A stretch of DNA of 64,000 bases. It comes from Pedobacter glucosidilyticus DSM 23534 (GTDB lineage: Bacteria; Bacteroidota; Bacteroidia; Sphingobacteriales; Sphingobacteriaceae). Both the position numbers and the translations under genes were made by a program. The notes beneath the pieces are model-generated. The model did no database searches and was not told where the DNA came from. It was given only the letters and a program-made list of their open reading frames with translations. How positions within the stretch are numbered: position 1 is the stretch's first letter; the number at the start of each line of letters is the position of its first letter. Below are positions 1 to 64,000 of this stretch, one piece after another. The stretch is from assembly GCF_000425145.1 (NCBI RefSeq), contig NZ_AULF01000011.1:62001-126000 (forward strand), given 5' to 3'.

Positions 1-913
1 AACCTGTTTTATCATCGTTATTTCTGATACCAATAGTAGAACCAAAACGCTCTCCTTCATTTCTTTGCAAGCCATTATCATGTTGGAATTCTACTTCCCA
101 GATAGATTCTTTAATATCATAAATATCTGCACTGTGATTGATAAAAATCTGCTTATAATCTGGATTAAGGCTATGTATACCAGATTGAATTACTTTTAAT
201 GTCCAATCTTTTGCAGTTTGATAGTAAGAAGCATCTCGCAAACGCCCAGCTGCATGCAAACAAACCCTGGCTAAAATACCTGCAACAGCAGTTTTGGATA
301 CTCTGCCCGCATGGTTAAAGGTTGTAATTTCATCAACCAGCTCATAAGAAGCAGTCATATCTTTAATTACCGCATCATAAACTTGTTTGACTGGTGTTCT
401 GGCTATATAAATTTGGTTTAATGAATTTGTTGAGGATAATTTTAAAGGAACATCACCCCAATAAGACACTAAAATAAAATGATAAAAAGCTCTTAAAAAT
501 AAGGTCTCGCCTCTTATTTTATTTTTGATATCTGGCGTTACCAAGGCTTTATCAATATTTTCTAGTAATAAATTAGCTCTTTGTATTCCAGAATAAAGAG
601 TTGTCCAGCTTGTAAAAAATCTATCGTAAGAAGCACTTGCATTATAGGCATCGGCAGCAGACTCTGTATTGGCGCCTCTTCTTACCATCTCATCATTAGA
701 TGAGGGTGCTTCTAAAGATAAAAATCTGGAATATGTACCATCTGTTGTACTCCCCAATTCTGAATAAACAGCCATTAATGCAGCTGTTAATTCTTCTTCG
801 TTATTGTAAAAATTGTCTGGTGTTACAAAATTAATAGGTTTTGTATCCAGATAATTCTCGCAAGAACTATGTATTATTAAAAATAAAAACGCTATGGCTG
901 TTAGAATTTTCAT
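1..913 (-). CDS. SusD/RagB-family outer-membrane lipoprotein (3' end outside window)
   Basis: The frame opens with ATG at 913 and stays open to the left edge of the window, so about 300 N-terminal residues are visible and the C-terminus is missing. The start encodes a short signal peptide ending in an HSSCEN lipobox, followed by the SusD-typical LDTKP and the helical TPR-like segment (NNEEELTAALMAVYSEL, then RGETLFLRAFYHFILV). SusD proteins are surface glycan-binding lipoproteins that cap the SusC TonB-dependent transporter. The start lies 1 bp after the stop of the SusC gene at 915-4358, so the two form an operon. The family call is firm; the glycan is unknown because no glycosidase of this locus is in view. 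Confidence 0.88.
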   Translation of the reverse strand, partial: MKILTAIAFLFLIIHSSCENYLDTKPINFVTPDNFYNNEEELTAALMAVYSELGSTTDGTYSRFLSLEAPSSNDEMVRRGANTESAADAYNASASYDRFFTSWTTLYSGIQRANLLLENIDKALVTPDIKNKIRGETLFLRAFYHFILVSYWGDVPLKLSSTNSLNQIYIARTPVKQVYDAVIKDMTASYELVDEITTFNHAGRVSKTAVAGILARVCLHAAGRLRDASYYQTAKDWTLKVIQSGIHSLNPDYKQIFINHSADIYDIKESIWEVEFQHDNGLQRNEGERFGSTIGIRNNDDKTG

Positions 914-914
914 A

Positions 915-3900
915 TCAAAAAGAAATATCTAAACCTAAAGTTACCACCTTTGCTCTTGGATATGCAGAATAATCTAAGCCTGGAGTTAGAGCGGAATCAA
1001 ATACTGAAACTTCTGGATCATTACCTGAATATTTTGTTATTGTAACAAGGTTTTGAGCAGCTAAATAAACTCTACAATTGGCTATTGCTAAACGTTGTAA
1101 AAATTTATTTTCTACTTTATAACCTAAATTTATGGTTTTTAATCTAATAAAGGAACCATCTTCTATAACTCTTGATGAATAAACAGATGGGCCCCATCCT
1201 CTTGTTCTAAAATATTCATTTGATGGATTTTCTGGTGTCCAACGGTTCTGGTAGCTTGCAAATTGGTTGGCACCCAACGTAGTTGTGCCACCTTCCATTA
1301 AATAGCGGTTTACATTCATTACCTCATTACCGTAAACAAACTGCATAAAAATATGTAAATCAAAATTTTTATAGTTGATATTATTGGCTAAGCCACCAAA
1401 AAACTTAGGGTTTGGATTTCCAATTTCTGTTCTGTCTTGTATATCAATTACTTTATCATCATTGATATCTTTATACTTGATGTCTCCAGGCTGTATACTT
1501 TGTCCTGGATTACCATAGTTTGGAATACCTGCTTTTAATAAATAAGCCCCGTTAGCAGTTCTATCAAAATCATCAAACTGGTAAACACCATCCCAAATGT
1601 AACCATAAAACATGGCTACGGGACGGCCAATTTTGGCTATATAAGCTGGATTTTGTGCATAATCGTTTCCAGAGTTCCATCTTACTGTACTTAATAGTTC
1701 TTTTTGATTTTGGGCCAAACCAACCAGCTTAGTTCTACTAAAAGATATATTAAATGAGGTACTCCATTTAAATTTATCTTTTCTGATATTGAAAGATTGT
1801 AAAGTAAGCTCTAAACCTTTGTTCTCTACCGCACCTATATTTTGAAAAACATTACTAAAACCGCTGGATGTGGGTAATTGTGCATTCAACAATAAATCGT
1901 TTGTTTTCTTCTTATAGATATCGGCAGTTAAGGTGAAACGCTGGTTAAGAAAACCTATATCCAAGCCTAAATCAAATTCGGCGGTACTCTCCCATTTTAA
2001 ATCAGGGTTACTTAAATTAGAAACATAAGCCCCATTGATAAAAGTTCCGCCTGGTATGTAAGAATTGCTACCTCCTTGGGTAATGGCACCGTAATAAGCA
2101 TACTCGCTAATTCTATTGTTTCCAGTTAAACCATAGCTTAATCTTAATTTTGTTTCTGAAACAAAATGAAGCCCCTGCATAAATTTTTCTTGTGCTATAT
2201 TCCATGCAAAAGAACCTGATGGGAAATACCCCCATTGATTATCTCCGGTAAATTTTGATGAGCCATCAGCCCTAAAACTACCTGTAAACAAATACTTTGA
2301 TTTATAATTATAGTTTACCCTCCCTAATAAAGAAAGTAACCTGTTTTCTGCATTTTCTGATGCAATGGCCACTGGTACACCTTGGGCTAAACCTCCAATC
2401 CCTAAAGCTTCATTTGGTATTCTGATAGCGCCCGAACCATAATAAGAAAATTTATTCTCCTGTACTGTAAAACCAGAAAGTACAGTAAAAAAATGCTTCT
2501 TATTTATTGATTTTTGGTAAGTAAGTGTATTCTCATTAATCAAATTACTAAGCTCTGTAAAAGTAACAGAACCATTTACACCACGCTGACCCAATGGGCT
2601 TGAGCTGTTTCCTTGTCTAGTTTTTGAGTTATTAAATTCATCGTTCCTTAATTTACTTAAGTTTAAGCCTGCTGTCATCCTTAATTTTAAAGAGGAACTG
2701 ATATCATAAGTACCATAAACATTGGAAGTTAGGAGGTTATTAACCCTATCTCTTAGTTCGTTGGTTGCGGTAAGCACCGGATTCCACTGGTAATTGGTGG
2801 CAGATACAACTGCTGGGTCTTGTGCATTATTTAAAAGCTCATCTATAGCTAAATTACCCGCAATTGGCCTGTACTGCCAGGTATTGATTAAAACATTAAG
2901 AAATGTATTTCTGCTTCCGGTAAAGATGGTGCCATAACTTTTTAAACCACTCATATTAGCATTTACCCCAACTTTCAAGCGTTTATTTAAACTTTGTTCT
3001 ATAACTAATCTGGCTTGATAACGCTTAAAGCCCGAAGCTATTACAGTTCCTTTTTGGTCAAATAATGAAGTTGAAAAAGCATAACTATTGTCTTTATTAC
3101 CCCCTCTTACGGCAAAATAAGAACTAGACATGGGTGCTTCTCTAAAAAGTTCATCTTGCCAATTGATGCCCTTCTCATCTCTATAACTTTCTAATGTTTT
3201 ACCATTTTGCAGGTAAATACTTGTGGCTGTGGCCGAATCTAATTCCAGTTGGTATTTAACAAATTCATAGGGCTTCATAAGTTCTATTTGCGAGGTATTT
3301 CCCTGCAAACCATAGTAATTATTAAAGTTAAAAACAGATTTTCCTTTTACTCCTTTTTTAGTACTTATGATAACAACTCCATTAGCGCCTCTGGCACCAT
3401 AAATTGCTGTTGATGAAGCATCTTTTAAAACTTCTATTGAAGCAATATCATCCGGATGGATGGCGTTGATGTTGTAATCTTCTATAGGAAAACCATCAAT
3501 AACATACAATGGCGAATTATCTTGTGTAACAGAGTTTCCTCCTCTTACAATGATGGTGGGTACAGCACCTGGTTGTCCGTCTGGAGAGGTAACTTGTACG
3601 CCGGCAACACGTCCGGCAAAAGCATCGTCAAAAGATTTTACTGGTGCCTTAGTAAGGTCTTTCATATTAACCTCCCCAACCGAGCCTGTTAAATCTCTTT
3701 TATTTACCTCACCGTAACCAACAATAATAATTTCTTCTAGTATTTTAAGGTCTGGTTTTAATTGTACATCTATATTAAAATTATCTTGAATGATGAATTC
3801 TTGCTTTTGATAGCCAAGGGCTTCAAAACTCAAAATCTGGTCTCTTATATCTGCTAAAACAAGTTTATATTTCCCTTCTTGGTCTGTTAAAGTATTGATG

Positions 3901-4358
3901 TTTTTACTTTTGATACTGATTCTGACCCCTGGAAATACAACTCCTTTTTCATCTGATACTACTCCATAAACTACTATCAACTCTTGGTTGCTTGGTTCTT
4001 TTTCTTTAAGGATGATGTTTTGTTTTACTATGGTGTAAGTTAAAGGCTGATTTCTAAAAACCAAATCTAATACCTCTCCAATCTCAGCATTTTTGATTTT
4101 AATATCTACCAGTCTGCTTTTTTCAAGAATTATGGTATTAAAAGTAAAACGATAGAGAGTTTGCTGCTCTATAAGTTGAAATATAGTTTCTAAAGAGGCT
4201 TTTTTTTCTGACAAAGAGATCTTTTGGGCATAATTTTTTGTTGTTGCTAACAAAAAGAAAAATACCATCAGGATAAGCCTCCGGAAGTTGGAGCTTATTA
4301 AAATTTTAAACAAGCCATAAAGTTGACTAAAGCGGTCGCCATCTCTAAAGTAATTCAC
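915..4358 (-). CDS. SusC/RagA-family TonB-dependent outer-membrane transporter with STN domain
   Basis: This 1147-residue protein imports oligomers across the outer membrane using TonB energy. In order it has a signal segment (about residues 25-45, ending NYAQ), an STN domain (about 46-118), a carboxypeptidase-like regulatory domain (about 129-205), a plug with VGYGEVNKRDLTGSV, and a long beta-barrel ending in LGLDISF with a terminal aromatic residue. STN domains pass a substrate signal to FecR-type anti-sigma proteins, and a FecR gene sits directly upstream (4415-5563, 56 bp gap). The SusD partner begins 1 bp downstream. Substrate unknown. Length and domain order are normal for the family. 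Confidence 0.95.
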   Translation of the reverse strand: MNYFRDGDRFSQLYGLFKILISSNFRRLILMVFFFLLATTKNYAQKISLSEKKASLETIFQLIEQQTLYRFTFNTIILEKSRLVDIKIKNAEIGEVLDLVFRNQPLTYTIVKQNIILKEKEPSNQELIVVYGVVSDEKGVVFPGVRISIKSKNINTLTDQEGKYKLVLADIRDQILSFEALGYQKQEFIIQDNFNIDVQLKPDLKILEEIIIVGYGEVNKRDLTGSVGEVNMKDLTKAPVKSFDDAFAGRVAGVQVTSPDGQPGAVPTIIVRGGNSVTQDNSPLYVIDGFPIEDYNINAIHPDDIASIEVLKDASSTAIYGARGANGVVIISTKKGVKGKSVFNFNNYYGLQGNTSQIELMKPYEFVKYQLELDSATATSIYLQNGKTLESYRDEKGINWQDELFREAPMSSSYFAVRGGNKDNSYAFSTSLFDQKGTVIASGFKRYQARLVIEQSLNKRLKVGVNANMSGLKSYGTIFTGSRNTFLNVLINTWQYRPIAGNLAIDELLNNAQDPAVVSATNYQWNPVLTATNELRDRVNNLLTSNVYGTYDISSSLKLRMTAGLNLSKLRNDEFNNSKTRQGNSSSPLGQRGVNGSVTFTELSNLINENTLTYQKSINKKHFFTVLSGFTVQENKFSYYGSGAIRIPNEALGIGGLAQGVPVAIASENAENRLLSLLGRVNYNYKSKYLFTGSFRADGSSKFTGDNQWGYFPSGSFAWNIAQEKFMQGLHFVSETKLRLSYGLTGNNRISEYAYYGAITQGGSNSYIPGGTFINGAYVSNLSNPDLKWESTAEFDLGLDIGFLNQRFTLTADIYKKKTNDLLLNAQLPTSSGFSNVFQNIGAVENKGLELTLQSFNIRKDKFKWSTSFNISFSRTKLVGLAQNQKELLSTVRWNSGNDYAQNPAYIAKIGRPVAMFYGYIWDGVYQFDDFDRTANGAYLLKAGIPNYGNPGQSIQPGDIKYKDINDDKVIDIQDRTEIGNPNPKFFGGLANNINYKNFDLHIFMQFVYGNEVMNVNRYLMEGGTTTLGANQFASYQNRWTPENPSNEYFRTRGWGPSVYSSRVIEDGSFIRLKTINLGYKVENKFLQRLAIANCRVYLAAQNLVTITKYSGNDPEVSVFDSALTPGLDYSAYPRAKVVTLGLDISF

Positions 4359-4414
4359 GAAATAAGACCTTTTATGTAAATTGGTTAATAGTAATTGTAC
4401 TACAGCAAGATACG

Positions 4415-5563
4415 CTATTTTACAATAACTTTCCTACCTTCTACCTTAAATTTTATGGTTCCAGTGAGCTCAAGTGTTTTTAATACTTCTGAAAGATTTT
4501 CCTCTCTTGAAATTGTTCCTACAAACTCTTTTTTATCCATATTACCTTCATAAACAACTTCTACATCATACCATCTTGCTATCTTACTCATGATGGTTGT
4601 AATATGTTCTTTATTAAAAATGAATAAACCGTTTTTCCAAGCTAAAGCCTCTTTGATATTAGCCTTGCTAACTGTTAAATTTTCTAATTTAGCGGAGAGA
4701 CTCGATTGCTCTCCTGGACTAAGAATAAAACTTTTTTGTAATGGATTGCTAACTTTTACAGCACCCTCAACTAAAGTTGTTTTAAAATCTTCGTTATGGT
4801 ATGCTTGTATATTAAAATGAGTTCCTAAAACTTCTACATCCATTTTATTTGCAGCAGAAGCATCTTTAACCAAAACTTTAAATGGCCTGCTTTTATCCTT
4901 AGCTACTTCAAAATAAGCTTCACCACTTAGTTCAACAACTCTTTTATCATCATTAAAAACAGTAGGAAAGCGTATAGATGAAGCTGCATTTAACCAAACT
5001 TTAGTTCCATCTTCTAACTCAACCTGATATTGCCCTCCTTTTGGAGTATAAATTACATTATATACAGTTTCGCCACGATTTTCATTGCCTTTGTAACTCA
5101 GTAAATTAGCTTTTTTATTAATACTAGCATTACCATCGTATTTAATAAAACCATCTTTGGTTTTACTTAAAGCTATTTCAGAACCATCAGAAAGTTTTAA
5201 AACTGCTGTATTTTTACCGGGTCTTATTTCACCTTGATTCAATTTATTTTCTACAATCTTATTTTTACTTGTATCGGTATCTTTAAGTTGGAAATAAAAA
5301 AGTAAAGAAAAAACAGCTAATAAAATAGAGGCTGCTGCTAGCCATATAACATTTTTAGACTTTGGTTTTTGATTGATCTGACTTGAAATTTGGTTAAAAA
5401 TATCAGCCTGGATATTTTCTTTGGAACCCATTTTCTGATTGTCCCAAGGGTAATCAACCAATTCAAACTCGTCTTTATATGCTAAAAAATCACGTATTTC
5501 TTCATCAGTAAGTTTTCCTTCCTGATATTTTTCATAAAGATTGATGTACTCCTCTTGTGTCAT
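4415..5563 (-). CDS. FecR-family anti-sigma factor
   Basis: This 382-residue inner-membrane protein has a cytoplasmic N-terminal sigma-binding part (about 1-85), one membrane span (VIWLAAASILLAVFSLLFYF, about 93-112), a FecR domain with GGQYQVELEDGTKVWLNA and GEAYFEVAKDKSRPFKVLV, and a C-terminal DUF4974-like part (WYDVEVVYEG to the end). It should relay the STN signal from the downstream SusC to an ECF sigma factor. Unusually, no sigma-factor gene is next to it: the upstream neighbour is an RNA helicase. Its partner is therefore either elsewhere in the genome or lost. The paralogous FecR at 24534-25703 does have an adjacent sigma gene. Confidence 0.93.
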   Translation of the reverse strand: MTQEEYINLYEKYQEGKLTDEEIRDFLAYKDEFELVDYPWDNQKMGSKENIQADIFNQISSQINQKPKSKNVIWLAAASILLAVFSLLFYFQLKDTDTSKNKIVENKLNQGEIRPGKNTAVLKLSDGSEIALSKTKDGFIKYDGNASINKKANLLSYKGNENRGETVYNVIYTPKGGQYQVELEDGTKVWLNAASSIRFPTVFNDDKRVVELSGEAYFEVAKDKSRPFKVLVKDASAANKMDVEVLGTHFNIQAYHNEDFKTTLVEGAVKVSNPLQKSFILSPGEQSSLSAKLENLTVSKANIKEALAWKNGLFIFNKEHITTIMSKIARWYDVEVVYEGNMDKKEFVGTISREENLSEVLKTLELTGTIKFKVEGRKVIVK

Positions 5564-5623
5564 TTAATTGATTAGAGCTAAAAATATTGGCTAACACACA
5601 TACTTTTAGTAAATATGTGGCAT

Positions 5624-5631
5624 CAAATATA
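5624..5631 (-). promoter_or_regulatory. Candidate Bacteroidota -7 promoter element upstream of fecR
   Basis: On the minus strand this reads TATATTTG, an exact match to the Bacteroidota -7 consensus TAnnTTTG, about 60 bp before the FecR start. No clear TTTG -33 element is visible at the usual distance. A local hairpin (CACATA arms near 5596-5618) lies between it and the gene. It would let fecR-susC-susD be transcribed separately from the helicase gene. Confidence 0.35.
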
Positions 5632-5642
5632 TTCATATTTAT

Positions 5643-6953
5643 TTACTCATCTATCCCCATCTTATAGCGCTTGCCTTTAATTTTTTCTTGGATAACTTTT
5701 TTTAAGACTTCTTTTGCTTTTTCTCTTTTTACAGCTACATAAGACATCTGGTCATAAACAGCTATTAAGCCTACCTCGTCTTTAGATAAACCACCTTTTT
5801 TATGCAATAAACCTGCAATATCTATCTTACTTAACTTATCTTTTTTTCCTCCTGCGATATAAAATGTAAGCCATTCTGTAGCTTTTAAGGTAATCTCATG
5901 TGTTTCCACTATGGCATCAGTAAACTCGTATTCTTTTAAGTAAGGCGGAATAGTTTCTTCTTCTGATAGCAATAAATAAGCTTTACCACTGGCTTTCATT
6001 CTTGCTGTTCTGCCGTTTCTATGCACAAAAGCATCAAGTGTATGCGGAATTTGGTAATGAATAACTGTTTCTATTTCAGGGATATCTAACCCTCTGGAAG
6101 CTAAATCTGTAGTAACTAAAATATGATAAGTACCATTTCTGAATTTAAAAAGTGCTTTTTCTCTGTCTTGCTGTACTAAACCTCCGTGGTAAACCCCATT
6201 TACAATGCCTCGCTCTGCCAACATTAAAGTAATGCGTTCTACAGCATCTCTATGATTACAAAAAACTAAACTTTGGCCTTCTTTGCTTCTATAAAGAACA
6301 TCCATTAAGATATTAAACTTCTCTTTTGATTTTGATTGTAAGATAACCGTTTTAATATCCGGTATAGCCTCTGTATCATTTAAAAAATTAAGTATTTTTA
6401 ATTGTTGAAGCTCTAAAAATGCTGGAAAATCTGCTAACTGAGTGGCAGAAGTAAGCACTTTTTGTTCTAATTTAAATAAGGATGAAACAATTTCTGCCAT
6501 ATCATCCTCAAAACCCAACTCTAATGATTTATCAAATTCATCTAAAACCAAAGTTTTAACAGATGAAACATCAAAATTACCTGCTCTGATATGGTAGGCT
6601 AATCTGCCTGGAGTAGCTACTATAAGCGAAGGAGCATCTGATAAGGAGCCTCTTTCTACTTTCGTAGAATGCCCACCATAACAACATGTTATCTTATATC
6701 CTGATTGTAATTGCCTAAAAACTTGGTCTATCTGCATCGCCAATTCTCTGGAAGGAACCACTACAATAGCTTGTACACCTTTTATTTGATGATTTAATTT
6801 TTCTACTATTGGTAGTAGAAATGCTAATGTTTTACCAGAACCTGTTGGAGACAGCACCATCACATCATTTTTTTGTGCAATAGCCTCTAAAGCTGCATTT
6901 TGCATCTCATTTAGCTTTGTGATTTGTAATTTTTGAAGGAGCTTTTCTAGCAT
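5643..6953 (-). CDS. DEAD-box-family ATP-dependent RNA helicase, DbpA type
   Basis: This 436-residue RNA helicase has a Q-motif region, Walker A SPTGSGKT (Lys41), PSRELA, TPGRL, motif II, SAT (169-171), a second RecA domain with HRNGRTAR, and a C-terminal DbpA RNA-binding domain (about 370-430, with IAGLLHKKGGLSKDEVGLI and SYVAVKR). DbpA proteins bind 23S rRNA hairpin 92 and help assemble the large ribosomal subunit. Motif II reads DEFD (138-141) rather than DEAD, with the catalytic Asp-Glu pair and the last Asp kept, so activity is expected. It is divergent from the SpoU methyltransferase at 7037. The domain call is firm; equivalence to E. coli DbpA is inference. Confidence 0.9.
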   Translation of the reverse strand: MLEKLLQKLQITKLNEMQNAALEAIAQKNDVMVLSPTGSGKTLAFLLPIVEKLNHQIKGVQAIVVVPSRELAMQIDQVFRQLQSGYKITCCYGGHSTKVERGSLSDAPSLIVATPGRLAYHIRAGNFDVSSVKTLVLDEFDKSLELGFEDDMAEIVSSLFKLEQKVLTSATQLADFPAFLELQQLKILNFLNDTEAIPDIKTVILQSKSKEKFNILMDVLYRSKEGQSLVFCNHRDAVERITLMLAERGIVNGVYHGGLVQQDREKALFKFRNGTYHILVTTDLASRGLDIPEIETVIHYQIPHTLDAFVHRNGRTARMKASGKAYLLLSEEETIPPYLKEYEFTDAIVETHEITLKATEWLTFYIAGGKKDKLSKIDIAGLLHKKGGLSKDEVGLIAVYDQMSYVAVKREKAKEVLKKVIQEKIKGKRYKMGIDE

Positions 6954-7036
6954 ATCAAGTTTTTAGGTTGCAAATATCTTTTAAATTTATCTGTTTACAG
7001 CAATTTGATAAAGAAAAAGCATAGTATCTTTAGGGC

Positions 7037-7567
7037 ATGAGAAAACTTAAGCTTGATGAACTTAACAGACCATCAATTGAGGAATTTAAACAACAAGAAA
7101 AACTACCCATTATTGTGGTTTTAGATAATGTAAGAAGCTTGCATAACGTAGGTTCTGCTTTTAGAACAGCAGATGGTTTTGCTGTTGAAGCTTTATATTT
7201 ATGCGGTATTACAGCCCAACCACCACACCGCGAAATAGAAAAAACCGCCTTGGGTGCAACACAATCTATTCCATGGAAATATTTTGATCATGTTGCTGGT
7301 GCTGTTGAAGAATTAAAAGCACAGTCTTATCAAATTGTAGCTATTGAACAAGCAGAAAACAGCATTTCTTTATTAGATTATCAACCAGAAAATAATCAGA
7401 AATTTGCTTTATTCTTTGGAAACGAGGTAAATGGCGTGAGTGATGAGGTAATGAAAGAAGTAGATACTTGTTTAGAAATCCCTCAATTTGGCACTAAACA
7501 TTCTTTCAATATCGTTATCAGTACGGGTATTGTACTTTGGGATTTTTTTAGTAAACTCCATAAATAA
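7037..7567 (+). CDS. SpoU/TrmH-family RNA 2'-O-methyltransferase
   Basis: This 176-residue protein consists of just the SPOUT catalytic core. It shows motif 1 NVRSLHNVGSAFRTADGF (about 32-49), motif 2 FFGNEVNGVSDEV (about 131-143) and motif 3 IPQFGTKHSFNIVIST (about 149-164), which form the trefoil-knot SAM site. Family members methylate a ribose 2'-OH in tRNA or rRNA. It lacks the N-terminal substrate-binding domain of RlmB-type enzymes, so it resembles minimal tRNA methyltransferases such as TrmH or TrmL. The exact target cannot be read from sequence. The DUF4397 lipoprotein starts 9 bp later and may be co-transcribed. Confidence 0.9.
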   Translation: MRKLKLDELNRPSIEEFKQQEKLPIIVVLDNVRSLHNVGSAFRTADGFAVEALYLCGITAQPPHREIEKTALGATQSIPWKYFDHVAGAVEELKAQSYQIVAIEQAENSISLLDYQPENNQKFALFFGNEVNGVSDEVMKEVDTCLEIPQFGTKHSFNIVISTGIVLWDFFSKLHK

Positions 7568-7576
7568 CCAAATACT

Positions 7577-8224
7577 ATGAAACATATTTTTAAACTTTTC
7601 ATCTTCACACTCTTACTAGCTTCGTGTAGTTCTGATGATGGTGCTATCACTGGTGGTACTGCACAGGTAAACATTATAAACGTTTTAGAGGGCTCTGCAA
7701 AGCAAGATATTTATTTCGATGATATAAAATCCACCATTATACCTTTAGGATATTTAGAAAGTACGGGGTATAGCGCTTTACCTGCTGGCAATCGCAAAAT
7801 AGAGTTTAAAAATATGGGTACTTCTTTGGTAAGCTCATCTTCCTCTTTAAACATTAATGCAAATAGGTATTATACTTTTTTCTTTACAGGAGGGACTCAA
7901 AATACAGCTTTACAGGTTGAGGATAATCGTACACCATCTGCACTAAACAATGCCAGAGTAAGATTTATACATTTTAGCTATGCCAACCAAAACTCAAGTA
8001 TTACCATCAGAAACAATAATGATGTTGCTTTAATTAGCAATTTAAGTTTTAAAACAGCATCTAATTATATTGAGGTAGAACCTGGCTCAACCTTAAATAT
8101 ATTTGTTTCTGGGGTTACAAATCCTATTTTAACCACCAATTATAACTTTTTAGCTAATAAAAACTATACTTTATTTGTATCAGGTAGCACAACTCCAACA
8201 TTTACGGTATTATCTAACAATTAG
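7577..8224 (+). CDS. DUF4397-domain lipoprotein
   Basis: This 215-residue protein begins with a signal peptide and a clear lipobox, LLASC (Cys about residue 17), followed by Ser-Ser-Asp-Asp, which suggests an exported lipoprotein. The rest is beta-rich with two similar halves: QVNIINVLEGSAKQDIYFDD and later ARVRFIHFSYANQNSSITIR, each followed by NYTLFVSG-type strands. This is the DUF4397 pattern, common in Sphingobacteriales and of unknown function. It follows the SpoU gene closely and converges on the GH20 gene at 8290. Confidence 0.75.
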   Translation: MKHIFKLFIFTLLLASCSSDDGAITGGTAQVNIINVLEGSAKQDIYFDDIKSTIIPLGYLESTGYSALPAGNRKIEFKNMGTSLVSSSSSLNINANRYYTFFFTGGTQNTALQVEDNRTPSALNNARVRFIHFSYANQNSSITIRNNNDVALISNLSFKTASNYIEVEPGSTLNIFVSGVTNPILTTNYNFLANKNYTLFVSGSTTPTFTVLSNN

Positions 8225-8289
8225 TCAAAATTTGTTTATATACTATTTTATAGGTGCTTTTGTAAAAGACAAGGTCAACATCAAGCTTA

Positions 8290-10824
8290 TTAATCTTTTA
8301 AAATACTACTTACCCTTCCTCCTCTGCCTTTACTATCAAAAGCTCTAAAGTTTACAGTTCCTTTATACAGAAAAGGTTTGGTGTATACTGTACTATTTGC
8401 ATCTGGCAAGCTGCCATCTGTTGTATATCTTAGGGTAAAACCCGGAAATTGAAAATTAGCTTTTATCCATCCGCTTTCTTTATGAATACCAACTGCAGGT
8501 ATTCGATACTGATAACCACCATTTAAATAGTCTAAACGTGGTAGCTCTCTTTTACCCAAAAGGTTTACAAACCAATTCCAGTCTTGTGTATAAGCTTCTT
8601 GTGCCAATACACTATCTGCTGTAGAAGACCAAACAGGTTCGGCAGCCCACGCTCTTTCTGCAAAACCTAATAATTTAGGTAATAGCATATATTCTAATTG
8701 CTTCGGACCACTTATTTTCTCAGACCAAATTTGGGCTTGTAAACCAACAATATTGCTTTGTCCGTAAGCTGTTAGGCGTTCTTTATTTTTTAAAATAGAT
8801 TTATCTAACGGATTGCCTTGTAAATCTTCTTTAGCACTTTTATAATAATCAAACGGATTGAAATAGAAAGGTTTATCTACATCAACATAAGAACCCCAAT
8901 ATAAACCGGGTTCATCAGCGTCTTTTTCATAAGCCAAATCAAAATAAAAATTTGTTACAGGAGCTAAAATAACTTTATAACCTGCATTGGCTAAACGGTA
9001 TGCTAAATCTTCTTGTCCCCAACCCCAAACGTTATTCCATACATAAGTATGAAAATTTTGTGTCGTAAAATCTGGATTAGCGATATAATGATTTTTACCA
9101 TCTAGTTTAGTTTTACGCATAGCTACTTCTTCCCAACCAGAAAGGTATAAGCCTTTTTGCTTTAAGATGGTGTTGGCTTTTGCCAGATAATAGTACCATA
9201 AATCATCATACTCTTTGATGTTTTCTTTTTGCATAAGGTTTTGTATAGCTGGCGATTTTTGCCATACACCCGCTGGAACTTCATCCCCACCTAAATGGAT
9301 AGTTTTTAATGGCGCATCTGCTTGCTGATACATAGCTATAATTTCATCCACAACTTTTTCTATGAAGGTATATGTAGATGGTAAGGCAATATTCATGACA
9401 TTATCATGATAGCCCTGAACAGATTTGTATATAGAAATATCTGCTGTATCTCTTAACAAATAACGCTTAGCTTCTAATGGATTACCTGTTTTCATGAAAC
9501 GCTCATATCGGGCATCCATAGCTTTTATAGCTGCTCGGGCATGTCCAGGGGTTTCTATCTCGGGGATGATATTGATATGTCTGGCTTTTGCATAGCGTAA
9601 AATTTCTAAAAAATCTGTTTTGCTATAAAAACCGCTTCCAGGGAGAGCACTCGTATCTGGTCCAGAACCATAAGCAGGTTGCAAATTTTGCTTATCATCT
9701 AAAGTATGACCTCTTTTTGCCCCTATTTGCGTAAGTTCTGGCAAAGCAGGTATTTCTAAGCGCCAGCCTTCATCATCATTTAAATGAAAATGCAGGTTGT
9801 TTAACTTATAAAGTGCCATTAAATCTAAAACTTTTAATACTTGAGCCTTAGTTTGGAAATTTCTGGCTACATCTAACATAAAAGAGCGGTAACCAAACCT
9901 CGGCTCATCTGTAATTTCTACAGCAGGAATAGCAATTTGAGTTTGTTTTGCTTTCCAAACTGATAAAGGCATCAGCATTTTTAATGATTGTATGGCATAA
10001 AAAGCACCTGCTGTTTGTGTTGCCGTAATGATGATAGAATCAGGTTTAACCTTTAACTGATAGGCTTCTTTTGCTAAACCATTTACTTTTTTAAAGATGA
10101 TAACAGGTGTTGATAAATCTTTATTAGTTGTCAGTTTTTTGCCTAAAAACTGGGCAATATCATCTTGTAAAAGTTTAGCCTCATGACTAAAAAATTCATC
10201 AAAAACTAAAACAGTTTTTGCACTTAAAACAAATTGCCCTTGTAGTTTAACAGTATTTATTGGAGATGGTAAAATTATCCTACTGGCTGATAATGTTTCA
10301 TTTTTTATGGCTTCATTCTTTTGATAGATGGATGCTGGAGATAATTTCAATTTAGCTTTCTCTTGATTTGGAACAGCATTAATTTTGAAATTTACAATGT
10401 TATAAGTTTTTTTTGGATCCTTATCAAAAACCAAGTATAAGCCTCCTGGTCCATCAGAATAAGTTAAAGCTTTACCTTCTGCCACATAAGTGATCACACT
10501 TTTTGTTGCAGGCAAAACGGCTTTGAAATTTGCATGAGGTGTTAAACTACAAAACTCACCATTAATAGTTGTTATAACAGCATTTTTAGTAATTACTTGG
10601 GTAGCTTTTCTAGGGTGCGAAAAATAAAGCTTCCAACCGCTGGCTGGCAAAATTTGTTGACTTTTATTATGGATAATAAAAGATGCTGTAAACTGATTTT
10701 TACCTTCATAATTATTGGATAATAAAGTCCATTCTACTTCTAATTTGTTTATGTCTATGGGTTGTGCTTTTAAACCAAAACCTGATAGTAGGATTAAACA
10801 GCTTAAAAATATTTTATTCATCAT
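8290..10824 (-). CDS. Glycoside hydrolase family 20 beta-N-acetylhexosaminidase
   Basis: This exported 844-residue enzyme removes terminal beta-linked GlcNAc or GalNAc. It has a signal peptide (1-20), an N-terminal CHB_HEX-type carbohydrate-binding domain (about 25-155), a GH20b domain (about 185-305), the catalytic TIM barrel (about 310-730, starting RFGYRSFMLDVARNF) and a C-terminal Fn3-like domain with YTTDGSLPDANS (about 795-840). The catalytic Asp514-Glu515 pair lies in HLGGDEVPAG, with HFHLNDDEGWR upstream. These residues are those used in substrate-assisted GH20 catalysis. It is the last gene of the minus-strand run that starts at 19252 and probably supplies the cluster with amino sugars. 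Confidence 0.93.
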   Translation of the reverse strand: MMNKIFLSCLILLSGFGLKAQPIDINKLEVEWTLLSNNYEGKNQFTASFIIHNKSQQILPASGWKLYFSHPRKATQVITKNAVITTINGEFCSLTPHANFKAVLPATKSVITYVAEGKALTYSDGPGGLYLVFDKDPKKTYNIVNFKINAVPNQEKAKLKLSPASIYQKNEAIKNETLSASRIILPSPINTVKLQGQFVLSAKTVLVFDEFFSHEAKLLQDDIAQFLGKKLTTNKDLSTPVIIFKKVNGLAKEAYQLKVKPDSIIITATQTAGAFYAIQSLKMLMPLSVWKAKQTQIAIPAVEITDEPRFGYRSFMLDVARNFQTKAQVLKVLDLMALYKLNNLHFHLNDDEGWRLEIPALPELTQIGAKRGHTLDDKQNLQPAYGSGPDTSALPGSGFYSKTDFLEILRYAKARHINIIPEIETPGHARAAIKAMDARYERFMKTGNPLEAKRYLLRDTADISIYKSVQGYHDNVMNIALPSTYTFIEKVVDEIIAMYQQADAPLKTIHLGGDEVPAGVWQKSPAIQNLMQKENIKEYDDLWYYYLAKANTILKQKGLYLSGWEEVAMRKTKLDGKNHYIANPDFTTQNFHTYVWNNVWGWGQEDLAYRLANAGYKVILAPVTNFYFDLAYEKDADEPGLYWGSYVDVDKPFYFNPFDYYKSAKEDLQGNPLDKSILKNKERLTAYGQSNIVGLQAQIWSEKISGPKQLEYMLLPKLLGFAERAWAAEPVWSSTADSVLAQEAYTQDWNWFVNLLGKRELPRLDYLNGGYQYRIPAVGIHKESGWIKANFQFPGFTLRYTTDGSLPDANSTVYTKPFLYKGTVNFRAFDSKGRGGRVSSILKD

Positions 10825-10884
10825 GATTTAATTTAGGTATTGATATCATCTTAAAGCATCTTTTAAAACAAACGCTTGTTTAAT

Positions 10885-12837
10885 TTATGGCGTATATTTC
10901 CATAAATCGGTATTTTTTTTAAAGTATATATTTCCTAAAGCATCCATAGCTAATAAACTAGCTCCTTTATCTAAAATGGTAACTTCTTTAGTTTTTGGGT
11001 CGAGTTTAAAAAAGTTGCTATTTCCTGTCCCATAAATCATCCCCGAAGGATGAATAGCTAAGAAAGCACTTCTCCAGATATGGCTTTTAAAAGACGGAAA
11101 ATCATATAATTTATGGGTTGATTGTACTTCTTTTTTAACAGCATCGTAAATAAACAAAGTACCATCGGCAACTCCCCAAATGTGTCCATCAGGTCCGTTT
11201 ATTAAACAAGTTATTGCAGTGGCATTAGGTACAGGTACTAGTTCATGGGTTTTCATATTATTATCTAAATCCCATGAGAAAAGAACTGCTTCTTTGGTGG
11301 CTGGCATAATACCTAAACCTCCAGAAATGGTTGTACCTACTAAAATTTCTTTGCCTGTATAAGCTAAACTAGAAATAGCTTGTTGCTTTATAGGCTCATG
11401 AAAAGCTTTTAATTCTTGCGTTTTCACATCAAGAGTAATCAAAGCCCCCCCTAGTTTACCATACTCAGGTATCATTCCAAAAACCATTTGCTGGCGTTCT
11501 GGAATACTTAATACCGCAAAAGATCTACTTTGTCCTTCTATTTCACCAAGCTTTTTTGGATTATTAGCTTTCAAATCCCATTTCTGTTGCGTATGGTATT
11601 GGTAAAATTTACCTTTTGGATAAATTCCGAAATAGATATTTTCGCCTTGTGAGGCCATACCTTCGGTTTGATCTAAACCGGATAATCTGTTTTTCTGACC
11701 ACTAACCGGATGGTAAGTTGCATGTCCGCCAGCTAAATACCCTCCCATCCAGATATTACCATCAGGACCGTAAAGCAAAGCATTGATAGGAATAGGTTGT
11801 GCCGGAATAGCTAATTTAGTTTTCTCTGAGGTTTTATTTTTAAGACTGTATTTAACTAAATTGGCTCCTGATGTTAATATATAGACATCATCTTTAATAA
11901 TTTTTATTGCATTAGCCGTACCAACATCAGCCAAAAGCTTCTCTGCTAAACTAACAGATTTTGATGCATTAAAACTCATTAACGAACCTTTAGCTGTATA
12001 AAAAGCTGCTTTGCCTTTTTGGTCAGAAGCAACAGCTTTCATGTCTATATCTTGAATTTCCTGCTCTATTTGTTTAGTTTTTAAATTATATACCAATGTG
12101 GTACTTCCGGCGGTTAAGAGCGCTAGAAGACGATCGGATCCGTTTTTACCCGGTACAATTTCTAAACTGTATACAAACTCTTTGTCTTGATATTTTTTGG
12201 GTAAAAGTTCCTTTTTTTCGCCACTTATCGGATTAAGTTCTATTAAATGAGCATGAGAACCAATACCTGCATATAAAAGTCCGGTTTTGGCATGGTAGGC
12301 CAAGCTTCTTACATAATTCTCGCCAGCAACCAAAGGCCCTTTTGCAACATCAGAAAAACCATCTTTAGGGTGATATCTAAAAACCCTGCAGCCAGGATAG
12401 GTAGCACCAAAAACTTCACCATCTTTACCTGCCGTAAGGTTCCACAAATAAGTTTCGCCTTTTAAAGCGGTACCCAAATCTTCAACCTCTTGTGTACCGG
12501 GCTTGTGTTTAAAAAGATTACCACCTGCACCTGGGATATATAAATAACCATCACTAGCTTGTGCCATATCCCAAACACCATCAGATTCTGGTAAAGCTTT
12601 ATCTAAAAGCATTTTTTTACTTTTAACATCAAAAGCCAGTAAATGGGCTGGCTCCCCTCTAACAACGGTATAAACCAAGGGGTTTCCTAGTGTATCTTCA
12701 ACAAAGATACTTCCTTGTATCATGGCAGCAAATACTTGCGGACCCAAGTTGGTAAACTTACCTGTTTTAGGTTGCGCAAAAGTAGCCAAAGAAATACCAG
12801 TCGCTATTACTAGCGTAAGCATATATTTTAAGTTCAT
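10885..12837 (-). CDS. Exported beta-propeller protein of unknown function
   Basis: This 650-residue protein has a signal peptide ending TFAQP and about a dozen repeats of the form DGxxYxxxxGxxLxxYxPxTxxxxxL (for example YLYIPGAGGNLFKHKPG, HIWGVADGTLFIYDA, GMIYGTGNSNFFKLDP). That is the pattern of a WD40/NHL/PQQ-like beta-propeller. No catalytic motif is recognised. The start is 3 bp from the end of the DapA-family gene, so it is translated in the same operon. Its place beside an aldolase, an epimerase-like protein and a transporter suggests a periplasmic or surface binding or enzymatic role in the same pathway, but no function is claimed. Confidence 0.7.
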   Translation of the reverse strand: MNLKYMLTLVIATGISLATFAQPKTGKFTNLGPQVFAAMIQGSIFVEDTLGNPLVYTVVRGEPAHLLAFDVKSKKMLLDKALPESDGVWDMAQASDGYLYIPGAGGNLFKHKPGTQEVEDLGTALKGETYLWNLTAGKDGEVFGATYPGCRVFRYHPKDGFSDVAKGPLVAGENYVRSLAYHAKTGLLYAGIGSHAHLIELNPISGEKKELLPKKYQDKEFVYSLEIVPGKNGSDRLLALLTAGSTTLVYNLKTKQIEQEIQDIDMKAVASDQKGKAAFYTAKGSLMSFNASKSVSLAEKLLADVGTANAIKIIKDDVYILTSGANLVKYSLKNKTSEKTKLAIPAQPIPINALLYGPDGNIWMGGYLAGGHATYHPVSGQKNRLSGLDQTEGMASQGENIYFGIYPKGKFYQYHTQQKWDLKANNPKKLGEIEGQSRSFAVLSIPERQQMVFGMIPEYGKLGGALITLDVKTQELKAFHEPIKQQAISSLAYTGKEILVGTTISGGLGIMPATKEAVLFSWDLDNNMKTHELVPVPNATAITCLINGPDGHIWGVADGTLFIYDAVKKEVQSTHKLYDFPSFKSHIWRSAFLAIHPSGMIYGTGNSNFFKLDPKTKEVTILDKGASLLAMDALGNIYFKKNTDLWKYTP

Positions 12838-12840
12838 AAT

Positions 12841-13902
12841 TTACTTATCGTTTTTTAAAAATTCGCTTACAAAAGCGTCATCGTTTAAGTGAGGGTATGC
12901 CTTATAAACACGATCTATTTCTTCCATTTGGCCATCAGAAAGTTCTTCTTTAGGGTTTAAGCACCACCTTCCTTCTAGTAAACCTTGTCTTCTTAAAACC
13001 TCATGAATTCCTGGTATACAGCCGTGGAAAGCATGCGATGGATCAAACAATGCGGCATTAACATCTGTAACTTCAATACCTTTAATCAGGAGTTCATGTG
13101 CCTTTTGTGCTGTTGGGTTTGCCCGATGTTCTTTTATCTCTTCAAGTAATGCTACAGCTTTTTGTGTCCAAACTGCCCAATGACCTAATAAGCCACCAAT
13201 AAACTGTTTTTCAAAAGTTTTTCCTTCTACCTCAAAACGGTAGGTAGTTAACAAATCAGCCACAATATTATCATCATTACCGGTGTACATCGCTATTTTG
13301 TCTCTTCTTGAGGAATGGCTTACCGCCCTCATAACATCTAACGTTTGGTAGCGATTAAAAGAAGCACATTTAATGGCTTCAATATTTTCAATCTCAGCAA
13401 ATTGTAACCAAAAATCATAGCTAAATATTCTACCTCCTACAGATGGCTGTAAGTAAAAACCAAAAACTGGCATTACAGCAGCAACAGCTCTAACACGCTC
13501 TAAGATTTGTTCCTCAGACCAGTTTTGTAAACCTCCCATACTTAGCAAGCCAATATCATAACCGTATTTTAAAGCTATTTCTGCTTCTTTAACGGCTTGT
13601 GCTGTTGGCCCACAAATACCTGCAACTTTGATAAAAGGTCGGTCTAAATTTGCTTTGGCAACTTCTTCTGACGCTAATCTTAAAACCGTTTCAAAAAGAT
13701 TTACTTCTGGGTCTCTGATTTCAAACTGGGTAGAGTGTACGCCAACGGCTATACCCCCAGCACCGCTGGACATATAATATCTGCCTAATTGTCTTTGTTT
13801 AAATTCGTTTAATGTTCTATCTGCATTTAATGCCAATGGATGAGCCGGAATAACCGTTCCAAAATGTAAATGTCTTTTTAGCTCTTCTGATAATAATTTC
13901 AT
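12841..13902 (-). CDS. DapA/NanA-family (class I pyruvate-type) aldolase or synthase
   Basis: This 353-residue protein belongs to the dihydrodipicolinate synthase / N-acetylneuraminate lyase superfamily, slightly longer than usual (about 290-310). The Schiff-base lysine is Lys178 in EAIKCASF, and the proton-relay tyrosine is Tyr150 in FGFYLQPSVGG. Members cleave or form 2-keto acids, such as 2-keto-3-deoxy sugar acids and sialic acid. Its ATG shares one base with the stop of the epimerase gene. Since it sits among sugar genes and not lysine genes, a sugar-acid aldolase is more likely than DapA itself. The usual YNxP tripeptide is not obvious, so the substrate is open. Confidence 0.82.
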   Translation of the reverse strand: MKLLSEELKRHLHFGTVIPAHPLALNADRTLNEFKQRQLGRYYMSSGAGGIAVGVHSTQFEIRDPEVNLFETVLRLASEEVAKANLDRPFIKVAGICGPTAQAVKEAEIALKYGYDIGLLSMGGLQNWSEEQILERVRAVAAVMPVFGFYLQPSVGGRIFSYDFWLQFAEIENIEAIKCASFNRYQTLDVMRAVSHSSRRDKIAMYTGNDDNIVADLLTTYRFEVEGKTFEKQFIGGLLGHWAVWTQKAVALLEEIKEHRANPTAQKAHELLIKGIEVTDVNAALFDPSHAFHGCIPGIHEVLRRQGLLEGRWCLNPKEELSDGQMEEIDRVYKAYPHLNDDAFVSEFLKNDK

Positions 13903-14918
13903 TAGAATTTACCTCCTCTTTCTTGAAAATGTGTTGCTTTACCAAACTCTTCACCACCTTGTTGTAACCAGGTTGCTGTGATATCTATAATTTCTCTTAC
14001 CGTAACTTTAGGATAACCAAATAACCTGTGGCATTCTGATGCGTTATTAAGTAATGCTGTACCTTCTGCTTCATAAATAAACTTAGGCTCTTTACCAAAA
14101 ATTTTCCCGAATTGATTGGCTATCCATTTAATAGATAGGGTTTCAGGACCTGTTACGTTTAACATTTTTGCTGGCGCCTCACAATGTAATAAAGAACGTA
14201 TAGCAATTTCATTAGCATCTCCTTGCCAAATCACATTCACGTTTTCTGTACGCAGGTCAATTTCTTTTCCTTCTAAAACAGATTTTGCAAGCTCCATCAT
14301 CACACCATATCTAAAATCTACAGCGTAGTTTAAGCGATAAATAAGTGTAGGTGTTTGATTTTTTTGAGAGAAATATTCAAAAATGCGTTCTCTGCCCAAG
14401 CAAGACTGCGCATACTCGCCAATAGGCTCTGGTGTAGTTTCTTCAGAAACACCGCCAGATGTTACTGGTACAAAAGGTAAAACATTACCTGATGAAAATG
14501 CTACGATATTTGAGTTTTTATATTTTTCTGCTACCCTACCCGGTAAATAAGCATTCATAGCCCAAGTAAAACCTTCTTTACCTGTTGTACCAAATTTATT
14601 TCCGGCTAGGTAAATCACATTTTTGGCATCAGGGAGTGCTTGTAGTTCCGCATCATTTAATAAATCGCAAGAAATGGTTTCTATACCTACAGCTTCTAAT
14701 GCTGCTTTTGCTTTGGCATCAGAAAATCTCGAAACACCAATAATTCTTTTGTTTATACCCGCGGCTTTAGCTGCTGAAACAGCTAGTTTACCCATACTTG
14801 GGCCCATTTTACCACCAATGCCTAAAAGAATAATATCTCCTTCTATTTTAGCCATATCAGCAATTAATGCTGCCGATGGTGCTAATAATTCAGATTCTAA
14901 CTTTTCTAAATCTTTCAT
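13902..14918 (-). CDS. NAD(P)-binding epimerase/dehydratase-like (extended SDR) protein
   Basis: This 338-residue Rossmann protein has the nucleotide loop GIGGKMG (33-39), AGNKFG (105-110) and FSSGNVLPF (141-149) as in extended short-chain dehydrogenases. The catalytic YxxxK motif is changed: at the expected place it reads Tyr169-Ala-Gln-Ser-Cys173, so the lysine is replaced by cysteine. The Tyr and an upstream Ser remain. This may mean altered chemistry or a non-redox role. It overlaps the aldolase gene by one base and follows the transporter gene by 23 bp, so all are one operon. Substrate unknown. Confidence 0.8.
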   Translation of the reverse strand: MKDLEKLESELLAPSAALIADMAKIEGDIILLGIGGKMGPSMGKLAVSAAKAAGINKRIIGVSRFSDAKAKAALEAVGIETISCDLLNDAELQALPDAKNVIYLAGNKFGTTGKEGFTWAMNAYLPGRVAEKYKNSNIVAFSSGNVLPFVPVTSGGVSEETTPEPIGEYAQSCLGRERIFEYFSQKNQTPTLIYRLNYAVDFRYGVMMELAKSVLEGKEIDLRTENVNVIWQGDANEIAIRSLLHCEAPAKMLNVTGPETLSIKWIANQFGKIFGKEPKFIYEAEGTALLNNASECHRLFGYPKVTVREIIDITATWLQQGGEEFGKATHFQERGGKF

Positions 14919-14941
14919 TCGTTTCTTGCTTAATCTTATAA

Positions 14942-16156
14942 TTATTTAATAAATAGCTCGTAAAAATTCCAAATTGCCAATGAGCTTAATAGTACTAAGC
15001 CTATAGCTCCACCTACTTTAGCAAAACTATTATTCACATTTTCACCCATCATTTTCTTGTCATTGGCAATAGAAAACATGGCTATACCTATAATGGGAAC
15101 TAAAAATATGGTAACACTTTGTGCAAAAATGATAAGTTCTAAAGGTAACTTTCCAAAGATGAGAGAAATGCTGGCTCCACAAACCATTACTAAAGCTATC
15201 AGTAACCTTACTGCTTTAGAACTTAATTTACTGCTATAACCCAAAGCATCGCCCAAAAGGCTACCGCCAACGGTAGCGTTACCTACTAATGATGAAAAAG
15301 AGGCGCCAAATAACCCTGCTAAAAATAAATCAGCTGCGTATGTCCCAAATAATGGCTCTAAAGCTTTAGACATTTCTGATGCAGAATTTACTTTTATTCC
15401 TTGCGGATGTAATACAGCAGCAGCACAAATGATGACAACTGCACTCATAATCCCTAAAATATATATCCCTGTTGCGCTTCTGTTTTTTTGAGGTTTGGCG
15501 CCAGGCTTTCTGCTTTCTTGTACCAAATAAGCCTGATAAAAAGCCCCTACTATAGAAAAACAAGAAGCCATAAAAGCTATTAGCAAACCCGTTGAACCCA
15601 CTGGAAAACTTGGAATAAACCCACCAGCAATACCAGTTAAAGAAGGTTTACTCAAAAACAAAGTTGTTAAAAATGAGAAAAGCATCAATCCTACCAATGC
15701 AATCATTAAACGTTCTAGGGTTTTATAAAAACTTCTAAAAAATAACAATGCAATGCCTAAGATATTGAAGACTAAAACCCATATCCACGCTTTAGTACCG
15801 CTGGCTTCTGCAATGGCAATACCTACACCTATAGAGTTTCCTGCTTGAAAAGATGTGGTGACTAAAAACACGCCGAACCCTATCATTAATCCAGCTTTGT
15901 TACCCCATTTTACTTTAATTTGAGATAAGAGACTATTTTCGCTACTTAAGCCTATACGAGCCCCCATATTGGTAAAAATGAGCATAAAGAAGATAGCAAT
16001 TACAACCACCCAAAGGGTTGAGTAGCCATACTCTGCACCAAGTTTTGAAGTAATGGTCATTTTACTTGGACCAAAAACCAGAGCTGCTGTAATAATACCT
16101 GGCCCTAGGCCTTTTAATAATTTCACCAGCTTATTTTGCTGATTTTGTTCTTCCAT
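14942..16156 (-). CDS. Nramp-fold membrane transporter lacking the metal-binding motifs
   Basis: This 404-residue protein has about 11 membrane segments and aligns with the Nramp (SLC11) fold, starting KGLGPGIITAALVFG. In true Nramp metal transporters helix 1 carries DPGN and helix 6 carries MPH, which bind the metal. Here helix 1 reads GPSK (29-32) and the helix 6 position reads Ser-Ile-Val, so both ligand sets are gone. A manganese or iron role is therefore unlikely. The gene lies 1 bp after the sugar dehydrogenase gene and before the epimerase and aldolase genes, so it probably carries an organic pathway substrate or another ion. Automated annotation would likely call it a divalent metal transporter. 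Confidence 0.85.
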   Translation of the reverse strand: MEEQNQQNKLVKLLKGLGPGIITAALVFGPSKMTITSKLGAEYGYSTLWVVVIAIFFMLIFTNMGARIGLSSENSLLSQIKVKWGNKAGLMIGFGVFLVTTSFQAGNSIGVGIAIAEASGTKAWIWVLVFNILGIALLFFRSFYKTLERLMIALVGLMLFSFLTTLFLSKPSLTGIAGGFIPSFPVGSTGLLIAFMASCFSIVGAFYQAYLVQESRKPGAKPQKNRSATGIYILGIMSAVVIICAAAVLHPQGIKVNSASEMSKALEPLFGTYAADLFLAGLFGASFSSLVGNATVGGSLLGDALGYSSKLSSKAVRLLIALVMVCGASISLIFGKLPLELIIFAQSVTIFLVPIIGIAMFSIANDKKMMGENVNNSFAKVGGAIGLVLLSSLAIWNFYELFIK

Positions 16157-16157
16157 A

Positions 16158-17675
16158 CTAGCGGTTTTGTGCGATTTCTGTTTCGTTAATTTTAGAGGCT
16201 TGATTGCCCCAATTTTGTCTGATATAATTAAGAATATCTGCCAACTCCTGATCTTTTAAAAAAGCGAAATTTGGCATTTTCTGGGGGTTTTCCTTTCTAT
16301 TGATTCCGTTTAACACCGCTTTTATAAGACCTGTTGAAGGACCATTTACCATAGCAGAACCTGCCAAAGCTGGAAAAACATCTTTTACGCCTTTTCCATC
16401 TGCCTGATGACAGGATACACAATAACTTTGATACAGTTGTGCCGCATTTAAGTGTTGTAGCGTTGCTTGGGCCTTTAAACCTGTCAAAGGATTTTTTAAT
16501 ACCTTATCGGATATACTTATCTTTAATATCTTATCATCTCCCGGTAAAGGAAAATCAACTTGAGGTTTCCAATCTTTGTTACTTGTTGAAATATAAATTA
16601 CCCCATTTGCATCCACACATACATCTCTCAAACGCCCATAATAATTCTCAAAAAATATCTCTTCGGATACGATGGCTTTACCCTCTTCATTTAATTTTAA
16701 AACACGTAAACTTTGACCTTTTAAGGTAGTTAATAGTAGGCTATTATTCCACTCGGGAATACTTGCAGAACCATAATACGCGATACCAGCAGGAGCAATT
16801 ACGGGAGTCCAAGATTTAACTGGCTCTTTGGTGTTATTTGCCTTAGCAAAAACAATTTCTTCTGGTAAATTATGTAGACCTTCTATAGCTGGCCAACCAT
16901 AATTTCTATTTTTTTCTATCAAATTTACTTCGTCCTCGATGGCATCTCCATGTTCAGATGTAAATACGTTTCCTTTGTTGGTAACGGTAATGCCTTGCAT
17001 ATTTCTAAAACCTCTGGCCCATACGTAACTTTTAGGATCTGGATTATCTGCTGGTATGCTGCCATCGGGGTTTAAACGCAAAATTTTACCATTCAAAAAG
17101 TTTAAGTCCTGAGATTCATCTCCATGATAAGCGTCGCCAGTTGCCCAAAGTATTTTACCAGATTTTGAGAAAGTTATACGCCCTCCATTATGTGCTTTAA
17201 AACCTTTAACTTTTAACAACTCTTTTGGAGACTCTAGTGTATCGCCTTTAAAAGTATATCTTACCAATTTATTAAATATCAAAGTATCGGTTTTTGTAGT
17301 ATAATGCACATATACATAAGGATTTTGCTTAAAATCTGGATGAACTGCCATGGCTAATAAACCCGCAGTTCTTTGATGCCAAACTTCTGGTATAACCAAT
17401 AACTTTTGTTGTTGATGTGTTTCTAGATTGATGTAAGATATAGCTCCATATTGCTCTGTAAAAAATAAAAAATTATTATTCGTTATAGCAATATCCCAAG
17501 GTACTTCTAAACTATCTTGAAGAGTCTCTACCTTTAAAATACTAGATTCTAGTTTTACATTATCTAAGAAAGTTAAATCCTTGTTTTCTGGCTTAGAACA
17601 GGAACACCATACAACAGAAAGCAATATTATTAAGCTTAAAGCTCTGTTTGTAAGGGTTGTAGGTATAATTGGCAT
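16158..17675 (-). CDS. PQQ-dependent sugar dehydrogenase-like lipoprotein with C-terminal cytochrome c domain
   Basis: This 505-residue protein starts with a hydrophobic signal and CSCSKPE, consistent with a lipoprotein. Residues about 40-395 form a six-bladed glucose/sorbosone dehydrogenase-type propeller (VPWDIAI, HNGGRITF, EDEVNLIEKNRNYGWP). Residues about 410-490 are a class I cytochrome c domain with CVSCH (Cys419, Cys422, His423) and a likely axial Met467 in QKMPNF. Such fusions oxidise sugars in the periplasm and pass electrons to the heme. It heads a tight group with the transporter (1 bp gap), epimerase and aldolase. PQQ dependence is inferred from the fold. No PQQ synthesis genes are in view. 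Confidence 0.88.
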   Translation of the reverse strand: MPIIPTTLTNRALSLIILLSVVWCSCSKPENKDLTFLDNVKLESSILKVETLQDSLEVPWDIAITNNNFLFFTEQYGAISYINLETHQQQKLLVIPEVWHQRTAGLLAMAVHPDFKQNPYVYVHYTTKTDTLIFNKLVRYTFKGDTLESPKELLKVKGFKAHNGGRITFSKSGKILWATGDAYHGDESQDLNFLNGKILRLNPDGSIPADNPDPKSYVWARGFRNMQGITVTNKGNVFTSEHGDAIEDEVNLIEKNRNYGWPAIEGLHNLPEEIVFAKANNTKEPVKSWTPVIAPAGIAYYGSASIPEWNNSLLLTTLKGQSLRVLKLNEEGKAIVSEEIFFENYYGRLRDVCVDANGVIYISTSNKDWKPQVDFPLPGDDKILKISISDKVLKNPLTGLKAQATLQHLNAAQLYQSYCVSCHQADGKGVKDVFPALAGSAMVNGPSTGLIKAVLNGINRKENPQKMPNFAFLKDQELADILNYIRQNWGNQASKINETEIAQNR

Positions 17676-17788
17676 AACCTAATCTTTTACATTTAATTAT
17701 TTAAGATTTGAAAGTTATAAAAAAAATTAAAAAGCAACTGAAAATTCTTTAATATTTTTTTTTTGACTATCCTTTTAAAGTTATGATG

Positions 17789-19252
17789 CTACTTCTTTCT
17801 TTTTACACGGATTGGCTTAACAAAATCAGTATTTATTTCTGTTGGTAATTGATAAACACGCCCTTTTATATCAGAAAAATATAATCTGGAAACTGATTTT
17901 TCTCTCCCGTGTCCATCAGCCCAAAAAGCATAAAAATCTGGATGAACATTTACAGGTCTTCTGGCATAAGAATGATTATATTTACTATTAACAGTTAAAG
18001 CCCTACTCTTCCAGCTTTTACCTTGATTTTTGCTCGTCCACATTACCATTTCTCCGCCTGTATTATAAGGTTGAGGCCCCATGGTGGTTGGTCCAATTAC
18101 TCGCCAGATACCTTTATCATCTATATATAAAGAACCCATATCATAATTATTACCAGAAGTAGTTATCGGATTAATTTCCCAGTTTTCTCCGGTAAATCTA
18201 GCGGTATGCCAAGTACGCGGACCTTTTTCTGGTCCTGCTTCATAACCTTTACTGGTTAGGTATAGAATAACAGGTTTCCCTGTTTCATCATAAGCTAAAT
18301 CATTAATATAAACATTTAATCCTTGGCTGTAATAATCTTTAACTAAAGCACTATTATTAATTTCTTTTAAGGGTACGCTTAGTGTCTCGTTTTTTGCATT
18401 TTGCCAACTCTTACCAAAATCAGAAGTTTGCATATAGTAAAGGTTACTTCTATAGTTTAAACCATTCTCTCCTGTTTTAATAGGGTGGAAATTAAAACTT
18501 GTGCCCACAGTGTTCCTATAACTTCCACTGGTTTGGTAATGTCCTTCTTCTATAATTGCTATATCTTTCCATTCAGAATAATGAACACCATCTTTACTCG
18601 TCATGTAACTGATTGTTCTTCTTGGTTTAGATGGCTGACCAAGAATAACTTTTCTATCATAATGCGTAAACAGATTAATAAAACCATTATTAGGCTGATA
18701 CCAAGTTTGTAAATAAGAAAAATTATTCATAGCTACTATTTCTCCGTTAATTAGTTTGGTAGCTTTAATTTCTTCAAATTCATTAATATCGTAAGGCTTT
18801 TTACTTTTATGGATGTAAGAAGGACTATTGGTGCCATGTGCTGTAGAAAAAAGCCATATATATCCGTCTTTATCAATATTCATCACCGGATTATCATGGG
18901 CATTATCTGTTTTCTTATCTAAAACTACCGTAGGTTTTGGGACTAATCCTTTTTTATGGTCAAAATAAGAAATGGTGTGTAATAATGTTTTCCCAGAAGA
19001 ATCACTTCCTCCATAACAAAAAAAAGTTTTATCAACTTCTTTAACATAAATAGAAAACGGATAGTGGTTGGCTGGATAGGTACCTAAACCTCCGCTATAC
19101 TTATATACATATTCATCATTAGAAGGCTGGTTGCTATACCATATCCCTCTATAACCAGTATCTTTTTGGTTAAGTGTAAGTGGGTTGTTTTGAGCTTTAA
19201 CAATAAAACTCATACTAATTAAAATAAGCAATTGCAGACTTAAAATTCTCAT
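17789..19252 (-). CDS. BNR_4-type six-bladed propeller protein, possible glycan-active enzyme
   Basis: This 487-residue protein has a signal peptide ending VKAQ and starts its mature part with GYRGIWYSNQPSNDEY. It carries sialidase-like BNR blades (TSKDGVHYSEWKDI, QTSDFGKSWQNAKN, TSKNQGKSWKSR). BNR_4-family proteins share the sialidase propeller fold, and some relatives are polysaccharide lyases. No Arg triad or catalytic Asp box typical of GH33 could be assigned with confidence. It is the first gene after the SusD terminator, 113 bp upstream of the dehydrogenase gene, so it belongs to the same locus and likely acts on the polymer or a released fragment. Confidence 0.7.
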   Translation of the reverse strand: MRILSLQLLILISMSFIVKAQNNPLTLNQKDTGYRGIWYSNQPSNDEYVYKYSGGLGTYPANHYPFSIYVKEVDKTFFCYGGSDSSGKTLLHTISYFDHKKGLVPKPTVVLDKKTDNAHDNPVMNIDKDGYIWLFSTAHGTNSPSYIHKSKKPYDINEFEEIKATKLINGEIVAMNNFSYLQTWYQPNNGFINLFTHYDRKVILGQPSKPRRTISYMTSKDGVHYSEWKDIAIIEEGHYQTSGSYRNTVGTSFNFHPIKTGENGLNYRSNLYYMQTSDFGKSWQNAKNETLSVPLKEINNSALVKDYYSQGLNVYINDLAYDETGKPVILYLTSKGYEAGPEKGPRTWHTARFTGENWEINPITTSGNNYDMGSLYIDDKGIWRVIGPTTMGPQPYNTGGEMVMWTSKNQGKSWKSRALTVNSKYNHSYARRPVNVHPDFYAFWADGHGREKSVSRLYFSDIKGRVYQLPTEINTDFVKPIRVKRKK

Positions 19253-19290
19253 GAGAATAAATAAATTGGGGGAAATAAACTATATAAAAA

Positions 19291-19359
19291 GGGCTAAAAT
19301 CATTCGTTTTACTTAACAATTACAAATACTGTTTGTAACGTAAAGAACGATTTTAGCCC
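19291..19359 (-). terminator. Branched hairpin terminator after susD
   Basis: The outer arms GGGCTAAAATC (from 19291) and GATTTTAGCCC (ending 19359) pair, continue with a few bulges toward GTAAAG, and enclose an inner hairpin TTACAAA/TTTGTAA (19320-19338). On the minus strand the stem is followed by TTTTTATA. It sits just after the SusD stop and before the BNR gene, so it should end or attenuate the sigma-FecR-SusC-SusD transcript. Confidence 0.7.
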
Positions 19360-19377
19360 CTATTTAAATATTAGAAA

Positions 19378-20844
19378 TTAATCGTAATCTGGGTTTTGTG
19401 TAATCTTAGATGGATTAATATCAATTTGTGTTTGCGGGATTGGGAATAAAGCTTCATGAGCTTCCATTCCTTTAGACGCTAAAAGTGTTAAAGCTCTATC
19501 TGTTCTCACCAGATCAAACCAACGGTGACCTTCAAAAGCTAATTCTACAAATCTCTCTTGCTCTATAGCTAATCTGAAAGCTGCTTGGTCTGCTACTCTT
19601 AAAGCTAAATTAGCATTATTACTGGTTTTACTAGGTAAACCCGCCCTTGTTCTAATCTGATTTAAATAAGTAAATGCAGGTCCATCAGCAATATAACCTA
19701 ACTCATTTAAAGCCTCTGCATACATTAAAAGTACATCAGCATATCTTAAAACAATCCAGTTATTATCACCATCTATGTTAGCTGCCGGAGTACCAGAATA
19801 TTTAACAATGTAATTATGGTTAACTGTATTTCCGTTAAGTACATAACTAGTACGCATTGAAACAGCTTTACGAGCATCATTAGCTTCATAAGCATTGTTC
19901 ATTTCTGCTGTTGGAATGTTTTGCCCAAGTGGATTACCAACTGTAACAACTGCTGCACCAGAACCTATAGGTGCGAATTGGTTAGTAAACGGACTTCCTT
20001 CTCCGTTAGATGCTCTTTTGAATTGAACTTCAAAAATAGACTCACGACTATTCTCATTTGCTATACCAAATACACTAGCGTAAGATGGTAATAACTGATA
20101 TTTGGTTTGTGCCTGCGCATCAATAACTTGTTTAAGTTTTTGAGCCGCTAAATCCCATCTTTTTTGAGTTAAGTATACTTTTCCTAATAAAGACATCGCA
20201 GCGCCTTTTGTAGCTCTGCCTATATCCGCTCCGGTATACTCAAAAGGTAAAACTGCTTCGGCATCAGTTAAATCTGTAATAATTTGGTTGTATACATTTG
20301 CAACTGTTTCTCTACCATAATCATAACCTTCCTGTGGATTAACAATTACTTTTGTTACAAGGGGCACACCACCAAAAATCCTAACTAAATTAAAATACAT
20401 TAAACCTCTTAAAAATTTAGCTTCGCCAATGTATCTGGCTTTTAAATTTTCATCCATGGTTACAGCCTGTATTTTCTCTATCACAATATTGGTGTTTTGT
20501 ATAGCCTGATAATGGCCCGCCCATGTAGTACTACTGATAGAGGTTGTAGGTAAGTTTACAAACTTGTCTACAGCGTCTAAATCTGCTCCGGCGTTTACAT
20601 TGGTAATTTCTGTGTTATCAGAACGCAAATCACCAATGATGTGCATAGAAGAATAGTATAAGCCCGCATACTGTAAACCTCCATAAGCTGCTGTGAGTGC
20701 ATTTTTCATGTCATCTCCAGTCTTGTAATAGTTATTAGCATTTTGTTGGGCAATAGGTGCTAATTCTAAAAAATCTTTTTTGCAACTACTTGCAGAAAGT
20801 AATACAATTACGCCTGCAGTGAATAATGTTTTAATATTTCTCAT
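19378..20844 (-). CDS. SusD/RagB-family glycan-binding lipoprotein
   Basis: This 488-residue surface lipoprotein pairs with the SusC encoded upstream. The start is placed at ATG 20844 (MRNIKTLF...), 13 bp after the SusC stop. An in-frame ATG at 20868 would overlap SusC and add eight residues before the signal peptide. The lipobox reads SASSCKKD. SusD features include LELAPIAQQNANNYYKTGDDM, the helical AKFLRGLMYFNLVRIFGGVPLV, RATKGAAMSLLGKVYL, and the C-terminal RFVELAFEGHRWFDLVRT. The substrate is not readable, but the locus downstream carries GH20 and sugar-acid type genes. Confidence 0.95.
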   Translation of the reverse strand: MRNIKTLFTAGVIVLLSASSCKKDFLELAPIAQQNANNYYKTGDDMKNALTAAYGGLQYAGLYYSSMHIIGDLRSDNTEITNVNAGADLDAVDKFVNLPTTSISSTTWAGHYQAIQNTNIVIEKIQAVTMDENLKARYIGEAKFLRGLMYFNLVRIFGGVPLVTKVIVNPQEGYDYGRETVANVYNQIITDLTDAEAVLPFEYTGADIGRATKGAAMSLLGKVYLTQKRWDLAAQKLKQVIDAQAQTKYQLLPSYASVFGIANENSRESIFEVQFKRASNGEGSPFTNQFAPIGSGAAVVTVGNPLGQNIPTAEMNNAYEANDARKAVSMRTSYVLNGNTVNHNYIVKYSGTPAANIDGDNNWIVLRYADVLLMYAEALNELGYIADGPAFTYLNQIRTRAGLPSKTSNNANLALRVADQAAFRLAIEQERFVELAFEGHRWFDLVRTDRALTLLASKGMEAHEALFPIPQTQIDINPSKITQNPDYD

Positions 20845-20857
20845 GTCTATAACTGTA

Positions 20858-23800
20858 TTAGAATCCAAAATTTAATCCAAACATAAAGGTGCGAGCTAAA
20901 GGATAACCTCCTGAATCAACACCTGGTACTAAAGGATTAGCTCCTTCAAAACTTACCTCTGGGTTATAGCCTTCGTATTTAGTAAAGGTATAAGCGTTTT
21001 GGATGGTAAAGCTTAATCTGGCATTGGCTACTTTTAAGGCTTTAAGAGCTGATGCTGGTAAGTTATATCCTAAAGTGATATTTCTGATTCTTAAAAAAGA
21101 ACCGTCTTCTACAAACTGAGAAGTAACGTTATTAATTACAGACGCAACACCTAAAGCACCAAAATTACGATCAATTTGAGGGCTTACACCATCTCCACGG
21201 TCGGTTTCTGATTTCCAACCATTTGCAGTACTTCTTAATACATTGTAAGAACCTGCATAATTACCATAAAACCTTCTAGCTGCATTTAAAACTTCAAAAC
21301 CTTGTACGCCTTGTAGTGTAAATGCGAAATCAAAGTTTTTGTAGGCGAAACTATTAGTCATGCCGTAAGTAAAGTCTGGGAAAGGGCTTCCTAAACTTGT
21401 TCTATCGTCTGCAGTAATTCTACCATCACCATTAACATCAGCAAATTTTAACTGACCTGGCTTAGATATTTTTGCACCAGAAGCGTTTTCTACCGCTGGG
21501 TTATTAGCAACATCATCAGCATTTTGATAAATACCCACAACTTTGTAACCAAAGAAAGAGCCAGGTGCTCCACCAATTTCAGTAATGTGGGTATTACCAG
21601 CCGCAAAAGTAGGCTGTCTTCTTAAAATAGGAGAACCATCAGGACCTAATGCAACCACTTTAATGTTATTGGTAGAGAAATTAAAATCAGTAGTCCATTT
21701 AAATTCTTTAACCATATTACGGCTAACTAAAGTAAACTCAAAACCTTTATTATTAATTTCTCCAATATTTCTTAAAGCCTCGCTATATCCTGTTAAAGTA
21801 GGTACAGGTACGTTTAATAATAAGTCTGAGGTAGTTTTGTTGTAATAATCAAAAGACATAGAGAAACGGTTTTGTAACAAACCAAACTCTAGACCAGCAT
21901 CAAACTGTTTGTTTCTCTCCCAACCTAAAAGACTGTTAGCAATGGTGGTTTGTCTGATACCGTTATTTACGATACCTCCACTAGGGCCAAAAATATAATT
22001 TTCTATTCCTGTTAAGCCTACAGAGCCATAGTTAGTGATAAAGTTATTACCTGTTAAACCATAACTAGCTCTAACTTTTAACTCGCTTAACCAATTTACA
22101 TCTTTAAGAAAATCTTCTTCAGAAACCCTCCATCCTAAAGATACCGAAGGGAAAGTTCCCCATTTATTATCACCACCAAAACGAGATGAACCGTCTTGTC
22201 TGAAAGTTGCAGTTAACAAATATTTATCGTTATAACTATAATTTAAACGAGCGATATAAGATAATAAAGACCACTCTTGAGGACCTGAGGCTGCACCTAC
22301 AGTTACTAAACCAGCGGCATTAATTGTTCTTACAACATCGCTGGCATAGTTGCTTCCACTTAAACTAGTTAAATCTGTTCTTTCTTTTTGAATGGTATAA
22401 CCTGCTAATACATCAAAAGCATGTTTATCAAATGTTTTCTTATAATTTAAAGTAAACTCTGATAACCAGTTTCTGCTGTTAGACTCTTCATAAGAACCTA
22501 CAGGAAGTTTTGTTGCATTGGTACTATTAGGGTTAATGATAGATGGATTGAATACATCCTGATCAAAATTTCTAAAATCAGCACCTACTAAAGTTTTGAA
22601 ATTTAAATCTTTAGCTAAGTTTACGTCCACAAAGGCAGTACCTAATAGCCTTAAAGTGTTTTGTTGCTGGAAATACTCTTTAGCAATTTTTACCGGGTTA
22701 TCAACCTCGCTAGTTCCTACTCCTTGTCCTGTAATTTGTGTATAATTTCCATTAGCATCGTATGGCGTTAAATGAGGAGCAGCTGTTAGGGCCGATTGGA
22801 TAATGCCACCTCCCTGCCAGTTTCCTTCTGCTAAAGTTTGATTAGAGAAAGTGAACGATGGCGTTAAATTTGCTCCTACTTTTACTCTTTTATTTAACTG
22901 AGATTCTACATTAGCTCTAAAAGAGTAGCGTTTTAAGTCTGAATTTAGGATAATACCATCTTGTGCTAAATAACCACCAGAAACAAAGAATCTGGTTTTA
23001 TCATTACCACCAGAAAAGTTCAGTTGATAATTGCTCATAGGTGCAGTCCTAAAAATCTCATTCTGCCAATTAGTACCTTCGCCTAAAGATTCTGGATCTG
23101 AGAATACAGCTGGCAATAAGTACATCACGTTATTTAAACGAGCTGAATTAGGATCTGAAGCAGAACGACCAGGTCCGGAGTTTACCCAAGCATTATTTCT
23201 AGCTTCATTAATAAAATAAGCATACTCCCTAGCATTTAATACATCTAAAGTTTTTTCTACTTGTTGTACGCCTGTATTTACGCTAAAATCAATTTTAGAA
23301 ACACCACTTTTACCAGATTTTGTAGTAATGATAACCACACCATTAGACCCTCTGGAACCGTAAATTGCTGTTGCTGATGCATCTTTTAAAACCTGAATAT
23401 TATCAATATCAGCAGGGTTAATGGTATTTAAAGGATTATTTCTTTGGTTATAATCATTAGTAACCGGAAAACCATCCACCACATATAAAGGCTCGTTTCC
23501 GGCGCTTAAAGAACCTGCACCTCTAATTCTAACAGTAGAACCACCACCTGGTGCACCTGTAGCTTGGGTAACTTGTACACCCGCCATTTGTGCAGCCATA
23601 GCGTTATCTAAACTCACTACAGGTTGGTCTTTAATTCTTTGTGCATTGATAGAACTGATAGAACCTGTTACATCTTTACGTTGTTGAGTTCCGTAACCTA
23701 CTACTACAACTGTATTTAAATTCTGGCTATCTTCTACTAAACTTATGTTGATATTAGTTTTACCAGCTACAGCAATTTCTTGCAACACAAAACCAGTATA

Positions 23801-24340
23801 GGTTACTACAATAACTGCATTATCTGCAAGACCATTTAAGCTAAAGTTACCATTGATATCAGTTTGGGTAACTTTATCAGAACCTTTAACTCTTATGGAT
23901 GCACCTGGTAAGGGCTGCCCAGTGTTGTCGGTAACTTTACCTTTAATATCTACAGGTAATTTAGGCTCAGGTTTAATTTCAATTTTATTAACTATAATCG
24001 TTTTATTTTCAATAGAATAACTAAAAGGCTGGCCTTTAAAACTTACCTGCAAGGCTTTTTCAAGACTTGCTGCTTTTAAATTTAAAGTAACTGGTTTGGC
24101 ATTTACCAACTCATTATACTTATAAAAAAAGAAATAGCCACTTTGCTCGCCAATGGTAGTAAGTGCTTTTTCTAAAGAGATATTTTTTCCAGAAATACTA
24201 ATACTTTGCGAAAAACTTTTTGCGCTAAGCTGTAAACATCCAAGTGTTAATAAGATGGCCGTCAGTTTCATAATACGAAACATTTTCGAAGGGAATAATC
24301 CGGATACATTCCGGATTTTACCGTAAACATTTAATTGCAT
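20858..24340 (-). CDS. SusC/RagA-family TonB-dependent transporter with STN domain
   Basis: This 1160-residue protein has a long cytoplasmic N-tail before the signal (MKLTAILLTLGCLQLSAKSFSQ, about 24-45), an STN domain (about 46-115), a carboxypeptidase-like domain (GKVTDNTGQPLPGASIRVKG), a plug with VGYGTQQRKDVTGSISSI, and a barrel ending FMFGLNFGF. The long N-tail with VYGKIRN is common in Pedobacter-type SusC proteins, so the first ATG is kept. FecR and an ECF sigma gene lie upstream, giving the classic trans-envelope signalling set. Its 5' leader (24341-24533) contains a plus-strand hairpin described separately. Confidence 0.95.
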   Translation of the reverse strand: MQLNVYGKIRNVSGLFPSKMFRIMKLTAILLTLGCLQLSAKSFSQSISISGKNISLEKALTTIGEQSGYFFFYKYNELVNAKPVTLNLKAASLEKALQVSFKGQPFSYSIENKTIIVNKIEIKPEPKLPVDIKGKVTDNTGQPLPGASIRVKGSDKVTQTDINGNFSLNGLADNAVIVVTYTGFVLQEIAVAGKTNINISLVEDSQNLNTVVVVGYGTQQRKDVTGSISSINAQRIKDQPVVSLDNAMAAQMAGVQVTQATGAPGGGSTVRIRGAGSLSAGNEPLYVVDGFPVTNDYNQRNNPLNTINPADIDNIQVLKDASATAIYGSRGSNGVVIITTKSGKSGVSKIDFSVNTGVQQVEKTLDVLNAREYAYFINEARNNAWVNSGPGRSASDPNSARLNNVMYLLPAVFSDPESLGEGTNWQNEIFRTAPMSNYQLNFSGGNDKTRFFVSGGYLAQDGIILNSDLKRYSFRANVESQLNKRVKVGANLTPSFTFSNQTLAEGNWQGGGIIQSALTAAPHLTPYDANGNYTQITGQGVGTSEVDNPVKIAKEYFQQQNTLRLLGTAFVDVNLAKDLNFKTLVGADFRNFDQDVFNPSIINPNSTNATKLPVGSYEESNSRNWLSEFTLNYKKTFDKHAFDVLAGYTIQKERTDLTSLSGSNYASDVVRTINAAGLVTVGAASGPQEWSLLSYIARLNYSYNDKYLLTATFRQDGSSRFGGDNKWGTFPSVSLGWRVSEEDFLKDVNWLSELKVRASYGLTGNNFITNYGSVGLTGIENYIFGPSGGIVNNGIRQTTIANSLLGWERNKQFDAGLEFGLLQNRFSMSFDYYNKTTSDLLLNVPVPTLTGYSEALRNIGEINNKGFEFTLVSRNMVKEFKWTTDFNFSTNNIKVVALGPDGSPILRRQPTFAAGNTHITEIGGAPGSFFGYKVVGIYQNADDVANNPAVENASGAKISKPGQLKFADVNGDGRITADDRTSLGSPFPDFTYGMTNSFAYKNFDFAFTLQGVQGFEVLNAARRFYGNYAGSYNVLRSTANGWKSETDRGDGVSPQIDRNFGALGVASVINNVTSQFVEDGSFLRIRNITLGYNLPASALKALKVANARLSFTIQNAYTFTKYEGYNPEVSFEGANPLVPGVDSGGYPLARTFMFGLNFGF

Positions 24341-24437
24341 ACTTTTGTAAAGTTTGGGTTAATAGATTAAGTTCCTTCCACAGAATTTTTTAAGGGTTAA
24401 TCCAAACCGGAAATAGCTTTTTTATAAAGCTTCCTTT

Positions 24438-24472
24438 AAGCCGGTTGTGTTGGTAGCACATCCGGTTTTTTT
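24438..24472 (+). terminator. Plus-strand terminator-like hairpin in the fecR-susC gap
   Basis: Arms CCGGTTGTG (24441-24449) and CACATCCGG (24457-24465) pair with one T-T mismatch around a 7-nt loop, and A/T pairs extend the base. Seven T residues follow on the plus strand (24466-24472). That polarity fits a plus-strand transcript, yet all genes here are on the minus strand. It could end an antisense RNA covering the susC leader. On the minus strand it would simply be a leader stem-loop. Confidence 0.45.
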
Positions 24473-24533
24473 GTTGGATTATTAATAACAGTACTTATGT
24501 CTTCATATCATTTATAAATTAGGTTAAACATGA

Positions 24534-25703
24534 TTAATTGGTTATAATAATTTTATTACCTTTTATGGTTGTATTGATTTTACTTAGTTCTAGAATTCTT
24601 AAAACTTCTGTTACGTTTTCGCTTCTGTTAATTTTTCCAACAAATAAATCTTCTGATATTTTTCCACGATACTCTACATCCACATTATACCATCTGGAAA
24701 CCTGCCTCATAATGGTTTGGATATTATCTCTGTTAAATTTGAAATATCCATTTTTCCAAGCTATGGCGGCTTCTTCATCTGCTGCTGATACTTTGAAGCT
24801 TTTAGCGTTATTGGCTAAAACAGCTTGCTGGCCAGGCTTAAGCACAGCAGAAATATTTTCTTCTTTTCCTTGCATATTAAGCTTGTGTACCCTTACGCTG
24901 CCTTCTAAAAGCGTGGTTTTATCAGCACTTTCATCATCATAAGTGTTGATGTTAAAATGCGTACCTAATACCTCAATAACCTGATGAGCTGATACCACTT
25001 TAAAAGGTTTATGTATATTTTTAGCAACTTCAAAATAGGCCTCTCCGGTAATTTCAACCTTACGTTCTGCTCCGGTAAAAACTGTAGGAAATTTGATAGA
25101 TGAAGACGCATTAAGCCATACTTGGGTACCATCTGCTAAAGTCAATTGATATTGCCCTCCACGCGGCGTACTGATCATATTTATAGCCGCAGATTGGTTT
25201 GCTTGTTTGGTATGATATACAATTTGACCATCTTTAGTTTTTACTATTTCTGCACCGGCATCTTGTGTAATTAAACCATCTTCTTTATCATTTAAGATTA
25301 TTGATGAACCATCTGCTAAAGTTAAAACAGCTTTATTCCCACCAGGTTTAATTTCAACTTTTGCAAGTTTCACTTTTGGATTACCTGTTTCTATGCTACC
25401 GCTTTGCTTAAAAAACAGATAAGAAGCAACACCCGTAAATAATAACACAGATGCAGCAATCAACCATTTTTTCATCCAAATTACTTTGGAAGAGCTTTTA
25501 CGCTCTTCCGCAGCAATTTGTTCACTCAAACCTGCCTTTATAGCATCTTTTAATTGGCTTTTAGCCTCATCTTGCATTCCATCTAACACATTTTCCTCTA
25601 CCTCAAAAAGGTTATAGTAAGCATCTAGAAAGTCTATTTCTTCCTGACTTGCTTCTCCTAGCCTATATTTTCGAAGAATTTTATAAAATTCCTTTGGATT
25701 CAT
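24534..25703 (-). CDS. FecR-family anti-sigma factor
   Basis: This 389-residue inner-membrane regulator has an N-terminal sigma-binding region (about 1-75), one membrane span (WLIAASVLLFTGVASYLFF, about 79-97), a FecR domain with GGQYQLTLADGTQVWLNASS and GEAYFEVAKNIHKPFKVV, and a DUF4974-like C-terminus (WYNVDVEYRGKISEDLFVGKI). Its relationship to the FecR at 4415-5563 is clear from shared motifs in the same order. It lies 80 bp downstream of the ECF sigma gene and 193 bp upstream of susC. It should hold the sigma factor until SusC reports substrate through its STN domain. Confidence 0.95.
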   Translation of the reverse strand: MNPKEFYKILRKYRLGEASQEEIDFLDAYYNLFEVEENVLDGMQDEAKSQLKDAIKAGLSEQIAAEERKSSSKVIWMKKWLIAASVLLFTGVASYLFFKQSGSIETGNPKVKLAKVEIKPGGNKAVLTLADGSSIILNDKEDGLITQDAGAEIVKTKDGQIVYHTKQANQSAAINMISTPRGGQYQLTLADGTQVWLNASSSIKFPTVFTGAERKVEITGEAYFEVAKNIHKPFKVVSAHQVIEVLGTHFNINTYDDESADKTTLLEGSVRVHKLNMQGKEENISAVLKPGQQAVLANNAKSFKVSAADEEAAIAWKNGYFKFNRDNIQTIMRQVSRWYNVDVEYRGKISEDLFVGKINRSENVTEVLRILELSKINTTIKGNKIIITN

Positions 25704-25783
25704 CTTGTATCGACTCTTAGTTTAATGAGCCTTTAAAGATATGACCGCCGAGAAACGAAAAGTCCCACGAGAAATAAAAAAAA

Positions 25784-26359
25784 TTAAAGATTTTGAAGTA
25801 AGAACATCAAATATAAAGGTCCGAGAGATTCTCTTAGTTGAGCCATGCTCTTTCCTAATTGGTTTTGAACCGTTTTTCTACTGATTTGAAGCTTATCTGC
25901 TATTTGTTGTGTTGTTAAATCTTCCTGATATTTCATCCTAAAGATTTCTTGTTGTGATGGCGTTAAAGAGTTTATCAATCGCTCATACTTAATTAAAAAC
26001 TCTTTTCTTAGTATTTCAGCGTCAGTTTGGTCTTTAGCTATGCCTAATTGAATTAAAACTTCAGGAATTGGTGTATATCTTTGCTCCTTTTCCATCCATT
26101 TAAAAACATTATTTCTTACTGATGTGTGTAAATAAGAAACCAGATTATCAATAGAAAGCTCTTTGCGGCGAAGCCATAATTGTAGAAAAATATCTTGTGT
26201 AATATCTTTTGCATAATCAGCATCTTTTAGGCGTTTGTAAGCTGCATTATACATTTGCTCCCAATATTTATCATAAAGGGTATCAAACGCAAGATTATCA
26301 TCGTTTTCCTGCATTTGTAATAACAATAATTTATCTTCCTCTTTATGGCTTAGCAACAT
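25784..26359 (-). CDS. ECF-type RNA polymerase sigma-70 factor
   Basis: This 191-residue protein has region 2 (FDTLYDKYWEQMYNAAYKRL and the -10 recognition helix DITQDIFLQLWLRR, about 52-65) and region 4 with the helix-turn-helix TTQQIADKLQISRKTVQNQL (about 151-170). There is no region 1.1 or 3, as in extracytoplasmic-function sigma factors of the Bacteroidota SusC/FecR type. It heads the run FecR-SusC-SusD and should switch on that operon when the FecR partner is signalled. The ATG at 26359 is preceded by a plausible promoter at 26382-26412. Confidence 0.95.
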   Translation of the reverse strand: MLLSHKEEDKLLLLQMQENDDNLAFDTLYDKYWEQMYNAAYKRLKDADYAKDITQDIFLQLWLRRKELSIDNLVSYLHTSVRNNVFKWMEKEQRYTPIPEVLIQLGIAKDQTDAEILRKEFLIKYERLINSLTPSQQEIFRMKYQEDLTTQQIADKLQISRKTVQNQLGKSMAQLRESLGPLYLMFLLQNL

Positions 26360-26381
26360 CTTCTTGGAGATCAGATTTATT

Positions 26382-26412
26382 CAAATTTATTGAATATTTT
26401 TAATAATACAAT
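26382..26412 (-). promoter_or_regulatory. Candidate housekeeping promoter of the ECF sigma gene
   Basis: On the minus strand an exact -7 element TAAATTTG (26382-26389) is preceded after 19 bp by ATTG (26409-26412), close to the TTTG -33 element. The spacing fits the known Bacteroidota promoter. The -7 element ends 22 bp before the sigma-factor ATG. The remaining bases to 26618 show no gene. Confidence 0.45.
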
Positions 26413-26618
26413 GTAGCTTTATTAAAACCTTTGCTACATACAACCGATTAAAAACTTATTTATTAATTTTTATCAAATTAATTATCTCATCACTAAACAT
26501 ATTTTTCATTAACGGTTTAAAAACACCTTCTAACATTTTAAAGTTGAGGATTTAAAAATCTGATGATTTATGCAGAAACAAATCGTGTTAAACCCTATTA
26601 GGATGGATGTTAAATAAA

Positions 26619-26645
26619 AAAGTCCTGAACATTATTCAGGACTTT
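26619..26645 (-). terminator. Intrinsic terminator of the cold-shock gene
   Basis: A perfect 11-bp inverted repeat (AAAGTCCTGAA at 26619-26629 and its complement at 26635-26645) encloses a 5-nt loop. On the minus strand it is followed by TTTTTATTTAA. It lies 25 bp after the stop of the cold-shock gene and is a textbook rho-independent terminator. Confidence 0.9.
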
Positions 26646-26670
26646 CGGAACATTTTAAAGCTTTATGTTT

Positions 26671-26865
26671 TTAAACTTTCTTTACATTAATAGCTTGAGG
26701 ACCTTTTTTACCATCAGCAATCTCAAATTCTACATCATCATTGTCTGAGATGGCATTTACCCCTCCAATAACATCTTTAAAGTGAACAAAAATGTCTTTT
26801 CCATCGCAAATAATGAAGCCAAAACCTTTTTGAGCGTTAAACCATTTTACTTTACCCGTTTTCAT
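26671..26865 (-). CDS. CspA-family cold-shock protein
   Basis: This 64-residue single OB-fold protein carries RNP1 KGFGFI (about 14-19) and RNP2 IFVHF (about 26-30), beginning KTGKVKWFNAQKG. Such proteins bind single-stranded RNA or DNA and act as RNA chaperones. It is slightly shorter than E. coli CspA (70). The gene is monocistronic: a strong terminator follows, and a 142-bp AT-rich spacer precedes it, which could hold the long leader typical of cold-shock mRNAs. Confidence 0.95.
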   Translation of the reverse strand: MKTGKVKWFNAQKGFGFIICDGKDIFVHFKDVIGGVNAISDNDDVEFEIADGKKGPQAINVKKV

Positions 26866-27007
26866 AATTAATTTTAGTGTTTTAATAATAATCAGACCTA
26901 AATTTCTTACTGATTGGGTAAAATAATTTAAGAAAGATTGTAATTCTATTTATTTCTTAATCTCTAAAATATAAAATATATTCTAAAAACAACAGATTTA
27001 ATAAAAA

Positions 27008-27640
27008 TTACTTATTAGGTTGCGGAGTTGTTCTTAAATATGGCTTAATTTCTTTAAAACCTTTTGGAAACTTAGCCGGAATATCCTCTGTTTTAATAGC
27101 TGGCGCAACCACTACATCTTCCCCATCTTTCCAATCTGCTGGTGTAGCAACACTGTGGTAAGCGGTTAACTGTAAAGAGTCTATTACCCTTAAAATTTCT
27201 TGGAAATTTCTACCTGTTGATGCAGGGTAAGATATAATGAGTTTTACAGTTTTATCTGGTGCTATAATAAATAAAGACCTTACTGTAAAAGTTGTTGATG
27301 CATTAGGATGCAACATACCATAGGCTTCAGAAATACTTTTATCTTCATCAGCAATGATAGGAAAATTTACTTCTACACCTTGTGTTTCATTAATATCACT
27401 TATCCAACCTTTATGAGATTCAACAGAATCAACACTTAAAGCCATTACTTTTACATTTCTTTTAGCAAACTCATCGTTTAAAGCTGCTGTACGACCTAAT
27501 TCTGTTGTACAAACCGGTGTATAATCTGCCGGATGCGAAAATAACACACCCCAGCTATCACCTAAATATTCATAGAAATCAATTTCTCCTTCAGAGGTCT
27601 TTGCCTTGAAATTTGGAGCTACATCACCTAGTCTTAACAT
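27008..27640 (-). CDS. 1-Cys peroxiredoxin (Prx6 type)
   Basis: This 210-residue cytoplasmic peroxidase reduces hydrogen peroxide and organic peroxides. The peroxidatic Cys44 lies in HPADYTPVCTTE, the Prx6 signature, and the protein contains no other cysteine, so an external reductant is required. The C-terminal domain (ATPADWKDGEDVVV, then KPYLRTTPQP) matches the Prx6 dimerisation extension. A perfect 21-bp palindrome sits 17 bp upstream of its ATG and could be an operator. It follows hemN on the same strand, about 108 bp away. Confidence 0.94.
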   Translation of the reverse strand: MLRLGDVAPNFKAKTSEGEIDFYEYLGDSWGVLFSHPADYTPVCTTELGRTAALNDEFAKRNVKVMALSVDSVESHKGWISDINETQGVEVNFPIIADEDKSISEAYGMLHPNASTTFTVRSLFIIAPDKTVKLIISYPASTGRNFQEILRVIDSLQLTAYHSVATPADWKDGEDVVVAPAIKTEDIPAKFPKGFKEIKPYLRTTPQPNK

Positions 27641-27657
27641 AATTCTAAAATTTTAAT

Positions 27658-27678
27658 TCTCTACTAATTTAGTAGAGA
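27658..27678. promoter_or_regulatory. Perfect 21-bp palindrome upstream of the peroxiredoxin gene
   Basis: Ten-base arms (TCTCTACTAA and its exact complement) flank a single central T. It ends 17 bp before the peroxiredoxin ATG. The length, perfection and position suggest an operator for a dimeric regulator, or a stem in the 5' leader. It does not match the PerR box or the FNR-like dyads found nearby. The controlling protein is unknown. Confidence 0.5.
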
Positions 27679-27748
27679 TATTTTAAAGAAACAAGAAACC
27701 ACAATCATGCCATTTATTAAATGACATTCAGATTTTATTTCTATAACC

Positions 27749-29110
27749 TTAGCCCATGCTAAATAGTGGCTTATTTAGCTTAGTTGCCTGCAAGCGAGCA
27801 TCAAATACAGCACAAACATTTCGTAAAAAGCGTTTTCCTATTTTGGTAACTTTTATAGATTGATATTCCTGAATGATCAAACCATCTTCTACCAACTCTG
27901 GTAATCCTGATAAATTTTCTCTGAAAGCATTGTTTTGTAAATCTTCATTAGTCCAGGTGGTTACACCTTTACACATGATATTTAAAATATGCCTCCTGAT
28001 TAATAAATCCTCTTCATTTAACACATGTCCTTTTACTACTGGTATTTCTCCGGCATTAATCAAAGTCAAATACTCCTCTTCGCTTTTAACATTTTGGGCA
28101 AAGGCATCCCAGGTATCGCTAATAGAAGAAACGCCTAAACCAACCAATAAACGGGTGTACTGATGGGTATAACCCATAAAATTACGGTGTAACTTTTTGT
28201 TTTGTGCAGCTATGTTTAACTTATCATTGGCAAAAGCAAAATGATCCATACCGATATCTAAATAACCAGCAGCAAGAAGCATTTCTCTGCCTTTTTCATA
28301 TAATTTTTGCCTTAAATGGGTATCAGGTAAATCGGCCTCGGTAAATTTGCGCTGACCAGATTTTACCCAAGGGACATGCGCATAGCTATAAAAAGCAATT
28401 CTATCAGGCTTTAAGCCGATAACCTTTTCTATCGTAGCTGTAAGGCTAGCAACGGTTTGTAAGGGCAAACCATATATTAAATCGAAATTTATAGAAGTAT
28501 AACCTACGGCTCTGGCTTGTTTACTTACGATATATACCTCTTCTACAGACTGTATTCTGTTGATCATGATTTGTACTTGCTCATCAAAATCTTGTATACC
28601 TAAGCTTAATCTTTTAAAACCTAAAGCGTGTAATACTTCAAGATGTGCGAGAGTGGTATTTGCCGGATGCGCTTCAAAACTAAATTCTGCATCCTCATGA
28701 ATGATACAATCTTCTAAAATACCTGAGATTAAAAGCGCTAGATTTTCTGGCGAGAAAAATGTTGGTGTCCCACCGCCTAAGTGTATTTCTTTTAACTGAG
28801 GTTGAGCACCAAAAATAGCTTTATACAATTTCCACTCCTTTATAACAGCTTGTAAATATGGTTCTTCTACCCCATGGTTTTTAGTAATACGCTTATTGCA
28901 GGCACAATAAGTACATAAACTTTCGCAATAAGGTAAATGGATATAAATACTTATACCATCATTCTGATTGCTGATATCAAAAGATTGTTTAACTTTTTGC
29001 AACCAAAAAGATTTGTTAAAAGTACTTTCATCCCAAAACGGAACCGTAGGATAACTGGTATACCTAGGTACAGGTACCGTATATTTAGTTGTGATATTTT
29101 GACTAAGCAT
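27749..29110 (-). CDS. hemN: Oxygen-independent coproporphyrinogen III oxidase
   Basis: This 453-residue radical-SAM enzyme decarboxylates coproporphyrinogen III to protoporphyrinogen IX without oxygen. The cluster cysteines are Cys62, Cys66 and Cys69 in YCESLCTYCAC, with Cys71 as in true HemN, followed by LGGGTPTFFSPENL. N-terminal YTSYPT and the C-terminal HemN domain (GLPELVEDGLI) are present, which separates it from HemW. It starts 1 bp after the D-lactate dehydrogenase gene, so the two are an operon. The FNR-like site at 30221 is upstream of both, as expected for an enzyme used when oxygen is low. Confidence 0.93.
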   Translation of the reverse strand: MLSQNITTKYTVPVPRYTSYPTVPFWDESTFNKSFWLQKVKQSFDISNQNDGISIYIHLPYCESLCTYCACNKRITKNHGVEEPYLQAVIKEWKLYKAIFGAQPQLKEIHLGGGTPTFFSPENLALLISGILEDCIIHEDAEFSFEAHPANTTLAHLEVLHALGFKRLSLGIQDFDEQVQIMINRIQSVEEVYIVSKQARAVGYTSINFDLIYGLPLQTVASLTATIEKVIGLKPDRIAFYSYAHVPWVKSGQRKFTEADLPDTHLRQKLYEKGREMLLAAGYLDIGMDHFAFANDKLNIAAQNKKLHRNFMGYTHQYTRLLVGLGVSSISDTWDAFAQNVKSEEEYLTLINAGEIPVVKGHVLNEEDLLIRRHILNIMCKGVTTWTNEDLQNNAFRENLSGLPELVEDGLIIQEYQSIKVTKIGKRFLRNVCAVFDARLQATKLNKPLFSMG

Positions 29111-29111
29111 A

Positions 29112-30149
29112 TTAGGATTGGTGTGGTGATAATTGCTTTATTTTGGCAGCTTCCTTTTGACAATTTTTAGCACATGCGCAGGCCTTACCTACACATTTAT
29201 TTTCTTGCCAAAGGTCTAAGCTTTTTATGGTAAGTTGTGCTATTTCTTGTAAGGCTTCTTTAGTTAAAAAAGCCTGGTGTGGTGTTATCATCACATTAGG
29301 GAAAGCCAATAATTGCTGCAATAAGCAATCTTTTTGTTTGTCTTGATGGTGATTTTCAAAGAATAAGCCGTGTTCATATTCATAAACATCGGCACCTAAA
29401 GCTCCAATCTTGCCAGATTTAAGTGCTTGCAAAACATCGTTGGTATTTAATAAACCACCTCTTCCGGTATTGATGAGCATTACACCAGTTTTCATTTTCG
29501 CGAGATGCTCTGCATTGATGATATGCCTAGTTTCATCAGTTAAAGGAACATGTAAAGAAATAATATCTGATTTAGCATAAAGCTCTTCTAAACCCACATG
29601 CTTTATACCGGTATGCTGATGTTTTACTTGGTCATAAGCCAAAACTTTACAGCCAAAACCGTTAAATATTTTTGCTGTAATCAAGCCAATCTCGCCTAAA
29701 CCTATTATACCTACAGTTTTACCATACAAGGTAAAACCTACCAAACCATCTAACCTAAAATCGAAGTTTTTGCTTCTTTCTGTTGATAATAAAATTTTAC
29801 GATTTAAAGCCAATACAAGCGTTAACACGTGTTCTGCAATACTGTGTGGCGAGTAAGAAGGGATATTAGCTATTTTAATATTGGCTGCAGCCGCTGCTTG
29901 TTTATCAATATGATCTGTACCTACAGAACGTGTGGCAATATACTTAACACCGTAATGGGCAAGCTTTTGGATAACAGATGCCGAAACATCATCACTTGTA
30001 AAAACTACAACTGCATCCTTACCTTCTGCATAAGATGTAGTTTCATCAGTTAAAGGATTAGCTATTAGCGTAATATCATGCTTTTTTTGATTGGCTTTTG
30101 CCAGCAACTCTTTCTCAAAAGACCTCGTACTGTAAACTACAACTTTCAT
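29112..30149 (-). CDS. ldhA: D-lactate dehydrogenase (2-hydroxyacid dehydrogenase family) with Cys-rich tail
   Basis: This 345-residue NAD-dependent enzyme interconverts pyruvate and D-lactate. It shows RSVGTDHID, the nucleotide loop GLGEIG, HVPLTDETRHII, NTGRGG, and the catalytic His in ITPHQAFLT. Start is ATG 30149 (MKVVVYSTRSF); a longer in-frame ATG at 30167 adds six residues and fits homologues less well. The C-terminus is odd: after DLWQENK it adds a tail with four cysteines in the pattern C-x4-C-x-C-x3-C, which E. coli LdhA lacks. That could bind metal or act as a redox switch. It is operonic with hemN. The gene symbol is by similarity. Confidence 0.87.
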   Translation of the reverse strand: MKVVVYSTRSFEKELLAKANQKKHDITLIANPLTDETTSYAEGKDAVVVFTSDDVSASVIQKLAHYGVKYIATRSVGTDHIDKQAAAAANIKIANIPSYSPHSIAEHVLTLVLALNRKILLSTERSKNFDFRLDGLVGFTLYGKTVGIIGLGEIGLITAKIFNGFGCKVLAYDQVKHQHTGIKHVGLEELYAKSDIISLHVPLTDETRHIINAEHLAKMKTGVMLINTGRGGLLNTNDVLQALKSGKIGALGADVYEYEHGLFFENHHQDKQKDCLLQQLLAFPNVMITPHQAFLTKEALQEIAQLTIKSLDLWQENKCVGKACACAKNCQKEAAKIKQLSPHQS

Positions 30150-30220
30150 TTGCTTCGCTTTATACAAGCAAAGCTACCTGCTATATTCCTATTGTAACAT
30201 GAGTGTAGTCAGCAAGAAAA

Positions 30221-30234
30221 GTGATAAAAATCAA
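30221..30234 (-). promoter_or_regulatory. FNR-type box upstream of ldhA-hemN
   Basis: The site reads GTGAT-AAAA-ATCAA, differing from the FNR consensus TTGAT-N4-ATCAA at one outer base. Its centre is 78 bp upstream of the ldhA ATG and it overlaps the stop codon of the response regulator gene. It would give ldhA and hemN their own oxygen-responsive promoter. The encoded regulator next door has the FNR recognition residues. Confidence 0.6.
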
Positions 30235-31280
30235 TTTTTCATATTTTTTAGACGGTTTACATCTATAATGTGTATCTCACCTCCTTTTTTCTCTATCAGT
30301 TTTTCCTCTTTAAAATCGCTTAAGGTACGACTCACCGTTTCTGTTGCCATGCCGGCCATCGCGGCTAAATCATCTCTAGAAATTTTAAAAATATCCTGAT
30401 TTTTATTTACTTCTCTGATACGCATTAAAGTTTCTGCCAAACGCTTTCTTACAGAATGATAAGCTAATTGAACCAACTGCTCTTCCTTTTGATGAATGTG
30501 CGCAGAAAGTAACTGGATAAACTGCATGGCAACCGCTGTATTATTATTTAACAGCGCATTCACTTGGTCTTTATGCAACATACAAATGCTGCTATTTTCT
30601 ATAGCTTCGGCAGTTTCTGTATGCAACTGACTTATCAAAGCATCATGCACACCAAAATATTCATCGGCATGGTAAATTCCGGTTAAAAGTTCTCTACCAT
30701 CTTCACTTAACTTAACTGTTTTAATTTTACCCTCGAGCACTAAATAGATACCTTGAGCATGGTCTTGGTCGTAATAAATAATCTGACCCTTTTTAACCTG
30801 TCTTATTTTCTTTTGCGAGATTAAAGATTTTAAGTCCTGCTTATCTTCTACTTGTGAGGCAAAGTCTTCTAAACTTTTTAAACCTTTTGTGTAAAAGGCT
30901 TCTTGTTTTTGCTTTTTATTAAGCCTACTTTCTATAGCATTTAAAAGCTCCATATCGTCAAAAGGCTTAATCAGATAATCATCTGCTCCCATCTCCATTC
31001 CTTTACGCATATCTGCTCTTTCTGCCTTGGCCGTCAGAAAAATAAAAGGAATATTAGCCGTTTCCGGATTTTTATTCAGCAGGTATAAAACACCATAACC
31101 ATCAAGTTCTGGCATCATGATATCACAAATAATTAAATTTGGAAGGTATTTTTGGGCTTTATCAGCACCAAGTTTGCCATTAACAGCAGTCTCAACTTCA
31201 TAACCAGCCAAGCCTAAAATTTCGGCTGTACCTTCTCTAATATCCTCGTTATCTTCTATAATCAGGATTTTCTTTTTCAT
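30231..31280 (-). CDS. Response regulator: CheY-like receiver fused to Crp/FNR-type DNA-binding protein
   Basis: This 349-residue protein joins a receiver (1-120; phospho-acceptor Asp53 in CDIMMPE, Lys105 in IKPF) to a cyclic-nucleotide-binding-like barrel (about 150-245) and a Crp/FNR winged helix (about 275-345). The recognition helix reads ETVSR (Glu314, Ser317, Arg318), the pattern by which FNR reads TTGA half-sites; CRP has an RE-x3-R pattern instead. There are no N-terminal cysteines for an iron-sulfur cluster, so oxygen sensing must come from the partner kinase, encoded 1 bp upstream. Functionally it is like FixJ and FixK in one chain. Likely targets are the three FNR-like sites at 30221, 33839 and 33903. 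Confidence 0.92.
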   Translation of the reverse strand: MKKKILIIEDNEDIREGTAEILGLAGYEVETAVNGKLGADKAQKYLPNLIICDIMMPELDGYGVLYLLNKNPETANIPFIFLTAKAERADMRKGMEMGADDYLIKPFDDMELLNAIESRLNKKQKQEAFYTKGLKSLEDFASQVEDKQDLKSLISQKKIRQVKKGQIIYYDQDHAQGIYLVLEGKIKTVKLSEDGRELLTGIYHADEYFGVHDALISQLHTETAEAIENSSICMLHKDQVNALLNNNTAVAMQFIQLLSAHIHQKEEQLVQLAYHSVRKRLAETLMRIREVNKNQDIFKISRDDLAAMAGMATETVSRTLSDFKEEKLIEKKGGEIHIIDVNRLKNMKN

Positions 31281-31281
31281 G

Positions 31282-32466
31282 CTAAAGATTAAAAATCAGG
31301 GTAAATTTAGCGCCTTTGTTTTCTGCACTCTCAAACTCCACCTCGCCATTCATCAATTTAATATAACGGTTAACAATATTTAATCCTAAACCAGTACCCG
31401 GGATGCTCCCCGTATTATTGGCTCTAAAGAAAGGTTCAAATAAATGTTTTTGATCATTTACAGGAATACCAATACCATCATCTTTAATCATCACCATACA
31501 GCGTTTTTCATCCAGCTCGGTATTAAACTCTATAAAGGTGTTTTCGCCAGAATATTTAATAGCGTTAGCGATTAGGTTGATGATACAATTTTTTAATAAG
31601 GCTGCATCTAAAGTAACCAAGCTGCTTTTTCCTGTATGTTGATAAATGATATTTTGATTTTGCTTGGCTATCAATTGCATTTCTTCGGTAATTTCTTCTG
31701 CCAGCTTCACCAAATCAAAAGGTACTGCTTGTGGATTAATTTTACCAGCTTCTAGCCTTTCCAGAGATAAGAAATCATTAAGGATATTGGTAAGGTTGCC
31801 CACACCAACTTTTATTTTGCCCACATGTTTGGCAATATTAGGATTTTGATACTCCTGTGCATATTTTTCTATCAACGATGCAGAGAGTTGTATAGAACTT
31901 AAAGGTGTTCTAAACTCATGCGATGCCATGGATACGAATCGACTTTTCAATTGGTTAAGTTCTTTTTCTTTTTCAAGAGATAAACTAACCTCTTCTTTGG
32001 CATTTTGTAACTGTGCAACAATAGATTGTAAAGCTTCTGTTCGCTCTTCTACTAAATGCTCTAGTCTTGATGTGTATTTTCTTAATTGCTCTTCGGCGTC
32101 TTTTTCTCTGCTTAAATCGTGTATAAATCCGGTATAAACTATCCTACCTTTGTACTGCACTTTACTTACGGCTAGCCTGAATGGAAATTGGCTTTTATCT
32201 TTTCTTAACCCAGTTACCTCTCTACCAATCCCAATAATATGTGCTTCGCCCGTTTGGTGGTAACGATGAATATAACCATCGTGTTGAGACCTATAAGGTT
32301 CTGGCATCAACATCGATATATTTTTACCTACTACTTCATTAACCTGGTAACCAAACAGTTCACAGGCCGATGGGTTAATGGCTTCTATTAATCCTGTTGT
32401 ATCAATGGTAATGATCCCATCAATAGCGTTATTAATAATTGCTTCCAGTAAAGCCTCTTTATCCAT
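31282..32466 (-). CDS. FixL-like heme-PAS sensor histidine kinase
   Basis: This 394-residue soluble kinase has one PAS domain (about 5-125), a coiled coil (about 125-175), a HisKA domain with phospho-acceptor His183 (ASHEFRTPLS) and an ATPase domain (INLIANAIKYS, DDGIGIP, GTGLGL). Within the PAS domain every key heme-pocket residue of Bradyrhizobium FixL is conserved at the same spacing: His62 (axial ligand, FixL His200), Arg68 (Arg206), His76 (His214), Ile77 (Ile215), Ile80 (Ile218) and Arg82 (Arg220), inside IIGIGREVTG. It should therefore bind heme and sense oxygen. It lacks membrane spans. It lies 48 bp downstream of the CoA-transferase gene and 1 bp before its regulator. Confidence 0.92.
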   Translation of the reverse strand: MDKEALLEAIINNAIDGIITIDTTGLIEAINPSACELFGYQVNEVVGKNISMLMPEPYRSQHDGYIHRYHQTGEAHIIGIGREVTGLRKDKSQFPFRLAVSKVQYKGRIVYTGFIHDLSREKDAEEQLRKYTSRLEHLVEERTEALQSIVAQLQNAKEEVSLSLEKEKELNQLKSRFVSMASHEFRTPLSSIQLSASLIEKYAQEYQNPNIAKHVGKIKVGVGNLTNILNDFLSLERLEAGKINPQAVPFDLVKLAEEITEEMQLIAKQNQNIIYQHTGKSSLVTLDAALLKNCIINLIANAIKYSGENTFIEFNTELDEKRCMVMIKDDGIGIPVNDQKHLFEPFFRANNTGSIPGTGLGLNIVNRYIKLMNGEVEFESAENKGAKFTLIFNL

Positions 32467-32514
32467 TTGGCTAATTTATCTTAAAAGTATTACTAATAAA
32501 AATACTTATGAAGA

Positions 32515-33789
32515 TTATTTATATCGCTCCTCAAATGCTTTCTCTAAAGCTTCTCTATGGTCTGGATGTGCTATTTCTATCAAAGCTCTTCCTCTTTGTT
32601 TTAAACTTTTTCCATACAAATTTACTATACCATATTCCGTTACCACCCATTGTACATGTCCTCTGGTGGTTACCACACCTGCACCTTCTTTTAAGAAAGG
32701 AACAATTCTGGAGATTCCTTTATTGGTAGTTGATGGCAAAGCAATAATAGGTTTACCACCTTGCGATAAAGATGCACCTCTGATAAAATCCATTTGCCCA
32801 CCAATACCAGAAAATTGGTACGTTCCTATAGAATCTGCACAAACCTGACCTGTTAAATCAATTTCTATGGCACTATTGATAGCAATTACTTTAGGGTTTT
32901 GGCGGATAACACTCGTATCATTTACATAATTGATATTCATCACCCTTACCGATGTATTATCATCCACAAAATCATACAATTTTCTGGTACCAACCATAAA
33001 AGAGGTAACCGTTTTACCTCTGTTAAGCTTCTTCATACTATTATCAATAACGCCACTTTCTATCAATGGGATTACTCCATCAGAAAGCATTTCGGTATGC
33101 AGACCTAAATTTTTATGGTTTACCAAATTTTTTAGAACTTGGTCTGGAATACTACCAATTCCTAATTGTAAGGTAGAACCATCTTCTATCAAAGAAGCCA
33201 CATTTTTACCAATTTGCACCACTACATCGCTGGCTTTTGTAGCATAATCTACTTCTGGAAGCTCTGCCTTTTGCCAAACTAAGGCATTTATTTTATTGAT
33301 ATGGATAAAACCATCTCCGTGTGTTCTGGGCATAAAAGGATTAACCTGAGCGATGACATACTTCGCATTTTCTATGGCTGCTCTGGCAATATCTACCGAT
33401 GTTCCTAGAGAACAATAACCATGTTTATCGGGTACGGATACTTGAATAATGGCTACGTCAATAGGTAAATAGTTTTCGTTAAACAGGATAGGTATCTCAC
33501 TTAAAAATACAGGTACATAATCGCCAAACTGGCTATTAGCTACCGCTCTGGAATTTGCCGATACAAATAAGGAATTGAAGAAAAAACTATTTCTGTATTT
33601 TTCATCATTAAAATTGACATCTCCTAAAGTGGTGATGCTAACCAATTCAACATTTTCCAATTCCTGATACCTATGTTGTAAGGCTTTTATAAGGTGTACA
33701 GGTGTTGCAGCACTTCCATGTAAAAACACCCTATCTCCTGACTTTACTGCTTTAACGGCCTCTGCGGCACTGATATAATGAACATCCAT
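32515..33789 (-). CDS. Acetyl-CoA hydrolase/transferase-family protein
   Basis: This 424-residue protein belongs to the family that includes 4-hydroxybutyrate CoA-transferase, acetate:succinate CoA-transferase and acetyl-CoA hydrolase. It has an N-terminal domain (GDRVFLHGSAATPVHL, SVPDKHGYCSLG) and a C-terminal domain with GIGSIPDQVL, TEMLSDGVIPLIESG, GIGGQMDFIRGA and GHVQWVVTEYGI. The enzyme could make acetate or swap CoA during fermentation. It is the first gene of the run leading into the oxygen-sensing kinase and its regulator, which supports a role in low-oxygen metabolism. The exact acyl substrate is unknown. Confidence 0.9.
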   Translation of the reverse strand: MDVHYISAAEAVKAVKSGDRVFLHGSAATPVHLIKALQHRYQELENVELVSITTLGDVNFNDEKYRNSFFFNSLFVSANSRAVANSQFGDYVPVFLSEIPILFNENYLPIDVAIIQVSVPDKHGYCSLGTSVDIARAAIENAKYVIAQVNPFMPRTHGDGFIHINKINALVWQKAELPEVDYATKASDVVVQIGKNVASLIEDGSTLQLGIGSIPDQVLKNLVNHKNLGLHTEMLSDGVIPLIESGVIDNSMKKLNRGKTVTSFMVGTRKLYDFVDDNTSVRVMNINYVNDTSVIRQNPKVIAINSAIEIDLTGQVCADSIGTYQFSGIGGQMDFIRGASLSQGGKPIIALPSTTNKGISRIVPFLKEGAGVVTTRGHVQWVVTEYGIVNLYGKSLKQRGRALIEIAHPDHREALEKAFEERYK

Positions 33790-33838
33790 GTGGCTAAATT
33801 TTATGGCTCAAAATAGCTTTATTTTAAGCTTATAAAAA

Positions 33839-33852
33839 ATGACAATCGTCAT
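33839..33852 (-). promoter_or_regulatory. FNR-like dyad for the CoA-transferase operon promoter
   Basis: A perfect palindrome ATGAC-AATC-GTCAT. A -7-like element (CTATTTTG on the minus strand, 33809-33816) lies with its middle 33 bp away on the side of the CoA-transferase gene. That spacing would put the dyad near -41, the usual position for FNR activation. The half-site TGAC resembles FNR TGAT. Confidence 0.5.
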
Positions 33853-33902
33853 CAAAAAAGGTTTCTTTTATCTCTAAATATGACCAAAAAATAAAGCTTA
33901 AG

Positions 33903-33914
33903 TGACTAAAATCA
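33903..33914 (+). promoter_or_regulatory. FNR-like dyad for the divergent 596-residue gene
   Basis: The site TGAC-TAAA-ATCA fits TGAY-N4-RTCA. A -7-like element (TATTTCG, 33939-33945) lies about 33 bp downstream, the same spacing as on the other side of this divergent region, and the ATG at 33963 follows. The symmetry suggests that one regulator controls both directions. Confidence 0.45.
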
Positions 33915-33962
33915 TATTCTAAAAGGATTATTAATCGGTATTTCGTAAAAAAAAATAATTTA

Positions 33963-35753
33963 ATGAGTCATACATTTCATATTCCTGTTTTAGGTTTAGC
34001 ATATTCTGTTGATACGCCGCTAAAAGTAGGCCGTTATGGTATTTCTTCTGTTGTATCTATTGTTGATGATCATTTAATAGAAAGAATGAGAGCATACCAC
34101 GCAAAGCAAAACCAGGAAAACTATATCCCTATTCAAGATAACGAACCGCATTTTAGAGCCAAAAGAATTACTGCTTATTTAAATTTGATGCAAGACTTGC
34201 TTGATAAACAGTTTGAAGCTTTAAAACAACAAGCTTTTGAGCCCGGTACAGATTTGACAAGGTATTTTGATTTACAACCAGATCACGCTGTACTTAAAAA
34301 AACTTATTTACAAATGCTTAACATTCAAGATGATGAAATAAAAGCGATTGTACAAAAGCAATTAAAAGATAACATGCAAAAAGGAGCCATAGATGTAAAT
34401 ATTATGGCTAAAGTGGATAAAATGAATAGCCCTATCCATGGTGAAGAGCAGTTGAGTGATGCGTTGGCTTCTTTACAAGGTTTTGCGGAGAGTAAATTAA
34501 ATGCTGGCGTGGTTTTATCTGCCGGGATGAATCCAAAACTATATGCTCATCTAGAGAATTTTAAGGATTTTTATCCTGATGAACATCAAAAGCTTCAAAA
34601 AACAATCATATTAAAAGTTTCTGACTTTAGGTCGGCTCTGATTCAAGCTAAATTCTTAGCTAAAAAAGGTTTATGGGTTTCAGAATTTAGGATAGAATCA
34701 GGATTAAATTGTGGGGGCCATGCCTTTGCTACTGAGGGTTATTTATTAGGCCCTATTTTAGAAGAATTTAAGGTAAAAAGACAAGAAATGCTTGCCGAGC
34801 TTGCCGGGATGTATAAAAATGCGCTATTGGCAAAAGGTTATACTGGCGATATAGAAATACCACAAATGAAAATAAGTGTACAAGGTGGTATAGGTACAGC
34901 AGCAGAAGACAGTTTTTTATTAAAGCATTATGAGTTAGATGCTACGGGCTGGGGCAGTCCGTTCTTATTGGTTCCGGATGCTACCAATGTGGATGAAGAA
35001 ACACTTAACAATTTATCTGAAGCTACCCGAGAGGATTTTTACATCAGCGGCTCATCGCCTTTGGGTGTTCCTTTCAATAATTTCAGAAAAACTACTGCCG
35101 AAAAACTTCGTTTAGAGCGTATTGCAAAAGGAAAACCTGGAAGCCCTTGTACCAAAAAATACTTAGTTTCTAATACCGAATTTACCAAAGAACCTATTTG
35201 TACGGCTTCTAGAAAATATCAAAACTTAAAAATAAAATCGCTTCAAAACAGTGGTTTAGATGAACTAGCGTTACAAACCAAAATAAATGAAGTAACAGAG
35301 AAAATTTGCCTTTGCGAAGGTTTAGTAACCTCTGCTTACTTAAAAAACGAGATGATAAAGCCTAAAGAAAGCAAAGCAGTAACCATTTGCCCTGGTCCTA
35401 ATATTGCTTATTTTTCTGGCAAGTTTTCTTTAGATGAGATGGTAAAACACATTTATGGAAAAATCAATTTACTGGCTGGTATAGAGCGCTCTAACATGTT
35501 TATTAACGAGCTTAATTTGTATATAGAGCATCTAAAAAAAGATATCAGTATGAGCTGGCAAGATTTATCTGACAAAAAGGTTAAATACTACACTAAGTTT
35601 AGAGCGCAGTTAGAACAAGGTATCCATTACTATAAACAGCTTATTCCGGAGATTCAAAACCAAACGGATGTGTATAAAAACAAGATGCTTAAAGAATTAC
35701 ACGAGGCAGAGGAAAAACTTAAAATGATGATTTTCGCTACTGAAAATACGTAA
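33963..35753 (+). CDS. Conserved uncharacterised protein, possible TIM-barrel flavoprotein
   Basis: This 596-residue cytoplasmic protein was not recognised as a named family. It has no signal peptide or membrane span. Two glycine-rich segments, GLNCGGHAF (248-255) and VQGGIGTA (306-313) followed by LDATGWGSPFLLVPDATN, resemble the flavin and phosphate-binding loops of nitronate monooxygenase-type TIM barrels. Six cysteines (250, 396, 413, 449, 451, 476) include a CLC pair and could hold an iron-sulfur cluster. The C-terminal 100 residues are helical and Lys/Glu-rich. It is divergent from the CoA-transferase operon with an FNR-like site before it, so it is probably induced at low oxygen. A redox role is inference. 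Confidence 0.75.
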   Translation: MSHTFHIPVLGLAYSVDTPLKVGRYGISSVVSIVDDHLIERMRAYHAKQNQENYIPIQDNEPHFRAKRITAYLNLMQDLLDKQFEALKQQAFEPGTDLTRYFDLQPDHAVLKKTYLQMLNIQDDEIKAIVQKQLKDNMQKGAIDVNIMAKVDKMNSPIHGEEQLSDALASLQGFAESKLNAGVVLSAGMNPKLYAHLENFKDFYPDEHQKLQKTIILKVSDFRSALIQAKFLAKKGLWVSEFRIESGLNCGGHAFATEGYLLGPILEEFKVKRQEMLAELAGMYKNALLAKGYTGDIEIPQMKISVQGGIGTAAEDSFLLKHYELDATGWGSPFLLVPDATNVDEETLNNLSEATREDFYISGSSPLGVPFNNFRKTTAEKLRLERIAKGKPGSPCTKKYLVSNTEFTKEPICTASRKYQNLKIKSLQNSGLDELALQTKINEVTEKICLCEGLVTSAYLKNEMIKPKESKAVTICPGPNIAYFSGKFSLDEMVKHIYGKINLLAGIERSNMFINELNLYIEHLKKDISMSWQDLSDKKVKYYTKFRAQLEQGIHYYKQLIPEIQNQTDVYKNKMLKELHEAEEKLKMMIFATENT

Positions 35754-35826
35754 ATCATAGATTTTTTCTTCAAAATGTCTTTTTGAAGACTTAATCCTAA
35801 AGCATATCAGCGCATAAAGTTCTTAA

Positions 35827-35868
35827 AAGCCAATCATCAACCATGACTATGGTATGATTGGCTTTTTT
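35827..35868 (+). terminator. Intrinsic terminator after the 596-residue gene
   Basis: Outer arms AAAGCCAATCAT (35827-35838) and its complement (35855-35866) are extended by an inner ACCAT/ATGGT pair around a 4-nt loop, followed by T residues on the plus strand. It lies 73 bp after the stop codon and before the Nfu gene. Confidence 0.85.
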
Positions 35869-35961
35869 AGTTTAATATAAACAGTCATGATGAAGTAAAA
35901 ACTAAAGCTACATGATAGGGTTAGGTATTTGGATAGTATTTTTGTTAAAAATATTAAGGAT

Positions 35962-36513
35962 ATGAATATTACCGTATATACAGAATCAACACCTAATCCG
36001 TCAACAATGAAATTCATTGTTAATAAATTATTAATCAACGGCAGTGTAGATTACCCTAATAAAGAAAGTGCATCTGCATCAAGATTTGCATCAGAGTTAT
36101 ATAAATTCAGTTTTGTTAACGGCGTGTTTTTCGCTAGTAATTTTGTTACGGTAACCAAAACAGAAGATGCGGAATGGAATGATATTGAGCCTATTTTAAA
36201 AGAATTTGTTAAGGGTGCTGTAGAATCAGAATACAACGTACAAGAAAAAGTACAGGATGAGAATGTGAATTTTGAAGGTACAGAGGTAGAAGTTAAAATT
36301 CAGCAAATTTTACATGATTATGTAAGGCCTGCTGTAGAGCAAGACGGTGGTGCTATCAGTTATAAATCTTTTGAAGATGGTATCGTAACTGTAGAATTAA
36401 GAGGCTCTTGCAGTGGCTGTCCTTCTTCTACCATTACCTTAAAATCGGGTATCCAAAGTTTACTACAAAGAATGGTTCCAGAAGTTAAAGAAGTAGTTTC
36501 TGAGGCGCTCTAA
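35962..36513 (+). CDS. Nfu/NifU-type iron-sulfur cluster scaffold or carrier
   Basis: This 183-residue protein has an Nfu N-terminal domain (1-90, YTESTPNPSTMKFIV) and a NifU C-terminal domain (105-180) with the cluster ligands Cys150 and Cys153 in GSCSGCPSS. It binds a 4Fe-4S cluster as a dimer and passes it to target proteins. The start is ATG 35962, just before the conserved N-terminal motif; a longer frame would need TTG at 35929. A terminator follows at 36534. Its position next to HemN and other likely iron-sulfur proteins may be chance. Confidence 0.92.
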   Translation: MNITVYTESTPNPSTMKFIVNKLLINGSVDYPNKESASASRFASELYKFSFVNGVFFASNFVTVTKTEDAEWNDIEPILKEFVKGAVESEYNVQEKVQDENVNFEGTEVEVKIQQILHDYVRPAVEQDGGAISYKSFEDGIVTVELRGSCSGCPSSTITLKSGIQSLLQRMVPEVKEVVSEAL

Positions 36514-36533
36514 ACATTTTTGTTAGATTATAG

Positions 36534-36571
36534 AAAAAGGGATACGCTTATCATCAGCTATCCCTTTTTTT
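36534..36571. terminator. Bidirectional terminator between nfu and the proline-rich gene
   Basis: Arms AAAAAGGGATA (36534-36544) and TATCCCTTTTT (36559-36569) form a stem with an A-tract on one side and a T-tract on the other, so it can work in both directions. It separates two convergent genes. Confidence 0.85.
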
Positions 36572-36578
36572 AATGCCA

Positions 36579-36974
36579 TTAAGGTTGTGGTGGCGTACCA
36601 GGCTGTATAGGAACAGGAGATGATGTTGGCGGATTAGGCTGACTTGGAGTAGGTACAGGAGTAGGCAAAACCGGCTGTTTATTGGGATTTTTAGTTGCAT
36701 CGGGGTTTACTTTAACCGTATCCGTTGGATAAGGAGGTATAGGGTATTTAGGATCAGGAATAGAAGAACCACCAGGTACAGGTGCCGATTTTAAAATAGG
36801 CTTCCTTGTTGTATCTCTACTACTTTGGTTATTTTTATTCTTCTTCCCCATATCTACAGTATCCGCCCGAAGCTGATGACTATAAATGACTGTATTATCA
36901 TACAATGAGTGTACTGTTGTAGCACAAGCAAAAGAACCTGCTAGTATTGCTGCTGTTAAAATGGATGTTTTCAT
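36579..36974 (-). CDS. Exported proline-rich low-complexity protein
   Basis: This 131-residue protein begins with a hydrophobic signal (ILTAAILAGSFACATTVHS); the cysteine in SFAC is not a convincing lipobox. The rest is unstructured. A Lys/Asn/Arg stretch (GKKNKNNQSSRDTTRK) is followed by about 65 residues rich in Pro, Thr, Ser and Gln ending TPPQP, resembling a cell-wall or periplasm-spanning linker. No domain is recognised. It shares a terminator with nfu and has a 120-bp upstream region with no clear promoter. Confidence 0.6.
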   Translation of the reverse strand: MKTSILTAAILAGSFACATTVHSLYDNTVIYSHQLRADTVDMGKKNKNNQSSRDTTRKPILKSAPVPGGSSIPDPKYPIPPYPTDTVKVNPDATKNPNKQPVLPTPVPTPSQPNPPTSSPVPIQPGTPPQP

Positions 36975-37148
36975 AAGTGTATCAATTATTTAGTAAATGT
37001 TGATTAAATACTTAAAAAATCATTCCAAGATCTAAACTGCTTTAAATCAAACATTTTATCCTTCGTTTTTAAACCTTTTTGGCATTTCTGGCAATTGAAT
37101 TGTAAGTATTTATTTGATTTAAATAACAAATTTATAACTACTAATCCC

Positions 37149-38195
37149 ATGATAGAGCTCTATGTAAGATCGTTACCTCTTAAAGATGTAATAGCCAACC
37201 TAGCAGAAGAAATGAAAACTTCTTATGATAAGAACTGTAACGAATATATCTTAAACATCCCCACAGCCTATGGTAAAGGATTAATTAGAGGAATTAATTT
37301 TACGCAAGGTTTTGGACTTATAGAATATAATTGCTTTTTTAAGGAAGAGGTAAGTATTCATTTCTCTTTGAACAATATCCACCCTTTAAAATTTATTTAT
37401 TGCAGCGAGGGCTTTTTAAAACATAGATTTGAAGAAAAAGAAGACCTCCATCAAATAGACCAATTCCAGAATGTGGTTGTTTCCAGCTCTTCTAAAAACG
37501 GACATGTTTTAATCTACCCTAAAAACATCCAAATTAGGATGAATAGTTTGGAAATAAACCGTACTGATTTTAAAGCCAAAATAGACTGCGATATTAATAA
37601 TTTAGATAAAAGGTTAAGAAGTGTTTTTAAGGATTTAAGAGCTAAACATTTATTTTATTACCATGGTAATTATAGTTTGGCCATGGCTAAATGTATACAA
37701 GATATTAACTCGTCTAAACAAACAGGCTTTGCCAGAAGATTGCTTTTAGAAGGTAAAGCTAACGAAATTTTAAGCATACAGATTCAAGATTTTGAAGACG
37801 ACCAGCGTAACGATTCGAGAAAACAAATACTTAGGAAAGCAGATTTAAGACAAATTGAAGAAGCAGCACATATTCTTAAAACAGAACTAGCCAACCCTAT
37901 TACAATTAAAGATTTAGCTAAAAGAGTAGGTACCAATACAACCAAGTTACAAGAAGGTTTCCAGCATTTGTTTGGCACATCTGTTAATAATTATCTTAGA
38001 AATTTGAGATTAGAATTTGCCCGCGATCAGCTCATCTTAGGAGAATTAAATATTAGTGAGATAGCAGCCCAAATAGGTATTGTTAATAAAAGTTATTTTT
38101 CTAGAATTTTTAAAGAAGCTTACGGATTAAATCCTAAAGAGTTATCTCAACAAATAAAAAATATATCTAAAAAGTCAAATCGTTTAAATTTATAA
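37149..38195 (+). CDS. AraC-family transcriptional regulator
   Basis: This 348-residue protein has an N-terminal ligand-binding or sensing part of about 230 residues with no named motif, and a C-terminal AraC HTH pair (about 248-340): ITIKDLAKRVGTNTTKLQEG then ISEIAAQIGIVNKSYFSRIF and the closing YGLNPKELSQ. The start is set at ATG 37149 (MIELYVRSLP); the open frame extends upstream to a TTG at 37095. It resembles the AraC proteins with FR47-like N-termini that are common in Sphingobacteria. No target site or effector can be assigned. The next gene is a small membrane protein. Confidence 0.85.
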   Translation: MIELYVRSLPLKDVIANLAEEMKTSYDKNCNEYILNIPTAYGKGLIRGINFTQGFGLIEYNCFFKEEVSIHFSLNNIHPLKFIYCSEGFLKHRFEEKEDLHQIDQFQNVVVSSSSKNGHVLIYPKNIQIRMNSLEINRTDFKAKIDCDINNLDKRLRSVFKDLRAKHLFYYHGNYSLAMAKCIQDINSSKQTGFARRLLLEGKANEILSIQIQDFEDDQRNDSRKQILRKADLRQIEEAAHILKTELANPITIKDLAKRVGTNTTKLQEGFQHLFGTSVNNYLRNLRLEFARDQLILGELNISEIAAQIGIVNKSYFSRIFKEAYGLNPKELSQQIKNISKKSNRLNL

Positions 38196-38269
38196 CTCAT
38201 AAGCACATTAATAATAGTCTAATTAAGCAAAAGCTTAAGTAATAAGTAAGATACCCTTAATATTGCAGC

Positions 38270-38440
38270 ATGTCTATTTATATGCGCATTGTTATCATTT
38301 TACTTATTATCACCATTTCTATTTTTTTAATGGCTTCTAGCCAGCTTTACACGCATGACATAGCTTATTTAATCTTAAGCTTTTGGATTGTTTTTACCCT
38401 ACTGGTTATATTTATCATTAAGGTTATTATGAAAAAATGA
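38270..38440 (+). CDS. Small two-helix membrane protein (56 aa)
   Basis: ATG at 38270 opens a 56-codon frame ending in TGA at 38438. The product begins MSIYMRIVIILLIITISIF and has two hydrophobic stretches (about 5-21 and 31-52) separated by SSQLYTHD, ending KVIMKK. This looks like a hairpin inner-membrane protein. A perfect 10-bp hairpin overlaps its stop codon, which supports a real transcript. No family is recognised. It is the only coding feature seen in the 479-bp gap between the AraC and GT2 genes. Confidence 0.5.
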   Translation: MSIYMRIVIILLIITISIFLMASSQLYTHDIAYLILSFWIVFTLLVIFIIKVIMKK

Positions 38441-38466
38441 GAGCACTCCAGAAACAGAGTGCTCTC
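38439..38466 (+). terminator. Hairpin overlapping the end of the small membrane gene
   Basis: Perfect 10-bp arms GAGAGCACTC (38439-38448) and complement (38457-38466) with an 8-nt loop. It begins within the TGA stop codon. There is no T-tract after it, so it may terminate weakly or protect the 3' end. Confidence 0.5.
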
Positions 38467-38674
38467 TCTGGATAGATAGAAATAAAAAACGAATTAAAAT
38501 AAGCTACGACACCCTTTGTTTAACCTTTGCATATCGGGTACTGTAACTTATAATATAAATTTAAGCATCTTTAAAACAATTATAAAATATTCTTTATCAA
38601 TAAATTGAATAGTGATAAAATTTTTACGTTTTAGAGCATTATCTAATTAAGCTTAAAGAGTTGTATTTTGCAAA

Positions 38675-39544
38675 GTGCTTTCTATACTTGTTCCGCATTA
38701 TAATTTCATTAACCAAACGCTGTTTACAGAATTAGAACAGCAGTGTTTAAGCTTATCCTTAGATTTCGAAATTATTGTTATTGATGATGCCTCTTTAAGT
38801 TCCTATAAAAACTACTTAAACCAGTTTAATAAGCCATATTTTAACATTATTTTTTTGGATAAAAACATCGGAAGATCGGCCATTAGAAATCTTTTAGCAG
38901 CAAAAGCCTCCTACCCTTTTTTATTATTTTTAGATGGTGATAGCTGTATCAAAAATCCTAACTTTATCAAAAACTACCTCAATTTTATTCAACAAAACCC
39001 TGCTGCCGATCTTGTTTGTGGCTTACGCAATTATCCCGAATGCTTAAATAAGGAATATTTATTACACCATTATTACGGTACTAAAGTAGAAATGCTTGCC
39101 TCAAAACAAGCTTTTCATAGCTCTAATTTCCTTATCAAAAAGGAAGTTTTTAAAGCCCTACAATTTGATGAACGCTTAACCCATTATGGTTATGAAGATG
39201 TTGTTTTTGGCTTAACGGCAAAGGCTAAAGGTTATACCATCAAAAATTTCGATAATCCAGTTATCCATCTACAGTTAAAAACAAATCAGCAATTTATGGC
39301 AGATACTGAGGACGCTGTTCAAAATCTGGCACAACTGATGCAATTGCCACAATATGAAATTATTTTGAAAGAAATACCGCTTATCCGTATTTACTTATTA
39401 TTTAAGAAAACTGGTTTATGGCATTTGTTAGCAGGTTTAAAGTCTCGTTTAAGAAAAAATATGGAACAAGAAAAACCAAACGCAACAAGCATCAAAAAGC
39501 TACAGTTATACAAGCTATTACATTTACATTATTGCTTAAGCTGA
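38675..39544 (+). CDS. Family 2 glycosyltransferase
   Basis: This 289-residue GT-A enzyme has the N-terminal SILVPHYN strand, IIVIDDASLSS (nucleotide-sugar binding), NIGRSAIRN, the metal-binding DGDS (about residues 90-93) and the acceptor-side motif GYEDVVFGLTAKAKGY. It transfers a sugar from a nucleotide donor, probably in polysaccharide or glycoprotein synthesis. The start is GTG at 38675, which places the first catalytic strand at residues 2-10; no ATG is available nearby. The stop overlaps the convergent recQ gene by 16 bp. It has no adjacent polysaccharide genes, so the product is unknown. Confidence 0.88.
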   Translation: MLSILVPHYNFINQTLFTELEQQCLSLSLDFEIIVIDDASLSSYKNYLNQFNKPYFNIIFLDKNIGRSAIRNLLAAKASYPFLLFLDGDSCIKNPNFIKNYLNFIQQNPAADLVCGLRNYPECLNKEYLLHHYYGTKVEMLASKQAFHSSNFLIKKEVFKALQFDERLTHYGYEDVVFGLTAKAKGYTIKNFDNPVIHLQLKTNQQFMADTEDAVQNLAQLMQLPQYEIILKEIPLIRIYLLFKKTGLWHLLAGLKSRLRKNMEQEKPNATSIKKLQLYKLLHLHYCLS

Positions 39545-41415
39545 TATCCCTCTTCAGATTTAAAAATATCTCCGGCTTCTAGTAAAAGTCTTATCACGTT
39601 TAGTTTATCCTTCTCTGAACCCATTTTTATAGTTTTTACCAAATCCTCCAAACTTAATGGTTTAACGGCCAGGTTTTCTAAAACTGTTGCCATCATTTTG
39701 GCTTTTAAAAGGCTTCTTTTTTTATGGATACAAACATCGCAAATGCCACAAGCTTTGGTATCTGTTTCGTTAAAATAAGATAGAATTTGCTCGCTTCTGC
39801 ATTTGTCTTGCGTTACATAAGCCAGCATGGCAGTCATCTTAGTTTGGTAAACGTTTTTCCTTTCTTTGTAAAAGTTAAAATCAAGGTATAAGTCTTCAGT
39901 TTTGTAACGTGGTTTTAAGAAAGTTAACAAAGGCTTATCTGTTTTTTTGATGTAGCTAATCACCCCCAAATCATGCAGTTCTTGCAGCATCTTCACCACA
40001 TCATCAAACCTGATTTGGTTTTTAGAGGCTAAATCAACCTCTTTGATAGCCACAAAATAATCAAAAGCACCACCATATATTCTTAAAATACTTTTGATAA
40101 ATAAATCATAACGAGCTTGCTCTACCTGAAATTTGTATAAATCCTCTCCGTTAACCAAAAACTGAATTCTGCTGGGCAATAAAGCCTGCTCGCTTAAAGT
40201 TATATAACCATTTTGCTCTAAGGTTTTTATAGCACTTAAAGCGGTAATAACATCGAGCTGAAATTTCTGACAAAAATCACCCACATGAAACTCATACATC
40301 ACGCCTTCACCGGCTTCAAAAGGTATCTGTAAATAGTTACATAATAAGTGGTAATATCTCCTGATTTCATCCAGTGGTGGGAAATTTTGCTCAAAGCGTT
40401 TTTCAAACACCAATTTATCTATTTTTTGATAGAGTAAAACGGCAAAAGCTTTTTGCTCATCTCTGCCTGCCCTACCTGCTTCCTGATAATAAGCTTCTAA
40501 ACTTTCAGGCATCTCATAATGTATCACCAAACGCACATCGGGCTTATCTATCCCCATACCAAAAGCATTGGTAGCCACCATTACCCTGAGCTGGTTGCTA
40601 ATCCACATTTGTTGGCTTTTACTTCTAGCATCGGCATCTAAACCTGCATGGTAATAACTAGCGCTTATACCATGTTGGTAAAGATATTTGGCAATTTCTA
40701 CGGTATCTTTTCTGGTTTTTACGTAAACAATACCACTTCCGGGTACTTTTTGGCATATTTCAATTAATTTTTGAAGCTTATTCTCCAGGTTTAAAACCGA
40801 GTAAGAAAGGTTAGTACGCTCAAAGCTTTTTCTAAAAACCTTTGGATGTTTAAAATCCAGCTTTTGCATGATATCTGCCTGTACCTGCTCTGTAGCCGAA
40901 GCTGTTAAAGCCAACATGGGTACCTCTGGATGCAAAGTTCTGATAGCGGTAAGCTGTAGATAAGGAGGTCTAAAATCATAGCCCCATTGCGATATACAAT
41001 GGGCTTCATCTACCGCAAACAAATTTACCTTCATGTGCTTGATGCGCTCCCGCACCAAATCGGTAGCTAATCTTTCTGGCGATATGTATAAGAATTTAAC
41101 AGGCCCATAAACACAATTATCTAAAGCAATATCAATCTCCCGTTTTCCCATGCCTGATATGATGGCTATGGCATTGATTCCTTTTTTTTGTAAATTCTCT
41201 ACCTGATCCTTCATCAAGGCAATTAATGGCGAAACTACAATACAAATACCGGGCATAGCCATAGCCGGAACCTGGAAGCATATAGATTTACCTCCTCCGG
41301 TAGGTAGCAGTGCCAATGTATCATTTTTGTTTAATACGGCAGTTACAATATCCTCTTGAAGTGGTCTAAAACTATCGTAACCCCAATATTGCTTTAAAAT
41401 TTCATGTATCGTCAT
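39529..41415 (-). CDS. recQ: RecQ-family ATP-dependent DNA helicase
   Basis: This 628-residue 3'-5' helicase has Walker A LLPTGGGKS (Lys43), DEAH (136-139) followed by the aromatic-rich loop CISQWGYDFRPPYLQL, TASATEQV, HYEMPESLEAYYQEAGRAGRD, and a RecQ zinc domain with Cys residues in DKCRSEQ and KACGICDVC, then a winged helix. No HRDC domain is seen at the C-terminus, so it resembles the shorter RecQ paralogues of Bacteroidota. It works in recombination and repair of stalled forks. It is divergent from the amidohydrolase gene (62 bp gap) and overlaps the GT2 gene by 16 bp. Confidence 0.93.
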   Translation of the reverse strand: MTIHEILKQYWGYDSFRPLQEDIVTAVLNKNDTLALLPTGGGKSICFQVPAMAMPGICIVVSPLIALMKDQVENLQKKGINAIAIISGMGKREIDIALDNCVYGPVKFLYISPERLATDLVRERIKHMKVNLFAVDEAHCISQWGYDFRPPYLQLTAIRTLHPEVPMLALTASATEQVQADIMQKLDFKHPKVFRKSFERTNLSYSVLNLENKLQKLIEICQKVPGSGIVYVKTRKDTVEIAKYLYQHGISASYYHAGLDADARSKSQQMWISNQLRVMVATNAFGMGIDKPDVRLVIHYEMPESLEAYYQEAGRAGRDEQKAFAVLLYQKIDKLVFEKRFEQNFPPLDEIRRYYHLLCNYLQIPFEAGEGVMYEFHVGDFCQKFQLDVITALSAIKTLEQNGYITLSEQALLPSRIQFLVNGEDLYKFQVEQARYDLFIKSILRIYGGAFDYFVAIKEVDLASKNQIRFDDVVKMLQELHDLGVISYIKKTDKPLLTFLKPRYKTEDLYLDFNFYKERKNVYQTKMTAMLAYVTQDKCRSEQILSYFNETDTKACGICDVCIHKKRSLLKAKMMATVLENLAVKPLSLEDLVKTIKMGSEKDKLNVIRLLLEAGDIFKSEEGYQLKQ

Positions 41416-41477
41416 AAGAAGCCAAGCCTACCAAAGCTATAAAATTTATTAAATTGCAGCTTTATTAAGATGTATTT

Positions 41478-44400
41478 GTGATGAAAAATTTTCTAAAACT
41501 AAGTCTTTTTCTTTGTGCTTTTGCTACGGCAGCGTTAGCACAAGAAAATCAAAAATGGAATATAGAAAAACCGGGTACTGCTTTAAAACCATTATCTTTT
41601 ACTACCGATGAAGGAACCTGGATGAATTTAGATGTTAGTCCGGATGGAAAACACATCATATTTGATTTATTAGGCGATATATACAGGATGCCAGCTATGG
41701 GAGGCACTGCAGAGCTTTTGTCTGGCGGCTTTGCTTGGGAAGTACAACCACGCTACTCGCCCGATGGAAAATATATTTCTTTTACCAGCGATAAAAGTGG
41801 TGGCGATAACATCTGGATGATGAATAGTGATGGTACAGGAAAAAAACAAGTTACTAAAGAAGACTTCCGCCTGCTAAATAATGCCGTTTGGACATCTGAT
41901 AGCAAATATATCATCGCCAGAAAGCATTATACCGGCTACCGCTCTTTAGGTGCTGGCGAGCTATGGATGTATCATATTTCTGGCGGCTTAGAAGGTATCC
42001 AACTCACCAAAAGGAAAAACGACCAGCAAGATTTAGGCGAACCACATACTTCACCAGATGGCGCATCGGTTTATTTTAGCGAGGATGTTAGTCCGGGCCC
42101 TTATTTCCAATACAATAAAGATCCTAACGGTGATATTTATGCCATAAAAAAACTCAATTTTAGTGACGGTAGTATAGAAACAATAGTGGGAGGACCAGGT
42201 GGTGCTGTTCGTCCGCAAGTTTCCAGAGATGGTAAAATGCTAGCTTTTGTAAAACGAGTACGTTTAAAGTCTCAGCTTTTTGTGCATAACCTAGAAACCG
42301 GAGAAGAATATCCTGTTTATGATGATTTATCCAGAGACCAGCAAGAAGCTTGGGCAATTTTTGGCGTATACCCCAATTTTAACTGGACACCAGATAACCG
42401 CTCTTTAATTTTTTATGCCAAAGGGAAAATCAAAAAAGTTGATGTACAAAATTTAATGGTTTCTGAAATTCCTTTCCAAGTAAACGTTAAACAAAATATA
42501 GCTGATGCTGTAAGGTTTAACCAAACTGTTTTTACTGATGATTTTGATGTTAAAATGATCCGGCAGTTGGCTACCTCTCCCGATGGTAAAATGGTAGCTT
42601 TTAATGCTGCAGGATATATTTACACCAAAACCCTGCCCAGCGGAAAAGTAGAAAGGTTAACCAATGGAAGCGATTGGGAGTTTGAACCCTCTTTTAGTCC
42701 TGACGGAAAATTTATCGTGTACACTACCTGGAACGATGAGCTCCGTGGAACTATCCAAAAAATAGATTTAAAAACAAAAAGAAGCACCACCATCAGTCCG
42801 GAGCGTGGCTTTTACTATTCGCCAAAATTTAATAACAAAGGAGACCAAATTGTATATGTAAAAGGTGTTGGGAATGATGTTTTAGGGTACACTTTTGGTA
42901 AGAACCCCGGAATTTATGTGGTATCTGCTAATGGCGGACAAGCAACATTCATCACCAAGAGAGGTACAAAACCCATGTTTAATGAGCAAGATAACCGCAT
43001 TTATTACCAAGCCAGAGAAAATGGTAAAAAAACATTAAGCAGCTGCGATTTAAATGGTAACCACAACAAAACTCATTATACCTCTACCTACACAACAGAT
43101 TTTATCCCTAGTCCGGATGGTAAATGGCTAGCTTTTCAGGAATTGTTTAATGTGTATCTAGTACCTTTACTCCAAAACGTTCAAAACATAGATTTATCTG
43201 CCAATCAAAAAGCCTATCCCCTTAAAAAGCTTAGCAAAGATGCAGGCAGCTATGTACATTGGAGTAAAGATAGTAAAGCTATCCACTGGACCTTAGGGCC
43301 GAAATATTATACCCGAGAAATTAAAGATGCTTTTGATTTTGTAGATGAACCGGGCAGCAAAATCACCAAAACAGATAGCTTAGGTTTACCTATTGATTTA
43401 AAACTTAAAACAGCTGTACCTAGCGGTAAAATTGCTTTAAAAGGTGCCAGAATCATTACCATGAAGGATAAAGAAGTGATAGAAAACGGCACTATCCTTA
43501 TAGAAAACAACAAAATTATAGCGTTGGGCAAAGAAAGCGAAGTTAATATCCCGGCTGATGCAAAAGTTTATGGCATGTATGGCAAAACCATTATCCCTGG
43601 TTTTATTGATGTACATGCACATTTACACACCAGTCCGGATGGTATCAGTCCGCAACAAGATTGGTCGTACTTTGCCAATCTGGCTTACGGGGTTACCACC
43701 GCTCATGACCCCTCAAGCAATACAGAAATGGTGTTTAGTCAGGCAGAAATGATTAAATCAGGCCGTTTAGTAGGTCCGAGATTATATTCTACAGGGACCA
43801 TATTATATGGTGCAGATGGTGATTTTAAAGCCGTTATCAATAATATAGACGATGCCAGGTTTCATTTAAAAAGGATGCAAGCGGTTGGTGCTTTTTCTGT
43901 AAAATCTTATAACCAACCTAGAAGAGAGCAAAGGCAACAAGTTTTACAAGCTGCTAGAGAACTTAAAATGGAAGTGATGCCAGAAGGTGGCTCTACTTTT
44001 TTCCATAACATGAATATGATTGCCGACGGGCATACCGGTATAGAACACAATATCCCTATAGTGCCTATCTATAAAGATGTTACCACTTTCTGGAATGCCA
44101 GTAAAACGGCTTATACCCCAACTTTAATTGTTTCTTATGGGGCGCAGTCTGGAGAGAATTACTGGTACGATAGAACCAATGTTTGGGAGAATGAAAAACT
44201 TGCAGAATTTGTTCCTCGTTCTATCATAGACCCGAGATCTAGAAGGAGAAATACTTCTGAATATGGCGATTATGGCCATATAGAAGTCTCTAAAGCCGTA
44301 AATCAAATAGCTGCTGGTGGTACCAAAGTAAATTTAGGTGCGCATGGGCAATTACAAGGTTTAGGTGCCCACTGGGAATTATGGATGCTAGTACAAGGCG

Positions 44401-44729
44401 GAATGAGCGCTCATGAAGTTCTTAAAGCTGCTACCATTAACGGTGCAGATTATTTAGGTATGAGCAAAGAAATTGGCTCTCTAGAGAAAGGCAAACTAGC
44501 AGATTTAATTGTATTGAATGAAAATCCACTGGAAGATATCAGAAATACAGAAAGCATACAGTATGTGATGGTAAATGGTCGCTTATTTGAAGGCGAAACC
44601 ATGCGAGAGCTAGGCGAGAACATACAACCTAGAGGTAAATTTTGGTGGCAGTACAGTAAAACAGAGAACTATCTAGTACCTGATGGTGAAGTACAAACCT
44701 GGACTTTTACCGTTCCGGAGTGTGATTAG
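41478..44729 (+). CDS. Exported TolB-like propeller fused to an amidohydrolase
   Basis: This 1083-residue protein has a signal peptide (ending ALAQE), about 600 residues of PD40/WD-type repeats (SPDGKYISFTSDKSG, SFSPDGKFIVYTTW and others) forming one or two propellers, and an amidohydrolase domain (about 650-1050). Metal ligands include DVHAHLH and further His residues in ADGHTGIEHN; it ends with GSLEKGKLADLIVLNENP. The late catalytic Asp found in many relatives (as in GTDS) appears as GAHGQ, so a full binuclear site is uncertain. Relatives are imidazolonepropionase-like hydrolases or peptidases of the periplasm. Monocistronic. Confidence 0.87.
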   Translation: MMKNFLKLSLFLCAFATAALAQENQKWNIEKPGTALKPLSFTTDEGTWMNLDVSPDGKHIIFDLLGDIYRMPAMGGTAELLSGGFAWEVQPRYSPDGKYISFTSDKSGGDNIWMMNSDGTGKKQVTKEDFRLLNNAVWTSDSKYIIARKHYTGYRSLGAGELWMYHISGGLEGIQLTKRKNDQQDLGEPHTSPDGASVYFSEDVSPGPYFQYNKDPNGDIYAIKKLNFSDGSIETIVGGPGGAVRPQVSRDGKMLAFVKRVRLKSQLFVHNLETGEEYPVYDDLSRDQQEAWAIFGVYPNFNWTPDNRSLIFYAKGKIKKVDVQNLMVSEIPFQVNVKQNIADAVRFNQTVFTDDFDVKMIRQLATSPDGKMVAFNAAGYIYTKTLPSGKVERLTNGSDWEFEPSFSPDGKFIVYTTWNDELRGTIQKIDLKTKRSTTISPERGFYYSPKFNNKGDQIVYVKGVGNDVLGYTFGKNPGIYVVSANGGQATFITKRGTKPMFNEQDNRIYYQARENGKKTLSSCDLNGNHNKTHYTSTYTTDFIPSPDGKWLAFQELFNVYLVPLLQNVQNIDLSANQKAYPLKKLSKDAGSYVHWSKDSKAIHWTLGPKYYTREIKDAFDFVDEPGSKITKTDSLGLPIDLKLKTAVPSGKIALKGARIITMKDKEVIENGTILIENNKIIALGKESEVNIPADAKVYGMYGKTIIPGFIDVHAHLHTSPDGISPQQDWSYFANLAYGVTTAHDPSSNTEMVFSQAEMIKSGRLVGPRLYSTGTILYGADGDFKAVINNIDDARFHLKRMQAVGAFSVKSYNQPRREQRQQVLQAARELKMEVMPEGGSTFFHNMNMIADGHTGIEHNIPIVPIYKDVTTFWNASKTAYTPTLIVSYGAQSGENYWYDRTNVWENEKLAEFVPRSIIDPRSRRRNTSEYGDYGHIEVSKAVNQIAAGGTKVNLGAHGQLQGLGAHWELWMLVQGGMSAHEVLKAATINGADYLGMSKEIGSLEKGKLADLIVLNENPLEDIRNTESIQYVMVNGRLFEGETMRELGENIQPRGKFWWQYSKTENYLVPDGEVQTWTFTVPECD

Positions 44730-44730
44730 G

Positions 44731-44806
44731 GATTAGGTGGTTAGATGGTTAGGTGGTTAGATGGTTAGATGGTTAGGTGGTTAGATGGTTAGGTGGTTGG
44801 TTAGGT
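44731..44806. repeat. 9-bp tandem repeat GGTTAGRTG
   Basis: About eight imperfect copies of GGTTAGATG or GGTTAGGTG lie directly after the amidohydrolase stop codon. A related GGTTAG-based array is found at 61971-62056. No hairpin or coding potential is seen. It may be a polymorphic minisatellite. Confidence 0.85.
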
Positions 44807-44842
44807 ATTAACTTAACGGTGAGTTTTTATCTTTTAATGCTT

Positions 44843-44880
44843 TAACCGCGGAGGGCGCAGAGGACACGGAGCTGGGTGGT
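44843..44880. repeat. Dispersed element (CGGAGGGCGCAGAG type), copy 1
   Basis: A GC-rich block reading AACCGCGGAGGGCGCAGAG and continuing to GAGCTGGGTGGT. A near-identical block occurs at 62241-62280, again close to GGTTAG repeats. Elements of this type are scattered intergenic repeats in many Bacteroidota. Function unknown. Confidence 0.7.
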
Positions 44881-44946
44881 GATTGTTATTTGTTAGGATA
44901 AAAATTATGTTTGTTAGCTTAGTTTTCTTTGTGATGGTATTTGTCT

Positions 44947-44974
44947 GCCTCTATCGCCTGAGGGGCTCTTTTTT
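44947..44974 (+). terminator. Probable terminator for the amidohydrolase transcript
   Basis: GCCTC (44947) pairs with GAGGGGC (44960-44966), followed by TCTTTTTT on the plus strand. The stem is short. The rest of the gap 44981-45081 is AT-rich with no gene. Confidence 0.4.
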
Positions 44975-45081
44975 AGGAGTATAAGTAATAGGTAGAAAGA
45001 TGCCAGAAAATTAATATTTTATGTTTAAGGTATCGTTTTATAATATTAAATAATATTTAAGTCTAACAATCTCACCAAAGA

Positions 45082-45120
45082 ACCATCTAACTAACTCTAA
45101 AAAGCAGAAAGTTAGATGGT
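45082..45120 (-). terminator. Hairpin after the aldose epimerase gene
   Basis: Eleven-base arms ACCATCTAACT (45082-45092) and complement (45110-45120) lie 7 bp beyond the galM stop. One arm equals the GGTTAG repeat unit in inverse orientation, so a repeat may have been recruited as a terminator. There is no strong T-tract on the minus strand. Confidence 0.45.
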
Positions 45121-45127
45121 ATTATTT

Positions 45128-46282
45128 TTACCAGCTAAAACGATATTTAGACTGTGTTTTATAAAGATCCCCAGGCTTTAATATAGTGGAAGGAAAAGCT
45201 GGCTGATTAGGGGAATCTGGAAAGTGTTGTGTTTCCAAACAAAATGCTGTCCTAAAATCATCTTTAGCCCCTCCTTTAAATGAGTTTTTACTCATCATAA
45301 AATTGCCACTATAAAACTGCAAGCCCGGCTCGGTTGTAAAAACTTCCATATTGATTGAAGTTTTATCACCCATAACTTTAGCCGCCAAAATCATTTTTTC
45401 AGAAGGCTTGCTTTGTAGAACATAATTATGGTCATAACCTTTACCATTTTTTAATTGCTCATCAGGTAAATTAATTCTGGCTCCAATAGCCGTTAGCTCT
45501 GTAAAATCAAAAGGAGTATTTTTTACAGGTACTATTTCTCCGGTAGGTATTAAAGTACTGTCAACAGGCGTAAAAGCTTTAGCGTTTATTTGTAATTGAT
45601 GGTTTAATATATCTCCGCTTCCCTCGCCATTTAAATTAAAGAAAGCATGATTGGTTAAATTAACAACAGTTTTCTTATCTGTTGATGCTTCATATTGCAT
45701 GATTAGCTCATTATCATCATTAAGCTTATATATTACTTTAACAGCTAGATTACCAGGATATCCTTCTTCCATATCTGGAGATAGATAGCTAAGTTCTAAA
45801 GTTTGATTATCTATTTGTTTAGCATCCCAAACTACATATTGAAAACCTTTTTTACCACCATGCAAACTATTGGGAGGGTTGTTTATGGCTAGCTGATAAT
45901 TTACCCCATCTATAGAGAATTTACCTTTTGCTATACGGTTGCCGTAACGCCCAATGGTAGCACCAAAATAAGGTTCTGTAGATGTTATATAATCATCAAT
46001 ACTTTTAAAGCCTACCACAACATCTACAAAAGAAGTGTCTGTTGTTGGGATTAATAAACTCACCAACCTACCACCATAATTGGTAAATACCGCCTTCATC
46101 TTATTGTTATTCACCAATTGATAAAGCTTAACTTCTTTTCCATCTATCAAGGTATCAAAAGCTGCTGCGTAGTTAGGTAGCTGTTCTTGTGTACTATTTT
46201 GTGTTGTTTTGGGTTGTTGGCAAGCATATATCAGCAAAGCTAACATAGCCATAAAGCTTATTTTTAAAATATTCATTTTCAT
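45128..46282 (-). CDS. galM: Aldose 1-epimerase (galactose mutarotase), lipoprotein form
   Basis: This 384-residue protein interconverts alpha and beta anomers of released sugars. The lipobox LLIYAC (Cys about 21) suggests it is membrane-anchored, probably periplasmic. Motifs are TIGRYGNRIAKGKF, NSLHGGKKGF (His), VNLTNHAFFNLNG (catalytic His), GYDHNYVL, TEPGLQFYSGNF, and CLETQHFPDSPN with the catalytic Glu. It overlaps the HTCS stop by one base and is the last gene of this locus. Such exported mutarotases often accompany arabinose or galactose-releasing PULs. The gene symbol is by family. Confidence 0.92.
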   Translation of the reverse strand: MKMNILKISFMAMLALLIYACQQPKTTQNSTQEQLPNYAAAFDTLIDGKEVKLYQLVNNNKMKAVFTNYGGRLVSLLIPTTDTSFVDVVVGFKSIDDYITSTEPYFGATIGRYGNRIAKGKFSIDGVNYQLAINNPPNSLHGGKKGFQYVVWDAKQIDNQTLELSYLSPDMEEGYPGNLAVKVIYKLNDDNELIMQYEASTDKKTVVNLTNHAFFNLNGEGSGDILNHQLQINAKAFTPVDSTLIPTGEIVPVKNTPFDFTELTAIGARINLPDEQLKNGKGYDHNYVLQSKPSEKMILAAKVMGDKTSINMEVFTTEPGLQFYSGNFMMSKNSFKGGAKDDFRTAFCLETQHFPDSPNQPAFPSTILKPGDLYKTQSKYRFSW

Positions 46283-49200
46283 TAAGTATTAGTTTGAATT
46301 GTTGTTCGATGCTGGTCGGCAAATTCTGTTGGTGTTAATTTAAATTGCTGATAAAAGCATTTAGAAAAGTAAGAATGCGAACTAAAGCCAACCATATAAC
46401 CAACCTCAGAGATATTATAATCTTGAGTAGTTAATAATTTAGCAGCATTCTTTAGCCTTATAACTCTGATGAACTCATTAGGTACATGGCCTGTCATACC
46501 TTTTACCTTTTTATATAAGCTTGACCTGCTTAAACCCAGTTCTTTACCTAACTCTTCTACAGAAAGTAATGGGTCTGATATACGCAACTCTATAGCTTCT
46601 ATAAGCTTATTTAAGAACTTTTTATCTTTAGTACCCGACGCTAAAATTTCTGTACTCTCAAAAGGATGTTGCGCAAAACGTTGCTTTAAATTAGCCTGAA
46701 GCTCTATTAAATTACGAGCTATTAAAGATAATTGCTTCCATTTAAAAGGTTTAGCAATATATGCATCAGCACCACTTTCTAGACCTTCTATTTCTGCATC
46801 TGAATTGGTTTTTGCTGTAAGTAAAATAATAGGTAAATGACTGTAATTGATATCGTTTTTAACCTCTTTACAAAAACTTATGCCATCCATTACAGGCATC
46901 ATCACATCAGAAATAATTAAATCTACATGATGTTGTTCTAACAGTTTTAAACCTTCCTGCCCGTTATTTGCTTTAATAGGATGATAACCTTCTGAAACCA
47001 AACTTTGAGACAAGAAATTGAGTAAAGATTGATCATCCTCCACCACTAAAACAATTGGTTTACCATCATGATGCTCTGATTCTAGTTCTTCAACCCTATC
47101 TAAAGCGTGTTGTACTTCTTCTTTCTCCTGAAAAGGAATTAAAATGGTAAAAACAGTTTTTAAACCCTCTTGGCTATCTACCAATAATTTTCCTTGATGC
47201 TTTTCTATTAATGATTTAGCTAATGCCAAACCTATACCTGTACCGCCTAGATTACTGTATTGATGTTCTGCAGTGCTTACTTTAAAAAACTTGGTAAAAA
47301 TAGAGTTGATTTGATCTTTAGGGATACCAATACCGTCATCCTCAATAGAAATAGAAACCATAGCTTGGTTATCTATCATTGCTATACCATTAATACTGAT
47401 ACTGACTTTTTTTCTGGTAAACTTAAAAGCATTAATCAAGAGGTTGCTCATGATTTTCATCAAGGCTTCTGGGTCTGCCATCATTTCTAAATGTTGGTGA
47501 GCAGTTTCTAAAGAAAAATCGACACCTTTTTGATAAGAAATAGAAGAAAAGCGCTCTTTTAAATTATTGATAAAAGAAACCAGCTCTATTTGTTCTTTGT
47601 GTATCTCAAAAATATCACTTTCTATTCTTCTAAAATCTAACAGCTGGTTAACTAAAGTTAACAGTCTATCAGAGTTTTCTTCCATAATTTGAAGTTGCTC
47701 TTCGCTTTCTGGGTCTTTTTGTTTTTTACCTAATAACCTTTCTAATGGTGCTATAATTAAAGAAAGTGGCGTTCTAATTTCATGTGCCATTGCTGTAAAG
47801 AACTCTATCTTTTGCTTGTAGAAATCCTGCTCGCTTTTATTTTTTAGTCGCTCTAGCTTAATTTCATTTTCTTTTCTAGCTTTTTCTGTAGCGTATTTTT
47901 TGAAGAGGATAAAGGATAGGATGGCTAAAATGGCGTAAACCATGTAAGCCCAAATGGTTTTATAAAATGGTGGTAAAATGGTTAATTGTACAGTAGAGAT
48001 ATTGGTGGTATTTCCCGTGGCGGTATCAGACTCTCTAACTTTAAAAACATAATCTCCGGCAGGCAAATTGGTATAAGTAGCTTTTCTTTGCGAACCAACA
48101 TTATTCCAATCTTTATCAAAACCATCCATAATGAAAGAATATCTGATTTTGTTTGGCGAAACATAGCTTAAAGCGGCATATTCTATACTGATAACAGATT
48201 GATTATGATTAAGGACTATATTTTGAGCAAAATTTATGGTTTGCTTGATAGGGCTATCATCATCTGATAAATCAATATCTTTATTAAACAATTGGAAATT
48301 GGTAAATGCTACCTTAGTAGGCTGTGTAGCAGTTTTAATTTTCTGCGGATAAAAAGCATTAAAACCATTTATACCTCCAAAATACAGCTTGCCATCTTTA
48401 CTTTTGTAATAAGATTTATAGTTGTATTGCTGGCTTTGCAGGTTATCCCATCGTCCAAAATTACGAGTGGTATTATTAAGAGTATTGAGCTCAAAAATAC
48501 CACTATTGGAAGATATCCAAAGGTTAGATTTTTCATCTTTTAGCACTCCATAAACAACATCTGTTGTAATGCCATAACGTTCGTCGTAAACGGTAAATTT
48601 CTCTGCTTTTTTATTAAAAACGTTTAAGCCACCACCATCTGTACCTAGCCATAAATTGCCTTTATCATCATCTAAAATAGAAATAACTTTATTAGAACTT
48701 ATAGCGCCCTCTTTGGGGGCATAGGCGTATTGTTTAAGCTTACCTTTTTTATCAATTTTGATTAAGCCATTATCATAAGTAGCTATCCATAAAACCAAAT
48801 CTTTATCTTGATAAACCTGATAGATACAGCTTTTAGCTAAATATTTTTCTTGTATACGAATAAAAGAATCGCTTTCTGGATGGTACAGGTTTAAACCTGA
48901 TATGGTTGATACCCAAATTCTTCCTTCGCGGTCTTCATCTATAGCATAAATACTATTATCGCTTAAAGTTTTTGGGTTTGATGGTTTACTTTTATAACGC
49001 TTTATTTTCCCTGTTTTGGGATTAAGAATATTCAATCCACCGGTATACATCCCTATCCAGATATGGCCAGCTTTATCTTCGTAAAGGGCATGAATATTAT
49101 GGTAAGAAAGAGAATCCTGATTTTTACTAAAAGGATATTTCTGAAAAGTCTTATCAGTCTTGTTAAATAAGTTTAAGCCCCCATCTTCTGTACCTATCCA

Positions 49201-50325
49201 AAAATTTCCGTTTCTGGTTTCTAAAAAAGCACTTACGGCATTTCCAGAAAGCGAATTGCTAACCCCAGAAGGGTAATAATACTCTAAACCGAGGGCTTTT
49301 TCATGATAATAGTTTAAACCACCAAAATAAGTCCCAACCCAAATACCACCTTCTTTATCTTTAAAAACTCGGTAAACTGCATCATCACTTAAACTGTAGG
49401 GGTCATTATTTTTATTTTGATAATTAACAAATTTATTGCTTTTGATATCGAAGATATTAAGCCCTTTTTCTGTTGCTAAATAAAGAAGTCCTGGTTTTGG
49501 CTGATAGATACTTCTTACGATATTATCACTGATACTTTGCTTTCCAGATTTTTGGTAAACCTTAAATTTCTGGGCTTCCTCGTCCCATAGGTTAAGTCCA
49601 CCAGACATGGTACCCACCCAAATATGCCCTTCATGGTCAAGATATAAATCTAAAATAACATCATTAGAAAGGCTACCGGGTGCAGAAGAAGCTTTATAAT
49701 GCTTCATCTCTCTGGTTTTGGGGTTAAGCACATCTATACCTTTGCCATAGGTTCCTATCCAAATATGCCCAGCCTTATCTTCAATAATTTTTGATACTTC
49801 ATTAGATGAAATACTGTTATTTACCTTTGGGCGATGACTAAACTGAATAAGTTTATTTGAACTAGGCTGATAGCTATAAACGCCTTTTTCTTTAGTTGCT
49901 ATCCAAATTTGTCCTTTTTTAGACCTAAAAATATCATTGATGAATATCTTCCCCAAGGGCTCAAAAAGCTTAAATTTTTCTGTTTTAAGATCAAAAATAT
50001 AAATACCTTCATCCGTACCTATCCAAAAGGTGAACTTATCATACTTAAAAATTTTTCTGATAAAGTTATTCCCAATAGTACCTGCTACATTTTTGTTAAA
50101 CTGGAAAGATTTAAACTCGTAACCATCAAACCTATTTAAGCCATATTTAGTACCAAACCACATAAAGCCTTGCTCGTCTTGCGCAATATCCCAAATGGTA
50201 TTGGCGCATAAACCGTCTGAAACGGTATAATTTCTGAAAAACATTTTTTGTGCTAGTGCATCCTGAGAGCCCAGGCAAAGCAAAAGCAACCAAATAAAAC
50301 ATGATTTTACGAAATATGGAGGCAT
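46282..50325 (-). CDS. Hybrid two-component sensor/regulator (HTCS)
   Basis: This 1347-residue single-chain sensor regulates PULs. It has a signal, then two 7-bladed periplasmic propellers of reg_prop repeats (about 25-690, repeating GHIWIGTxxxGLNxxxP), a Y_Y_Y domain (about 700-780), one membrane span (WAYMVYAILAILSFILF, about 790-806), HisKA (AMAHEIRTPLSL), an ATPase domain (DDGIGIP, GGTGIGLAL), a receiver with phospho-acceptor Asp in IISDVMMPVMDG, and a C-terminal AraC HTH (GFSSHSYFSKCFYQQF). It senses an oligosaccharide in the periplasm and activates its own locus. It lies 40 bp downstream of the GH5-like gene. Confidence 0.95.
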   Translation of the reverse strand: MPPYFVKSCFIWLLLLCLGSQDALAQKMFFRNYTVSDGLCANTIWDIAQDEQGFMWFGTKYGLNRFDGYEFKSFQFNKNVAGTIGNNFIRKIFKYDKFTFWIGTDEGIYIFDLKTEKFKLFEPLGKIFINDIFRSKKGQIWIATKEKGVYSYQPSSNKLIQFSHRPKVNNSISSNEVSKIIEDKAGHIWIGTYGKGIDVLNPKTREMKHYKASSAPGSLSNDVILDLYLDHEGHIWVGTMSGGLNLWDEEAQKFKVYQKSGKQSISDNIVRSIYQPKPGLLYLATEKGLNIFDIKSNKFVNYQNKNNDPYSLSDDAVYRVFKDKEGGIWVGTYFGGLNYYHEKALGLEYYYPSGVSNSLSGNAVSAFLETRNGNFWIGTEDGGLNLFNKTDKTFQKYPFSKNQDSLSYHNIHALYEDKAGHIWIGMYTGGLNILNPKTGKIKRYKSKPSNPKTLSDNSIYAIDEDREGRIWVSTISGLNLYHPESDSFIRIQEKYLAKSCIYQVYQDKDLVLWIATYDNGLIKIDKKGKLKQYAYAPKEGAISSNKVISILDDDKGNLWLGTDGGGLNVFNKKAEKFTVYDERYGITTDVVYGVLKDEKSNLWISSNSGIFELNTLNNTTRNFGRWDNLQSQQYNYKSYYKSKDGKLYFGGINGFNAFYPQKIKTATQPTKVAFTNFQLFNKDIDLSDDDSPIKQTINFAQNIVLNHNQSVISIEYAALSYVSPNKIRYSFIMDGFDKDWNNVGSQRKATYTNLPAGDYVFKVRESDTATGNTTNISTVQLTILPPFYKTIWAYMVYAILAILSFILFKKYATEKARKENEIKLERLKNKSEQDFYKQKIEFFTAMAHEIRTPLSLIIAPLERLLGKKQKDPESEEQLQIMEENSDRLLTLVNQLLDFRRIESDIFEIHKEQIELVSFINNLKERFSSISYQKGVDFSLETAHQHLEMMADPEALMKIMSNLLINAFKFTRKKVSISINGIAMIDNQAMVSISIEDDGIGIPKDQINSIFTKFFKVSTAEHQYSNLGGTGIGLALAKSLIEKHQGKLLVDSQEGLKTVFTILIPFQEKEEVQHALDRVEELESEHHDGKPIVLVVEDDQSLLNFLSQSLVSEGYHPIKANNGQEGLKLLEQHHVDLIISDVMMPVMDGISFCKEVKNDINYSHLPIILLTAKTNSDAEIEGLESGADAYIAKPFKWKQLSLIARNLIELQANLKQRFAQHPFESTEILASGTKDKKFLNKLIEAIELRISDPLLSVEELGKELGLSRSSLYKKVKGMTGHVPNEFIRVIRLKNAAKLLTTQDYNISEVGYMVGFSSHSYFSKCFYQQFKLTPTEFADQHRTTIQTNT

Positions 50326-50365
50326 TAAATTGGCTTTAAATAGTATGTGTTCTAAGTTAATGCAT

Positions 50366-51448
50366 TTACTTGATTTCGTTTAACTTTTTAATCAGTTCTA
50401 CTTCATCGTTACGGTAAGGTGTACCATCTTTTTTGAAGATATCATGAAACCATTCTATAGGTTGTTCTCCGTTTTCTAAAGGTGTATCCCAAGCATAAAT
50501 GGTATTAGATTTACCTGCTACCAAACCCCAGTTTATGGCGCCTATATTTTCTCTCTTAAGCATCGGCATGATGTTCGCAAATCTGCTATTTCTGGTTCTT
50601 GCCATATACTCTGTACATATCATGGGTCTGCCAAAAGCTTTTAACATATCTATTACTCTTTTATGTAAATCTGGCTCTTCGTAATTGTGATAGGTGATGA
50701 TATCAGAGTTTAAAGCTTGCATGGCATTTAATGCATGAAAATTCCATGCCCAAAGACCAATACTTATAGGTTGCTGTGGTTCTACTGCCCTAGCCCAAGT
50801 TATAACACTTTTTAATAATGGGAATGATGTATTTAATTTACCTGAGTTTCCCGGTTCATTATACAAATCCCATAATAATATTCTTTCATCGGTTTTAAAA
50901 TGCGTCATCACATCTTTTACATATTTCTCTAAAGCCGGAAAATTACTGGCATTTTTTGAAGCTGGGTCTCCGGGGTCTTGTACCCAACCAGAGTTATGGA
51001 TACCTATTTTAGGTTCTGGTTGTTTGCCTGCGAAGCCTTGTTTATTCCAGCAATCATCAAAAAAAACAAATATGGTTTTGATACCATGTTTTTGAGCTAT
51101 AGAAAGGTATTGTCCTACCCTATTTTTAAAACCCGATGGATCTTTTTCCCAAGCTATGCTATGTAAATATACTCGCATGGTGTTAAAGCCAATGTTTTTT
51201 GCCCAAGCCAATTCTTTATCTATGGTAGCTGGGTCAAAAGTTTCGGCCTGCCACATTTCTAATTGATTGATAGCGGTACTTGGTAAAAAATCAGCCCCGT
51301 TTATCCATTTATGTTTACTATACCAAGCTTTTGCTTTTTCTATTGGCCATACTTTGCCAATAACACTTACCGTAGTATCTTGTGCTTTGATGGCGCTGCT
51401 TAAACACAAGAATAAAAGTATCAGTTTAATGATGTTTTTCTTTTTCAT
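50366..51448 (-). CDS. GH5-like (clan GH-A) glycoside hydrolase
   Basis: This exported 360-residue (beta/alpha)8 enzyme has a signal peptide ending AIKAQ. The acid/base is probably Glu198 in LWDLYNEPGN and the nucleophile Glu280 in MICTEYMARTRN, the clan GH-A pattern; it also has GFNTMRVYLHSIAW early in the barrel. It resembles Bacteroidota proteins often labelled 1,4-beta-xylanase or cellulase, but the family (GH5 or a close relative) and substrate are not certain. It lies 20 bp after the second GH43 gene in the PUL and probably cleaves the glycan backbone while the GH43 enzymes trim side chains. Confidence 0.85.
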   Translation of the reverse strand: MKKKNIIKLILLFLCLSSAIKAQDTTVSVIGKVWPIEKAKAWYSKHKWINGADFLPSTAINQLEMWQAETFDPATIDKELAWAKNIGFNTMRVYLHSIAWEKDPSGFKNRVGQYLSIAQKHGIKTIFVFFDDCWNKQGFAGKQPEPKIGIHNSGWVQDPGDPASKNASNFPALEKYVKDVMTHFKTDERILLWDLYNEPGNSGKLNTSFPLLKSVITWARAVEPQQPISIGLWAWNFHALNAMQALNSDIITYHNYEEPDLHKRVIDMLKAFGRPMICTEYMARTRNSRFANIMPMLKRENIGAINWGLVAGKSNTIYAWDTPLENGEQPIEWFHDIFKKDGTPYRNDEVELIKKLNEIK

Positions 51449-51468
51449 ATCTGCTAAAATTTTGTTTC

Positions 51469-52518
51469 CTATTTATTTTCAGAGGGATTTTTTTGTGCTA
51501 TTCCTGTCTTAACAGGGGTGTTAAAGTTTGGTGTACCATCTGCATTCCAAGTGAATTTTTGTGCTCGTGGAGATCTGTGACCACCGCAACCTTGACCCGG
51601 AGCCGAATTTGCATGATACAATATCCAGTCTTCTGTACCATCAGGAGATTTAAAGAAAGAATTATGCCCCGGTGCATACACGCCATTTTCTGGCGATTGT
51701 TTAAAAACAGGTTGTTGGTTTTTCTCCCATGAACTAGCTTTACGGATGTTTTTACCATTTAGACTAAGCATCCCTAAGGCATAAAAATCTGTCCAACAAC
51801 CACTTGCCGAGTAAATGATAAAGGTTTTAGCTCCATTTTTCAGGACTTGCGGACCTTCATTTACAGCTACATGTGGCGGATTATTTGGGTCGTTTAAATC
51901 TCCATGAAGCTCCCATGTTAATTGTGGTGTTGATATTTTATAGCGTTTACCTTTTATGGTATAAGGATTTTTCATTTTGGCAATAAAAATTTCTTGCTTT
52001 CCATTGGTATCTCCCTCCCAACCAGACCACACCATATACAACTTATTTTTGTGGTAAAATACAGAACCATCTATAGCCCATTTATCTGTTTTGTCATGTA
52101 CTTTTCCTTTAAATACCCAATTTCCTTCAAAAGGATTGGCAGCATTATTTTCCAAAACATACATTCTATGGTTTTGATTATTACCATCATCAGCAGCAAA
52201 ATACACATACCATTTACCCTCAATAAAATGAATTTCTGGTGCCCATATTTCTTTAGAATAGTTGGTTCCTGCCGGAGGTACAAAAATGGTTTTTCTTTCT
52301 GCGTTTTTTAATTCAGATAAATTCTTGGTTTTCCAAATTACTATGCTGTCTTGTAAAGTATGGGTATAGTAGTAATAACCATCCTTATAAATACTCCAAG
52401 GGTCTGCACCGGCCTCTAGCAATGGATTAGTAAATGTTTGGGCTTTTAGGGGCTGGTACCAAAAGAATAGCATCAACACCAACACATAACTGTGTATATA
52501 TTTAGATTGTATTTTCAT
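51469..52518 (-). CDS. Glycoside hydrolase family 43, exported
   Basis: This 349-residue five-bladed propeller enzyme has an uncleaved-looking or signal N-terminus (YVLVLMLFFWYQPLKAQ) and no lipobox. Catalytic residues are base Asp39 (EAGADPWS), pKa modulator Asp150 (WAIDGSVF) and acid Glu221 (NEGPQVL), with IWAPEIHFI between. GH43 members are arabinofuranosidases, xylosidases or arabinanases. It is a paralogue of the gene at 52520-53581, 1 bp upstream, with the same motif order. The pair probably removes arabinose or xylose in two steps or two locations. Confidence 0.93.
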   Translation of the reverse strand: MKIQSKYIHSYVLVLMLFFWYQPLKAQTFTNPLLEAGADPWSIYKDGYYYYTHTLQDSIVIWKTKNLSELKNAERKTIFVPPAGTNYSKEIWAPEIHFIEGKWYVYFAADDGNNQNHRMYVLENNAANPFEGNWVFKGKVHDKTDKWAIDGSVFYHKNKLYMVWSGWEGDTNGKQEIFIAKMKNPYTIKGKRYKISTPQLTWELHGDLNDPNNPPHVAVNEGPQVLKNGAKTFIIYSASGCWTDFYALGMLSLNGKNIRKASSWEKNQQPVFKQSPENGVYAPGHNSFFKSPDGTEDWILYHANSAPGQGCGGHRSPRAQKFTWNADGTPNFNTPVKTGIAQKNPSENK

Positions 52519-52519
52519 A

Positions 52520-53581
52520 TTATTTCTCTCCTGAAGGTTTTGTAATTTGTAAACCTATAGCTACAGGCTCTCCAAAATTTGGGAAGCCATCTGTACCTAT
52601 CGTTATCTTTTGCATCCTCACGTTTCTTTGTTCTGCGCAACCTTGGTTAGGATTACTATTTGCGTGGTAAATTATCCAGTTTTCGTTGCCATCTGGCGAT
52701 TTAAAAAAAGAATTATGCCCTGGCCCGTAAGCTCCACTTTGCGGCTTTTTAGTAAAAACAGGCTGATTGCGTTTTACCCAATCGTTTAAATTTAGAGGAT
52801 TACCGCCATCATTTAAACTCATCATCCCCAATGCATAATCATCTGTTCCGCAGAAACTTGCAGAATAAACCATAAATACTTTGTTATTGATGGTTAAAAC
52901 CTGAGGAGCTTCATTAACGCCAAAACCATTTCTCTCCCAAGCAAATTGCGGCGTAGTTAAACGGGTAGATGAGCCTTCCAATGTCCAAGGATTGGTCATC
53001 TTTGCGATGTAAATGTTTTGTGTTAAATCTGCATTATTTGGGTCTGGTCTTCCGCACCAAAGAAAATACCTTTGGCCATTATGTTCTAAAACGGTACCAT
53101 CAATAGCCCAAAAATCAGTATCGGTATTAAAAATTCTACCTTTATTTACCCAAGTTCCGGTAGTTGGGTCGGCATTACTATTTTCTAGTACCCAAGTACG
53201 CTGTGTTCTGTCCTCGCCATTACCCGCTGTGTAATAGATATACCATTTGTTATCTAAGAAGAATAGTTCTGGTGCCCAAATATTTCTTGAATTAGGCTGC
53301 CCGTTAGTTGGTGTAAAAACGGTTACCGCTTGCGCTGATGAAATTTTAGACATTGCCTCTGTTTTCCATAATCTGATAGCGTTTCCTACCGTATGCATGT
53401 AATAATAAGTACCATCTTTTTGGTAAACTGATGGGTCTGCACCGGTAATTAAAGGATTTGTAAAAGTAGTTTCCTGTGGTGGCACAAAAGGCTCTACAAC
53501 AGGTTTATCACTACTTTTACATCCTAACCAAAAAACTAATGAATAAACTATATAAATTCTAAAAATCACTCTTACATTCAT
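52520..53581 (-). CDS. Glycoside hydrolase family 43, lipoprotein
   Basis: This 353-residue GH43 enzyme carries a lipobox (FWLGCKSS, Cys21), so it is likely anchored in the membrane and may be surface-exposed, unlike its neighbour. Catalytic residues are Asp49 (ITGADPSVY), Asp161 (WAIDGTVL) and Glu224 (NEAPQVL), with IWAPELFFL in between. It shares most motifs with the downstream GH43, which indicates tandem duplication. It lies 77 bp downstream of susD. Specificity is unknown but arabinose side chains are the common substrate in loci of this layout. Confidence 0.93.
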   Translation of the reverse strand: MNVRVIFRIYIVYSLVFWLGCKSSDKPVVEPFVPPQETTFTNPLITGADPSVYQKDGTYYYMHTVGNAIRLWKTEAMSKISSAQAVTVFTPTNGQPNSRNIWAPELFFLDNKWYIYYTAGNGEDRTQRTWVLENSNADPTTGTWVNKGRIFNTDTDFWAIDGTVLEHNGQRYFLWCGRPDPNNADLTQNIYIAKMTNPWTLEGSSTRLTTPQFAWERNGFGVNEAPQVLTINNKVFMVYSASFCGTDDYALGMMSLNDGGNPLNLNDWVKRNQPVFTKKPQSGAYGPGHNSFFKSPDGNENWIIYHANSNPNQGCAEQRNVRMQKITIGTDGFPNFGEPVAIGLQITKPSGEK

Positions 53582-53658
53582 TATTTCTTGTTTTAAATGG
53601 CTTAATAAGTTTAGCTCTTTTGGAGGATGCCTAAACCTATTAAGCCTATTACTTTATA

Positions 53659-55194
53659 CTAGTATCTTGGGTTTTGTTTCAAATTTGGATTTAAGTCTAT
53701 ATCCCTTTGTGGTATAGGGTATAGCTCGTGTTTCCCAACTTCAAAGTTTGTAAAATCAGCATCTCTGCTTGCTAATGCAGGCCCTAAGTCTCCCCATCTT
53801 AATAAATCTGCCCAACGCCAGCCTTCACCTGCTAATTCCACAATACGCTCGTGTTTAAGCTGGGTTAAGAATTGTGTTTGATTTAAACCTGGCTTAGCAA
53901 CAGATAAAGGTGCTAAACCTGCTCTTTGTCTAACCCTATCTACCAAAGGATAAGCCTCTGATGTTCTGTTCAAACCATTTAAACATTCTGCCTGCATCAA
54001 TAAAACATCGGCAAAACGTATTAATCTGTAATTGTTTGGAGATCTAAAACCTTCTTGATCTTTCCAATGGTCGTTCAATAATTTTCTAAACCAAACGCCA
54101 TTAGCATCAGGGCCATTGCCATAACGGTCTGCAAAGCTTCTTCCATAAACCATGGTTGCTTGCGGACCAGCAGGGTCTGTAAAGTTATAAATGAATGAAG
54201 CTGCTAAACGTGGGTCTCTTTGCCCAGTGGTAGTTTGCTCTTGTAAAAATTCATCTATTAACCATCTACGGGCTCCACCATCAGAAAAACCAACTCCTGG
54301 AGGGGCAAAAAACTGAGCAATAGAAGTTCCCGTGTTATTAACACGACTTTCATCTACATCATCATCTGTATTTTCTGCCAGATTTTCATTAAACTGAATT
54401 TCAAAAACAGACTCCTCATTGTTTTCTCTGCTGATGATAAAGTTGTCTCTGTAATTGGTGGTTAAACGATAAATAGCAGCGCCAGGGCCTGTAATTAACC
54501 AATCAAAAGCGTTAAAAGCCAATTGATACTGTTTTTGTTGTAAATGCGTTTTACCCAGTAAAGCATAAGCAGCACCTCTGGTTGCTCTTCCTAAATCATC
54601 TCCGCTGTAAGAAAGTGGTAAATCTGGAATAGCCTCGTTTAAATCTTTAGCAACTTGCGCATAAGCCTCTGCTGTAGTAGCATTAGGCGGTACATCTGTT
54701 GGTTGCGATGGTGTTAGTAATAATGGTGGGTTACCAAAGTATAAAGTTAAGTTGAAATAGAAAAGTGCTCTTAGGAACTTCGCTTCCGCTATTACTCTTT
54801 TCTTTAGTGTTTCATCCATCTGTATGTTTGGAACATTAGCAATAACCTGATTAGCTCTAAAAACACCAACAAATAAGGTTTCCCATGTTAAAGAAGTTAA
54901 ACCGTCATTATAATTGGTTTGGTTAAAACGCATCAGGTTGTTTAGGCCTCCATCTCCTCCAGAACCAAAACCTTCATCAGATTTTAATATTCCGTGATAA
55001 TAAATCCAACGAGAATAAAGTCCGGGTGTTCTGTAAAAAGTACCATAAGCAGCATTTACTCCTCTAACAGCATCATCAGCATTTCGCCAGAAACTGGCAA
55101 TGGTTGGTGCATTAGGGTTAACTTCATTAAAATCTCTTTTACATCCCGAGAGGACTATAAGAGCTAATGTTAATATCGTGATATATTTTTTCAT
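53659..55194 (-). CDS. SusD/RagB-family glycan-binding lipoprotein
   Basis: This 511-residue surface lipoprotein has the lipobox LIVLSGCKRD, then FNEVNPNAPTIASFWRNADDAV, the helical AKFLRALFYFNLTLYFGNPPLL, RATRGAAYALLGKTHL and the C-terminal ERIVELAGEGWRWADLLRWG, ending YPIPQRDIDLNPNLKQNPRY. It binds the same glycan as the upstream SusC (24 bp gap) and caps its barrel. It is one of three SusD proteins in the window and is encoded just before the two GH43 enzymes, so an arabinose-containing polymer is likely. Confidence 0.95.
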   Translation of the reverse strand: MKKYITILTLALIVLSGCKRDFNEVNPNAPTIASFWRNADDAVRGVNAAYGTFYRTPGLYSRWIYYHGILKSDEGFGSGGDGGLNNLMRFNQTNYNDGLTSLTWETLFVGVFRANQVIANVPNIQMDETLKKRVIAEAKFLRALFYFNLTLYFGNPPLLLTPSQPTDVPPNATTAEAYAQVAKDLNEAIPDLPLSYSGDDLGRATRGAAYALLGKTHLQQKQYQLAFNAFDWLITGPGAAIYRLTTNYRDNFIISRENNEESVFEIQFNENLAENTDDDVDESRVNNTGTSIAQFFAPPGVGFSDGGARRWLIDEFLQEQTTTGQRDPRLAASFIYNFTDPAGPQATMVYGRSFADRYGNGPDANGVWFRKLLNDHWKDQEGFRSPNNYRLIRFADVLLMQAECLNGLNRTSEAYPLVDRVRQRAGLAPLSVAKPGLNQTQFLTQLKHERIVELAGEGWRWADLLRWGDLGPALASRDADFTNFEVGKHELYPIPQRDIDLNPNLKQNPRY

Positions 55195-55218
55195 GATTTT
55201 CTTTTTAAAGGTTCGAGA

Positions 55219-58200
55219 TTAAAAGCCCACACTTAAACCAAATGATAAAATTCTTGATGATGGGTAATTTCCGTTATCTACACCAGGCTGCAGGTTTACA
55301 TCTGCTCCAACAACATCAGGGTCTAAACCTTGGTAATTGGTAATGGTAAAGAGGTTTTGCCCACTTAGGTAAACTCTGGCATTGCCAATTTTTGCCTTTT
55401 CAAGAAATTTAGTAGGGATATTATAACCTAGCTCGATATTACGTAACCTCAAGAAAGAGCCATCTTCAATCCATCTGTCAGAATCTCCTCTGGCATTTTC
55501 ATTTATACCTCTATCATTAGGTGCAAATTGATAGCCTAATCTTGGGAAACTGGTATTGGTATTAGAAGGTGTCCATGGGTTAATATCTCTTCTGTAATTA
55601 GCATTACCATAGCTATCTAAATCCCTTAAAACATCATTATACAATTTATGACCAAAAGCACCATAAAACTGCATGCTTAAACTAAAGTTTTTGTAAGCCG
55701 AGTTAAATTGTAAGCCTGTGGTAAACTTAGGGAAAGGCGAACCTGCAAATACCCTATCAAACTCATTGATATCATCATTTGTTCCGCCATCTACAGCATT
55801 AACATAGCGGATATCGCCTGGCTTAGCATAAGCACTTTGCGCTCTGTGAGCATCTATCTCTGCTTGATTTTGGAAGATACCATCGGTTTTTAATACATAA
55901 TACTCACCTATAGACCGACCTACCTGAGTACGTGTAACGCCTGATGGAATATAAGCTCTAGGTAAACCCGTAGCTAAATCTATCCCCAGATTTCCAAGTT
56001 CTAACACTTTATTTCTGATGAAACTAAGGTTTGCCGCAACATCCCATTTGAATGCTCTGCTTAATTTTGGACGATAGCCTAACTCAAACTCTAAACCTTT
56101 ATTTTCTATAGAGCCAATATTTACAATAGGGTCTCCCTGTAAGTTTCCTAAATATTGTGGCAATGGCTGTCCTACCAACACATCTCTTGATACCGAACGG
56201 AATGCATCAATAGCTACCCTAAAACGGTTATCAAATAGTGCCGCATCTATACCAAAGTTGGTGGTTTCTTTCTCTTCCCATCTTAAATCTTCAAAAACCA
56301 ATCTGGCTTGGGTAGCACCTGGAAAAACTTGTTGATTTGGACCAAATACTACACTTGGAGCCTGATTTAAGAAGCCTGTAAATTGGTAAGCACCTAAAGT
56401 GTTAACCCCTAATATACCATAAGAACCTCTTAATTTTAAATCAGAAATCCAATCTACTTTAAAGAAATCTTCCTGAGATAATCTCCATGCTAAAGCTACA
56501 GAAGGGAAATAACCTGTTCTAAATCTTTCAGAAAATCTAGAATCTTTATCAGCCCTAAAGGTAAATGTAGCTAAGTAACGGTCATCGTAATTATAATTTA
56601 ACCTACCTAAAACAGAATTAAGTAAAAATTTGGTTAAACCACCAGATGAATTTCTATCGCCAGGGACACCACTAGTAGAATTTAAAGTAGTGAAATAATT
56701 ACCTCCAAATTGAGATAGTCTTAAACCGCTACCTAAAGTATTATCTATCTGGGTTGTTTGCTCGGTATAACCTACTACCCCATTAAAACGGTGTTTCTTA
56801 ATGTTATAGTTAAAATTAAGCGTGTGCTCAAACAAATAGCTTAAAAATTGGGATCTGTTATCTGTTAAGCTGCTAAAATCTGGAGATTGATTTTGATACC
56901 AAGAGCCATCTCTTCTTACCGCTTTTGATTTATCAAAGCTGGTTTCTAAACCTGCATTAAATTTATAGGTTAGGCCATCTAAAATCTTATACTCTAAAAA
57001 AGCATTACCTAACAACTTAACAAAGTTGCTATTTACTGAAGTAATATTAGCTATTGCTACCTGGTTACGAGAAAAGGTATTGATATTTCCATTGTCTCCA
57101 TAGCCCCATCCGCCCGGGTTGTTGGCGCTTATCAAACTATTGCTTCTAACAGGTATTAAAGGCACACTAGACCACATATCATACCAGGGGTTACCCTCTG
57201 CAAAACCTCCCTGAAAAGGAGCATTTACATTAGAGCTTGATAAAGCGAAGTTCTCACCAAATTTGAATTTCCCTTTGGTTGATTCTGTATTGATACGAAG
57301 TGATTTTCTATCAAAATCACGAGCTATTAATGTTCCTTCGTCTTTGAAATATCCAGCAGATATCAAATAAGAAGATGTTGCCGAACCTCCAGAAATACTA
57401 GCATTAAAATCTTGAACAGCACCTGTTTGTAAGAGCTCATTTGCCCAATCTGTATCTATACTACCATTGTAATTAGCCACACCCGGTTGTAGTGGAATAC
57501 CAGAATTGGTATAAGCTCTGGCATTGGTAGCTGCATACTCTGCACCATTCATCATATCATACTTCTTAGGTATTTGTGAGATGCTATATCTTGAGCTTAC
57601 AGAAATTTTTGGAGTACCTTCTTTACCTTTTTTAGTTGTGATGATGATAACCCCGTTACCTGCTCTAGAACCATAAATAGCTGCTGCTGATGCATCTTTT
57701 AATATTTGTATATCAGCAATATCATTAGGGTTAACGGTAGTATTTGGGTCTGCAAACATTCCATCTATTACATAAAGCGGACTTGCATTACCAAAAGTTG
57801 CTAAACCTCTGATGTTAACCACTGCTTCTTGCCCTGGTGCACCACCATTTCTAACCGCAACACCTGGTGATAGGCCTTGTAATGCCTCTGGCATAGAACG
57901 AGCTACTAATTTTTCTGTATTATCTGTATCAATAGATGTTGAGGCTCCGGTTACATCACTTTTTCTGATGGTTTGATAACCAATAACCACCACCTCTTGT
58001 AAAGCTTTCACATCTTCTTCTAAAGTGATATTGATACTTGCTCTGCCATTAACAGCAATTTCCTGACTTAAAAAGCCTAAATAAGAAAAAACAAGAACTG
58101 CGTTGTTATCAGGAATGTTGATGCTATAATTTCCATTTGCATCTGAAACCGCACCTACATTGGTATTTTTAATTTTAATACTTACCCCCGGTAATGGCAA

Positions 58201-58389
58201 ACCAGCTTTATCAACTATTTTACCCTTTACATTTGTGTTTTGTATAATTACTTTGTTTGAAATTTTATTCGTTGCAAAAATCGGATAACATCCAAAAGAA
58301 ACGAGACCTGCAACAAGTGCAAGTTTAAGAGGCCATTTTAGCCTATACGTATCATTAAAAATTATTAGTACTTTTATTAATCTCATCAT
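55219..58389 (-). CDS. SusC/RagA-family TonB-dependent transporter without STN domain
   Basis: This 1056-residue transporter has a signal segment, a carboxypeptidase-like domain directly after it (GKIVDKAGLPLPGVSIKIKN, about 57-135), a plug with VIGYQTIRKSDVTGAST and a barrel ending LSFGLSVGF. Unlike the two other SusC proteins here it lacks the STN signalling domain. This fits its control by the HTCS encoded in the same locus, not by a sigma/FecR pair. It is the first gene of the PUL, with a 293-bp upstream region. The initial MM gives two possible ATG starts one codon apart. Confidence 0.95.
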   Translation of the reverse strand: MMRLIKVLIIFNDTYRLKWPLKLALVAGLVSFGCYPIFATNKISNKVIIQNTNVKGKIVDKAGLPLPGVSIKIKNTNVGAVSDANGNYSINIPDNNAVLVFSYLGFLSQEIAVNGRASINITLEEDVKALQEVVVIGYQTIRKSDVTGASTSIDTDNTEKLVARSMPEALQGLSPGVAVRNGGAPGQEAVVNIRGLATFGNASPLYVIDGMFADPNTTVNPNDIADIQILKDASAAAIYGSRAGNGVIIITTKKGKEGTPKISVSSRYSISQIPKKYDMMNGAEYAATNARAYTNSGIPLQPGVANYNGSIDTDWANELLQTGAVQDFNASISGGSATSSYLISAGYFKDEGTLIARDFDRKSLRINTESTKGKFKFGENFALSSSNVNAPFQGGFAEGNPWYDMWSSVPLIPVRSNSLISANNPGGWGYGDNGNINTFSRNQVAIANITSVNSNFVKLLGNAFLEYKILDGLTYKFNAGLETSFDKSKAVRRDGSWYQNQSPDFSSLTDNRSQFLSYLFEHTLNFNYNIKKHRFNGVVGYTEQTTQIDNTLGSGLRLSQFGGNYFTTLNSTSGVPGDRNSSGGLTKFLLNSVLGRLNYNYDDRYLATFTFRADKDSRFSERFRTGYFPSVALAWRLSQEDFFKVDWISDLKLRGSYGILGVNTLGAYQFTGFLNQAPSVVFGPNQQVFPGATQARLVFEDLRWEEKETTNFGIDAALFDNRFRVAIDAFRSVSRDVLVGQPLPQYLGNLQGDPIVNIGSIENKGLEFELGYRPKLSRAFKWDVAANLSFIRNKVLELGNLGIDLATGLPRAYIPSGVTRTQVGRSIGEYYVLKTDGIFQNQAEIDAHRAQSAYAKPGDIRYVNAVDGGTNDDINEFDRVFAGSPFPKFTTGLQFNSAYKNFSLSMQFYGAFGHKLYNDVLRDLDSYGNANYRRDINPWTPSNTNTSFPRLGYQFAPNDRGINENARGDSDRWIEDGSFLRLRNIELGYNIPTKFLEKAKIGNARVYLSGQNLFTITNYQGLDPDVVGADVNLQPGVDNGNYPSSRILSFGLSVGF

Positions 58390-58682
58390 TGGTTTATTAA
58401 TTTTATGATTAGTTTATTGTTTAAATAAGAGAAAGTAAAATATAATGTTTATTAAGCCCTCCTTTCTTAAGTTATAAAATAATTGGTTACCGCCATCAGC
58501 TATTTGGGATTTTACCTGATTTGCTTAAACCAAAGGACGCTTACTTAAAGCTTTAAGGCTATAAAATTTGTGTCTATTTTTGTAAAAATTGATGATATAT
58601 ATGGTTTAATCTCAAAATATGAAAAACTAGAGTGTATATCTTCTATAAAGCTATAGGTAAAAAAACACCTCTTATATTTAAT
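58390..58682. promoter_or_regulatory. PUL leader and promoter region (no gene)
   Basis: This 293-bp AT-rich spacer precedes the SusC gene and should hold the HTCS-dependent promoter. A purine-rich GAAAGGAGGGC block lies about 70 bp before the start, too far to be its ribosome site. No coding frame is seen and no convincing paired repeat for the regulator was found by eye. Confidence 0.4.
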
Positions 58683-59165
58683 CTAAGCTTTTAAGCTCCA
58701 CCAAAGCCCTAAAACCACCAAGCCTAAGAAAATCATAGCCAGTAGGATTAAGGTAAAACTCCCTTTCCTTTCCACTTCCTTTTCTAATGTTTTATGAGTT
58801 GTTTTCTTTAACAGTTCTTGTTCTTGCTGTTGGGCTTTAACCGTACTGCTTTGCTGCTGATGGCTTTGTTTTACTAAACTGTCTTTACTACTGCTTTTGT
58901 AAACTTTTACTTTGATATAGCCCGGTTGCTGCTGTAAGCCACTATCTGGATGCCAATAAAAGAGTTCGTCCATTTCTAAGACGATACCTTCTTTTACTTG
59001 TTGTTGTGTTGCGTTTATCGTACTGCTTTGGCTTTGCAGGCTGTCTTTTACAAGTGTAGCCTGTTTGGTTTTTTCCAATGCTGTGATGAGCTGCTGATAC
59101 CTGGATTTCTGGCTGGAACAGGCTGTTAGTATAAGCATCACCAATAGTGTATAAAACTTTTTCAT
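58683..59165 (-). CDS. Spanin-like protein: N-terminal lipobox plus C-terminal membrane anchor
   Basis: This 160-residue protein starts at ATG 59165 (MKKFYTLL), preceded by an unusually strong Shine-Dalgarno AAGGAGGG at good spacing. A lipobox LILTAC places the lipid on Cys16, and Ser at +2 and +3 favours outer-membrane sorting. A Gln/Ser/Lys-rich helical middle contains two similar segments (KDSLQSQSSTINATQQQ at 41-57 and KDSL...SSTVKAQQQ at 95-115). A single span (about 137-157, LILLAMIFLGLVVLGLWW) ends the protein. An outer-membrane lipid plus inner-membrane span in one chain is the layout of phage unimolecular spanins such as T1 gp11. It overlaps the amidase gene by ATGA. No sequence similarity is claimed. 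Confidence 0.7.
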   Translation of the reverse strand: MKKFYTLLVMLILTACSSQKSRYQQLITALEKTKQATLVKDSLQSQSSTINATQQQVKEGIVLEMDELFYWHPDSGLQQQPGYIKVKVYKSSSKDSLVKQSHQQQSSTVKAQQQEQELLKKTTHKTLEKEVERKGSFTLILLAMIFLGLVVLGLWWSLKA

Positions 59166-59740
59166 ATACTTTCCCTCCTTGCTGTCACCCAATCTGCCAC
59201 GGCATATAAAGTACGTTTTAGCCTACGTTTGCGATAAACTCCATCTCCTTCTCTGCTTCCGGCTTCATTGGTATTCCCTTCAACCGTGATGATGATACTA
59301 TCTCCCCAAGCATCTATAAAACCGCAATGGGCAATGCGTTTTTTGGAGGCGTACCAAATACCAAAAACATCTCCTGCCTGTGGCTGTATCTTTTCTTGCT
59401 GCCAAGTGTTCTTCCAAATGATACGCTTTTGAGGTAATAATGCCGGACTCCATGCAGTCTGTGGATTGCTGATCCCTGCTTTGCCTAAGCACCAGCTTAC
59501 AAAGGCGGCACACCAAGGTGCCCCTTTGCTGTGGCCTGTATATTGGAGGTAGCTTTCTACCCGGCTACCGTCGTTACGGTTGCTTTTTTCTCTGGTACCT
59601 ATTTCTTGGCTGTAGATGTTTTTGAGCCTTGTTCTGCTTGCTGATCCTATTCCTGCTTTTACAAAATGGCTATGAGTGTGCAAATAAAGCCATAGAGAAG
59701 TAATAGATAGAAGCTTAAATAGATGATGATTTTTTGACAT
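59162..59740 (-). CDS. CHAP-domain peptidoglycan amidase/endopeptidase (endolysin-like)
   Basis: This 192-residue protein has a hydrophobic N-terminus (about 7-28), which may be a signal or signal-anchor, and a CHAP/NlpC-like cysteine peptidase. Catalytic residues are Cys77 in APWCAAFVSWCL, His138 in RIAHCGFI and an acidic or amide residue in VEGNTNE (154-158). EIGTREKSNRNDGSRVESYL precedes the domain as in TIGR02594-type enzymes. It should cut the cell-wall peptide stem or cross-bridge. Its first 82 bp overlap the end of the upstream membrane-protein gene, and its last 4 bp overlap the spanin-like gene. The start is the only ATG before the domain. Confidence 0.85.
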   Translation of the reverse strand: MSKNHHLFKLLSITSLWLYLHTHSHFVKAGIGSASRTRLKNIYSQEIGTREKSNRNDGSRVESYLQYTGHSKGAPWCAAFVSWCLGKAGISNPQTAWSPALLPQKRIIWKNTWQQEKIQPQAGDVFGIWYASKKRIAHCGFIDAWGDSIIITVEGNTNEAGSREGDGVYRKRRLKRTLYAVADWVTARRESI

Positions 59741-60036
59741 GAGGATAGATGGTTAAAGTGTGAATGAAATTGTTCTTTGGAGAAATTGCCCAATACCGGC
59801 CAGATATTTTCAATTAGCCACCAAGTAAGTGCTTTAAAAAGTAGGAAGGCCAAAATAGCTACTAAAATAGCACTGAGGATGCCTGCATCTAGTGGGGCTG
59901 CTGTTTCGTCTACCAATCTTAAAACTGTTGAACTGCACAAAAAAAGGATTAACAGAAATAGAATACTGAGTAGTTCTTTATGAATACGAATGGGAATACT
60001 GTAAACCCATTTTGTCGTTATAGATATACTTTTCAT
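59659..60036 (-). CDS. Small three-helix membrane protein, holin-like
   Basis: This 125-residue protein has three predicted spans (about 22-39, 51-75 and 102-124) and a short basic N-terminus, a topology and size close to class I phage holins such as lambda S (about 105 residues). No sequence family is recognised, so the holin call rests on size, topology and position directly before the CHAP enzyme, whose gene it overlaps by 82 bp. It is 18 bp downstream of the DUF6266 gene, so all four probably share a transcript. It could equally be a membrane partner of the peptidase. Confidence 0.65.
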   Translation of the reverse strand: MKSISITTKWVYSIPIRIHKELLSILFLLILFLCSSTVLRLVDETAAPLDAGILSAILVAILAFLLFKALTWWLIENIWPVLGNFSKEQFHSHFNHLSSCQKIIIYLSFYLLLLYGFICTLIAIL

Positions 60037-60054
60037 TTTAATTGCTTTTGATTT

Positions 60055-60684
60055 TTACACAAGGCACTGGAAACCTCCGAAGTACTTACTGTTGGATACT
60101 GCTTGTCTGTTTACATCTCTTAGAAATGCGTAACATTCAAAACCATCATGAAAACTATTTGGGATGGTAAATTGATGACTTTTTTCATCTTTTTTGAATT
60201 TAATAAGCTTGGTTATCCAAGAGTTTTGGATGGCACTATAACAAGCGATAACCAGTTCGCTTTTCTTGTTTACTTTTTTTCTGGGCCAGATAACTTGAAG
60301 GCTTTGTGCTTCCAGCTTTATATTGAGCTTATCTGGTAAACTCATCTTGCCCTTAGTGAGGATGACTTTAGAAAAATCTATAAATAAATGAGGATAAACC
60401 CCTCCTACGATACTTTTTCTAATTGCAGAACGATTCTTTTTTTGGACTTCGATTTCCTCATTTTCTACAGCTCCCATTTTAAGGACATGGGCTGCCGTTA
60501 GCAGAAATTTATTAGCCATTGTAAAGCGTTTTCTATTTTCTTCCTGCCCCGGTGTTGCAATGAGATTAGGATTATTCTTTGGGGACCTTCTTACAATGGT
60601 ACCTTTTTTACTTTTACAGAATATAAGGTCGCCTACTTTTCCGGAAAGACCTGCATAAATACTGTCTGATTTTATGAATGCCAT
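60055..60684 (-). CDS. DUF6266-family protein
   Basis: This 209-residue protein has the DUF6266 signature: N-terminal GLSGKVGDLIF, KGTIVRRSPK, a helical ENRKRFTMANKFL, the middle GGVYPHLFIDFSKVILTKGKM and the end SNSKYFGG. DUF6266 proteins are common in Sphingobacteriales, usually several per genome, and their function is unknown; no signal peptide is seen. It shares its N-terminal module with the protein at 61098-61664. It directly precedes the membrane-protein/CHAP/spanin-like genes, which ties the family to a possible cell-envelope-breaking unit. The family call is from memory of its pattern. Confidence 0.75.
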   Translation of the reverse strand: MAFIKSDSIYAGLSGKVGDLIFCKSKKGTIVRRSPKNNPNLIATPGQEENRKRFTMANKFLLTAAHVLKMGAVENEEIEVQKKNRSAIRKSIVGGVYPHLFIDFSKVILTKGKMSLPDKLNIKLEAQSLQVIWPRKKVNKKSELVIACYSAIQNSWITKLIKFKKDEKSHQFTIPNSFHDGFECYAFLRDVNRQAVSNSKYFGGFQCLV

Positions 60685-60700
60685 GGTATTTGTTTTAAAA

Positions 60701-61090
60701 ATGAGGCTGTCTTAAATCACGATTTATATATGATGAAGAAATTAATATATAATCTTCGAATCCGTTACTATCGACGTTTTAAAATATTTCAAAATCAGGC
60801 ATTCACCCACTAGCTACTCCGGCCTCTTGACCGGCCATGTCAAGATACTTTTTTCCGCAAAAAGTATCCAAAAACTCTCCGCTGCGCCGCTTGCTTCTAG
60901 AGTTTCTGCTAAGGCTAGTTCCGTAGATACCGCAACCGCCAAGGCGGAATAGGGCGTAAACGGTTGTTTATGCTTAGGCTCGATTATCGAAATACTTGAA
61001 CACGTCATTACATATTTATGAATATGAAATACTTGTTGTAGTCAAGTGTTAAGTTTCAGAATCATAAATCGATCTTTAAGACCGCCTCAT
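60701..61090. mobile_element. MITE-like element with imperfect inverted ends
   Basis: The left end ATGAGGCTGTCTTAAA (from 60701) and the right end, read on the other strand from 61090 as ATGAGGCGGTCTTAAAGATC, match over about 27 bp, both continuing to CGATTTAT. The 390-bp element contains no convincing gene but a GC-rich core (60830-60965) with ACTTTTTTCCGCAAAAAGT, itself a hairpin. It sits between the two DUF6266-type genes. A third related end occurs at 63140. No transposase is in view, so it would move only with help from elsewhere. Confidence 0.65.
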
Positions 61091-61097
61091 TACTTGA

Positions 61098-61664
61098 TTA
61101 AAGTTGGGTTACTTGGATGGTTTCATTTTCGGGCATATCATAAGCCTTAACAATGATACTTGAGGTGGCGTAATCTGGGTTGGCTACCGTTGTTACATAT
61201 ATCCATTTGGACACATCTTCTTGTTGGATGGCCTCACCTTCCTCTATCAAGGTATTAGCAGCATCTCTGATTTCTACTTTTACGGCTGTAACCATAAAAT
61301 TATCATAAACGGTTGCTTCTATTTGATAACCTACCTGACCAATGTACCCGCTGTAGTTAGGTTCAGCTTTGATTTCAGGGGCTTTTTGATAATCTGCAAA
61401 AGCCACATTGTAAGCACTTTGATCTGCTTCTGCAGCAGCTCCATAGAGTGCCTTTTTAGCAAGATCGCTGATAGCAGCTTTTGCATACCTAGCGGCTTTG
61501 ATGAAGCGTTCTCTTACGCTTAGCTGATTGGCATTTGGGTTATCTACTCGGGCCTTTGGACGATCTGATACGATCGTTTTTCCTCCTCTTTGTCTGAAGA
61601 CTAATAGATCTCCTATTAATCCTGATAAACCATGTGTGATGACGTTGTTTCTTGACTTTGCCAT
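61098..61664 (-). CDS. DUF6266-like protein with C-terminal beta domain
   Basis: This 188-residue protein begins with GLSGLIGDLLVFRQRGGKTIVSDRPK, matching the DUF6266 protein at 60055 (GLSGKVGDLIF, GTIVRRSPK) and followed likewise by a helical R-E-RF-KAARYAKAAI segment. From about residue 95 it turns into an Ig or FN3-like beta domain (YIGQVGYQIEATVYDNF, VKVEIRDAAN). No signal peptide is seen. Function unknown. A phased AGAACC array lies 108-166 bp upstream of its start and may control it. A MITE-like element separates it from the DUF6266 gene. Confidence 0.65.
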   Translation of the reverse strand: MAKSRNNVITHGLSGLIGDLLVFRQRGGKTIVSDRPKARVDNPNANQLSVRERFIKAARYAKAAISDLAKKALYGAAAEADQSAYNVAFADYQKAPEIKAEPNYSGYIGQVGYQIEATVYDNFMVTAVKVEIRDAANTLIEEGEAIQQEDVSKWIYVTTVANPDYATSSIIVKAYDMPENETIQVTQL

Positions 61665-61771
61665 GTTGTTAAAATTTTAAGTGAAATAAATAAACCTGTC
61701 TTTGTGCTGCTACCGGTATAACGCTTTGGACATGACAAACCTAAAACGCTGATTATTAATATCCTATAGCT

Positions 61772-61830
61772 GTTCTTTCAAAAGAACCAAATAGAACCTT
61801 ATGCAACCTTTATAGAACATAATAGAACCT
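61772..61830. repeat. Helically phased AGAACC array (five copies) with an inverted copy
   Basis: AGAACC-like units have their G or equivalent at 61784, 61794, 61804, 61815 and 61825, a spacing of 10-11 bp, so all face one side of the DNA. They vary as AGAACC, AGAACC, GCAACC, AGAACA, AGAACC within ATAGAACCTT. An inverted GTTCTTT (61772-61778) pairs with AAAGAAC of the first unit. The pattern suggests cooperative binding sites or iterons, upstream of the DUF6266-like gene. Confidence 0.6.
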
Positions 61831-61970
61831 ATCAGCTCTTGATACTGCTACTGCTCTTGTTACTGAAATGAGAAGAAAATGGTGAAAAGTGTGATTTTTG
61901 GTGTTTTCTTCCTTCGGTGTTCCTTCGGATTGATATGTGTGATCTATGTGTGATGTATGTGTTAGGGGGG

Positions 61971-62056
61971 GGTTAGTTGGTTAGTTTGTTAGATGGTTAG
62001 TTTGTTAGGTGGTTAGTTTGTTAGGTGGTTAGTTTGTTAGGTGGTTAGTTTGTTTG
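61971..62056. repeat. 16-bp tandem repeat GGTTAGTTTGTTAGGT
   Basis: About five copies in a row, with the last ones degenerate, related by the GGTTAG core to the array at 44731. It is non-coding on both strands. Confidence 0.85.
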
Positions 62057-62060
62057 GGGC

Positions 62061-62310
62061 TGGGTGGTTACTTGTAGGTTGTAGGATTTTTTTTGTTTTT
62101 TTCTTGTGCTCGTTTGCAACGAGTACTTAACATGGTGTGGCGATTGTATCGCTTTTATGATCACAAAGATGTAGGAGATGGGTGGTTACTCGTATGTTGT
62201 AGACCTTTTTTTGTTTAACCACAATGATTTTTTTAATGTTTTAACCACGGAGGGCGCAGAGAGCACTGAGCTGGGGGGTTACTTGTAGGTTGTAGACTTT
62301 TTTTGTTTAA
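62061..62310. repeat. Three spaced copies of TGGGTGGTTACTTGTAGG plus a second CGGAGGGCGCAGAG element
   Basis: GGTGGTTACTTGTAGGTTG occurs at about 62063, in variant form near 62180, and near 62275, each followed by a T-rich run and TTGTTT. The GC-rich block at 62241-62280 (AACCACGGAGGGCGCAGAG) is the second copy of the element at 44843. No gene is present. Confidence 0.7.
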
Positions 62311-62362
62311 ACGTTCTGGTTTGTGAAGCGGAGAATGATGCCTTTCTTATCGTACGTAATGA

Positions 62363-62560
62363 GCCTTGCGTGATGAGATTGCTTCACTGTGTTACGATGA
62401 CAAAAAAGGGTGTTTGCGATGACTAAGCAATTGGGATAGCCTTGCGTGATGAGATCGCTTCACTGTGTTACGATGACAAAAAATGGGTGTTCGCGATGAA
62501 AAAAGGGGTGTTTACGATGACAAAAAAGGGTGTTCGCAAAAATATGTGTTCGCTGTGAGA
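62363..62560. repeat. 76-bp tandem repeat and degenerate tail
   Basis: GCCTTGCGTGATGAGAT begins at 62363 and again at 62439. Both copies continue to GCTTCACTGTGTTACGATGA and then a GGTGTTYGCGATGA segment. The last segment recurs in degenerate form to about 62560. Period is 76 bp. Intergenic, non-coding; together with the other repeats it fills the 1029-bp gap 61665-62693. Confidence 0.75.
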
Positions 62561-62693
62561 AAGCAATCGGGATAGTCTTGCATGAAGGGATAGCCGCTTA
62601 GTTCCTCATCGATGATAAAAAAATCATGTTTTTTACTAAGCAGCGTCTCTCACCAAAGAAGACGCTGCATTAGGATATTTAGTTTGGTGGGCT

Positions 62694-62984
62694 TTAAAAG
62701 TTGAAAAAGCTTTGTAAACGGGATTCTTTGATGACTTTTTCCACTTCTGAACGTAGGTACATATCCTTTCTCCCAACTTTAGCTGGACAAAGAATTTTTT
62801 CTCGTTTCCAACGGTACAGGGTACTTCTGTGGATATTGAAATAAGATTTTACTTCATAAGCATCCATCCATACTTTTTCGTTTGTTTGAGCCTTAGGTTC
62901 TAATTGTTGTAGGGTTTCAAGTATCTGGTTTAAAACGGTTTGGATGTTTAAGATAATGGCGAAGAATCGTAAGAAATGCATCAT
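62694..62984 (-). CDS. Small helix-turn-helix DNA-binding protein (HTH_17/excisionase-like)
   Basis: This 96-residue protein has a leucine-rich N-terminal helix (about 13-30, LNQILETLQQLEPKAQ) and a winged helix (about 38-87: WMDAYEVKSYFNIHRSTLYR, then KVGRKDMYLRSEVEKVI). Such proteins are common in Bacteroidota mobile elements and phages, where they act as excisionase-like or regulatory factors. The first residues MMHFLRFF look less conserved, so the true start may be a later codon. It is the only regulator near the phased AGAACC array and the lysis-like cassette, so it may control them. Not related to any adjacent integrase, since none is visible. Confidence 0.7.
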   Translation of the reverse strand: MMHFLRFFAIILNIQTVLNQILETLQQLEPKAQTNEKVWMDAYEVKSYFNIHRSTLYRWKREKILCPAKVGRKDMYLRSEVEKVIKESRLQSFFNF

Positions 62985-63139
62985 AAACGGATTCCTTTCT
63001 TACTTGTGCAGTGACTTTTGAGGAGGGAACTATACTGCTTTTTATACGTTTTAAGGTGATTAATACTGTGAGTTTTAGGGTGAGGCGTTTTTTTGTTAAA
63101 GAAGATGTTTTTTGCAATCATATTAAAATTAATTTCATA

Positions 63140-63275
63140 ATGAGGCTGTATCAAAAATCGTATGAGGTTAGATTGAGCAAACCTTTATAGTCATCCTGGG
63201 CGAAATCGAAGGATTAAAAAGGCTTAAATAATGTTCTGCCTGATACAAAATGGTGATTTGAGCCAGTCTCGTATT
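63140..63275. mobile_element. Small MITE-like fragment with a related end
   Basis: The left end ATGAGGCTGTATCAAAAATC (63140) matches the ends of the 60701-61090 element for its first nine bases. A partial inverse (GGTGATTTGAGCCAGTCTC, 63252-63270) lies about 130 bp away. In between is GTCATCCTGGGCGAAATCGA, a widespread intergenic motif in Bacteroidota. Non-coding; the pairing of the ends is imperfect. Confidence 0.4.
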
Positions 63276-63315
63276 CATTTCAACAGCTTGGTGGCTGTAT
63301 GTCTAGTTTAGAGAC

Positions 63316-63353
63316 AGCAAAGCAGTTAGATGAATTTCTTTAGCTGCTTTGCT
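63316..63353. terminator. Hairpin downstream of the small peptide gene
   Basis: Perfect 10-bp arms AGCAAAGCAG (63316-63325) and complement (63344-63353) with an 18-nt loop, 12 bp after the peptide stop. The T-rich side is on the plus strand (TTTAGTTTTTGG), so direction is unclear. Confidence 0.5.
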
Positions 63354-63365
63354 TTAGTTTTTGGT

Positions 63366-63506
63366 TTATCCTCCGGTAATGTAAGTTACTGTCATGGATA
63401 CAGAGACGGTTGGATCGATACGGGTGGGAAATCCAGCATCGTTACTAACAGTTAAGACTCTTTTCTTTTTCTTAAGTAATGGTTTGTTTTTTTGTAATTT
63501 TTTCAT
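63366..63506 (-). CDS. Short Lys-leader, Thr/Ser-rich peptide, candidate signal or RiPP precursor
   Basis: ATG at 63506 gives a 46-residue product: a basic N-terminal half (MKKLQKNKPLLKKKKRV) and a C-terminal half with SNDAGFPTRIDPTVSVSM and VTYITGG at the end. Short proteins with a Lys-rich leader and a polar, Thr/Ser-rich tail are common as precursors of modified peptides in Bacteroidota, but there is no cysteine, so a lanthipeptide is unlikely, and no modification enzyme is visible. A longer in-frame ATG at 63608 adds 34 residues, but that would overlap the divergent gene. The upstream neighbour is a divergent possible histidine kinase. Confidence 0.5.
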   Translation of the reverse strand: MKKLQKNKPLLKKKKRVLTVSNDAGFPTRIDPTVSVSMTVTYITGG

Positions 63507-63590
63507 ATTTTTATCAATTATATTACAAATTACGTCTCTCCGATTAATATTTTTTAACCTGTTGATAAAACACATCAATTTGTGGATGAG

Positions 63591-64000
63591 ATGGTATATT
63601 CGTATCATGAACTGATAAAACCTTCTGGAAAATCACTTTGGAAACATCTTTTGTTTTGGTTTTTTTATATTACCTATGAAATTTTTATCACAAGATATGT
63701 TGCTCATGTTAAGGCTCATTTTTTAGATTATTTATTGCATTATGTAGCCTATATCGCTTTCTTTTACGCCCATATTTACCTGCTATTTCTAACTATTAAA
63801 CCCGGAAAAATCTATTACCTATGGCTTAGTTGTGGCGTTTTGATTGAGATTATCTTGCTATACGTATGCAATACAGGGATTTATTACCTTTTACAATCTT
63901 TAGCCATCCCTACTGTAGCAGTTTCACCTTTACTGGTAAAATCATTTATGACTACCGTTTACAGAGCAATTTTGCTCATGATATTAAGTACGGGGTATTT
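63591..64000 (+). CDS. Membrane protein N-terminus, probably a LytS-type histidine kinase (runs off window)
   Basis: ATG at 63591 (with a possible GTG at 63582) opens a frame that stays open to the right edge, about 136 residues. The start MVYSYHELIKPSGKSLWKHL is followed by at least three hydrophobic spans (FWFFYITYEIF, YVAYIAFFYAHIYLLFL, VLIEIILLYVC). This KPSGK...HLLFWFFYITYE opening resembles the N-terminus of LytS-type sensor kinases of Sphingobacteriaceae, but the kinase domain is outside the window. It is divergent from the short peptide gene, with 84 bp between the two starts. Confidence 0.5.
   Translation, partial: MVYSYHELIKPSGKSLWKHLLFWFFYITYEIFITRYVAHVKAHFLDYLLHYVAYIAFFYAHIYLLFLTIKPGKIYYLWLSCGVLIEIILLYVCNTGIYYLLQSLAIPTVAVSPLLVKSFMTTVYRAILLMILSTGY

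What the first reader, a model, noticed from the sequence alone, without database searches (positions are those of the whole stretch)
58683..60036. Stand-alone cassette with the layout of a phage lysis module
Three overlapping genes encode, in order, a 125-residue three-span membrane protein (holin-like), a CHAP peptidoglycan enzyme with a hydrophobic N-terminus (endolysin-like) and a protein anchored at both ends (spanin-like). The overlaps (82 bp and ATGA) show tight co-translation. No capsid, tail, terminase or integrase is nearby, so this may be a domesticated or repurposed lysis device, possibly linked to the adjacent DUF6266 proteins. The cassette is seen in sequence; the role is inference from topology and known lambda/T1 lysis systems.
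Basis: partly seen in the sequence, partly recalled or inferred. Interest (0 to 1): 0.78.

Follow-up and report, generated by a model that had tools for sequence, protein, structure and literature searches.

The report
Bacterial lysis cassette with exchangeable cargo
A non-phage set of cell-bursting genes (holin-like, wall-cutting enzyme, double-anchored spanin-like protein) sits beside variable soluble proteins in many Bacteroidota chromosomes, and most likely releases those proteins by breaking the cell envelope.

Summary
In detail: TM3 (3 spans, 125 aa), a CHAP enzyme and a lipoprotein with a C-terminal span overlap by 82 and 4 bases. It is one of three copies in this genome, a relative of Pedobacter glucosidilyticus. 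TM3 occurs in 69 of 251 family genomes, with at least 17 matches in one; 42 of 43 loci read carry CHAP. The 82-base overlap recurs exactly in 46 of 70 gene pairs. A lipoprotein with a C-terminal span follows the endolysin in 51 of 68 loci, against 10 of 459 control genes.

Elsewhere, mostly in Bacteroidales MAGs, DUF6266 is followed by unrelated genes in the same order (Pfam phage holin, lysozyme-like protein, spanin-like lipoprotein): 27 of 81 DUF6266 loci have a module gene downstream, none upstream. In bacterium A37T11 another leaderless protein with a predicted fibronectin-III fold replaces DUF6266 in 14 of 15 regions.

Best reading: a type-10-secretion-like cassette releasing exchangeable cargo; TM3 is a new putative holin family. 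Lysis and release are untested. Against it: 50 of 74 DUF6266 loci with 1.5 kb visible downstream lack recognised lysis genes, and TM3's predicted orientation is opposite to class I holins.

The parts
59659..60036 (-). TM3: putative holin, 125 aa, three membrane spans, predicted N-in/C-out; new family
   Evidence: Spans; no Pfam match above cut-off, no NCBIfam match, best PHROG E 0.029; family in 69 of 251 genomes of the family
59162..59740 (-). CHAP-domain peptidoglycan hydrolase (endolysin-like) with hydrophobic N-terminus; Cys77/His138 conserved
   Evidence: Pfam CHAP 4.1e-07; PHROG endolysin 2.1e-19; phage endolysins at 31-35% identity in the 20 of 88 rows listed; C77 and H138 in 42 of 43 aligned
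59659..59740 (-). 82-base overlap: CHAP start codon embedded in TM3; the same DNA encodes the third span of TM3 and the hydrophobic N-terminus of CHAP
   Evidence: exact -82 overlap in 46 of 70 pairs; ATG at that exact distance in 52 of 68 distinct TM3 genes
58683..59165 (-). u-spanin-like lipoprotein: lipobox Cys16 plus C-terminal span 138-154, no periplasmic cysteine
   Evidence: paralogues 91% identical
60055..60684 (-). DUF6266 protein B, 209 aa, no signal peptide seen by eye; proposed cargo (N-terminal GKVG region, C-terminal FN3-like domain by homology)
   Evidence: Pfam PF19781 2.9e-09, above cut-off; AlphaFold2 model of the paralogue L005 and FN3-type fold matches
61098..61664 (-). DUF6266-family protein A, 188 aa, divergent; proposed second cargo
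   Evidence: found with DUF6266 by the iterated profile; no PF19781 match in Pfam
62694..62984 (-). HTH_17 protein upstream, proposed regulator
   Evidence: Pfam HTH_17 7.9e-07; a related HTH gene in 28 of 43 TM3 loci, upstream on the same strand in 26
63582..63998 (+). start of a divergent sensor histidine kinase (with a LytTR response regulator just beyond the window); association uncertain
   Evidence: His_kinase, Response_reg, LytTR; a LytTR-type gene in 16 of 43 TM3 loci by either of two profiles
59916..59916 (.). breakpoint: to the left in the window (towards SusC, compared as far as 56000) 97% DNA identity with Pedobacter glucosidilyticus UBA7667, on the cargo side none except short repeats

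Best explanation
This is a chromosomal lysis cassette that works like a type 10 secretion system (T10SS). When the operon is switched on in some cells, leaderless cargo (two DUF6266-family proteins) accumulates in the cytoplasm. TM3 acts as a holin that permeabilises or depolarises the inner membrane. The exported CHAP enzyme cuts peptidoglycan. The lipoprotein with a C-terminal span acts as a unimolecular spanin that joins and disrupts the outer membrane, so that the cargo is released, most likely by lysis of the producing cell. Shown by sequence: the genes, the predicted topology, the 82-base embedded start, the conserved order, the replacement of the whole lysis set by unrelated genes next to DUF6266, and the replacement of the cargo next to the same lysis set. 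Inferred: holin and spanin activity, regulation, lysis, and release of DUF6266. What the cargo does outside is unknown; the FN3 fold suggests binding or adhesion.
For: (1) TM3 and CHAP together in 42 of 43 loci; exact 82-base overlap in 46 of 70 pairs. (2) A lipobox plus C-terminal-span gene right after the endolysin in 51 of 68 against 10 of 459 control ORFs; none of 12 aligned proteins of the window's type has a periplasmic Cys, as reported for phage u-spanins (PMC6139136 passages). (3) DUF6266 is followed by a non-homologous holin (PF05105 above cut-off; about 30% identical to annotated Bacteroides-group phage holins), a lysozyme-like protein (PHROG family named endolysin, 4.3e-40) and spanin-like genes in the same order; 27 of 81 DUF6266 loci have a module gene downstream, 0 upstream, 0 on the other strand. 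(4) Alternative cargo: in A37T11, 14 of 15 regions read TM3-CHAP-FNC, and in 13 of 17 FNC loci of two genomes a lipobox plus C-terminal-span gene follows FNC. (5) Both cargo families are leaderless by eye with a predicted C-terminal FN3 fold. (6) CHAP catalytic Cys and His conserved. (7) T10SS precedent: holin, hydrolase and spanins outside phages release proteins that mostly lack signals (PMC10847048 and PMC13284979 passages).
Against: 50 of the 74 DUF6266 loci with at least 1.5 kb visible downstream have no recognised lysis gene (Flavobacterium and Bacteroidales tandem arrays among them), so DUF6266 can do without one nearby. TM3 is not related to PF05105 and its predicted orientation is N-in/C-out in 65 of 66, opposite to class I holins (recalled). 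CHAP has a signal-like N-terminus and may not need a holin to cross the membrane. The lysozyme-like protein has no Pfam match, and its PHROG family is filed under head and packaging, with weaker matches to tail proteins. In one search, 17 of 68 loci failed the spanin test (three pass by eye; two more, L085 and L087, have the gene after FNC). The Bacteroidales-type lipoproteins do have a Cys at the edge of the span (9 of 9) and one has a further one at residue 84. No expression, lysis or secretion data.
Confidence: 0.62

Rival explanations
1. Altruistic or regulated cell-death (defence-like) module: the lysis genes kill the cell on a trigger such as phage infection, and DUF6266 is a sensor or inhibitor rather than released cargo.
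For: DUF6266 genes lie upstream on the same strand and look cytosolic by eye; weak PADLOC matches of the HTH protein to mad1 (5.2e-05) and of DUF6266 B to JetD (3.7e-04).
Against: No PADLOC match at E 0.01 for TM3, CHAP or spanin; cargo identity and position vary (before TM3, between TM3 and CHAP, between CHAP and spanin) and DUF6266 occurs in tandem arrays without recognised lysis genes, which fits poorly with a dedicated inhibitor.
Confidence: 0.17
2. Remnant of a prophage or phage satellite: only the lysis cassette and a neighbouring virion-like gene are left, without a host function.
For: CHAP resembles phage endolysins; the Bacteroidales holin resembles phage holins; DUF6266 fold matches among viral proteins are mostly FN3 domains and tail proteins; FNC's FN3 part matches phage minor tail proteins; the HTH protein resembles excisionases.
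Against: Single-query searches of 50,697 phage records found no DUF6266 (L005 paralogue) and no TM3, and the pattern scan of viral contigs found one DUF6266 locus; catalytic residues and the 82-base overlap are conserved across genera.
Confidence: 0.1
3. Cell-envelope remodelling operon that is not lytic: CHAP trims peptidoglycan and TM3 and the lipoprotein scaffold it, e.g. for surface display or assembly of DUF6266.
For: CHAP has an export-type N-terminus by eye in many members, so no holin is strictly needed; some T10SSs are reported to secrete without lysis (PMC13284979 abstract and passages).
Against: In Bacteroidales-type loci the same position is taken by a Pfam phage holin and a lysozyme-like protein that by eye lacks a leader.
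Confidence: 0.11

Closest known systems
Type 10 secretion systems (Serratia ChiWXYZ, Yersinia entomophaga YenLC, Salmonella T10SS)
   Same: Holin-like protein, peptidoglycan hydrolase and (in Serratia and Yersinia) spanin encoded outside a phage, with leaderless soluble cargo; phage-lysis-cassette layout.
   Different: Different phylum; TM3 a new family; one-protein spanin instead of the Rz/Rz1-type pair; CHAP enzyme with an export-type N-terminus; cargo inside or beside the cassette, exchangeable, and often several cassettes per genome; no secretion data.
Phage lysis cassette with u-spanin (phage T1 gp11 type)
   Same: Order holin-endolysin-spanin and, in the last gene, lipoprotein signal plus C-terminal span without periplasmic cysteine.
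   Different: No phage genes in the scanned neighbours; cargo inside or beside the cassette; multicopy chromosomal; best PHROG spanin match of the window protein E 0.29, over its N-terminus only.
Phage_holin_4_1 (PF05105) cassettes of Bacteroides-group phages
   Same: The holin that follows DUF6266 in L111 belongs here and resembles phage holins.
   Different: TM3 of the window is unrelated by profile comparison and predicted N-in/C-out.
DUF6266 (PF19781)
   Same: Window protein 60055-60684 is above the Pfam cut-off.
   Different: Pfam gives the family no function, and no paper of the library names it (0 papers).

Membership tests
Type 10 secretion system | holin-like protein encoded with a peptidoglycan hydrolase outside a phage | tested here: met
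   TM3 with CHAP in 42 of 43 loci; neighbours at 45128-58389 are a glycan-utilisation region. Holin-like by topology only
Type 10 secretion system | releases soluble cargo dependent on holin and hydrolase | not testable with these tools
   needs secretion assay
Type 10 secretion system | cargo without conventional secretion signal (not universal in T10SS) | tested here: met
   DUF6266 and FNC start without a hydrophobic leader, by eye only
Unimolecular spanin | N-terminal lipobox plus C-terminal membrane span | tested here: met
   window protein and 51 of 68 loci; control 10 of 459
Unimolecular spanin | no periplasmic cysteine | tested here: met
   12 of 12 aligned members of the window's type; criterion from PMC6139136. 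The Bacteroidales type has one at the span's edge (9 of 9) and one member another at residue 84
Unimolecular spanin | disrupts the outer membrane / complements Rz-Rz1 | not testable with these tools
   needs complementation
Class I holin | three transmembrane segments, short protein | tested here: met
   66 of 68 distinct members show at least three hydrophobic segments at a lenient threshold
Class I holin | N-out, C-in orientation (recalled) | tested here: not met
   positive-inside rule gives N-in/C-out in 65 of 66; prediction only
Phage_holin_4_1 (PF05105) | profile match | tested here: not met
   no match; hhalign E 0.68
CHAP endolysin | CHAP domain with catalytic Cys and His | tested here: met
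   Pfam cut-off passed; C77 and H138 in 42 of 43
Prophage | capsid, tail, terminase or integrase genes nearby | tested here: not met
   none among the neighbours scanned; the HTH_17 gene resembles excisionases but no integrase was seen; the window left of 45128 was not scanned

The most novel reading that the evidence does not exclude
Bacteroidota carry a previously unnamed class of lysis-powered protein-release islands: a cassette (HTH gene, holin, endolysin, unimolecular spanin) with an exchangeable leaderless cargo ending in an FN3 domain, present in at least 17 copies in one genome. The lysis genes tend to evolve in concert within a genome while cargo, holin and the endolysin leader diversify as types, so a population could sacrifice a few cells to release different extracellular proteins. 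The holin family is new and starts its endolysin from an ATG embedded in its own gene.
Probability: 0.5. Interest if true: 0.78.

Novelty: new variant of a known kind. Interest (0 to 1): 0.66.

Why it matters
Characterised T10SSs named in the passages that I saw are from Serratia, Yersinia, Salmonella and Clostridioides. A search for 'type 10 secretion' with 'holin' and 'Bacteroid' gave 5 papers, seen as listing only; none of their titles concerns such a system in Bacteroidota. If this reading holds, it gives a function to DUF6266, a family without one; names a new holin family; extends lysis-based release to another phylum; and makes the dispute over lytic against non-lytic T10SS testable in Pedobacter with natural paralogues that differ mainly in cargo, holin and endolysin leader.

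Tried and rejected
Rejected: (a) TM3 as a diverged Phage_holin_4_1: hhalign found nothing. (b) DUF6266 as a phage virion protein: no phage record, one viral contig, no plasmid record, each with one query or pattern set. (c) Known defence system: only weak PADLOC matches. (d) The cassette as part of the glycan-utilisation locus: P. glucosidilyticus UBA7667 has a cassette beside the same SusC gene, but the other cassettes seen in the part that was shown (its output was cut) lie beside unrelated genes. (e) LytTR regulators as a fixed part: a LytTR-type gene is present in 16 of 43 loci, and a LytTR unit occurs at C14 without a cassette within the 16 kb read. (f) A simple cargo swap between the window and P. 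glucosidilyticus: the DNA break inside TM3 is real, but the other flank is also different; parts of the P. glucosidilyticus flank lie on C14 of this genome and the window's flank was not found in G010 (no positive control), so a rearrangement at the cassette is as likely.

Led nowhere: profile scans with the wide alignments A4 and A5 (no conserved stretch); PDB sequence search for CHAP (none); literature on DUF6266 (0 papers), holin with endolysin and Pedobacter (3 papers seen as listing), unimolecular spanin with Bacteroid (3 in the listing, one of them also read in passages), holin with fibronectin type III and Sphingobacteri, smalltalk protein (1 seen as listing), lysis cassettes in Bacteroidetes (20 of 144 listed). 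The first lipobox scan used too narrow a motif (28 of 68) and was replaced with a wider motif and a control.

Dropped rows and limits: of the 55 TM3 matches, 44 were fetched for the 43-locus table; the 11 left out were nine of G035, one of G020 and one of G092; the nine were read later with six more of G035. Searches scored at most 10 and 17 candidates per genome, so their counts are lower bounds; one G035 cassette (C19) seen is missing. Named loci L100, L102, L109 and L126 repeat loci fetched by handle, so the 72 TM3 genes include duplicates, and three of the eight named CHAP loci repeat others; one search uses 68 distinct proteins. In one search one further locus was too near its contig end and was left out.
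Full report
WHAT IS THERE. On the minus strand three genes overlap: TM3 (60036-59659, 125 aa), CHAP (59740-59162, 192 aa) and a lipoprotein (59165-58683, 160 aa), with overlaps of 82 and 4 bases. TM3 has three hydrophobic segments. CHAP passes the Pfam cut-off (4.1e-07) and matches a PHROG endolysin family (2.1e-19). The third protein has the lipobox LTAC and a C-terminal span. Directly upstream lie DUF6266 B (60684-60055; PF19781 2.9e-09), the divergent DUF6266-family A (61664-61098) and an HTH_17 gene (62984-62694). On the other side is a glycan-utilisation region with SusC/SusD, GH43 and GH5.

HOW OFTEN. This genome holds three such cassettes and one further, solitary DUF6266. TM3 is found in 25 of 120 relatives, in 69 of 251 genomes of the family and 13 of its 25 sampled genera, but in only 2 of 395 genomes of a phylum-wide sample, one of them the window's own. 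Searches scored at most 17 and 10 candidates per genome, so these are lower bounds. The richest genome, G035, has 17 matches (three with in-frame stops in the matched stretch) and one more. DUF6266 is wider: 26 of 395, own genome included. In 43 loci carrying 44 TM3 genes (of 55 matches), 42 have CHAP, 33 DUF6266 and 28 a related HTH gene (26 upstream on the same strand) in the stretch read; 16 have a LytTR-type gene by either of two profiles.

THE EMBEDDED START. In 46 of 70 TM3-CHAP pairs the overlap is exactly 82 bases, across genera (includes a few duplicate loci). Among 68 distinct TM3 genes, 52 have an ATG (one more a GTG) at precisely that distance. Because the start codon straddles two TM3 codons, TM3 must have Trp or Cys there, and does in all 53. 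Of the 15 genes without a start codon there, 12 have another residue and three have Trp with CTG. The same DNA thus encodes the last span of TM3 and the hydrophobic N-terminus of CHAP.

THE SPANIN-LIKE PROTEIN. A gene with a lipobox and a C-terminal span follows the endolysin in 28 of 42 CHAP genes of the relatives, 6 of 8 named CHAP loci (three of the eight repeat others), 17 of 17 loci with the lysozyme-like protein P5 and 0 of 1 M15 locus: 51 of 68, against 10 of 459 control ORFs in the same loci. Three more pass by eye (L066, L067, L070). The loci are related, so these are not independent events. In 12 of 12 aligned members of the window's type, cysteines lie only in the signal or the span, the pattern reported for phage u-spanins (PMC6139136, passages). 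The Bacteroidales type departs from it: 9 of 9 have a Cys at the edge of the span, and L110 has another at residue 84.

THE MODULE IS SWAPPED AS A WHOLE. A scan of named genomes with DUF6266 gave 80 loci (the best 80 of 171 confirmed stretches), and one locus came from viral contigs. In 14 of these 81 loci, mostly MAGs labelled Bacteroidales, Paludibacter or Bacteroidetes, DUF6266 is followed by a three-span protein, the lysozyme-like P5 protein and a lipoprotein with a C-terminal span; in 8 by TM3 (7 of them with CHAP in the scanned stretch, one of these as a fused frame); in 3 by a one-span protein plus the same lysozyme and lipoprotein types; one truncated contig shows only the one-span gene; and one has an M15 peptidase. 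That is 27 of 81, always downstream on the same strand, with 0 upstream and 0 on the other strand. The counting profiles of the non-TM3 families were seeded from loci of this set, so each seed counts by construction. A representative three-span protein, L111, passes the Pfam cut-off for Phage_holin_4_1 and resembles annotated Bacteroides-group phage holins at about 30% identity. Its P5 neighbour has no Pfam match but matches a PHROG family named endolysin at 4.3e-40; that family is filed under head and packaging, and weaker matches are tail proteins. TM3 is unrelated to that holin. Unrelated genes of the same three kinds, in the same order beside the same partner, are the strongest argument that TM3 is a holin and that the unit is a lysis module. 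Against it, 50 of the 74 loci with at least 1.5 kb visible downstream show no recognised lysis gene, including Flavobacterium loci and Bacteroidales tandem arrays.

THE CARGO IS SWAPPED TOO. In bacterium A37T11, identified by the matching contig length of L126 and G035:C17, 14 of the 15 regions have, after CHAP, a different 210-219-residue protein, FNC; the fifteenth ends at a contig edge. Of the two other A37T11 loci read, L098 also has FNC, and L093 has DUF6266. A lipobox plus C-terminal-span gene follows FNC within 500 bases in 13 of 17 FNC loci (11 of those 14; both of G020; not L098), giving TM3-CHAP-FNC-spanin. AlphaFold2 models of DUF6266 (L005 paralogue, pLDDT 88.5) and FNC (pLDDT 90.3) have different N-terminal halves and an FN3-like C-terminal domain; the listed PDB matches are mostly FN3-type domains, covering only that part (best E 1.9e-04 and 2.4e-06). 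Viral matches of DUF6266 are mostly FN3 domains and tail proteins. Pfam sees fn3 in two of three FNC proteins, below its cut-off. Neither family shows a signal peptide by eye. Both fit a cytoplasmic protein meant for the outside.

EVOLUTION IN THE GENUS. Nine cassettes from three genomes form three cargo types. TM3 and the CHAP leader mostly follow the cargo type, while the CHAP catalytic part and the spanin are often more alike within a genome than between same-type cassettes of different genomes (window to its paralogues 91% in the spanin; window to the same cargo type in G013 78-80%). This suggests concerted evolution of the lysis genes. It is not universal: L062 of G013 is closer in its spanin to the three of the window's genome (84-88%) than to the other three of G013 (72-75%). 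L063 is a mixed case: type-1 TM3 C-terminus with a type-3-like cargo. Window and P. glucosidilyticus are 97% identical in DNA from inside TM3 (near 59916) into SusC, as far as 56000 where the compared stretch ends, with nothing but short repeats alike on the cargo side. Parts of the P. glucosidilyticus flank lie elsewhere in the window's genome, so a rearrangement at the cassette is as likely as a local cargo exchange.

HOW IT LIKELY WORKS. By analogy with T10SS, in which holin, endolysin and spanins outside phages release proteins that mostly lack signals (PMC10847048, passages; lytic there, reported non-lytic in Salmonella, PMC13284979, abstract and passages), I propose that a switched-on cell makes DUF6266, TM3 compromises the inner membrane, CHAP opens the wall and the lipoprotein breaks the outer membrane, releasing DUF6266. 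The presence of a spanin favours lysis (inference). Steps shown: genes, predicted topology, order, overlaps, module and cargo exchange. Steps inferred: every activity.

WHAT ARGUES FOR CAUTION. TM3's predicted orientation is N-in/C-out in 65 of 66, opposite to the recalled class I holins. CHAP carries its own export-type leader. DUF6266 often lacks lysis partners nearby. TM3 and DUF6266 gave no match among phage records with one query each, so a phage origin of the Sphingobacteriaceae version is suggested only through CHAP, at 31-35% identity to phage endolysins in the 20 of 88 rows listed. The family name Sphingobacteriaceae is inferred from the named loci.

VERDICT. Real, conserved and ordered like a lysis module, and tied to exchangeable cargo. 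It works like a T10SS; membership cannot be claimed without a secretion test. New variant of a known kind, with a new putative holin family and a lead on the function of DUF6266.

Noticed in passing
60780-61060: Interspersed repeat of about 250-280 bases between the two DUF6266 genes; 23 matches in the genome including itself, the others 82-90% identical, some only partial.
   Followed up: partly
61964-62065 and 62362-62537: Tandem G/T-rich repeat of period 8 (GTTAGTTG-like) and further repeated units between the HTH gene and DUF6266 A.
   Followed up: no
L004:9414-12227 (just beyond the window's right end): Lantibiotic dehydratase gene (Lant_dehydr_N and _C) next to the LytTR sensor pair; a short ORF near the C41 cassette (L005:8190-8651) looks by eye like the C-terminal remnant of such a gene.
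   Followed up: partly
L062: A cassette of G013 cut inside TM3; upstream ORFs look by eye like an IS21-type transposase pair (label recalled); CHAP and spanin frames remain open.
   Followed up: no
L122, L128-L130, L138, L148, L150, L154, L155, L161, L168-L171: Tandem arrays of four to five DUF6266 genes, mostly in MAGs labelled Bacteroidales, without recognised lysis genes in the stretch visible (L161 and L169 end too soon after the array to tell).
   Followed up: partly
L185-L199 with L093 and L098: Bacterium A37T11 has at least 17 TM3 places (18 with the C19 one); of 17 read, 15 have the FNC cargo, one DUF6266 and one is cut by a contig end.
   Followed up: partly
L205:8906-11658: A LytTR membrane regulator with two small conserved genes (starts MEKVPFTPAG and MASRCSKAKSKMKKKFIIP) recurs beside several cassettes but also without one at C14.
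   Followed up: partly
L179: The only viral contigs match of DUF6266 is a 4.3 kb contig with DUF6266-holin-lysozyme-spanin; perhaps called viral because of its lysis genes.
   Followed up: no
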